DNA of 26,475 nt from a virus, in the IMG/VR virus record IMGVR_UViG_3300032085_000588, positions 1 through 26,475 of that record; one strand, written 5' to 3'. The position numbers were made by a program, and so were the translations under genes. How positions within the stretch are numbered: the first letter of the stretch is position 1; every line of letters starts with the position of its first letter. The notes below the pieces were generated by a model, which had not been told where the DNA came from, did not search any database, and saw only the letters and a list, made by a program, of their open reading frames with translations. Of this stretch, positions 1 to 26,475 are shown one piece after another.

Positions 1-467
1 AACAACACTGATTTAGTATACATCTTATTGTCTTTAGATCTTGTGCCATCCAAGTATTTAGTCAGATACTTTATACGTTTGTTTATTGCAGGTACTTCGA
101 CCACAGTTTCAAACTCTTTTTCTAAACCTAGTATACGTATAAGTCTTGCGTAAGCATCTTTATGTCTTACCTCAGACTCAGCAAACGTCATACCAACATC
201 ACCGATCTCAGTGATAGGCATACGCTTATACATATCAGCCCAAAAAGTTTTAACGCTTACCTCGATCTGAGCTATCGATAACATAGTCTTCTTAATTATA
301 TCTCTTTCTTTTTCGTCGATATTAACTTTGAAGTCTTGAATGTCATCAGTAAAATTAAACTCAGTGTCTATCCAGTAAGAGTGTCGAATAGCATCTTTAT
401 AATCTAATAACTGCGGGTATTCATAAGGTAATATGTTAACTCTCTTTCTAAATATATCACTCTTCAT
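1..467 (-). CDS. nrdB: Ribonucleotide reductase class I beta subunit (partial, 3' end outside window)
   Basis: Translation of the minus strand from the ATG at 467 gives 155 residues before the window edge. It has the start of a class I ribonucleotide reductase small subunit, the di-iron protein that generates the radical used by the alpha subunit to make deoxynucleotides. Visible iron-ligand candidates are Glu69 (in SIAQIEV), Glu99 and His102 (in FAESEVRHKDAY, the ExxH pattern). A typical beta subunit is 320-390 aa, so more than half, including the second ExxH motif, lies to the left. Its first bases overlap the end of the upstream 53-aa gene by 11 nt, so the two are translated from one message. 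It supplies dNTPs for phage replication together with the MazG-like and thymidylate synthase-like genes upstream. The alpha subunit is not in the window. Confidence 0.9.
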   Translation of the reverse strand, partial: MKSDIFRKRVNILPYEYPQLLDYKDAIRHSYWIDTEFNFTDDIQDFKVNIDEKERDIIKKTMLSIAQIEVSVKTFWADMYKRMPITEIGDVGMTFAESEVRHKDAYARLIRILGLEKEFETVVEVPAINKRIKYLTKYLDGTRSKDNKMYTKSVL

Positions 468-618
468 TTTCAACTTCTCTTTGTATAGTTAAACAAACAT
501 CTACAAACGGTATATATATAACGTGGTTTTCTAATCCATTACCTGTATCAGGATAACTTCTAAAACCTAGTAGCACACCTGGGTAAAACCCTAAACTTAA
601 TTCCCAATCAACTATCAT
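457..618 (-). CDS. Small conserved-looking protein next to nrdB (53 aa)
   Basis: An ATG at 618 opens a 53-aa frame, beginning MIVDWELSLGFYPGVLLGFR and ending REVENEE, that overlaps both neighbours: 11 nt with the end of the endonuclease I gene upstream and 11 nt with the nrdB start downstream. The tight coupling on both sides and the lack of any other gene in this stretch support it being real. The middle (HVIYIPFVDVCLTIQ) is hydrophobic but too short for a confident membrane helix. I do not recognise a named family. Its place suggests a link to nucleotide metabolism, but that is position only. Confidence 0.65.
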   Translation of the reverse strand: MIVDWELSLGFYPGVLLGFRSYPDTGNGLENHVIYIPFVDVCLTIQREVENEE

Positions 619-1078
619 TTGCTTTTCTTTTTTCTAAGATTAATTCAATAACTTTATCGCACTCTTTTTGATTTTGTGGCTTATATAAAGTTACATTAGG
701 AAATTGATTCATAACTAATCTCTTAAATAATTTCCACCTCATAGGGAAACTTTCATTAGCTCTACCTTTTGTCTCTATTATAAAGTCATTACCTATAAAA
801 TCAGGTGTATACTTAATTGGTAGTATACGTTTACAACCTCTGTTTACCATTTCACCTTTACCGTTTGACTGTCGTTCATATACTTCATTGTCAAAGTAAA
901 AGCCATCTAGTAAAACAAATGTTTCTCCTTCATATTTAGATTTAATCTTATTATCTTTAAGTGCTTTATACATATATTTTTCAAGCCCAGAGGCGAAGGT
1001 GATACCATCGTGTACCACCTTCTTAGCTCTAACTGGACCTTTCTTTTTCTTAATAATCCGAGTCCGGCGTGTTGTCAT
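608..1078 (-). CDS. T7 endonuclease I-like Holliday junction resolvase
   Basis: A 156-aa protein with the PD-(D/E)xK arrangement of phage T7 endonuclease I (gp3): SGLE with Glu33, YTPDF with Asp93, and ETKG with Glu102 and Lys104. T7 gp3 shows the same order (SGLE, YTPDF, VETKG) and similar length (149 aa). That family cleaves branched DNA such as Holliday junctions and, in T7, also degrades host DNA and resolves replication and packaging intermediates. The N-terminus is very basic (RRTRIIKKKK), suiting DNA contact. There is an insertion of about 25 residues between SGLE and TPDF relative to T7. It overlaps the upstream gene by 29 nt and the downstream 53-aa gene by 11 nt, so it belongs to the leftward replication/recombination operon. 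Confidence 0.85.
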   Translation of the reverse strand: MTTRRTRIIKKKKGPVRAKKVVHDGITFASGLEKYMYKALKDNKIKSKYEGETFVLLDGFYFDNEVYERQSNGKGEMVNRGCKRILPIKYTPDFIGNDFIIETKGRANESFPMRWKLFKRLVMNQFPNVTLYKPQNQKECDKVIELILEKRKANDS

Positions 1079-1391
1079 AATGTTCTCCGCTGTTACCGTT
1101 GCGCATTATAATATTCATACGTTGCTCTTCCATTTTATCTATCATCTCTTCACGTGCTGTTTGAATATACAATATCGCATCCATTAATTCCTCTTGTATG
1201 TCGTTTAAATAACCTAACAAGTCTTTATGTTTACCTCTACGTTCGTCGTCTAGTGTACGGCCATATTTTTCGTAACCAACATCTGATCTACGTAAAAACT
1301 TGTCGCAAACGTTTTCAACTACAGGATCTCTAAACTTCATAGTTCTAGTTGATACTCCGTTTTTCGCATCCATTACCTCTCTACTACTCAT
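1050..1391 (-). CDS. Hypothetical protein with MazG-like helical motif
   Basis: A 113-aa acidic helical protein. The central part, with SDVGYEKYGRTL followed by LLGYLNDIQEELMDAILYIQ, has the EExxDA pattern seen in small phage proteins distantly related to all-alpha NTP pyrophosphohydrolases (MazG/dATP-dGTP type). The complete set of metal-binding residues is not evident, so activity is uncertain. Met18 (position 1340) is an alternative start, since the recognisable part begins there (MKFRDPVVENV). It lies directly after the MazG-fusion gene, one base from its stop codon, and overlaps the resolvase gene by 29 nt. Confidence 0.65.
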   Translation of the reverse strand: MSSREVMDAKNGVSTRTMKFRDPVVENVCDKFLRRSDVGYEKYGRTLDDERRGKHKDLLGYLNDIQEELMDAILYIQTAREEMIDKMEEQRMNIIMRNGNSGEHYDNTPDSDY

Positions 1392-1392
1392 A

Positions 1393-2175
1393 TTATAATG
1401 TGTTTTTTACAAACGTTCCATTCTCCATTTTACCTGTCCGTTTCGATATAGTTTGATAAGCATTTTCTATACAGTCTTCTATATCTAATTTTTCTAGCTT
1501 AGCTAGATTTGTCAACACTACAACCATATCGCCTATAGCATCTATAATCTCTGGTTTATCTTTCTTCAATAATCCTTCAGCTAATTCACCAGCTTCTTCC
1601 ATTAACTTAACGTATTGAGTTTTAGAATCACCGTGATCATATATACCACGTTCATAAGCCCAACGTCTTATCTTAGTGAATAGATCACTGTGAGATATTT
1701 GTTTATCTATATTATTAGAATCTAAATGATCCTGAAAATTAGACATTGCTTTGTTGTATACGTAACATCTATCTTCATTGAACTGAGATGTTACTATGTT
1801 TTTCATTATCCAATCGACCAACTCTTTATCTACAACATGTCTATTGTGAGCTGTTTGTATAACCATACCTAAGTTATCCATCAATCTGCCTTTTAACTTA
1901 TTAATTGGACATGGAAAGGTTGTTGTCTGCTCTGTGATGTTTATTCTCATTGTATTATTATTAGGGTTTAACTGTTTATATAAGGTCTCGTCTACACGAT
2001 AACCGTGACTTTTCTGTAACTCTATTTCACGTTTAGATATATAGTCTATGTCTTCAGACTCCTCTAAAATAACATATTCATCAGGACCATATCCTTGTTG
2101 ATGTTCTATTCTACTAACGGGAAATTTAGTTACACCGATCTTCTTACCGGGTATGTGGTATAAATAGTATTTCAT
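1393..2175 (-). CDS. MazG-like nucleotide pyrophosphohydrolase with GIY-YIG-like N-terminal domain
   Basis: The 260-aa protein has two recognisable parts. Residues 168-250 form a MazG-type all-alpha pyrophosphohydrolase: the metal-binding pattern EExxE(12-28)ExxD is present as Glu193-Glu194, Glu197, Glu209 and Asp212/Asp216. Such enzymes hydrolyse NTPs or dNTPs to NMP and pyrophosphate; phage versions are proposed to tune alarmone or nucleotide pools during infection. Residues 3-60 resemble a GIY-YIG nuclease fold: YLYHI, then KKIGVT, Arg22 and a later Glu50/Glu52 in SKREIELQ. Residues 90-150 are a helical linker of unknown function. It overlaps the thymidylate synthase-like gene by 4 nt, so expression is coupled. 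The MazG part is secure; the GIY-YIG part is a by-eye call and may be structural rather than catalytic. Confidence 0.75.
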   Translation of the reverse strand: MKYYLYHIPGKKIGVTKFPVSRIEHQQGYGPDEYVILEESEDIDYISKREIELQKSHGYRVDETLYKQLNPNNNTMRINITEQTTTFPCPINKLKGRLMDNLGMVIQTAHNRHVVDKELVDWIMKNIVTSQFNEDRCYVYNKAMSNFQDHLDSNNIDKQISHSDLFTKIRRWAYERGIYDHGDSKTQYVKLMEEAGELAEGLLKKDKPEIIDAIGDMVVVLTNLAKLEKLDIEDCIENAYQTISKRTGKMENGTFVKNTL

Positions 2176-2843
2176 ATCTTATCGTTATATAAATGTAAGT
2201 TATGTGCGTGATGGTAATACCAACCAATCTCTCTGTCTAACGCTTCAGCAACCATCTGCTGCAGATTAGAAAATTGATATTGATCATTACAAAAGCCATA
2301 CCAAAGATCGTTAGATCGCATATACACTGACATACATAACTTTTCATCTATGATACTAAACTGTACAGCGTAAGTACATGGTGTGTCGTGTTTATATTTA
2401 TTTATTTCTTTAGCATCATATATACTTATAGCTGCTTGCCTAGTTTTAGGATTACGTCTTAGCATTTTAACTATATGATGGAACTGATTATTTCTTCTCC
2501 ATTGCCAACCATAATTAGAATTAACCTCGCCGCTACTATCAGCCATACGTTTCCATATAGCTGGTACTTTACCATATATCTCACCTAGCTTTTTAATGTT
2601 TGCATCACCAGATAAGTACCATTGCCATTCAGCTTCTGCATAATCAAGACTCCATTTACGCTCTTTATTTGTTATCATCCTTAATGTAGGATTTTCTAAA
2701 TAAAAACCTATATTAAATAAAGCTTTAGTATTATCAAATGGTATACCATCCGTTAGTATACGATCGTGATAATACTCATAAGCTTCATTAGCATTTTCAA
2801 AGTGTGTTTTCATATTTGTCTTTATAGTATTTACAGTATTCAT
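2172..2843 (-). CDS. Thymidylate synthase family protein (dUMP/dCMP methyl- or hydroxymethyltransferase)
   Basis: A 223-aa member of the thymidylate synthase superfamily. Landmarks: EWQWYLSGD (residues 72-80), matching the ELLWFLxGDTN block with catalytic Glu72; the nucleophile Cys156 in DTPCTYAVQF; RSND (176-179), matching the phosphate-binding RSxD; and a C-terminal HHAHNLHLY like the GDAHIY block. It is shorter than bacterial ThyA (264 aa), lacking its usual C-terminal end. At the pyrimidine-discriminating position (Asn in dUMP enzymes) the alignment by eye puts Asp187, the residue found in dCMP hydroxymethylases; see findings. Met11 (position 2813) is an alternative start that reduces the 47-nt overlap with the upstream gene to 17 nt. 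It sits beside MazG and RNR genes, fitting deoxynucleotide supply or base modification. Confidence 0.8.
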   Translation of the reverse strand: MNTVNTIKTNMKTHFENANEAYEYYHDRILTDGIPFDNTKALFNIGFYLENPTLRMITNKERKWSLDYAEAEWQWYLSGDANIKKLGEIYGKVPAIWKRMADSSGEVNSNYGWQWRRNNQFHHIVKMLRRNPKTRQAAISIYDAKEINKYKHDTPCTYAVQFSIIDEKLCMSVYMRSNDLWYGFCNDQYQFSNLQQMVAEALDREIGWYYHHAHNLHLYNDKI

Positions 2844-3066
2844 ACATCTTGTTTAAAGCCTCTACTCCTTCATATGTTTTAGGGTCAACCGTAACTTTAT
2901 CGTTTATAATTATCTCAACCTTCCATTTACCAGAATTACTCCAGTCTGGAATAACACATACACCTATCTTATTATTAACACACCAAGCCCAAGCTTCATA
3001 TTGATCTTTTGTCGGGTGTAAATAAGGTGCTCTGCGTGACGGCGCTTTTTTATAACTCTTAAACAT
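2797..3066 (-). CDS. Hypothetical protein (89 aa)
   Basis: A small basic protein starting MFKSYKKAPSRRAPYL with a tryptophan-rich middle (EAWAWCVNNKIG, IPDWSNSGKWKVEI) and a lysine/tyrosine-rich C-terminus. No family recognised. Its ATG shares one base with the stop of the primase-helicase gene and its end overlaps the thymidylate synthase-like gene, so it is a member of the leftward replication operon. Strand-consistent tight packing is the main support. Confidence 0.65.
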   Translation of the reverse strand: MFKSYKKAPSRRAPYLHPTKDQYEAWAWCVNNKIGVCVIPDWSNSGKWKVEIIINDKVTVDPKTYEGVEALNKMYEYCKYYKDKYENTL

Positions 3067-4772
3067 TATTCCCAGGGTAAAGCCTCATCTTGTACCATAT
3101 CAGTAGCCAGTGGTACATAGCTACCAGACTTTGGTTCCCAGCTAAAATGAGCTTCAGCACCGTTTTCACCAAGGTTTTGAAACTTAACTTTCAATACTTT
3201 AGCTTTAACAGTTTTAGCTTCATAATCTCTGTGAACCAATAAGCCGTGGTAACTTGCATCGTACCATTCACCACCACCTTTAATGTTATACATAGTCGGT
3301 TCTTCAATCTTACCGTCTTTGTCTTTATACATCTTAGTAGGGTGAGCAACTACAATAACTAACACGTCATACTTCTTTGCAAAGACTTCGATCTTAGTTA
3401 AGTATTCCATAGTATAACGGTTAACGTCTTCTGTTTTACAGTTAACATCTCTAACCTTATTATATGGATCGATAACTAAACATTTAATACCTTTACGTTT
3501 AACTAGTTCACCGCCTTTGCTTAGAACTTCGTCAAGAGTATAACGATCCATATCTATAAAGAAATAGTTATCGTTAACATGATCAGTAACTTGTCTCCAT
3601 TTATCGCTATCAACATCAGCCTTTGTAGGCATACCTTCCCAAGTCTTACGAATTAATTTATGCGCATGTAAATAGTTAGGTTTGTTTTCAGGAGATGCAT
3701 AAGCTGTTTTCCAACCGTAGTTTTTATTATAACCTATACACATCTGATCCACAAAGTCTGACTTACCTGATGATGGTATACCTGTTACAGTTATAAACTG
3801 CGACGTGTATGTAGAAAATATCTTATCGAAGTTTTCTAAACCAACTTGATAACCAGGTTTGAAGCCATTATGTACAAAGTCTAATAACTCACCTTCAACA
3901 TCACGCAGTGTTGATACACCTTCAAGAGGAACTTGAGACGCTGCATTAATAACGTTTTGTAGTTCTTCTTTGCCGTAATGTAGAAGGTAGTCATTAGCAT
4001 CTTTAACATTACCGAAATCAACTAGATAACAAACTTCAGCACCAAGCCTTCTGATAAACTCTTGTTTAAGAGCTTGACCTGGTTCATCAGCATCAACTGC
4101 TAAGACTATTTTATTCATACCGTCTAAGTAGTCGATACAGTTATCTAGATAATCTAAGTTGTTACTGTTTAATGTTGCACCGTTAGGTACTGATATTACA
4201 TTTTTAATACCAGCTTCATGAAATGCTAACACATCCATTTCACCTTCAACGATAACACACCAATCATATCCTACAACACTGTTAATATTGTAAAATATTT
4301 TCTCAGCACCTTTATATAACTTAAAATTCTTGCGACCATCTCTATACTTAATATTAACAAGGTCCATACCCATATAATAATTAAACTGTATAGCATTTTC
4401 AAGTTTACCAGTTTGAGGCATAAACTCTTTACCTTCGCGAACATGAAGATCTTGAAGTGTTTGTTTAGATATACCTCGTTCATCAAACCATTTTGCAACT
4501 TTATCTGATACAATATAGCCCTCTGTTTCTGGTTTCACATATTCACGTGTTGATTCACCTTTACGTTTATATGTATGTAACTGAAAACTAGTGTCGCAGT
4601 TATGACAGGTACCGAGACCACGTTCCCAATCATAGGAAGCACATTTTGCTTTCCTGTTCTCAGGTTTCCTAGAAGACGAACACAGGGGACAAATCCCCTG
4701 CGTTTTACCGGCTTCCAAGCCATGTTGATTGAACTCATCAATCAAAAATCCATTGATCTCTACTGTCTCCAT
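3066..4772 (-). CDS. DNA primase-helicase (T7 gp4-like)
   Basis: A 568-aa protein with all T7 gp4 modules. Residues 28-59 form a zinc-binding primase finger (CPLC at 28-31, CHNC at 56-59, with Cys44 between). Residues 170-235 form the Toprim primase core: VEGEMD (Glu176) and AVDADEPG (Asp227, Asp229). Residues 310-550 form a RecA-like hexameric helicase: Walker A GIPSSGKS (331-338), Walker B CLVIDP (Asp435), and VVAHPTK with His477. The fork enzyme unwinds DNA and lays RNA primers, so one gene covers both roles. The C-terminus is acidic (QDEALPWE), like the polymerase-interacting tail of T7 gp4. The length matches T7 gp4 (566 aa). A 9-nt gap separates it from the SSB-like gene upstream. A DNA polymerase is not in this window. 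Confidence 0.95.
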   Translation of the reverse strand: METVEINGFLIDEFNQHGLEAGKTQGICPLCSSSRKPENRKAKCASYDWERGLGTCHNCDTSFQLHTYKRKGESTREYVKPETEGYIVSDKVAKWFDERGISKQTLQDLHVREGKEFMPQTGKLENAIQFNYYMGMDLVNIKYRDGRKNFKLYKGAEKIFYNINSVVGYDWCVIVEGEMDVLAFHEAGIKNVISVPNGATLNSNNLDYLDNCIDYLDGMNKIVLAVDADEPGQALKQEFIRRLGAEVCYLVDFGNVKDANDYLLHYGKEELQNVINAASQVPLEGVSTLRDVEGELLDFVHNGFKPGYQVGLENFDKIFSTYTSQFITVTGIPSSGKSDFVDQMCIGYNKNYGWKTAYASPENKPNYLHAHKLIRKTWEGMPTKADVDSDKWRQVTDHVNDNYFFIDMDRYTLDEVLSKGGELVKRKGIKCLVIDPYNKVRDVNCKTEDVNRYTMEYLTKIEVFAKKYDVLVIVVAHPTKMYKDKDGKIEEPTMYNIKGGGEWYDASYHGLLVHRDYEAKTVKAKVLKVKFQNLGENGAEAHFSWEPKSGSYVPLATDMVQDEALPWE

Positions 4773-4781
4773 TAATTAAGT

Positions 4782-5093
4782 TTAAAATGGTAAATCATTA
4801 TCTACTGGTGCAGGCTGCGGTGCAGCTTGCTGTGGCATATTATCACGTGGTGCTGCGTTAACGTTCTCACCGTTAGTCCACACAACCTTAACATTACCTA
4901 AGTAAGTCTTAGCTGTTTTAGCATCACGCTCTTCTTTAGTCTGATCAACACAGACTGGACCTTGATTACCAAACTGATCCGGCTCATCATTAAGAGTTAT
5001 TGTAATAGGTAAGTATTTACCTTTTTTACCATTAATGATTTTGTCTTTTGGTATCTCGTTTAAGTTGATACTTGTTTTAATAATACTCGCCAT
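4782..5093 (-). CDS. Putative single-stranded DNA-binding protein
   Basis: A 103-aa protein with a beta-rich N-terminal part (residues 1-75) and a flexible Ala/Pro/Gln-rich linker ending in the acidic tip DNDLPF. Bacterial and phage SSBs end in a very similar tip (DDDIPF), which recruits replication partners. The position directly upstream of primase-helicase and downstream of the recombination genes fits this role. The N-terminal half is too short for me to confirm an OB fold by eye, so the call rests on the tail, size and context. Confidence 0.65.
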   Translation of the reverse strand: MASIIKTSINLNEIPKDKIINGKKGKYLPITITLNDEPDQFGNQGPVCVDQTKEERDAKTAKTYLGNVKVVWTNGENVNAAPRDNMPQQAAPQPAPVDNDLPF

Positions 5094-5096
5094 AAA

Positions 5097-5288
5097 TTAT
5101 CCATTTATTAAGTTAACTAATTGTCGAACTTGTTTTACTGTAGCTCCTGTTGTTCGACGGAAATTATCGAAGCTCTTGTGGTATGGATGCAAACCATCAG
5201 TAGTATTATGATTTACATAAAAATTCTTAGTATCTGCTGTAAATTTTCTTCCTGAAATTGTACATACTTTCATTTTTCTTCTTGCCAT
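5097..5288 (-). CDS. Hypothetical basic protein (63 aa)
   Basis: A 63-aa lysine/arginine-rich protein starting MARRKMKVCTISGRKFTADT. One Cys only, so no zinc finger. It lies 3 nt from the SSB-like gene and 11 nt downstream of the nuclease gene, inside the recombination/replication operon. A nucleic acid-binding role is plausible from charge alone; no family recognised. Confidence 0.6.
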   Translation of the reverse strand: MARRKMKVCTISGRKFTADTKNFYVNHNTTDGLHPYHKSFDNFRRTTGATVKQVRQLVNLING

Positions 5289-5299
5289 GGTTTTAAAAT

Positions 5300-6031
5300 T
5301 TAAAGGGTTTGATTAATTAAATATTGGTCGTGATCAAAATCTTCTGTCTTATAGAACAAATCGTAAGCTGCACTGGCTTGTCTGACTTTTTCCTCACCGC
5401 GTTTATAAAACTCAGGTGAACAATCAAATATACCAACTTGCTTAGTCTCTTTATCTATAACAATAAAGATCATTTCATAACCGAAAAGTGTGCTGTATAT
5501 ATAAGCTTGACTATCATAGTTGTATTTAGAAGCTGACCATCTAAACTTATCTATATCAGCAGTTGTTTTAAGATCAATCACTAGCTTCTCTTCATGATTG
5601 ATAATGTCTGCTTTACCTTTCCACATATTATCGAATATCTTACCAACACGTGGCTCTTCGTAATCTACTTCAGATAAAACAGGTTTTATAAGGTCGCGAC
5701 AAACATCATTACTCATCATCGTTTCAGTCATAAGCTGTATCTTATCAACTTCGTGCTGCAACAAACAGATCTCACCGTCGGATATTTCCTTATACTTCTT
5801 CGTGTTCCTAGTTGTTGCATCTATAATTTTAAACCTGTTTAACTTATCAGGCTCTAATATAGCTGTGTGGAAATAACCACCAACTAAAAACGCTGGAGAA
5901 GACGGTCGAGGCTTATGTAAGTCTCTTGGGTTTTTAAGTAACGTAGATATATCTGAGTTACTTAGAAACTGCTTACCATAATCACCGTAATAATGCTCGT
6001 CGTTCCTTAATTTTTCGTATACTTCTTTCAT
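5300..6031 (-). CDS. PD-(D/E)xK exonuclease (RecE/exonuclease VIII-like)
   Basis: A 243-aa protein resembling the PDDEXK-like exonucleases of phage recombination modules (exodeoxyribonuclease VIII / Cas4-RecB-like). Signature pieces: FLVGGYFHTAILEP (49-61) with His55, GKADII with Asp142, VIDLKTT with Asp153 and Lys155, and NYDSQAYIYS (171-180) with Gln175 and Tyr177. These match the His, Asp, (D/E)xK and QxxxY motifs of the Cas4/RecB-like nuclease group. Such enzymes resect 5' strands of double-stranded ends to give ssDNA for a partner annealing protein; the ERF-type annealase is encoded immediately upstream (1-nt gap). Both would act in recombination-dependent replication and concatemer formation. 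Confidence 0.8.
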   Translation of the reverse strand: MKEVYEKLRNDEHYYGDYGKQFLSNSDISTLLKNPRDLHKPRPSSPAFLVGGYFHTAILEPDKLNRFKIIDATTRNTKKYKEISDGEICLLQHEVDKIQLMTETMMSNDVCRDLIKPVLSEVDYEEPRVGKIFDNMWKGKADIINHEEKLVIDLKTTADIDKFRWSASKYNYDSQAYIYSTLFGYEMIFIVIDKETKQVGIFDCSPEFYKRGEEKVRQASAAYDLFYKTEDFDHDQYLINQTL

Positions 6032-6032
6032 A

Positions 6033-6578
6033 CTATTTTACTAGTTTTTTCAACTCAGTTAGCTGTGCAGTTGACATTGTATACTTAGCTAGTATAGCCT
6101 TGATGTCTCCACCGCCACTGACAAACTCTATAGCCTTCTTCATTTGAGCATCAGTTATCTTTTTCTTATTCACCGTAGGTGTAGTGCTATGATTATTTGT
6201 AGCGTCTGCATCTTCAGTATCATCAATAAGAAATAGATTACCTAGCGCATACTTTTTACCGTAAGTAGAAGCTGCACCAAACTGCTGTGAGGTCTGCATA
6301 CCTTTTTGATTAAGGTCTACACCTACAATTGCTGTTGCTGTTATTGAATCTTTGCCATTAGAAATAGTGGCGGTGGACTGCATCATCGGTACAGGATCAA
6401 CGCTGATAATTTCTTCATCAACTTTGACGTACACATTATGCTTTGTGAGAAACGGTTTTGCCGCTTCTAGGATGTCTTCAGCTTTACGGAAATAGTATTT
6501 TCCGAAGGAATTGTATGAAGACTTTTTAGCCTTTAATTCGGTTTGAATAACCGCTAATGTTTTCGTTAATTCTGCCAT
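6033..6578 (-). CDS. ERF family single-strand annealing protein
   Basis: A 181-aa protein with hallmarks of the ERF superfamily: SFGKYYFRKAEDILEAAKPF (residues 24-43) and QFGAASTYGKKYALGNLFL (98-116) followed by acidic DDTEDAD. Phage P22 Erf and relatives bind ssDNA as rings and anneal complementary strands. A low-complexity linker (ATNNHSTTPTVNKKK) leads to a small C-terminal helical region (140-181) that may bind partners. It precedes the RecE-like nuclease gene by 1 nt, forming a two-gene recombinase. The 72-nt upstream gap is one of the larger ones in this operon and holds a promoter-like box. Confidence 0.85.
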   Translation of the reverse strand: MAELTKTLAVIQTELKAKKSSYNSFGKYYFRKAEDILEAAKPFLTKHNVYVKVDEEIISVDPVPMMQSTATISNGKDSITATAIVGVDLNQKGMQTSQQFGAASTYGKKYALGNLFLIDDTEDADATNNHSTTPTVNKKKITDAQMKKAIEFVSGGGDIKAILAKYTMSTAQLTELKKLVK

Positions 6579-6609
6579 TGGTTTTAGGTTTATCGGTACC
6601 TATATAATT

Positions 6610-6650
6610 ACACATAGATACACAAATTTAACATTTATTTTTCACTTAAG
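6610..6650 (-). promoter_or_regulatory. Candidate Bacteroidetes-type promoter before the recombination/replication operon
   Basis: In the gap upstream of the ERF gene, the minus strand carries TAAATTTG (6630-6623), an exact match to the Bacteroidetes -7 element TAnnTTTG, 44 nt before the ATG. A good -33 TTTG is not present at the expected spacing (only a CTT), so this is a half-supported promoter. Confidence 0.35.
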
Positions 6651-7406
6651 TTACAGGTAGTCAACCACTTGCGAGTAAGAAACGTTGTCTATTAACTTCT
6701 GTATTCCTTGCTTTTTTAGCTGTGAAACACGCACATAAGAACTACTACCTTTTATACCTAATATTTCAGCTATTTGTTTTGCGGAGTGCTTATCACAATC
6801 AAGACCGTAAGATAATCTTATAACTTGGTATTCTTTATGACTTACGTGTTCCATCATTAATCCTTTTAAATAAGCTAATAAAAGATCTTTGTTGTACTCT
6901 TTTGATTTATCTGGTATATCGTAAACTACATTAGTATCATCATCTTGTTTATCAATACTTAAAAACACGGAGTTGAAAAATAAAGCTACAGCTTTTTTAT
7001 CTTCACCAAAGTCTTTACGTATTTCATTTAGCTTATGTTCAGGTATACGCATTGTACCTCTGTTCATATCAATACCTCTACGTATTGCACCTCGTATACG
7101 TTTAGATAAAAAAGATTTTATAGTCTTCTCTGGATCTTCAGACTCAGTTATGTTTGACCATATGATTTTATCTACAGCTGCTATTAACCCAGCACTACCT
7201 TCTTGTATAAGATCGTTAATACTCATAACTCCTGTTGCTTGTTGAGAAGTTGGAAACTTCCTAGCTAAATTTTCTACTAAAGGTAAAAATGTAACTATTA
7301 ATTCATCTCTAGTATACTCATCCCAGAACTTACCTGGTATTCTACTTATACAGTCTTTTACATCTTCTTTGTATCTAATATAATTTTGTACATTATATTT
7401 TTTCAT
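6651..7406 (-). CDS. Sigma-70 family RNA polymerase sigma factor
   Basis: A 251-aa protein with sigma-70 layout. Residues 34-115 match region 2 (core binding and -10 recognition): LVENLARKF, then INDLIQEGSAGLIAAVDK, and FLSKRIRGAIRRGID. Residues 175-240 match region 4 with the -35 recognition helix-turn-helix: HKEYQVIRLSYGLD, then SAKQIAEILGI and SSYVRVSQLKKQGIQKL. There is no region 1.1. The protein would direct host RNA polymerase to phage promoters for a middle or late gene class. It follows the HTH gene with a 4-nt overlap, so both regulators are made from one message. The cognate promoter set is unknown; the 33-bp motif repeated among the early genes is one candidate. Confidence 0.85.
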   Translation of the reverse strand: MKKYNVQNYIRYKEDVKDCISRIPGKFWDEYTRDELIVTFLPLVENLARKFPTSQQATGVMSINDLIQEGSAGLIAAVDKIIWSNITESEDPEKTIKSFLSKRIRGAIRRGIDMNRGTMRIPEHKLNEIRKDFGEDKKAVALFFNSVFLSIDKQDDDTNVVYDIPDKSKEYNKDLLLAYLKGLMMEHVSHKEYQVIRLSYGLDCDKHSAKQIAEILGIKGSSSYVRVSQLKKQGIQKLIDNVSYSQVVDYL

Positions 7407-8038
7407 GTCTTATAATTTAACAATTCTTTTTCTCTTTTTAATTCATTACACATATTACGATGCACAGTACGAGATGAACATCCTAAGGCTTCAGAGATCG
7501 CGCGTATCGTGATCTTTTGATTGTTATCATGTAAACCTATCATGCATTCATAAATGTCATCAGCATGGATCCTTTTTGATCTACCAACTAATTTACCTAC
7601 TATAGCTAATTTATCATGCTTCTCAATACCGCAACCCATTTTAAATATTACTTTACGTAATTTATTCTTAGGTGGAGCATCAAGATCGCACATGTAAACA
7701 TCGTGTATAACTCTATCTAATTGTGACTCTGACATAGCAAAGGTACAAAAACCATTTGATTTATCAGCTATAAATTTAGATAATTCTGTAAAATCATCTA
7801 CACTTAACTGAGGGTTTAAATACCATAGTACTAGCAAGTGCCACTTAAGACTTTTAAATGTGTTAATTTTAGCCTTACTCTTGAAAAGATCATACGCAGA
7901 ATTAGTACCCTCCTCGTAAAACCAGTACTGACCTGTTTCTAGGGTCGGAGGTTCTATACGAGTATTAGGATCTAGCCTGGTAACTATTCTTCTACGATGC
8001 AACCAGTCAAGATTTCTATGTATATCTTTGTGTGACAT
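7403..8038 (-). CDS. HTH DNA-binding protein, possible regulator or replication initiator
   Basis: A 211-aa protein with a C-terminal helix-turn-helix at about 176-197 (ITIRAISEALGCSSRTVHRN), the classic A..LG.S..TV.R pattern. The N-terminal 130 residues are helical with many aromatics (GQYWFYEEG, WHLLVLWYLNP) and are not recognised. It is the first of two regulators, overlapping the sigma gene by 4 nt and the 45-aa gene by 1 nt (TAATG). Its start codon is embedded in an interrupted inverted repeat whose main arm recurs in the divergent control region at 16.1 kb, so autoregulation or an initiator role is a reasonable hypothesis. A replication role is inference; DNA binding is better supported. 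Confidence 0.65.
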   Translation of the reverse strand: MSHKDIHRNLDWLHRRRIVTRLDPNTRIEPPTLETGQYWFYEEGTNSAYDLFKSKAKINTFKSLKWHLLVLWYLNPQLSVDDFTELSKFIADKSNGFCTFAMSESQLDRVIHDVYMCDLDAPPKNKLRKVIFKMGCGIEKHDKLAIVGKLVGRSKRIHADDIYECMIGLHDNNQKITIRAISEALGCSSRTVHRNMCNELKREKELLNYKT

Positions 8039-8076
8039 TAGCCTGTTACTATTTTATTAATTAGGCTTTTGTCACA
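8031..8076. repeat. Interrupted inverted repeat at the HTH gene start (copy A of a dispersed element)
   Basis: Plus-strand arms are TGTGACATTAGCCT (8031-8044) and AGGCTTTTGTCACA (8063-8076): 12 of 14 positions pair, with two mismatches in the middle. The sequence at 8030-8051 matches, in inverse orientation, 16091-16112 at 21 of 22 positions. The arm covers the start codon of the HTH gene and the last codons of the 45-aa gene. Confidence 0.75.
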
Positions 8077-8175
8077 GTCCACTTGTAATGTCGCAACAAT
8101 GATTCTTTTAGAATCATCTTTACTGTATTTAATTCGATTAAACTCTTCAATACGGTTTTTAAGGTCTTGCTTCAT
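8038..8175 (-). CDS. Small hypothetical protein (45 aa) ahead of the HTH gene
   Basis: ATG at 8175 opens a 45-aa frame, starting MKQDLKNRIEEFNRIKYSKD and ending NKIVTG, whose stop overlaps the HTH start as TAATG. It fills an otherwise empty 140-nt gap, is charged and helical, and lies 2 nt after the membrane protein gene, all consistent with a real gene. Its last 13 codons carry the inverted repeat described above, so the DNA there may be under double constraint. No family recognised. Confidence 0.55.
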   Translation of the reverse strand: MKQDLKNRIEEFNRIKYSKDDSKRIIVATLQVDCDKSLINKIVTG

Positions 8176-8177
8176 GT

Positions 8178-8441
8178 TTATTTAATCTTTATTAACTTGT
8201 TTAACTTGATAATCATAGATGTAAATACTGCTAACAGTATACCACCTATAAATAACTTAGTATCATATGCATATTCTTTCAACCATATACCCCAAGATAA
8301 TACTACTACAGCGTTTGCAAAAACACTCATAGCAGGTATACCCATACCGAAGTGTGGTTTATATTTATATACACTTAATATTAAGTTGTTCGTTGGTATT
8401 AGTAACCCTAACACCATCGCACCCATACCTAAATCTACCAT
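8178..8441 (-). CDS. Small integral membrane protein (87 aa)
   Basis: Three hydrophobic stretches suitable as membrane helices: about 6-24 (GAMVLGLLIPTNNLILSV), 37-54 (AMSVFANAVVVLSWGIWL) and 62-80 (KLFIGGILLAVFTSMIIK), ending in a lysine-rich tail (KLNKLIKIK). It lies between DNA ligase and the regulators rather than in the lysis region, so I do not call it a holin; interaction with the host membrane or superinfection exclusion are possibilities with no direct support. The gap to the ligase is 3 nt. An opposite-strand frame over the same bases is a shadow. Confidence 0.6.
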   Translation of the reverse strand: MVDLGMGAMVLGLLIPTNNLILSVYKYKPHFGMGIPAMSVFANAVVVLSWGIWLKEYAYDTKLFIGGILLAVFTSMIIKLNKLIKIK

Positions 8442-8444
8442 ATC

Positions 8445-9341
8445 TTATTCGTAATCTCTTATACATTTAAACAAAGGGTGACGATAACTACCAGCTTTAG
8501 TACGCTCGAAGTATTTAAACGTGGCTTTCTTACCTACCCATCCTTGCATTATTTCAAAGTTATCTTCTAAGTATTTCTGTTTATCCATAACAGGCATACC
8601 GAACTCATTACCATCAGCATCCATTGCTAAGAATTTACCAATAGTACCTGTACGTTTACCTTTACCTGCAACCCAACCTATAATAGTAGCTTCAGCATCG
8701 TGAAAATTCTTAAATTTCCGTAGATTATGCGAGCGTTTAAACTCATATGGTGAGTTAGTACGTAATATAGAACCTTCGTAACCTTTAGATAAGTGTATAT
8801 CATTTATATCTTTAGCATACTTTTCAGCATAAATCTCATGAGTATCTACATGTTTGATATACATATTTTGTGGTACGTTCATACGTATCCACTCAGATCT
8901 TACATCAAAGTTAGGTCTTTCAAAGGTTGGTACATCCTCTAGTATAACATCATAGCAGTGAAACTGTACTAAGTTTTCAGATTCACGTCTATGTTCGTCT
9001 GTAGGTTTAGTTTTACGTACACAAGAGATAATCTTTTCAAAATCATCTTTTAACTCGTGGTTGTAAAGCTCACCATCAAGTATTGCACCTGGGTTTAATT
9101 GAAAGAAACCTTTAAGATTGAACAATATATGATCAATATTCTTCCACTCTTTACCTGTACGTGAGTAAGCTCTAATTATATTACCGTGGTATTTACCTTT
9201 TACATACTCGTATTCACACTGTATAACACAACGTACACCATCGAGTTTTGGTTGTATAAAGTTTTTAATTTGGTAATCTATTGGTTTATCACTGACTGGA
9301 TAAGCCAACATTGGTTTATATCTCATCTGTACCTCCTTCAT
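8445..9341 (-). CDS. ATP-dependent DNA ligase
   Basis: A 298-aa ATP-dependent DNA ligase. Motif I is KLDGVR with the AMP-accepting Lys32; motif III is AILDGELY; motif IV is YEGSILRT; and the OB-domain end has ATFKYFERTKAGSYRHPLF. It seals nicks, joining Okazaki fragments and recombination products during phage replication. It is compact, adenylation plus OB domain only, like T7 ligase. The first five codons may not be used: Met6 (position 9326), in MRYKPMLAYP, is an alternative that reduces the overlap with the upstream gene from 26 to 11 nt. It is the right-most recognisable replication gene of the leftward arm. Confidence 0.9.
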   Translation of the reverse strand: MKEVQMRYKPMLAYPVSDKPIDYQIKNFIQPKLDGVRCVIQCEYEYVKGKYHGNIIRAYSRTGKEWKNIDHILFNLKGFFQLNPGAILDGELYNHELKDDFEKIISCVRKTKPTDEHRRESENLVQFHCYDVILEDVPTFERPNFDVRSEWIRMNVPQNMYIKHVDTHEIYAEKYAKDINDIHLSKGYEGSILRTNSPYEFKRSHNLRKFKNFHDAEATIIGWVAGKGKRTGTIGKFLAMDADGNEFGMPVMDKQKYLEDNFEIMQGWVGKKATFKYFERTKAGSYRHPLFKCIRDYE

Positions 9342-9579
9342 GTTCTATATCACCTATTTGCTGTCGCAAACTTTTAATTTTCATTTTCATAATTGCACAT
9401 TTTTCGTACTCTTCTCTCTCTTCATACATATTTAATAGAGTAATACATCTAGCTAACTCACCAACTGCATGATCAAGATCGTTTTCAGTTATGTGAGCTA
9501 TACCACCAGCCTCTCTACCTATACGTATTAGCTCTTCAGCTATTCGAGTACCTAGTTTATTAAATTGTTCGTTTGTCAT
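9316..9579 (-). CDS. Hypothetical helical protein with UVR-like motif (87 aa)
   Basis: An 87-aa charged helical protein. The stretch MYEEREEYEKCAIMKMKIKS (about 51-70) resembles the UvrB/UvrC interaction motif (EexdFExAaxxRDxIk), a short helical hairpin used for protein contacts; this is a weak by-eye match. The start ATG overlaps the end of a 33-bp intergenic motif that fills the gap to the upstream gene. The end overlaps the ligase gene by 26 nt (or 11 nt from the alternative ligase start). Confidence 0.6.
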   Translation of the reverse strand: MTNEQFNKLGTRIAEELIRIGREAGGIAHITENDLDHAVGELARCITLLNMYEEREEYEKCAIMKMKIKSLRQQIGDIEHEGGTDEI

Positions 9580-9610
9580 ATTATCTTATACTAATCGTAT
9601 TTAGTTTGTA
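9578..9610 (-). promoter_or_regulatory. 33-bp intergenic motif, copy 1
   Basis: On the minus strand TACAAACTAAATACGA, nine variable bases, then GATAATAT. It begins right after the TAA stop of the upstream gene, and its last two bases are the first two of the next ATG, leaving no room for a leader. It has AA in place of the usual TG before GATAATAT, so it is an atypical copy. Confidence 0.5.
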
Positions 9611-10030
9611 TTAGTATGATGTAGTCTTAACCACTGAGTCAAAACCACCATCACGTAATTGATCTTGTAAATCTATAGGTTCACCTACAAATATACATTT
9701 ATCTTCTCTTGATACTAATGTTCTACAGCAGTCAGGTTGATCACATACAACTTCATCACCAACTTTAAATATACTCATCCATGTAGATTTATTGTAGTGC
9801 TGCCAAATATAGTATATATAATCTAGATTACCACGTTTGGTATCTAGACTATCTATTTCTATATCATCAAGACCTACTCCATCTACTATTGAATTAGCAA
9901 TATCTAAACCTAGTGACTCAGGGTGACCGTCACGATTTTTGTATAACTGTGCGTGCCACTTTTCCGGGTGCTCACTAAATGATACACCTGATTCGCGTGT
10001 AGCGAACCTAATAATCGCTCTCGTACTCAT
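9611..10030 (-). CDS. Hypothetical protein (139 aa)
   Basis: I place the start at ATG 10030 (MSTRAIIRFATRESGVSF); a longer in-frame option at 10087 adds 19 residues that lie entirely inside the upstream gene. The protein has a beta-rich opening, LYKNRDGHPESLG, a tyrosine-rich centre (DYIYYIWQHYNKSTWMSIF) and a Cys cluster (CDQPDCCRTL). No characterised family is recognised, although the STRAIIRF...DGHPE layout is familiar from unnamed phage proteins. It overlaps the upstream gene by 23 nt. Confidence 0.6.
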   Translation of the reverse strand: MSTRAIIRFATRESGVSFSEHPEKWHAQLYKNRDGHPESLGLDIANSIVDGVGLDDIEIDSLDTKRGNLDYIYYIWQHYNKSTWMSIFKVGDEVVCDQPDCCRTLVSREDKCIFVGEPIDLQDQLRDGGFDSVVKTTSY

Positions 10031-10262
10031 AATATCTGTTTTGTGTTTCTTCAATAATAAATCTACCCCATCTAGTGTGAAACCCATAGCTATGTGACAT
10101 ACCTACAGGTTCGTTAGCTAGAAGTAATCTCATTAACTTATCTTCATTCATATCTTGTTCTTCAGCTATATCTGTTATAGCACTAGCTAGAGAATATAGA
10201 TTATGTCTAGGTTGTTTACCTAGCTCGTTAACAATGTACTCTTTAATTGTAAATGCTTTCAT
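10008..10262 (-). CDS. Hypothetical protein (84 aa)
   Basis: Starts MKAFTIKEYIVNELGKQPRH; helical N-terminal half and an aromatic, charged C-terminus (NRYYEYESDY). Its ATG overlaps the stop of the small membrane peptide gene as ATGA, indicating coupled translation. No family recognised. Confidence 0.6.
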   Translation of the reverse strand: MKAFTIKEYIVNELGKQPRHNLYSLASAITDIAEEQDMNEDKLMRLLLANEPVGMSHSYGFHTRWGRFIIEETQNRYYEYESDY

Positions 10263-10342
10263 TTTATTTTAACTTTTCTTTGCCTAACTTCTACAGCACC
10301 TAGTGCATATATTGATAGTATTGCTATTATTTGCCAACTCAT
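10259..10342 (-). CDS. Single-span membrane micropeptide (27 aa)
   Basis: ATG 10342 gives MSWQIIAILSIYALGAVEVR followed by a basic tail (QRKVKIK). Residues 2-18 form one hydrophobic helix. The stop overlaps the next ATG (ATGA), and the gene starts 1 nt after the previous stop, which strongly suggests a translated frame despite the small size. Function unknown; such peptides may act on the host membrane. Confidence 0.55.
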   Translation of the reverse strand: MSWQIIAILSIYALGAVEVRQRKVKIK

Positions 10343-10343
10343 A

Positions 10344-10625
10344 TTAGTCCAGTAAGACCATATACGCTTTAGCATTATGAGTGCGAAACCAGTCTAAACC
10401 TTTACGCATATCTTCCTGCATTGGAGCAGTTCTCTCGTCAAACATATCACCGTGATACCTCATCTCGATATACATTTGAGCACCCATTATCATGTCGTAA
10501 ATTGATAGCTCTAATCCATTTAATTCGTACTCTTCTCCACTGAAAGGATTTCTTACAGTTCCTCCTTGTTCGTATACTTCTCCTTCGAACCATTTTGGTA
10601 CTTTTTGCTCTTTAGTTTTAGTCAT
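10344..10625 (-). CDS. Hypothetical phage protein (93 aa)
   Basis: I use ATG 10625 (MTKTKEQKVPKWFEGEVYEQ), 1 nt after the preceding stop, rather than the upstream in-frame ATG at 10661, which would overlap that gene. Features are NPFSGEEYELNGLELSIYDM, a methionine-rich helix, and the ending LDWFRTHNAKAYMVLLD. I associate this layout (vPkWFeGevYe, NPFSGEE, AYMvLLD) with an unnamed protein common in marine phages, from memory and without a search. No function known. Confidence 0.65.
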   Translation of the reverse strand: MTKTKEQKVPKWFEGEVYEQGGTVRNPFSGEEYELNGLELSIYDMIMGAQMYIEMRYHGDMFDERTAPMQEDMRKGLDWFRTHNAKAYMVLLD

Positions 10626-10626
10626 A

Positions 10627-10860
10627 TTATGCTTTTTTAATAAATGAATCACCCCACACAAAGTCGTTCATAGATACATCATAGAAGTTATCATGTGAAA
10701 AATTAACAACTTGTCTCGCTGTACCGATAGGTAAATCAGTCCAGAATTTGTTAGTTTCTAATTGATTTTTAACATCCTCAACTAAATAAGGGTATCTTTC
10801 TTTCTCTGCCAGTATTTTAGTTTTGACCGCTGGCTTCAGTCTTTTCCATAGGTTTTCCAT
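10627..10860 (-). CDS. Hypothetical protein (77 aa)
   Basis: Starts MENLWKRLKPAVKTKILAEK; ends NDFVWGDSFIKKA. Mostly helical and mildly basic at the N-terminus. No family recognised. It lies 19 nt after the 39-aa gene and 1 nt before the next start. Confidence 0.6.
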   Translation of the reverse strand: MENLWKRLKPAVKTKILAEKERYPYLVEDVKNQLETNKFWTDLPIGTARQVVNFSHDNFYDVSMNDFVWGDSFIKKA

Positions 10861-10879
10861 AGATTTTGTTTATTTAAGG

Positions 10880-10999
10880 TTAATATCTACGTTTTTTACG
10901 TCGTTTTTCAGACTCTTCGTTTAATTTGTCTATTAATCTAGCACAAAGATCTACAGAGATCTCTTCTGAGTAGTACAAATCATAAATTAATCTTCTCAT
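10880..10999 (-). CDS. Small basic protein (39 aa)
   Basis: ATG 10999 gives a 39-aa frame starting MRRLIYDLYYSEEISVDLCA and ending in a strongly basic tail (EKRRKKRRY). It lies between the tRNA-like element and the 77-aa gene and explains most of an otherwise empty 240-nt stretch. The upstream leader is AT-rich (AAAATTACAAAT). No family recognised; the tail could bind nucleic acid. Confidence 0.45.
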   Translation of the reverse strand: MRRLIYDLYYSEEISVDLCARLIDKLNEESEKRRKKRRY

Positions 11000-11013
11000 A
11001 TTTGTAATTTTAG

Positions 11014-11060
11014 TGACCAAGGTGGAGTCGAACCACTTTTCATATCCATTATACTTGGGC
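11014..11060 (-). other. Degenerate tRNA-like element lacking an anticodon arm
   Basis: On the minus strand GCCCAAG (11060-11054) and CTTGGTC (11021-11015) pair at 6 of 7 positions. Inside them is a D-loop-like TATAATGGATA and a T-arm GTGG-TTCGACT-CCAC, followed by a discriminator A. There is no anticodon stem: only about 17 nt separate acceptor and T-arm. It lies between the stop of the 121-aa gene and the 39-aa gene. It could be a decayed tRNA or an RNA-processing signal. Confidence 0.5.
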
Positions 11061-11105
11061 TGTAACCTGCTTTAATATCTCCTCCCTGAGTGTTTAAAGC
11101 GACAG

Positions 11106-11471
11106 TTACTCTACGTTTACATCAACGTCGTCACCAACTGCAAAGACGTTTTCTAAGCGATCCATAATGCGTTGAGTTAATTCTTCTTGACATCTTGACC
11201 AGTCTAAGTGATTAACTGAAACTCTGTTATCGTAATCAAGCTCTAATTCTAGTTCGCAATCACTAACATCTATGTCAAATGTTTCACAGGCTGACTCAAC
11301 AACATGCTGAACTTGATCCATTTGCGCATGAGATAACTTAGGTTTGTTTAAATCTTCTAATCTTTTAGTAAATGCCTCTTGCTCTGCAACTAAGTTTTTA
11401 ACGTTACCGCTTGCTTCTTCGATAAGAACTGTAAGTTCTTTAATTCTGTTTTCTAATTGTACTCTGTCCAT
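11106..11471 (-). CDS. Hypothetical coiled-coil protein (121 aa)
   Basis: Residues 3-45 form a heptad-like coiled coil (LENRIKELTVLIEEASGNV, then LVAEQEAFTKRLEDL); residues 60-121 are very acidic with repeated Asp/Glu, ending DDVDVNVE. It starts 16 nt after copy 2 of the 33-bp motif. Acidic early proteins sometimes mimic DNA or bind host regulators; that is speculation here. No family recognised. Confidence 0.6.
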   Translation of the reverse strand: MDRVQLENRIKELTVLIEEASGNVKNLVAEQEAFTKRLEDLNKPKLSHAQMDQVQHVVESACETFDIDVSDCELELELDYDNRVSVNHLDWSRCQEELTQRIMDRLENVFAVGDDVDVNVE

Positions 11472-11487
11472 TTGTTATTAATTTAAT

Positions 11488-11520
11488 ATATTATCCATAA
11501 GCAATCGTATTTAGTCTGTA
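11488..11520 (-). promoter_or_regulatory. 33-bp intergenic motif, copy 2
   Basis: TACAGACTAAATACGA, seven variable bases, then TGGATAATAT on the minus strand. The TAA at motif positions 8-10 is the stop codon of the 43-aa gene. The next ATG is 16 nt downstream. Confidence 0.55.
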
Positions 11521-11642
11521 AAAGTAGCATATACTTTCACACCTTTCACTGTACAAATCAACTCATGTCGTTTATTTTCTACTACTTTAGTAGATTTTGG
11601 TTGATACTTTGGGTTTTTACTGTTTAGTTTCCTCTTTTTCAT
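11511..11642 (-). CDS. Small basic protein (43 aa)
   Basis: ATG 11642 opens a 43-aa frame (starting MKKRKLNSKNPKYQPKSTKV, ending KVYATFTD) overlapping the end of the previous gene by 26 nt. The very basic N-terminus and the stop inside the conserved motif, as in other cassettes here, support it. No family recognised. Confidence 0.5.
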   Translation of the reverse strand: MKKRKLNSKNPKYQPKSTKVVENKRHELICTVKGVKVYATFTD

Positions 11643-11820
11643 AATAAAGTCCTTTAAAAACACTGGTTACTACTTCGTCTATTTGCTCTAAATTTAGTTC
11701 TTCACCACTAATGTTAGCAGTTTCGTACATTACATCGCATACTCTAGCTAATATAAAGTCAGATACCTCATCAATTAGAGTGCATTTAGCAGTTTCCATC
11801 TCTTGTTCTGTTAATTTCAT
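11617..11820 (-). CDS. Hypothetical acidic protein (67 aa)
   Basis: Starts MKLTEQEMETAKCTLIDEVS; helical and acidic, ending KEETKQ. Overlaps the 206-aa gene upstream by 4 nt (ATGA type), so the two are translationally coupled. No family recognised. Confidence 0.6.
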   Translation of the reverse strand: MKLTEQEMETAKCTLIDEVSDFILARVCDVMYETANISGEELNLEQIDEVVTSVFKGLYYEKEETKQ

Positions 11821-12437
11821 GATAAATTATATCTTTGTCCGTTAATAATTACTTGTACATCATCTTGTGTTCTAGCAAGAGGGTTATTATATTTTAACTG
11901 ATTATACTCATCGCGAGTTATAGTTATCATTTCACCTTCCCATTTATGCTTATATCTATACTCACAGCACTCTTTCATTTGCTCAATATTCCAGTCACAA
12001 CAGCTATATAAGTTATTTCTATAGCGATTTTTAAGTATATAATTAGCTAAGTAAACAAGTTGGTCATCAAAGTTACCAATAAAAGCTGGCTTACTAGTTC
12101 TATATTTAGTGTATTTTTTGTAATAACTATTCCAATACATCTCGTTAGTCTCATATCTTTTATTAATATACCACGGAGAAGAGTTGTAATCACTAACATC
12201 TCGTATGTAACCTGATTCGTAAATAGCGTACTTGTATTTAGTATTTTTACCAGTATAACTTAATCTACTAATAGGTAACTCATAAACTGTTGTACCATTT
12301 TTCTTCTGACGACTAGTAGTTATCTCCTTGATACCCATTAGTTTAAAGAAACCAAGTGCATCAGTGCGATCTTTTATAGTCGTATCAATTTGCTTGCTAG
12401 TTATTTTACCAGCTTCATCTAAGTATCTGTTACTCAT
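11817..12437 (-). CDS. Hypothetical protein (206 aa)
   Basis: The largest unrecognised protein of the early array. It is rich in Tyr, Asn, Lys and Arg, with a Cys cluster (CCDWN, then CCEYRYKHKW, about residues 145-167) that could bind metal. The N-terminal 60 residues are mixed helix and strand (ALGFFKLMGIKEI); the C-terminus ends INGQRYNLS. It overlaps the upstream gene by 4 nt and the downstream gene by 4 nt. No known family assigned. Confidence 0.65.
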   Translation of the reverse strand: MSNRYLDEAGKITSKQIDTTIKDRTDALGFFKLMGIKEITTSRQKKNGTTVYELPISRLSYTGKNTKYKYAIYESGYIRDVSDYNSSPWYINKRYETNEMYWNSYYKKYTKYRTSKPAFIGNFDDQLVYLANYILKNRYRNNLYSCCDWNIEQMKECCEYRYKHKWEGEMITITRDEYNQLKYNNPLARTQDDVQVIINGQRYNLS

Positions 12438-12637
12438 ATCTCTGCTTTATCTGTTATTATTTCACCATCTGAGTGTGACATCCACTCGCAATCTGTTAAT
12501 CTGTGACCTTCACCGATTAAAAAGCTTTCAATAGATTCAGAAGCATTAGGGTGATCTAACCAACCATTTTCTTCGTCTACTGTAACGTCATATTGAAACA
12601 CTCGTCCTTCTGTAAAGTCTAATACTGTTATATACAT
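12434..12637 (-). CDS. Hypothetical acidic protein (67 aa)
   Basis: Starts MYITVLDFTEGRVFQYDVTV; beta-rich first half then an acidic segment with CEWMSHSDGEIITDKAEI. This pattern (short beta hairpins, TDCEWM) looks like a small early phage protein, but no function is known. It starts 24 nt after copy 3 of the 33-bp motif. Confidence 0.6.
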   Translation of the reverse strand: MYITVLDFTEGRVFQYDVTVDEENGWLDHPNASESIESFLIGEGHRLTDCEWMSHSDGEIITDKAEI

Positions 12638-12661
12638 AGTTTTAATTTAATTTGTTCATAG

Positions 12662-12694
12662 ATATTATCCATGAGTGTTCGTATTCATTTTGTA
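12662..12694 (-). promoter_or_regulatory. 33-bp intergenic motif, copy 3
   Basis: TACAAAATGAATACGA, seven variable bases, then TGGATAATAT on the minus strand. Here almost the whole motif lies in the last ten codons of the upstream 60-aa gene, whose TAA stop is in GATAAT. The next ATG is 24 nt downstream. Confidence 0.55.
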
Positions 12695-12847
12695 AATTAC
12701 AAACTCTACCATATCAGATATAATAGTTTGTACTTCATCACCAGTAAGACAGTAGCCAGTTAAGTAATCGAATTCTTGTATTAATTCATTATATAAGTCT
12801 TCTCTGTGCTCATCTTCTACTGGTTTTATTACTCTAAAATTTTTCAT
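12665..12847 (-). CDS. Hypothetical protein (60 aa)
   Basis: Starts MKNFRVIKPVEDEHREDLYN; helical and acidic, ending KMNTNTHG, where the last residues are encoded by the repeated motif. It lies directly downstream of tRNA-Arg (16 nt), so it may share its transcript. No family recognised. Confidence 0.55.
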   Translation of the reverse strand: MKNFRVIKPVEDEHREDLYNELIQEFDYLTGYCLTGDEVQTIISDMVEFVIYKMNTNTHG

Positions 12848-12863
12848 AATTCTTAATTTTTAG

Positions 12864-12937
12864 TACCCGAGATGAGATTCGAACTCATAACCTACGCCTT
12901 AGAAGGGCGTTGCTCTATCCAGTTGAGCTACTCAGGT
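12864..12937 (-). tRNA. tRNA-Arg(UCU)
   Basis: Complete cloverleaf on the minus strand: acceptor ACCTGAG/CTCGGGT (7 bp, one G-T pair), D-arm GCTC...GAGC with the conserved GG, anticodon stem ACGCC/GGCGT with loop CTTCTAA giving anticodon TCT, and T-arm ATGAG-TTCGAAT-CTCAT. The discriminator is A and CCA is not encoded. It reads AGA codons, which are frequent in the phage genes here, so it probably supports late translation in a host with less of this tRNA. Confidence 0.95.
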
Positions 12938-12941
12938 AAGA

Positions 12942-12992
12942 AGTGCAAGATTTAGGCGCATTAGTTTTAAATCGATTACCTAAACTTACACT
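12942..12992 (-). terminator. Hairpin between the 69-aa gene and tRNA-Arg
   Basis: On the minus strand AGTGTAAGTTTAGG and CCTAAATCTTGCACT pair over about 14 bp, with one bulge and one G-U pair; the loop is about 22 nt. It starts at the stop codon of the upstream gene and lies 5 nt before the tRNA. No U-tract follows, so it may be a processing or mRNA-stabilising hairpin rather than a terminator. Confidence 0.45.
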
Positions 12993-13201
12993 CATCTTAA
13001 ACAAGTGCCGTAACCTTTACGACGACTTGCTTTGTAGACTGCTTCAGCGGTAGCTTGGCTTACAAGCTGTATAGTATTACCGGTTTTGTGGTTAGTGATT
13101 GGTACACAGGCATAACGAGCTGTTGTCGAACAGTTTATACATGTCTTGTAACCTAAGTCTAATCTACCTTGCGGTATTACCGCTGTGCATCTACATTTCA
13201 T
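12992..13201 (-). CDS. Small Cys-rich, putative zinc-binding protein (69 aa)
   Basis: Starts MKCRCTAVIPQGRLDLGYKT with CxC at residues 3-5 and CINC at 21-24, a possible four-Cys metal site; the ending RRKGYGTCLR is basic. No named family. It starts 15 nt after copy 4 of the 33-bp motif and is followed by a hairpin and tRNA-Arg. Confidence 0.6.
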   Translation of the reverse strand: MKCRCTAVIPQGRLDLGYKTCINCSTTARYACVPITNHKTGNTIQLVSQATAEAVYKASRRKGYGTCLR

Positions 13202-13216
13202 AATTTATCGTTTATT

Positions 13217-13249
13217 ATATTATCCACAAGTGGTCGTATTTAATTTGTA
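13217..13249 (-). promoter_or_regulatory. 33-bp intergenic motif, copy 4
   Basis: TACAAATTAAATACGA, seven variable bases, then TGGATAATAT on the minus strand, beginning directly after the TAA stop of the 95-aa gene. The variable part with TGG can form a small CCAC-TT-GTGG hairpin. The next ATG is 15 nt downstream. Confidence 0.55.
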
Positions 13250-13537
13250 TTATGTAGCACAACTTCTTTCTATTGGAGTTTCCACTATTGGTTTATGTAG
13301 TTTAAACATCTCGATTGCTAAATCAAACTCGTTTTCACCAAACTCTTTCATATCTTCAATAGTTTTCCATATGTCTAGAAACTCTTGCTGACCTGCTTCG
13401 TAGTATCGATTATCATCTGAGAACTCATAGAACCAGTCGTGTGACTCTAGTTGCTCTTTTAGTTTTCCTCTTAATTCACTTACTGTCATAGTTTTTTTAG
13501 ATTTCCTGTTAATAGTATTTGTCTGCTTGTCTTTCAT
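13250..13537 (-). CDS. Hypothetical protein (up to 95 aa)
   Basis: Helical, charged protein ending TPIERSCAT. The longest frame starts at 13537; an inner ATG at 13489 (MTVSELRGKLKEQLESHDWF) has an A-rich leader and would avoid the 29-nt overlap with the upstream gene. No family recognised. Confidence 0.55.
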   Translation of the reverse strand: MKDKQTNTINRKSKKTMTVSELRGKLKEQLESHDWFYEFSDDNRYYEAGQQEFLDIWKTIEDMKEFGENEFDLAIEMFKLHKPIVETPIERSCAT

Positions 13538-13691
13538 AAAATTGCTCTATTTCTATATTAATCCACTCATTTTCATAATCCTCTACGTTAGTAGCACTAA
13601 CCCACTTGCCAGTTTTCTTACATTTTAAGTACTCACCTGCAACTTGTACTACTTCATCGTGAGTAAACTTTCTATCGTTCATCTCTGACAT
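13509..13691 (-). CDS. Hypothetical protein (60 aa)
   Basis: A longer in-frame start at 13835 would overlap the upstream gene by 164 nt, so I use the ATG at 13691 (MSEMNDRKFTHDEVVQVAGE); 13682 is also possible. It contains CKKTGKWVSATNVEDYENEW and ends RQADKYY. No family recognised. Confidence 0.5.
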   Translation of the reverse strand: MSEMNDRKFTHDEVVQVAGEYLKCKKTGKWVSATNVEDYENEWINIEIEQFYERQADKYY

Positions 13692-13878
13692 AAGTATATC
13701 CTTTATAGTTAAACCACTCATCAATTCCTTCAACATCGCTTTGATATTCTCTACAACCAAAGTTTTTTGGTAATTCACCGACTGCATATGGTCGCCATTT
13801 AGTTGATACTTTAACTCCTGCGAAGTCTTCTTCAAGATAGATGCAACTATCTTCTCTTACTGTTTTTAGTACTCTCAT
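13672..13878 (-). CDS. Hypothetical protein (68 aa)
   Basis: Starts MRVLKTVREDSCIYLEEDFA; a small beta-rich acidic protein with WRPYAVGELPKNFG. Chosen over the long overlapping frame in this stretch because it begins 27 nt after copy 5 of the 33-bp motif, exactly as other cassettes do. No family recognised. Confidence 0.55.
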   Translation of the reverse strand: MRVLKTVREDSCIYLEEDFAGVKVSTKWRPYAVGELPKNFGCREYQSDVEGIDEWFNYKGYTYVRDER

Positions 13879-13905
13879 AAGTTATTTATTTTACGTTTTA
13901 CATTT

Positions 13906-13938
13906 ATATTATCCACGAGTAATCGTGTTTAGTTTGTA
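13906..13938 (-). promoter_or_regulatory. 33-bp intergenic motif, copy 5
   Basis: TACAAACTAAACACGA, seven variable bases, then TGGATAATAT on the minus strand. The TAA at motif positions 8-10 is the stop of the 37-aa gene upstream; the next ATG is 27 nt downstream. Confidence 0.55.
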
Positions 13939-14042
13939 TAACCATTACCTTGAATATACTCTAATATCCACTGCATTTGACTAGTTGATAACTCATCGCT
14001 TTCAATTAGTTCTACTAAAGTTTCTTTTAATTCATCTCTCAT
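13929..14042 (-). CDS. Small acidic protein (37 aa)
   Basis: ATG 14042 opens a frame starting MRDELKETLVELIESDELST and ending YIQGNGYTN. The start overlaps the stop of the 53-aa gene (ATGA), and the stop lies inside the repeated motif, the same arrangement as in three other cassettes. Helical and acidic; function unknown. Confidence 0.5.
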   Translation of the reverse strand: MRDELKETLVELIESDELSTSQMQWILEYIQGNGYTN

Positions 14043-14200
14043 AATATAATTCCTGATTCTAATGCTTTAACTTTCGCTGCTTCTTGTTTAGCTCGCTTAG
14101 CTTCACACATATGGTTATTAATAATTTTAAATGGTGGTCGAGTTTGAAACTCAGTTTCCATAGTGACATCTTTGCCACAAAGTTTACAGTGTAATTGCAT
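14039..14200 (-). CDS. Small protein with CxxC motif (53 aa)
   Basis: ATG 14200 opens a 53-aa frame starting MQLHCKLCGKDVTMETEFQT; CKLCGK resembles one knuckle of a zinc ribbon, and a third Cys is at residue 32 (NNHMCEAK). The C-terminal half is a lysine/alanine-rich helix. The leader is AT-rich (TTAAATTAAATTATT type) and the stop overlaps the next start. Metal binding is possible but incomplete by eye. Confidence 0.5.
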   Translation of the reverse strand: MQLHCKLCGKDVTMETEFQTRPPFKIINNHMCEAKRAKQEAAKVKALESGIIL

Positions 14201-14233
14201 AATAATTTAATTTAATAAGTTAATAATTTCTAG

Positions 14234-14308
14234 TGGAAGCGGTGGAATCGAACCACACTCTATATTATTACTACTTGGTAATACCATCAGAGCTACCAAT
14301 ACACTTCC
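14234..14308 (-). other. Degenerate tRNA-like element without a proper anticodon loop
   Basis: On the minus strand, GGAAGTG (14308-14302) pairs with CGCTTCC (14241-14235) over 7 bp including one T-G, with a T-arm GTGG-TTCGATT-CCAC and discriminator A. Total length (75 nt) fits a tRNA. However, the 5' half of the D-stem is missing (TATTGGTAG follows the acceptor directly) and the central arm folds as TATTAC-CAAGTA-GTAATA, whose loop is not a normal 7-nt anticodon loop. I assign no anticodon. It could be a decayed tRNA or tRNA mimic. Confidence 0.5.
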
Positions 14309-14314
14309 GTGTGT

Positions 14315-14347
14315 ACTTGTTCATATTTGATTTACCAGGGAACAAGT
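14315..14347 (-). terminator. Hairpin downstream of the 88-aa paralogue gene
   Basis: Perfect 8-bp stem ACTTGTTC/GAACAAGT with a 17-nt loop. Its 3' part (plus strand GATTTACCAGGGAA, 14329-14342) recurs in the hairpin downstream of the paralogous gene at 15.58 kb. It lies 27 nt after the stop and just before the tRNA-like element. No U-tract is visible, so the role (terminator, processing or protein binding) is open. Confidence 0.45.
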
Positions 14348-14374
14348 GGAACTAACTGGGCTACTTGCGTAGTG

Positions 14375-14641
14375 TTACGCTTCAACTTCAACTTCAACTT
14401 CTTCAGAGGAAATCACCGCATCGGTATCACGAAGTACTTTTGGTATATTATTAGTCGCAGTGTATGACTTATACTTTTCCCAGCAGTTCATACTTTCGAG
14501 TGCTGACTTCATAATCTCAAACGCTTTATCGTGAGAATAAGTGATTGTTTTACCGTTTTTAAATGATACTTCAACATTGGTATCTTTACCGATTAGAGAT
14601 TGGCGTACTACAAATCTTTTTGACTTTAATAAGTTTGACAT
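14375..14641 (-). CDS. Hypothetical protein, paralogue 1 of a duplicated pair (88 aa)
   Basis: Starts MSNLLKSKRFVVRQSLIGKD. It is clearly related to the 76-aa protein encoded at 15604-15834: shared KSKRFVVRQSLIG / KTNRFVIRKSLIG, GKT.(S/T)Y.HD, ESMNC..KYKSYT..NNIP and a following RD. This copy has an extra acidic Val-Glu tail (EEVEVEVEA). Function unknown; the beta-rich start and conserved aromatic core suggest a small globular early protein. It starts 46 nt after copy 6 of the 33-bp motif. Confidence 0.7.
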   Translation of the reverse strand: MSNLLKSKRFVVRQSLIGKDTNVEVSFKNGKTITYSHDKAFEIMKSALESMNCWEKYKSYTATNNIPKVLRDTDAVISSEEVEVEVEA

Positions 14642-14687
14642 AATTTAGTTGTTTTTATTTAGTTATTAATTTAATTTCGTTACATGT

Positions 14688-14720
14688 ATATTATCCACAC
14701 TTGTTCGTGTTTAGTTTGTG
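14688..14720 (-). promoter_or_regulatory. 33-bp intergenic motif, copy 6
   Basis: CACAAACTAAACACGA, seven variable bases, then TGGATAATAT on the minus strand. The TAA at positions 8-10 is the stop of the 67-aa gene upstream. The next ATG is 46 nt downstream after an AT-rich leader. Confidence 0.55.
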
Positions 14721-14914
14721 ATTTTTTTATTAACTTCTGTAAGTATTTCCTCTAAGTAATTTTTAAAGTATCGAGCAGTTTCTGATAACTCGTAGTTGTA
14801 ATAGAACTCGTCAGTTTCCACTGATTTAAGTGCATTTATAGCTTTAGTGATATTGTCAAGAGTTTTCTTTTCTACTCGACAACAAATTAGATTTTTAGTA
14901 TTTATTTTAGTCAT
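14711..14914 (-). CDS. Hypothetical protein (67 aa)
   Basis: Starts MTKINTKNLICCRVEKKTLD; helical, lysine-rich, ending EVNKKITN, with the stop inside the repeated motif. It starts 2 nt after the stop of the 41-aa gene. No family recognised. Confidence 0.55.
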   Translation of the reverse strand: MTKINTKNLICCRVEKKTLDNITKAINALKSVETDEFYYNYELSETARYFKNYLEEILTEVNKKITN

Positions 14915-14916
14915 AA

Positions 14917-15042
14917 TTATTTTACGTATTTTTTACCAAATATATTACATAGTATAAACCGAGCAGTATATTTCAACATAGTCAAATAAGAGTAGTTATT
15001 TCTATAAAACGACTTAATATTTCTAATGTAAGTATTTAGCAT
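14917..15042 (-). CDS. Small basic protein (41 aa)
   Basis: ATG 15042 opens a frame starting MLNTYIRNIKSFYRNNYSYL and ending NIFGKKYVK, ending 2 nt before the next ATG. Basic and aromatic with a short hydrophobic centre. The leader contains AAACTAAATA, a partial match to the first half of the 33-bp motif. Moderate support from spacing only. Confidence 0.4.
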   Translation of the reverse strand: MLNTYIRNIKSFYRNNYSYLTMLKYTARFILCNIFGKKYVK

Positions 15043-15100
15043 AAAGTGGATATTTAGTTTAGTTATTTATTTTAGTTAAGAGTAGTTCCGCGACTTCTCT

Positions 15101-15169
15101 CTACTTGTAATTATCTTCTGTTAATTTATAATGAAGAAGAATAGCGGAGATAAATATAATTTCTATCAT
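15101..15169 (-). CDS. Possible micropeptide (22 aa)
   Basis: ATG 15169 gives a 22-aa frame beginning MIEIIFISAILLHYKLTEDN, hydrophobic at the N-terminus. It is preceded by AAACTAAATA close to the upstream stop, like other cassette joints. Otherwise 15043-15180 holds only AT-rich sequence. Weak; may be chance. Confidence 0.2.
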   Translation of the reverse strand: MIEIIFISAILLHYKLTEDNYK

Positions 15170-15180
15170 AGTAATGTTAT

Positions 15181-15336
15181 TTAGTTTAATAAATACTCTA
15201 TACAAAGAGCTTCTGCCTCTTGTTCGTCAGGAGTTGGTAATTCAACCTCTTGACATACTTGATTACCGTTAGGTAATTCTACAATTTGACAATTAGTACC
15301 TGTAATTTCACAGGTGAAAGTTCTAAGTATTTTCAT
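15181..15336 (-). CDS. Small acidic Cys-containing protein (51 aa)
   Basis: ATG 15336 opens a 51-aa frame starting MKILRTFTCEITGTNCQIVE and ending CIEYLLN; four Cys are spread over the chain. It starts 30 nt after copy 7 of the 33-bp motif. Function unknown. Confidence 0.5.
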   Translation of the reverse strand: MKILRTFTCEITGTNCQIVELPNGNQVCQEVELPTPDEQEAEALCIEYLLN

Positions 15337-15366
15337 AGTTAGTTAGATTTAAGATTAATTTCAGTT

Positions 15367-15399
15367 ATATTATCCAACGTTAGTCGTATTAACTTTGTA
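15367..15399 (-). promoter_or_regulatory. 33-bp intergenic motif, copy 7
   Basis: TACAAAGTTAATACGA, seven variable bases, then TGGATAATAT on the minus strand. The stop TAA of the upstream 50-aa gene is at positions 9-11. Next ATG 30 nt downstream. On the opposite strand this copy reads TAACTTTG, matching the Bacteroidetes -7 consensus, but it would point antisense. Confidence 0.55.
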
Positions 15400-15541
15400 A
15401 ATTATCAAACTGAGCGATATACTCAGCGTTGACAGTACACCAAAACTTATTACGTTCTTCAACGGTGTAATTAGTTAAATCATTAATACCTAAGTTTGAT
15501 AGGTGTTTTTTAGCGATTTCAGAAAGAGATAAAGTATTCAT
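15389..15541 (-). CDS. Hypothetical protein (50 aa)
   Basis: ATG 15541 opens a frame starting MNTLSLSEIAKKHLSNLGIN and ending AQFDNLQS. Helical, with NYTVEERNKFWCTVNAEYIA. The leader is AT-rich (TTAAATTTTAATACT) and the stop lies in the repeated motif. Function unknown. Confidence 0.5.
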   Translation of the reverse strand: MNTLSLSEIAKKHLSNLGINDLTNYTVEERNKFWCTVNAEYIAQFDNLQS

Positions 15542-15570
15542 AGTATTAAAATTTAAGTTAATTATTTCCC

Positions 15571-15596
15571 ACGGGCGATTACCAGGGAATACCCGT
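15571..15596 (-). terminator. Hairpin downstream of the 76-aa paralogue gene
   Basis: Stem ACGGG/CCCGT with a 16-nt loop containing plus-strand GATTACCAGGGAA (15577-15589), nearly identical to the element in the hairpin after the paralogous gene at 14.3 kb. It lies 7 nt after the stop codon. No U-tract. Confidence 0.45.
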
Positions 15597-15603
15597 CGAG
15601 AGA

Positions 15604-15834
15604 TTAGATCGCTAAATCTCTAGCGAACGCTGGTATATTATTCGAGTTAGTGTATGATTTATACTTCGCGAAGCAGTTCATCGACTCGAACCTATCTTTG
15701 TGAGTATTATACACTTCGTCGTGATTATAAGACACTGTCTTACCTTTATTAGTAGTGAAGGTAATAATAGTATTAGTACCGATTAAAGATTTGCGAATAA
15801 CAAAGCGATTAGTTTTTAAAGTTGAATTTGACAT
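15604..15834 (-). CDS. Hypothetical protein, paralogue 2 of a duplicated pair (76 aa)
   Basis: I place the start at ATG 15834 (MSNSTLKTNRFVIRKSLIGT) because it aligns with the start of the paralogue at 14641; a longer frame to 15873 adds 13 unsupported residues that reach the edge of the motif. Conserved blocks are listed under the paralogue; this copy lacks the acidic tail and ends FARDLAI. It is the first gene of the leftward arm, 41 nt after copy 8 of the motif. Confidence 0.65.
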   Translation of the reverse strand: MSNSTLKTNRFVIRKSLIGTNTIITFTTNKGKTVSYNHDEVYNTHKDRFESMNCFAKYKSYTNSNNIPAFARDLAI

Positions 15835-15875
15835 AGTTAAAATATTTAAGTTAGTTATTAATTTTAAATTCAAAT

Positions 15876-15908
15876 ATATTATCTTTATAAAGTCGTATTT
15901 AGTTTGTA
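15876..15908 (-). promoter_or_regulatory. 33-bp intergenic motif, copy 8 (first of the leftward arm)
   Basis: TACAAACTAAATACGA, nine variable bases, then GATAATAT on the minus strand. The spacer here is the palindrome CTTTATAAAG together with the next base. This is the only copy with no gene directly upstream, so it must act independently of the preceding cassette and is the best promoter candidate for the whole leftward arm. Confidence 0.6.
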
Positions 15909-15967
15909 TAAAATTTAGTTATATATAAAATATTATATATATAAAAATCGATATAATATATTATTAT

Positions 15968-16030
15968 GGGGTGGGGCTGGGTAAATAAAATGCGTTTTTG
16001 GCGAAGGGGGGCGCCATAGGGGGAGGGGGG
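15968..16030 (+). other. G-run island with quadruplex potential
   Basis: Plus strand runs: GGGGTGGGGCTGGG (15968-15981), then GGGGGG (16006-16011), GGGGG (16019-16023) and GGGGGG (16025-16030). Six runs of three or more G within 63 nt stand out in AT-rich DNA. A TGGCG/CGCCA hairpin (15999-16016) places one G-run in its loop. Confidence 0.6.
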
Positions 16031-16067
16031 CTACACCCTACCCCAAAATTTATAATACGAAAAACTA

Positions 16068-16109
16068 TGACATTAGCCTTATAAGTTACCTAGTAACAGG
16101 CTATTGTCA
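16068..16109. repeat. Interrupted inverted repeat in the control region (copy B of the dispersed element)
   Basis: Arms TGACATTAGCCT (16068-16079) and AGGCTATTGTCA (16098-16109) pair at 11 of 12 positions, and the loop holds a second small palindrome, GTTAC-CTA-GTAAC. The right part (16091-16112) is 21/22 identical to the inverse of 8030-8051 at the HTH gene start. Confidence 0.75.
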
Positions 16110-16181
16110 CACTTTTAAATTATAAAAAGTAAATGTGATTATACTGATAAGTAAAACAATTATAAACCAAAAACAATTAAA

Positions 16182-16478
16182 ATGACCTATTATTACTACA
16201 AAACCAGTACACTAAATACTGGCCGACCTAACGTGTCGGAAGACAAGATCAACGAGTGGAAACACTTAGCTGATAAAAAGAACTGGAGAATAACACAATT
16301 ACCAAATGGCTACTATCAAACAGAAGTCAACAACCCAAACGACGAAGAAAAGTGGGTTGATGTTACAAGAAGAGAAACTCTTGATGGAGCTGAAGCTGCT
16401 ATCGATGGCAGTGTCGAACACTTTGGTAAAAAACTGGAGTTCGTTAACGGACCGAAAGTTATAAAGACATTCAAATAA
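16182..16478 (+). CDS. Hypothetical protein, first gene of the rightward arm (98 aa)
   Basis: Starts MTYYYYKTSTLNTGRPNVSE. It contains a WRITQLPNGYYQTEV segment and a GAEAAIDGSVEHF helix, and ends KVIKTFK. The start follows an A-rich leader (CAATTAAA). Codons here are richer in C-ending forms than in neighbours (also true of the first part of groEL), suggesting high expression. No characterised family recognised. It precedes groEL by about 40 nt of AT-rich sequence. Confidence 0.7.
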   Translation: MTYYYYKTSTLNTGRPNVSEDKINEWKHLADKKNWRITQLPNGYYQTEVNNPNDEEKWVDVTRRETLDGAEAAIDGSVEHFGKKLEFVNGPKVIKTFK

Positions 16479-16519
16479 ACACATCGATAATTTAATTTAA
16501 TTTAATAAAATACCACATT

Positions 16520-18085
16520 ATGGAATACAATCTACCAAGCGAGTTGGTTAAGAGCCTAGACTTCGGTGACGAAGCAAAAAGCAAAGTAATCACCGGAGTT
16601 AACAAGCTTGCGCAAGCCGTGAAGTCTACATTAGGTGCATCAGGTCGATGCGTGATTTACGAAGATGGACGAGGCAAACCGGTCATAACAAAAGACGGTG
16701 TAACCGTTGCAGAAAGCGTAGTCTTGCTTGACCCGGTCGAAAACATGGGTGCTACTTTAATTAAAGAAGCTGCCCGTAATACAGTAAAAGAAGCAGGTGA
16801 TGGTACAACTACTGCCACCGTATTAGCCGAAGCGCTAATAAAATCTATAGATTCTGCCGTCGCTGCAGGATTATCAATCAGAGAAATAAAAGATGGGGTT
16901 AATAATTGCCTAGAAGAAGTGTTAGAGCACTTAAATTCTACGTCAATAGAGGTAAAAGACGATATGTTAGACTCTGTTGCAGCTATATCTTGCAATAATG
17001 ACAAAGAATTAGGTGCTATTATCGCAGAAGCTTACGAAAAAGTAGGGAAACACGGCGTAGTTTTGATGGAAACTAGTGATTCTGAAGATACTTACGTAGA
17101 AATAGTGGACGGTGCGCAAATAGACTGCGGTCTTACGTCTCCACATTTTGTAACTAACACAGAAAAACACATATGTGAGCTAGATAATCCATATGTACTT
17201 ACAGTTTCCTCTGAAATACCTAATATACGTAAGATACAAGGAGTACTTGAGCATGTTATTAAACAAGGTAGAGCGTTATTAATCGTAGCTCAGGTGTCTC
17301 AGCAGGTAAAATCTGCGTTATTAATGAATAAAGTTAAAGGTAATATTAAAGTAAACATCGTTGATCCTCCAGGCTTTGGCCCTACACGTAAAGACGCTAT
17401 GGAAGATCTAGCTATATTAACTGGTTCCACTGTTATTAACGAAGAACTAGGTGATGATCTAGACCTTATAACACCTGAACATTTAGGTGAAGTTGACTTT
17501 GCTGTCACCGACGACAAGAGTACTACTATAACAATGGATGCTGCTACTCCAGATATACTAGAAAGGATAGAAGAAGTTAAGAATATGGTGGCTGAAGAGA
17601 AAAACGGTTTTATTAAGAAGAAGCTAGAGCAAAGAATAGCTACATTATCAGGTAGCGTAGGTGTTATTAAAGTTGGTGCTGACTCTAAGGTTGAGCTTAA
17701 AGAAAAGAAAGATAGAGTTGAAGATGCTATATATGCTACTAAAGCTGCTTTGCAAGAAGGTATAGTACCTGGCGGTGGTGTAGCGCTGTTAAATGCTGCA
17801 GAAAAAATTTTAACCGGGCAAGCCGGCGAGGTATTGCTTTCAGCATGTAAAGCACCATACGAAACTATATTATCAAACGCTGGTTATAATGAGTTTCAAA
17901 ACACACAAGGACCAGGTCGTGGTATTGATGTAGTAACAGGTTTCCCTGTTGATATGATAGAAGTAGGTATTGTAGATCCAGTACTAGTAACTAAAACAGC
18001 ATTGAAGAACGCTGTGTCAGTAGCGTTGACTATCATGTCCGCTGATTGTGTAATTTCAAATATACGTATCAATGAAGGCAGTTAA
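16520..18085 (+). CDS. groEL: GroEL-type chaperonin (phage-encoded)
   Basis: A 521-aa group I chaperonin. Visible signatures: [10 protein letters not shown], the nucleotide site [12 protein letters not shown] with Asp94, the second ATP-hydrolysis aspartate Asp402 in [16 protein letters not shown], and [11 protein letters not shown]. The ring complex folds proteins in an enclosed chamber capped by GroES. The length is slightly below bacterial GroEL (about 545 aa), and the C-terminus ends [11 protein letters not shown] without the GGM repeats of most bacterial GroEL, as reported for virus-encoded chaperonins. It overlaps groES by 14 nt, with the gene order reversed relative to bacterial groES-groEL. 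The likely role is folding of capsid or other abundant phage proteins. The leader TTTAATTTAATTTAATAAAA is typical of Bacteroidetes-type starts. Confidence 0.95.
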
Positions 18086-18341
18086 TGATTATATAGTCAT
18101 AGAGAAGATTAAAGAGCAGAAGACTACATCAGGTGGTCTTCTACTTACAGATGATACAGACATCGATAATAGATATAAAAAAGCTAAGGTAGTATCTGTG
18201 GGTAATCTAGCTGAAGTTATAAAAGTAAACAGCTTAGTTATGTATGATCAACATGCTGGTCATGATATAGATTATGATGGTGTCATGTATAGAGTTATAA
18301 AACTTAGAGATGTAGTATTAGTAGATGAGGATAACAGCTGA
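18072..18341 (+). CDS. groES: GroES-type co-chaperonin
   Basis: An 89-aa protein with GroES layout: the beta strand [12 protein letters not shown], a mobile loop EQKTTSGGLLLTDD (residues 15-28) with the SGGLLLT core that contacts GroEL, then VVSVG, VMYDQHAGHDIDYDG, and the final strand VVLVDED. It caps the GroEL ring. It begins inside the last codons of groEL and ends overlapping the next gene by 17 nt, so all three are translated together. Shorter than bacterial GroES (97 aa) by a few residues. Confidence 0.9.
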   Translation: MKAVNDYIVIEKIKEQKTTSGGLLLTDDTDIDNRYKKAKVVSVGNLAEVIKVNSLVMYDQHAGHDIDYDGVMYRVIKLRDVVLVDEDNS

Positions 18342-18765
18342 TGATATAAAGCAAATACAACTATTTAAGTATTACAGAATAGTACGCAAGTGGGTATGCA
18401 AGGCTAACAATATAAAAGACGCTGATCTAGAATTATTAATATACTTAAACTGTTTAAATAGATTTACTAGAGATGAATTCATAAACGGTGTATATGCGTA
18501 CTCTTGGGATAAACATCGTTGGGAAAGATTACGTAGAGATGGTTGGATAGATGTTTGGCGAGAAAGAAATCGCACAACAATGAAGTATGCAATTTACAAA
18601 ACGTCATTTAAGTGTAATCATATGATAAACAGGATTTACAAAATCTTACTTGGTGAAGAAGATATACCTGTTTCAATTAAAAATCCTTATTATAATAATA
18701 AATCTTATACAGACAAAGTTATGAATAAGGCTATTGATGATATGATTAAAGATAAAGACAGATGA
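18325..18765 (+). CDS. wHTH-like protein (146 aa)
   Basis: Starts MRITADDIKQIQLFKYYRIV. Residues 20-100 look like a MarR-type winged helix: DLELLIYLNCLNRFTRDEF, WERLRRDGWIDVWRERN and then a beta wing, followed by a helix MINRIYKILLGEEDIP. It is located between chaperonins and structural genes. In this position it could regulate late genes or serve as a small terminase-type DNA-binding protein; neither is shown. It overlaps the next gene by 4 nt. Confidence 0.55.
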   Translation: MRITADDIKQIQLFKYYRIVRKWVCKANNIKDADLELLIYLNCLNRFTRDEFINGVYAYSWDKHRWERLRRDGWIDVWRERNRTTMKYAIYKTSFKCNHMINRIYKILLGEEDIPVSIKNPYYNNKSYTDKVMNKAIDDMIKDKDR

Positions 18766-19625
18766 ATAAAAACACTCCTATATTTAGAAAGAATTTAGAT
18801 ACCGGTATACTAGGTGAAGCTAATATCGATGGGAGTATATTCATAGACAGCTCTATAAAGAAAGGTAGTCAACTAGAGAAAGATGTAGTAGCTCATGAGT
18901 CTTTTCATGCTAAGCAAATAAAGAATGGTGTCTTGTCTTATACCGATGATAAAGTTACTTACAGAGGTAAAGACTATGAGAGAAAAGATGGTAAAATAAA
19001 ATACAATGGTAAGTTCTACCTAGAAGGTAGTAATGTTTTTCCTTGGGAGCAAGAAGCTAATAAAGCGATAACTAATAAATTCTTTGAGGACTTTGATGTA
19101 TCTAAGTTTAAAAACATGAAGCCACCTAGTGATAGTTCTTATGACACTATGCTAGAAGTTAAAGAGCTTAACAAAATACCTTTAAATAAAGATTTTGTTA
19201 AAGATCATGATGATCTGCAAAAAGCTTTTAAAAAATTAGCTGTAAAGAAAAACTTAAAAGATTACGATGAGACTATTGCTGCTGAGCTTATAGCTGAGTC
19301 AGCACCTATAATATTAAAGTTGAAAAACTATTTTAATAGACCTAGACCTAAGAACGTCGCTGGTAAAATGAATATAAGCATGCAAGATATAGAGATGGAG
19401 TCTATGAAAACAATGTCTTATCCTTCTGGTCACTCAGCCCAAGCGTTTTTAATAGCTGGTGTATTAGGTGATCAGTACCCTAGCAAAAGAGAAGACTTTA
19501 AAAAGTTAGCTAAAAAAATATCTTATAGTAGGAGAGTGGCTCACGCCCACTATAAGACTGATAGTAAATTTGGTGAGCTCCTAGGAAAATCAATGTACAA
19601 ACACATTAAAAACAAACAATCATGA
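18762..19625 (+). CDS. Fusion of an HExxH metallopeptidase-like domain and a PAP2-type phosphatase domain
   Basis: A 287-aa protein. Residues 1-105 contain AHESFHAKQ (His45, Glu46, His49), an HExxH zinc site, with a possible third ligand in PWEQEA (Glu96 or Glu98). Residues 180-270 match the three motifs of the PAP2/acid phosphatase/haloperoxidase superfamily: KLKNYFNRP (Lys186, Arg193, Pro194: KX6RP), YPSGHS (221-224), and SRRVAHAHYKTD (Ser256, Arg257, His263, Asp267: SRX5HX3D). There is no obvious signal peptide or membrane helix, unlike membrane PAP2 enzymes. The role is unknown: it could act on lipids or lipid-linked precursors of the cell envelope during entry or lysis, and the holin lies two genes downstream. 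Motif calls are strong; function is inference. Confidence 0.75.
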   Translation: MNKNTPIFRKNLDTGILGEANIDGSIFIDSSIKKGSQLEKDVVAHESFHAKQIKNGVLSYTDDKVTYRGKDYERKDGKIKYNGKFYLEGSNVFPWEQEANKAITNKFFEDFDVSKFKNMKPPSDSSYDTMLEVKELNKIPLNKDFVKDHDDLQKAFKKLAVKKNLKDYDETIAAELIAESAPIILKLKNYFNRPRPKNVAGKMNISMQDIEMESMKTMSYPSGHSAQAFLIAGVLGDQYPSKREDFKKLAKKISYSRRVAHAHYKTDSKFGELLGKSMYKHIKNKQS

Positions 19626-19870
19626 TGAAAAAAGCACCTGCTAAGATGATGAAAAAGTCTCCAGCAAAATTGATGAAAAAATCTCCTGCTAAAAAAGCTT
19701 TAGTTGGTAAACAAAAAAACTTACCAAAAGAGTTGAGAGATAAAATCTTAGCATCTCCAGCTAAAATGCTTAAGCCAGCGGCTATGAAGTTAATGAAAAA
19801 AGATTCACCTGCAAAGCTGATGAAAAAAGATTCACCTGCTAAGTTGATGAAGAACAAAAAGAAAAAGTAA
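19622..19870 (+). CDS. Lysine-rich SPAK-repeat protein (81-82 aa)
   Basis: A very basic protein built of repeats of the type (S/A)PAK(L/M)MKK(D): about seven PAK units in 82 residues, broken by a less repetitive middle (LVGKQKNLPKELRDKILA), ending NKKKK. Similar (S/T)PxK repeats occur in histone H1-like proteins that bind AT-rich minor grooves. A packaged, DNA-condensing or host-nucleoid-targeting protein is plausible. ATG at 19622 or 19625 are both possible. The opposite strand has a long shadow frame caused by this repeat. Confidence 0.7.
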   Translation: MMKKAPAKMMKKSPAKLMKKSPAKKALVGKQKNLPKELRDKILASPAKMLKPAAMKLMKKDSPAKLMKKDSPAKLMKNKKKK

Positions 19871-20263
19871 ATGGGGTTGCTGCAGAAAGTATTATCTACT
19901 GGAGCAGGTAAACTTATTAAAGATGTTGGTGGGGTCTTAGATGACCTCACCACTTCTAAAGAAGAGAAGTTAGCTGCACAGCAGAAAATTAAAGAGTTAA
20001 TATCTAACCATGAGTTAGAGATGCAAAAGCAGGTGACTAATCGTTGGGAGGCAGATATGAAGTCTGACTCTTGGTTATCAAAAAACGTTAGGCCATTAGT
20101 ACTTATATTTCTAGTTGTATCAACAGTGTTAATGATATTTATCGACGCTGGTGCTATAGCTTTTACTGTAGAGCAGAAGTGGACTGACTTATTACAATTA
20201 GTATTAATAACAGTTATCGGTGCTTACTTCGGTGGTAGATCGATAGAGAAAACAAAAAAATAA
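19871..20263 (+). CDS. Holin of the 3-TM family
   Basis: A 130-aa protein matching the 3-TM holin superfamily. It has an amphipathic N-terminal helix (LLQKVLSTGAGKLIKDVGGV), a charged helix to about residue 60, then WLSKNVRPLVLIFLVVSTVL (67-86) and LLQLVLITVIGAYFGGRSIE (107-126) as membrane segments. The SKNVRPLVL and GAYFGGRSIEK blocks are the family signature. Holins assemble in the inner membrane and time lysis. It begins directly after the stop of the SPAK gene. An endolysin is not recognised nearby. Confidence 0.85.
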   Translation: MGLLQKVLSTGAGKLIKDVGGVLDDLTTSKEEKLAAQQKIKELISNHELEMQKQVTNRWEADMKSDSWLSKNVRPLVLIFLVVSTVLMIFIDAGAIAFTVEQKWTDLLQLVLITVIGAYFGGRSIEKTKK

Positions 20264-20277
20264 AATTAAATTAAATT

Positions 20278-20559
20278 ATGGCAACAAAAGAAAAAGTTGT
20301 AGACTTAAAAGCTAAAGCTGAAAAAGTAACTGACGAAGAGTTAAAGAAGTTAAACGAAGTAGTATCTAATATAAATTCACTACAATCAGAAGTTGGTAGA
20401 TTAGAAGCTCAAAAACATACATACTTACATAAGTTAGCTATGGTAAGAGATGAAGCGGCTTTAATGCAAGCTGAGTTAGAAAAGAACTACGGTACTGCTG
20501 ATGTTAATATAAACGATGGTACTATAAACTATCCTAAGGATGGAGAGCCACGTAATTAG
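20278..20559 (+). CDS. Hypothetical coiled-coil protein (93 aa)
   Basis: Starts MATKEKVVDLKAKAEKVTDE; residues 5-70 form a continuous coiled-coil-like helix, then a short acidic tail. It follows the leader AAATTAAATTAAATT. Such proteins are common near holin and terminase in phages; function unknown (spanin-like or structural roles not supported). It overlaps the next gene by 20 nt. Confidence 0.65.
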   Translation: MATKEKVVDLKAKAEKVTDEELKKLNEVVSNINSLQSEVGRLEAQKHTYLHKLAMVRDEAALMQAELEKNYGTADVNINDGTINYPKDGEPRN

Positions 20560-20764
20560 AAAGATTACTATAGGTAAAGACTACAAGAACGATGCCATGC
20601 ATTACTCTGTAGGTCAAGATGTCTATGGTGGTCATACAATATGTGATATATTAGAAGAAGAACAAAAGTACTCTATATATATCAGGAAAAAAGATGTTGT
20701 TATCCCTTGGAAGGATTTCAATAAGAACATGGCAATTTCAGTTGAATACGATCTTAACTACTAA
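20540..20764 (+). CDS. Hypothetical protein (74 aa)
   Basis: Starts MESHVIRKITIGKDYKNDAM; contains HYSVGQDVYGGHTICDILEE and ends VEYDLNY. A small beta-rich domain of unknown role that overlaps its neighbour and shares one base with the next start. No characterised family recognised. Confidence 0.6.
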   Translation: MESHVIRKITIGKDYKNDAMHYSVGQDVYGGHTICDILEEEQKYSIYIRKKDVVIPWKDFNKNMAISVEYDLNY

Positions 20765-21366
20765 TGAAACCTATATTTGAGTTTGTAGTTAAACCTCTTG
20801 GTGATAGATATAATAACTCAGTAGAAGTAGGAGATAAAAGTTTAATACTTAACACTGAAGTATTTAATCATCAATACGTAAATAGGGAAGCTACTATAAT
20901 ATCAACACCTATACATAATCCTAAAGGATTAAAAGAAGGTGATATAGTTATACTACATCATAACGTATTTAGAAGATGGCATAATGTTAAAGGTATAGAG
21001 AAAAATAGTAGAAGTTTTCTTAATGAAGATGAATACCTTGTTTCTGAAGACCAAATGTTTATGTACAAAAGAGATGGTCAATGGGTTGCAATGCCTGGGT
21101 TTACGTTCGTTAAACCTATAAAATCACAAAACAATTATGATCTTACTCCAGAAAAACCTTTAGTCGGGATAGTTAAGTATTCCGACGGGGCTTTTCTACC
21201 TACACAGCTAGTAGGTTTTAGACCTAGCAGTGAGTATGAGTTTATTGTAGATGGTGAGAGGCTGTACAGAGTTATGAATAATTTTATTACAATTGAATAT
21301 GAGTATAAAGGAGACGAAGAAGAATATAATCCAAGCTGGGCGGAAAGCGGTGGAAGAGCTAATTAA
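20764..21366 (+). CDS. GroES-like protein with two beta domains, putative head-assembly cochaperone
   Basis: A 200-aa protein resembling GroES in two places. The N-terminal half has FVVKPLGDRYNNSV (like GroES RPLHDRV), then LKEGDIVILHHNVFRRW. The second half ends with YEFIVDGERLYRVMNNFITI, like the GroES end (EvxxDGeexxixrexDIlav), followed by an extra acidic tail (GDEEEYNPSWAESGGRAN). Phages such as T4 (gp31) encode GroES-type cochaperones required for capsid folding. It lies just ahead of the terminase and portal genes, as expected for head assembly. Homology is by eye; a true tandem duplication needs structure comparison. Confidence 0.6.
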   Translation: MKPIFEFVVKPLGDRYNNSVEVGDKSLILNTEVFNHQYVNREATIISTPIHNPKGLKEGDIVILHHNVFRRWHNVKGIEKNSRSFLNEDEYLVSEDQMFMYKRDGQWVAMPGFTFVKPIKSQNNYDLTPEKPLVGIVKYSDGAFLPTQLVGFRPSSEYEFIVDGERLYRVMNNFITIEYEYKGDEEEYNPSWAESGGRAN

Positions 21367-21574
21367 AGTAGCTAAAGAACCTATAGTAGACTCAGACGAT
21401 GATATATCTGCTGACAGACTTAAAAATGCTGCTGCTACTAAGAAGCTAGCAATATTCGATGCGTTTGAAATTTTAACTAGAATAGAAGAAGAAGAGAGAA
21501 TAATAAATGATTTAGAAAAACCCAAAGAAACTAAGCCTAAGTTTCAAGGTTTTGCTGAAGGAAGAAGTAAGTGA
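21299..21574 (+). CDS. Putative terminase small subunit (91 aa)
   Basis: I choose ATG 21299 (MSIKETKKNIIQAGRKAVEE) over a TTG two codons upstream. The protein is helical and charged (DDISADRLKNAAATKKLAIF), ends PKFQGFAEGRSK, and overlaps the large terminase start (TGATG). Position and size fit a terminase small subunit, but no HTH is obvious. Confidence 0.45.
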   Translation: MSIKETKKNIIQAGRKAVEELIKVAKEPIVDSDDDISADRLKNAAATKKLAIFDAFEILTRIEEEERIINDLEKPKETKPKFQGFAEGRSK

Positions 21575-23799
21575 TGTACGAGCAAACGTTATATAAAGTA
21601 GTAGAGCCAATTAAACTTACTACCATTAATAGGCTTAACAAAGGTAAGAAGTGGAAGTATGGCTATGATAAAGAAGGTGATGTAGTTGTAATATCTAAGT
21701 CTGGTCAGATAGGTGAAATACTAGAGATACAAGGTTTAAAAATAGCTTTACCTAAACAACCTAAAGAAGTATTTAGTTACTCCAATAAAAAGAGTGAACA
21801 GAAGTGGAGTAGGTTTGATATACCAGAAGCTTTTTCTAAAATAAAAACTAGGTTTGATTGGGATGATTATCCTAAAGAATTTAAAGAAACATATTATAGT
21901 TACATCGACCAAGAGTTTAGCAGAAGAGAAAATGGCTTTTGGTTTATGAATAATGGTACGCCAACGTATTTACCTGGTAGTTACTATATGTATTTGCAGT
22001 GGAGTAAAATTGATGTTGGTGCTCCAGACTTTAGAGAAGCAAATAGATTATTTTTTATATTTTGGGAGGCGTGTAAAGCTGATCAAAGATGTTACGGAAT
22101 GTGCTACCTTAAAAATAGACGTTCTGGATTTTCTTTTATGAGTTCGGCTGAAACCGTTAACTTAGCCACTTTAGCAAGTGATAGTAGATTTGGGGTGTTA
22201 TCAAAAAGCGGTAGTGATGCTAAGAAGATGTTTACGGATAAGATAGTACCTATAAGTATTAATTATCCGTTTTTCTTTAAGCCTATACAAGATGGTATGG
22301 ATCGTCCAAAGTCAGAGTTAGCTTATCGTATACCAGCTAAGAAGTTTACTAGAAAAAAGATGAGAGAGAACGAGGCTGAAGATGATATGCAAGGCCTTGA
22401 TACTACTATCGACTGGAAGAATACTGGTGATAATAGTTACGATGGTGAAAAGCTTTCTTTGTTAGTACATGATGAAAGTGGTAAGTGGGAAAAGCCTGAT
22501 AACATACTTAACAACTGGAGAGTAACTAAAACTTGTTTAAGGTTAGGTGGTAGAATAGTGGGTAAGTGTATGATGGGATCAACATCAAATGCTTTGGATA
22601 AAGGTGGTGATAACTTTAAAAAACTTTACAATGATTCAGATGTTACCAAGCGAAATAGAAATGGTCAGACGAAGTCTGGTTTATATTCTTTGTTTATCCC
22701 AATGGAGTGGAACTATGAAGGATTTATTGACGAGTTCGGACTTCCAGTTTTTGATACACCAGACTATGACAGGCGAGGGCCACACGGTACATTAATAGAT
22801 ATAGGAGTTGTTGATTACTGGGATAATGAAGTAGAAGGTTTGAAAGATGATCAAGATGCTTTAAACGAATTTTATCGACAGTTTCCTAGAACAGAAGAGC
22901 ATGCATTTAGAGACGAGACTAAAAACTCATTATTCAACCTCATTAAAATCTACGAACAGATCGATTACAATGAAGGTAATAGAAACTCTTCAGTCCTTAC
23001 TACGGGTAATTTCCAATGGGCTAATGGTGTTAAAGACACTCAAGTAAGTTTCAATCCCGATCCTAATGGTAGGTTTAAAGTTAGCTGGGTACCTAACGGT
23101 AACATGCAGAATAATGTAATACTAAAGAACGGTATTAAATACCCAGGTAATGAGCACGTTGGTGCATTTGGTTGTGATAGCTACGACATATCAGGTACTG
23201 TTGATAATAAAGGATCTAAAGGTGCTTTGCACGGTTTAACTAAGTTTAGCATGGAAGATGCTCCAGCTAACACTTTCTTTTTAGAATATCTAGCTAGACC
23301 ACAAACCGCAGAGATATTTTTTGAGGATGTGCTCATGGCATTAGTGTTTTATGGTATGCCAATACTCGCGGAGAATAACAAACCTAGATTACTATACTAC
23401 TTAAGACGTAGAGGTTATAGAGGTTTTAGCATGAACAGACCAGATAAAATATGGAATAAATTATCTGTAGCAGAAAGAGAAGTTGGTGGTATGCCAAACT
23501 CTAGTGAAGACATAAAGCAAGCACACGCTGCAGCTATTGAAATGTATATTAACGATCATGTAGGTTTACTTGAAGATGGTACTTACGGTACTATGTACTT
23601 CAACGATACACTAAATGATTGGAGTAAGTTTGATATAAACAAAAGAACAAAACACGATGCTTCTATAAGTACTGGTTTAGCTATCATGGCTTGTAATAGA
23701 CATCTATATAGACCAAATCCTGAAACTAAAAGACAACCACTAGGTATAAGTATATCTAAATATAATAACAAAGGAATATCATCAAAAATAATAAAGTAG
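21574..23799 (+). CDS. Terminase large subunit
   Basis: A 741-aa DNA packaging motor (ATG 21574; GTG one codon earlier is possible). An N-terminal region of about 110 residues precedes FWFMNNGTPTYLPGSYYMYL, a layout I associate with terminases of crAss-like phages of Bacteroidetes. The ATPase P-loop is divergent: KNRRSGFS (181-188 counting from the GTG) in place of GxxxxGKS, an oddity shared by that group. Walker B is LSLLVHDE (Asp301, Glu302). The nuclease domain starts near HVGAFGCDSYDISGT with metal-binding Asp536. The protein pumps DNA into the head through the portal encoded next, and cuts it. Confidence 0.9.
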   Translation: MYEQTLYKVVEPIKLTTINRLNKGKKWKYGYDKEGDVVVISKSGQIGEILEIQGLKIALPKQPKEVFSYSNKKSEQKWSRFDIPEAFSKIKTRFDWDDYPKEFKETYYSYIDQEFSRRENGFWFMNNGTPTYLPGSYYMYLQWSKIDVGAPDFREANRLFFIFWEACKADQRCYGMCYLKNRRSGFSFMSSAETVNLATLASDSRFGVLSKSGSDAKKMFTDKIVPISINYPFFFKPIQDGMDRPKSELAYRIPAKKFTRKKMRENEAEDDMQGLDTTIDWKNTGDNSYDGEKLSLLVHDESGKWEKPDNILNNWRVTKTCLRLGGRIVGKCMMGSTSNALDKGGDNFKKLYNDSDVTKRNRNGQTKSGLYSLFIPMEWNYEGFIDEFGLPVFDTPDYDRRGPHGTLIDIGVVDYWDNEVEGLKDDQDALNEFYRQFPRTEEHAFRDETKNSLFNLIKIYEQIDYNEGNRNSSVLTTGNFQWANGVKDTQVSFNPDPNGRFKVSWVPNGNMQNNVILKNGIKYPGNEHVGAFGCDSYDISGTVDNKGSKGALHGLTKFSMEDAPANTFFLEYLARPQTAEIFFEDVLMALVFYGMPILAENNKPRLLYYLRRRGYRGFSMNRPDKIWNKLSVAEREVGGMPNSSEDIKQAHAAAIEMYINDHVGLLEDGTYGTMYFNDTLNDWSKFDINKRTKHDASISTGLAIMACNRHLYRPNPETKRQPLGISISKYNNKGISSKIIK

Positions 23800-23800
23800 T

Positions 23801-26146
23801 ATGACAGAGTCTGTTGTAAACTTTCCGTCGCAAGCGGTAAGTGATTTAGAAAAGATGACACAAGAGTATGGGTTGAAAGTAGCCAGAGCTATTCAAACAG
23901 AGTGGTTCGGTAACAAAACTTCAGCTTATGGAAAAGGTTATGGTCAACGTAGTAGGTACGGTGATAGTATGAATAACTTTCACAATCTAAGGCTATATGC
24001 TAGAGGTGAGCAGTCTATAGAGAAGTATAAAAATGAGTTATCTATAAACGGTGACTTAAGCTACTTAAACCTAGACTGGAAACCTGTACCGGTTATATCT
24101 AAGTTTGTAGATATTGTTGTCAATGGTATGTCTCAAAGGAGTTATGACATAAGTGCTTTCTCTCAAGATCCAAGTGGTATGAGTAAAAGAACTGAGTATA
24201 TGGAGTCTATGCTTGAAGACATAAGAGCCAAAGAATATAATGACATGGTTCAAGAAGGTTTCGGTATGGATATATATAGTAGCGATAAAGAAACATTACC
24301 AGATACTGAGGAAGAGCTAGCTCTTCATATGCAACTTAGTTATAAGCAAGCTATTGAAATAGCTGAAGAGCAAGCTATAAACACTTTAATGGAAGGCTGT
24401 GATTATGATTTAATTAAACGTAGGTGTTTATATGATTTAGTTACGATTGGTATAGCCGCAACTAAAACTAGTTTTAATTATAGCGACGGTGCTAAAGTAG
24501 AGTATGTAGATCCTACTAATTTAGTTTACTCTTATAGTGATTCACCGTATTTTGAAGATATATACTATGTAGGTGAGGTTAAAACTATACCTATAAACGA
24601 ACTAGTAAAAGAGTTCCCAGATTTAACAGAGTCTGAAGTAGCTGATTTATTAAAAAATTCTAGTTCTTATGTAGACTCTATAATTAAACAACGTTACAAT
24701 GAAGTAACGGTTTTATATTTTAACTATAAGACTAACGCTAACGATGTTTATAAAATAAAGAAAACTGGTACTGGTGCTGATAAGGTTATAGTTAAAGACG
24801 ATACATTCAACCCTCCTACTGATATGAATGGTGATTTTTCTAGGTTAGATAGAGTGGTAGAGGTTATGTATGAAGGTGTTTTAGTTCTTGGAACAGATAA
24901 ATTACTTAAATGGGAGATGGCTTCGAATATGATGAGGTCTAAATCCGATTTTGGTAAAGTAAAAATGAACTATAATATTGTAGCGCCTCGAATGTACGAG
25001 GGTAGAATACAATCTTTAGTTAGTAGAATAACAGGTTTTGCAGATACTATACAGTTAACACATTTAAAAATACAGCAAGTTATGAACCGTATGGTTCCTG
25101 ATGGTGTTTATTTAGATGCTGATGGTTTAGCTGAAATAGATTTAGGTAATGGTACAAACTATAATCCGCAAGAAGCTTTAAATATGTTCTTCCAAACTGG
25201 TTCGGTTATTGGTAGATCATTTACTTCAGATGGTGATATTAACCCAGGCAAAGTACCTATACAACAAATACAAAACGGTAGTGGTGGTAATAAACTTCAA
25301 ACATTAATAGCTACATACAACTACTACCTTCAAATGATACGTGATGTCACCGGACTTAACGAAGCTAGAGATGGTAGTATGCCAGATAAGAACGCTTTGG
25401 TTGGAGTTCAAAAGTTAGCTGCTGCTAATAGTAATACAGCTACTAGACACATAATGCAGTCCATGCTTTACTTAACAGCTGAAGCAGCAGAGTGTTTATC
25501 ACTTAGAATATCTGATATTATAGAGTACTCACCTACTAAAGAAGCTTTTATAAGAGCTATAGGATCTCATAATGTAGCTACGTTAGAAGAGTTAAAAGAG
25601 TTACACTTATATGACTTTGGTATATTTATAGAATTAATGCCTGATGACGAGGAAAAAGCTATGCTAGAGAATAACATACAAGTAGCTTTAAGTCAAGGGT
25701 TAATAGATTTAGACGATGCTATAGATGTTAGAGAAATAAGGAGTGTTAAGCTAGCTAACCAATTACTAAAGGTTAAGAAGAAGAAAAAGCAAGAGCGAGA
25801 TCAAATGATACAACAGCAGAACATACAAGCTCAAGCTCAAGCAAATGCTCAAGCACAACAAGTAGCTGCTCAAGCTGAAGTTCAGAAGAATCAAGCTAAA
25901 GCTCAGACAGATGCACAGCTAGAACAAGCTAAGGCTCAATTTAAAATACAATACTTACAACAAGAAGCTGAAGTTAAAAAAGAGTTAATGCAGTTAGAGT
26001 TTGATTTAAACTCTCAGTTACAAAATAGTGAGAGACAATCACGGGAAAAAATTGCCGATATGAAAAACAAGGGGCAAGAGATTAAAAAGTTTGAATCATC
26101 AGGTAATGATATAGTAACAGGTGGAGCGGGGTTAGATAACCTTTAA
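23801..26146 (+). CDS. Portal protein
   Basis: A 781-aa protein directly downstream of the terminase (1-nt gap). The N-terminal region includes LNLDWKPVPVISKFVDIVVN and then NGMSQRSYDI, a segment I associate with portal proteins of crAss-like phages. The middle (KVEYVDPTNLVYSYSDSPYF, YYVGEVKTIP) is typical of portal wing and clip regions, and the C-terminus (about 670-760) is a Gln/Ala-rich coiled coil. The dodecameric portal is the head vertex channel for DNA. Long for a podovirus portal but normal for the crAss-like group. Confidence 0.85.
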   Translation: MTESVVNFPSQAVSDLEKMTQEYGLKVARAIQTEWFGNKTSAYGKGYGQRSRYGDSMNNFHNLRLYARGEQSIEKYKNELSINGDLSYLNLDWKPVPVISKFVDIVVNGMSQRSYDISAFSQDPSGMSKRTEYMESMLEDIRAKEYNDMVQEGFGMDIYSSDKETLPDTEEELALHMQLSYKQAIEIAEEQAINTLMEGCDYDLIKRRCLYDLVTIGIAATKTSFNYSDGAKVEYVDPTNLVYSYSDSPYFEDIYYVGEVKTIPINELVKEFPDLTESEVADLLKNSSSYVDSIIKQRYNEVTVLYFNYKTNANDVYKIKKTGTGADKVIVKDDTFNPPTDMNGDFSRLDRVVEVMYEGVLVLGTDKLLKWEMASNMMRSKSDFGKVKMNYNIVAPRMYEGRIQSLVSRITGFADTIQLTHLKIQQVMNRMVPDGVYLDADGLAEIDLGNGTNYNPQEALNMFFQTGSVIGRSFTSDGDINPGKVPIQQIQNGSGGNKLQTLIATYNYYLQMIRDVTGLNEARDGSMPDKNALVGVQKLAAANSNTATRHIMQSMLYLTAEAAECLSLRISDIIEYSPTKEAFIRAIGSHNVATLEELKELHLYDFGIFIELMPDDEEKAMLENNIQVALSQGLIDLDDAIDVREIRSVKLANQLLKVKKKKKQERDQMIQQQNIQAQAQANAQAQQVAAQAEVQKNQAKAQTDAQLEQAKAQFKIQYLQQEAEVKKELMQLEFDLNSQLQNSERQSREKIADMKNKGQEIKKFESSGNDIVTGGAGLDNL

Positions 26147-26180
26147 TCTACTAATTTTTAATATTTTATAAAATTTTATT

Positions 26181-26475
26181 ATGGCAGAAGAAACTAAAGA
26201 TACAGTTGAACAAACTGTAGATCAACCAGTCGAAAATACTATCGACGAATCAAAGTTTGAAAGCGCTGGAGATGACAGCGTTATTAAAGTAGACTTAAGT
26301 AAACCAATAGTAACCGAAGAAACTAATGAAACTACAGAAACAGAAACTGACACAGCAAGAGTGGTGGGAGGCGATGAAAACGCCGGAGCCACAGAAGAAC
26401 AAGAAGAAGTACAACCGCAAGCAGAAGTACAAGAAGCAGACGCACCAGTATTAGAAGAGATAACTGAAGAAGAGG
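26181..26475 (+). CDS. Acidic, possibly scaffold-like head protein (partial, runs off the right edge)
   Basis: ATG 26181, after an AT-rich leader, opens a frame that is still open at the window end (98 codons). The sequence starts MAEETKDTVEQTVDQPVENT and is extremely rich in Glu, Thr and Asp with little hydrophobic content. In this place, between portal and the expected major capsid protein, an acidic low-complexity N-terminus suggests a scaffolding or capsid-assembly protein; this is inference from position. Confidence 0.6.
   Translation, partial: MAEETKDTVEQTVDQPVENTIDESKFESAGDDSVIKVDLSKPIVTEETNETTETETDTARVVGGDENAGATEEQEEVQPQAEVQEADAPVLEEITEEE

Follow-up and report, generated by a model that had tools for sequence, protein, structure and literature searches.

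Eight copies of one bipartite motif stand at the joints between early genes in the stretch of viral DNA analysed here (its full 26,475 nucleotides, from IMG/VR record IMGVR_UViG_3300032085_000588, are called the window), which raises the question of what these repeats do and which polymerase reads them. The window has 34% G+C, belongs to a podovirus-type genome and encodes a terminase that is 47% identical to its counterpart in Flavobacterium phage elemo and 64% identical to the one in MW202828; its early genes are read leftward from 15.9 kb and its late genes rightward from 16.18 kb. All eight copies of the motif (motif 1) named in an earlier sequence-only reading were recovered on the minus strand, with a constant N9 spacing between the halves and 0–2 mismatches to the consensus, and 100 dinucleotide shuffles of the window gave 0 matches (chance expectation 0). 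The copies are listed with the transcription start (+1) predicted for each.

9578–9610, minus strand: motif 1 copy 1, predicted +1 at 9573
11488–11520, minus strand: motif 1 copy 2, predicted +1 at 11483
12662–12694, minus strand: motif 1 copy 3, predicted +1 at 12657
13217–13249, minus strand: motif 1 copy 4, predicted +1 at 13212
13906–13938, minus strand: motif 1 copy 5, predicted +1 at 13901
14688–14720, minus strand: motif 1 copy 6, predicted +1 at 14683
15367–15399, minus strand: motif 1 copy 7, predicted +1 at 15362
15876–15908, minus strand: motif 1 copy 8, in the divergent early/late region, putative first promoter of the early region, predicted +1 at 15871

As that reading had also stated, copies 1–7 start at or contain the stop codon of the upstream gene, copy 8 being excepted, with no upstream gene on its own strand: copies 1 and 4 begin immediately 3' of the stop codon, a TAA forms motif positions 8–10 in copies 2, 5 and 6, and the stop codon occupies positions 9–11 in copy 7 and 28–30 in copy 3. 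The stop codon in copy 5 belongs to a short ORF, 37 codons long. The placement of the next ATG 0–46 nt after the motif needed a small correction for copy 1, in which the ATG of gene 9316–9579 occupies motif positions 32–34; because this ATG overlaps the motif end and lies before the +1, copy 1 probably serves genes further down (ligase, HTH protein, sigma factor).

At least 119 viral contig stretches matched a degenerate motif 1 pattern. Because 49 of 50 motif-bearing records encode a homolog of the window terminase (the intact homologs nearly all 71–91% identical to it), motif 1 is taken to be the marker of a single clade. Sites were counted with a PWM in the window and 15 long relatives (16-genome set), only those scoring above the shuffle maximum being accepted; this gave 127 sites, 5–12 per genome and present in 16/16 genomes, and 0 in Markov shuffles. 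The early strand carries 125 of the 127 sites, a same-strand gene lies downstream of 122, and 5 fall within genes. The proposed search thus bore out conservation of the motif among relatives that keep this gene order. The copy lying furthest upstream is found, in most genomes of the set, in the divergent region ahead of the first early gene. A search of the literature on flavobacterial phage promoters found nothing.

There is little doubt, judging from these counts and from the alignments that follow, that motif 1 is a promoter class of the early genes, and the repeats very probably switch on early-gene transcription. Motif position 38, which lies outside the search pattern used for collection, is a purine in all 172 distinct copies from viral contigs (A 52%, G 48%), including 8/8 copies of the window, and position 37 is G in 0/172. 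The ATG of the following gene falls exactly at position 38 in 20/116 cases, against 7 for the next nine positions together, a spike that is read as the signature of leaderless transcripts; in many cases the A of the ATG would then itself be the first transcribed base. Position 38 is assigned as the +1 because GATAAT is thereby set at −12 to −7, the geometry of the flavobacterial sigma-A box, and GATAATA would form the −10 element at −12 to −6. Because mapping of transcription start sites in F. psychrophilum placed the sigma-A box at −12 to −5 (PMC9723704), the geometry of motif 1 appears to be that of the flavobacterial polymerase. Generic features of sigma-70-family promoters are present, namely a −10 element with A−11 and T−7 and a purine +1 six bases past the hexamer. 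The TG that had been likened to an extended −10 does precede GATAAT, at −14/−13, one base closer than in the canonical element. Further upstream, TACAAACTAAATACGA at −37 to −22, with TAC...TAC halves 11 bp apart, would be the class-specific box. Conservation, the purine at position 38 and the leaderless spike all support the suggestion of an early promoter class with GATAAT as its −10. One gene family counts against a promoter: in three copies (window copy 1, 30601 in G019 and 28556 in G002) the only plausible start codon, an ATG at motif position 32, lies upstream of the inferred +1, and as promoters these copies can serve only genes further downstream.

De novo enrichment in late upstream regions yielded a second motif, (G/T)TAAA-N15-TGTRAYTATA (motif 2). 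It has 78 sites, of which the late strand carries 57 and the early strand 21. The sites in the window and the genes beside the first of them are given here.

6592–6637, minus strand: motif 2, between the sigma gene and an ERF-like recombination gene, predicted +1 at 6597 (from the leaderless spike)
16109–16154, plus strand: motif 2, before the late operon, predicted +1 at 16149 (from the leaderless spike)
6651–7406, minus strand: phage sigma-70-family factor with regions 2 and 4, candidate reader
7403–8038, minus strand: HTH protein gene, adjoining the sigma gene in 16/16 genomes, candidate accessory factor

Because start codons spike at position 41 of motif 2 (ATG there in 9/60 sites), this position is taken as its +1. 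Aligned on the +1, the two motifs share R−12 A−11 Y−10 W−9 A−8 T−7 A−6, T−1 and R+1, and differ in their upstream parts; they look like a single −10 specificity combined with two upstream recognition modes. Motif 2 would drive the middle and late genes, so that both motifs would make up a two-class promoter system, and the gene order runs from motif 1 through the sigma gene to motif 2. As expected for phage-sigma-dependent promoters, the phage encodes a sigma factor with both region 2 and region 4, and its gene was detected in 43/50 motif-bearing records; of the seven sigma-negative records six were inspected, and the contigs of all six stop before or within the expected sigma region. At clade level the linkage of sigma and motif amounts to one evolutionary event.

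The flavobacterial sigma-A box, TAnnTTTG, is not enriched in the motif 1 clade, either upstream of early genes (12 observed, 17.5 expected) or upstream of late genes (16 observed, 12.1 expected), and the full TTG-TAnnTTTG consensus has 0 matches upstream of the early or late genes of the clade. Strong enrichment was found in MW202828 (12 vs 1.3 expected), elemoA (10 vs 1.7 and 6 vs 1.1) and phi38:1 (6 vs 1.1). Motif 1 and the phage sigma were not found in these three phages or in phi13:2, and in the three motif 2 is missing or stays at background level. Among sister-clade records the 18 longest had motif 1 and sigma in 0/18 each, with the same sigma query that matched 43/50 records of the clade. 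Because the box is not enriched in the clade and is enriched in relatives without motifs and sigma, the motif 1/motif 2 system appears not to use the host primary sigma-A, and the complementary distributions of phage sigma and motifs on the one hand and sigma-A boxes on the other suggest that the phage sigma and its promoters have replaced sigma-A in phage transcription.

As a whole, motif 1 is best explained, with a probability of about 0.52, as a sigma-dependent early promoter that forms with motif 2 a two-class system independent of host sigma-A. Sequence statistics carry the position, strand and conservation of the motif, its likely +1, the shared −10 core, the missing sigma-A boxes and the clade-level sigma linkage; from there we infer that the most likely reader is host core RNA polymerase with the phage sigma (6651–7406), which would read motif 2 and, probably, motif 1 as well; contact with the upstream box would be made by region 4 of sigma or by an accessory factor, e.g. 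the adjacent HTH protein. That the phage sigma reads motif 1 is itself put at an even chance: clade linkage, the shared −10 core and the want of a sigma-A alternative speak for it, and the position of motif 1 ahead of the sigma gene speaks against it, motif 2, which begins right after the sigma gene, being a more obvious target for sigma. As motif 1 stands ahead of the sigma gene, a bootstrap would be needed; the first dose of sigma might be delivered by the virion or arise from low initial reading by a host sigma, and positive feedback would follow.

The main rival, regarded as such because a few sigma-less flavobacterial chromosomes carry exact motif 1, holds that motif 1 is immediate-early and that host polymerase reads it by means of an alternative sigma of the host, or of a host activator on the −37 to −22 box, the phage sigma reading motif 2 only; it is a tentative reading to which perhaps a third of the weight belongs. 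Exact or one-mismatch copies stand before genes in the flavobacterial chromosomes G051 and G053 (one each) and in G052 and G054 (two each), one of them with a canonical TATAATA, and score 16–39 with the PWM vs a shuffle maximum of 7.7; a phage-sigma homolog was not found in these motif-bearing chromosomes. The spacing of the TAC...TAC halves recalls direct repeats of the OmpR/PhoB type or the layout seen with T4 MotA, and the gene order, from motif 1 through sigma to motif 2, is consistent with a host-first cascade. However, chromosomal copies are sporadic, which is unlike a host regulon: they occur in 2/19 genomes of the genus, and a family scan allowing three mismatches or fewer found 14 of 399 members, no more than the reversed control. 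Moreover, PMC9723704 describes six sigma motifs of flavobacteria and motif 1 matches none of them, and relatives infecting flavobacteria have sigma-A boxes in its place.

The host genes that carry motif 1 are accessory genes, among them small secreted proteins and a TerB-domain protein. In the small secreted protein family motif 1 is present in only some genomes, and phage G038 encodes a homolog with 67% identity that has no motif 1 directly upstream. Membership of a host regulon was considered for these genes and dropped, genus and family scans having returned sporadic copies only, and a defence annotation was dropped likewise, PADLOC matches being weak only. Should the phage sigma read motif 1, the chromosomal genes would be triggered by infection, silent until sigma arrives and serving defence or a satellite-like parasitism on the promoter system of the phage, which we consider unlikely.

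Reading by a phage-encoded or virion-carried RNA polymerase is very improbable. The stretch AATACGA-N9-G in motif 1 corresponds to −16 to −10 and +1 of the T7 promoter, seven bases in a row being identical and the G following at the T7 distance; giant virion proteins of 2574–3224 aa are present as well. The start-site evidence, however, favours position 38 and not G26, the giant proteins examined have no RNA polymerase match or motif, and PF00940 had no match in the 50 records, a weak result as it came without a positive control match. Two specific forms were discarded: a T7-type promoter with its +1 at the G after AATACGA-N9, by the purine at position 38 and the leaderless spike, and a virion polymerase within a giant protein, by the lack of a family or PDB match and of a catalytic motif in the conserved C-terminal part. 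The AlphaFold model of the giant protein has a pLDDT of 54 and is unusable. A role at the RNA level, in which the motif would signal processing or translation between cotranscribed genes, agrees with the location at gene joints and the constant sense strand, but is the least probable of all, since motif 1 also precedes the first early gene in the divergent region, shows no hairpin tendency (mean z −0.4 upstream, −0.3 within, +0.27 downstream), has its purine and leaderless spike at the distance of a +1 from a −10, and shares its −10 core with a second class; the RNA-level signal that had been offered as an option thus lost its support.

Phage promoter classes linked to a phage sigma are known, and the preferred reading, a sigma-dependent early promoter in a two-class system, adds as its new twist an early class off the host primary code. 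In the cascades of SPO1 (gp28, gp33/34) a phage sigma gene is early and promoter classes depart from the host consensus; the clade resembles SPO1 in the predicted early expression of its sigma gene and in promoter classes that mismatch the host consensus, and differs in that even its early class departs from that of the host primary sigma. Like flavobacterial sigma-A promoters (PMC9723704), motif 1 has A−11, T−7 and a −10 box in the same position relative to the +1, but its box differs at −12, −8, −6 and −5 and its −33 region has no TTG; as a flavobacterial sigma-A promoter motif 1 fails, being without TAnnTTTG at −12 to −5 and an upstream TTG. T4 middle promoters combine a MotA box with a sigma-70 −10 (PMC2988021), and motif 1 likewise has a conserved box around −30 in place of a −35 together with a sigma-type −10, but this box is 16 bp long (−37 to −22) and marks early genes, and no MotA or AsiA homolog was identified. 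With T4-type early promoters motif 1 shares its many strong copies, one per small early gene group, and more conserved positions than in host promoters, but not the resemblance of −10 and upstream box to the host primary sigma consensus. The parallel drawn with T4 promoter/stem-loop (PeSL) cassettes breaks down at the stem-loop, fold z-scores being near 0 at the joints, and motif 1 was not classed as a PeSL element. Nor was the idea of cassette shuffling supported, the apparent excess of gene-order change at motif 1 joints (raw adjacency 60% vs 77%) vanishing in a pair-level test with few distinct pairs (p 0.43–0.63).

A large uncultured phage group, probably of marine flavobacteria, thus appears to have left the host primary promoter code, its early and its middle and late genes being apparently run by two phage-specific classes that share a −10 core and are accompanied by a phage sigma. 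If this is true, the usual early start is impossible, and either the virion must bring sigma or the phage must exploit an alternative factor of the host. With an exact +1 prediction and leaderless starts being frequent, reliable annotation of hundreds of contigs should be feasible.

The predicted model of the HTH protein is confident (pLDDT 87) and gave no significant match when compared with the PDB. Beside the late motif 2 and at the start of the HTH gene, copies of one repeat were found.

16064–16112: inverted repeat TGACAnTAGCCT...AGGCTAnTGTCA, beside the late motif 2, possible operator
8030–8078: second copy of that repeat, inverted, covering the HTH gene start

The repeat could be an operator of the HTH protein, and a related half-site lies near the late start in 13/16 genomes.

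The early gene joints of the sister phage MW202828 (MW202828.1) carry a repeat of their own, the perfect palindrome GTGTCGTTAACGACAC, which differs from motif 1 of the window and is repeated in seven upstream regions on the + strand at about 44700-50000. An exact copy of motif 1 was found immediately 5' of a gene in L226 (about 3100-3130), a contig whose source is a Prochlorococcus single-cell genome; the gene behind it is 34% identical to an early-gene relative in genome G025. L226 is phage-like, and its membership of the clade of the window phages is not obvious.

Further features of the window are as follows.

12863-12937, - strand, tRNA-Arg (TCT) within the early region
14375-14641 and 15604-15834, pair of small early paralogues of the KSKRFVVRQSLIG... 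family
15966-16045, + strand, G-rich stretch, GGGGTGGGG ... GGGGGGCGCC ... GGGGGAGGGGGG
16064-16112 and 8030-8078, long inverted repeat at the late promoter region and the HTH gene start
16520-18341, phage-encoded GroEL and GroES-like protein at the late operon start

The family of small early genes comprised 22 members across the 16 genomes, and a relative was also present in a Bacteroidetes bin (L229). The divergent region of the window is AT-rich, and its + strand is very G-rich along the listed stretch. The inverted repeat common to the late promoter region and the HTH gene start is a possible operator. Phage GroEL was also present in the elemo and phi38:1 relatives.
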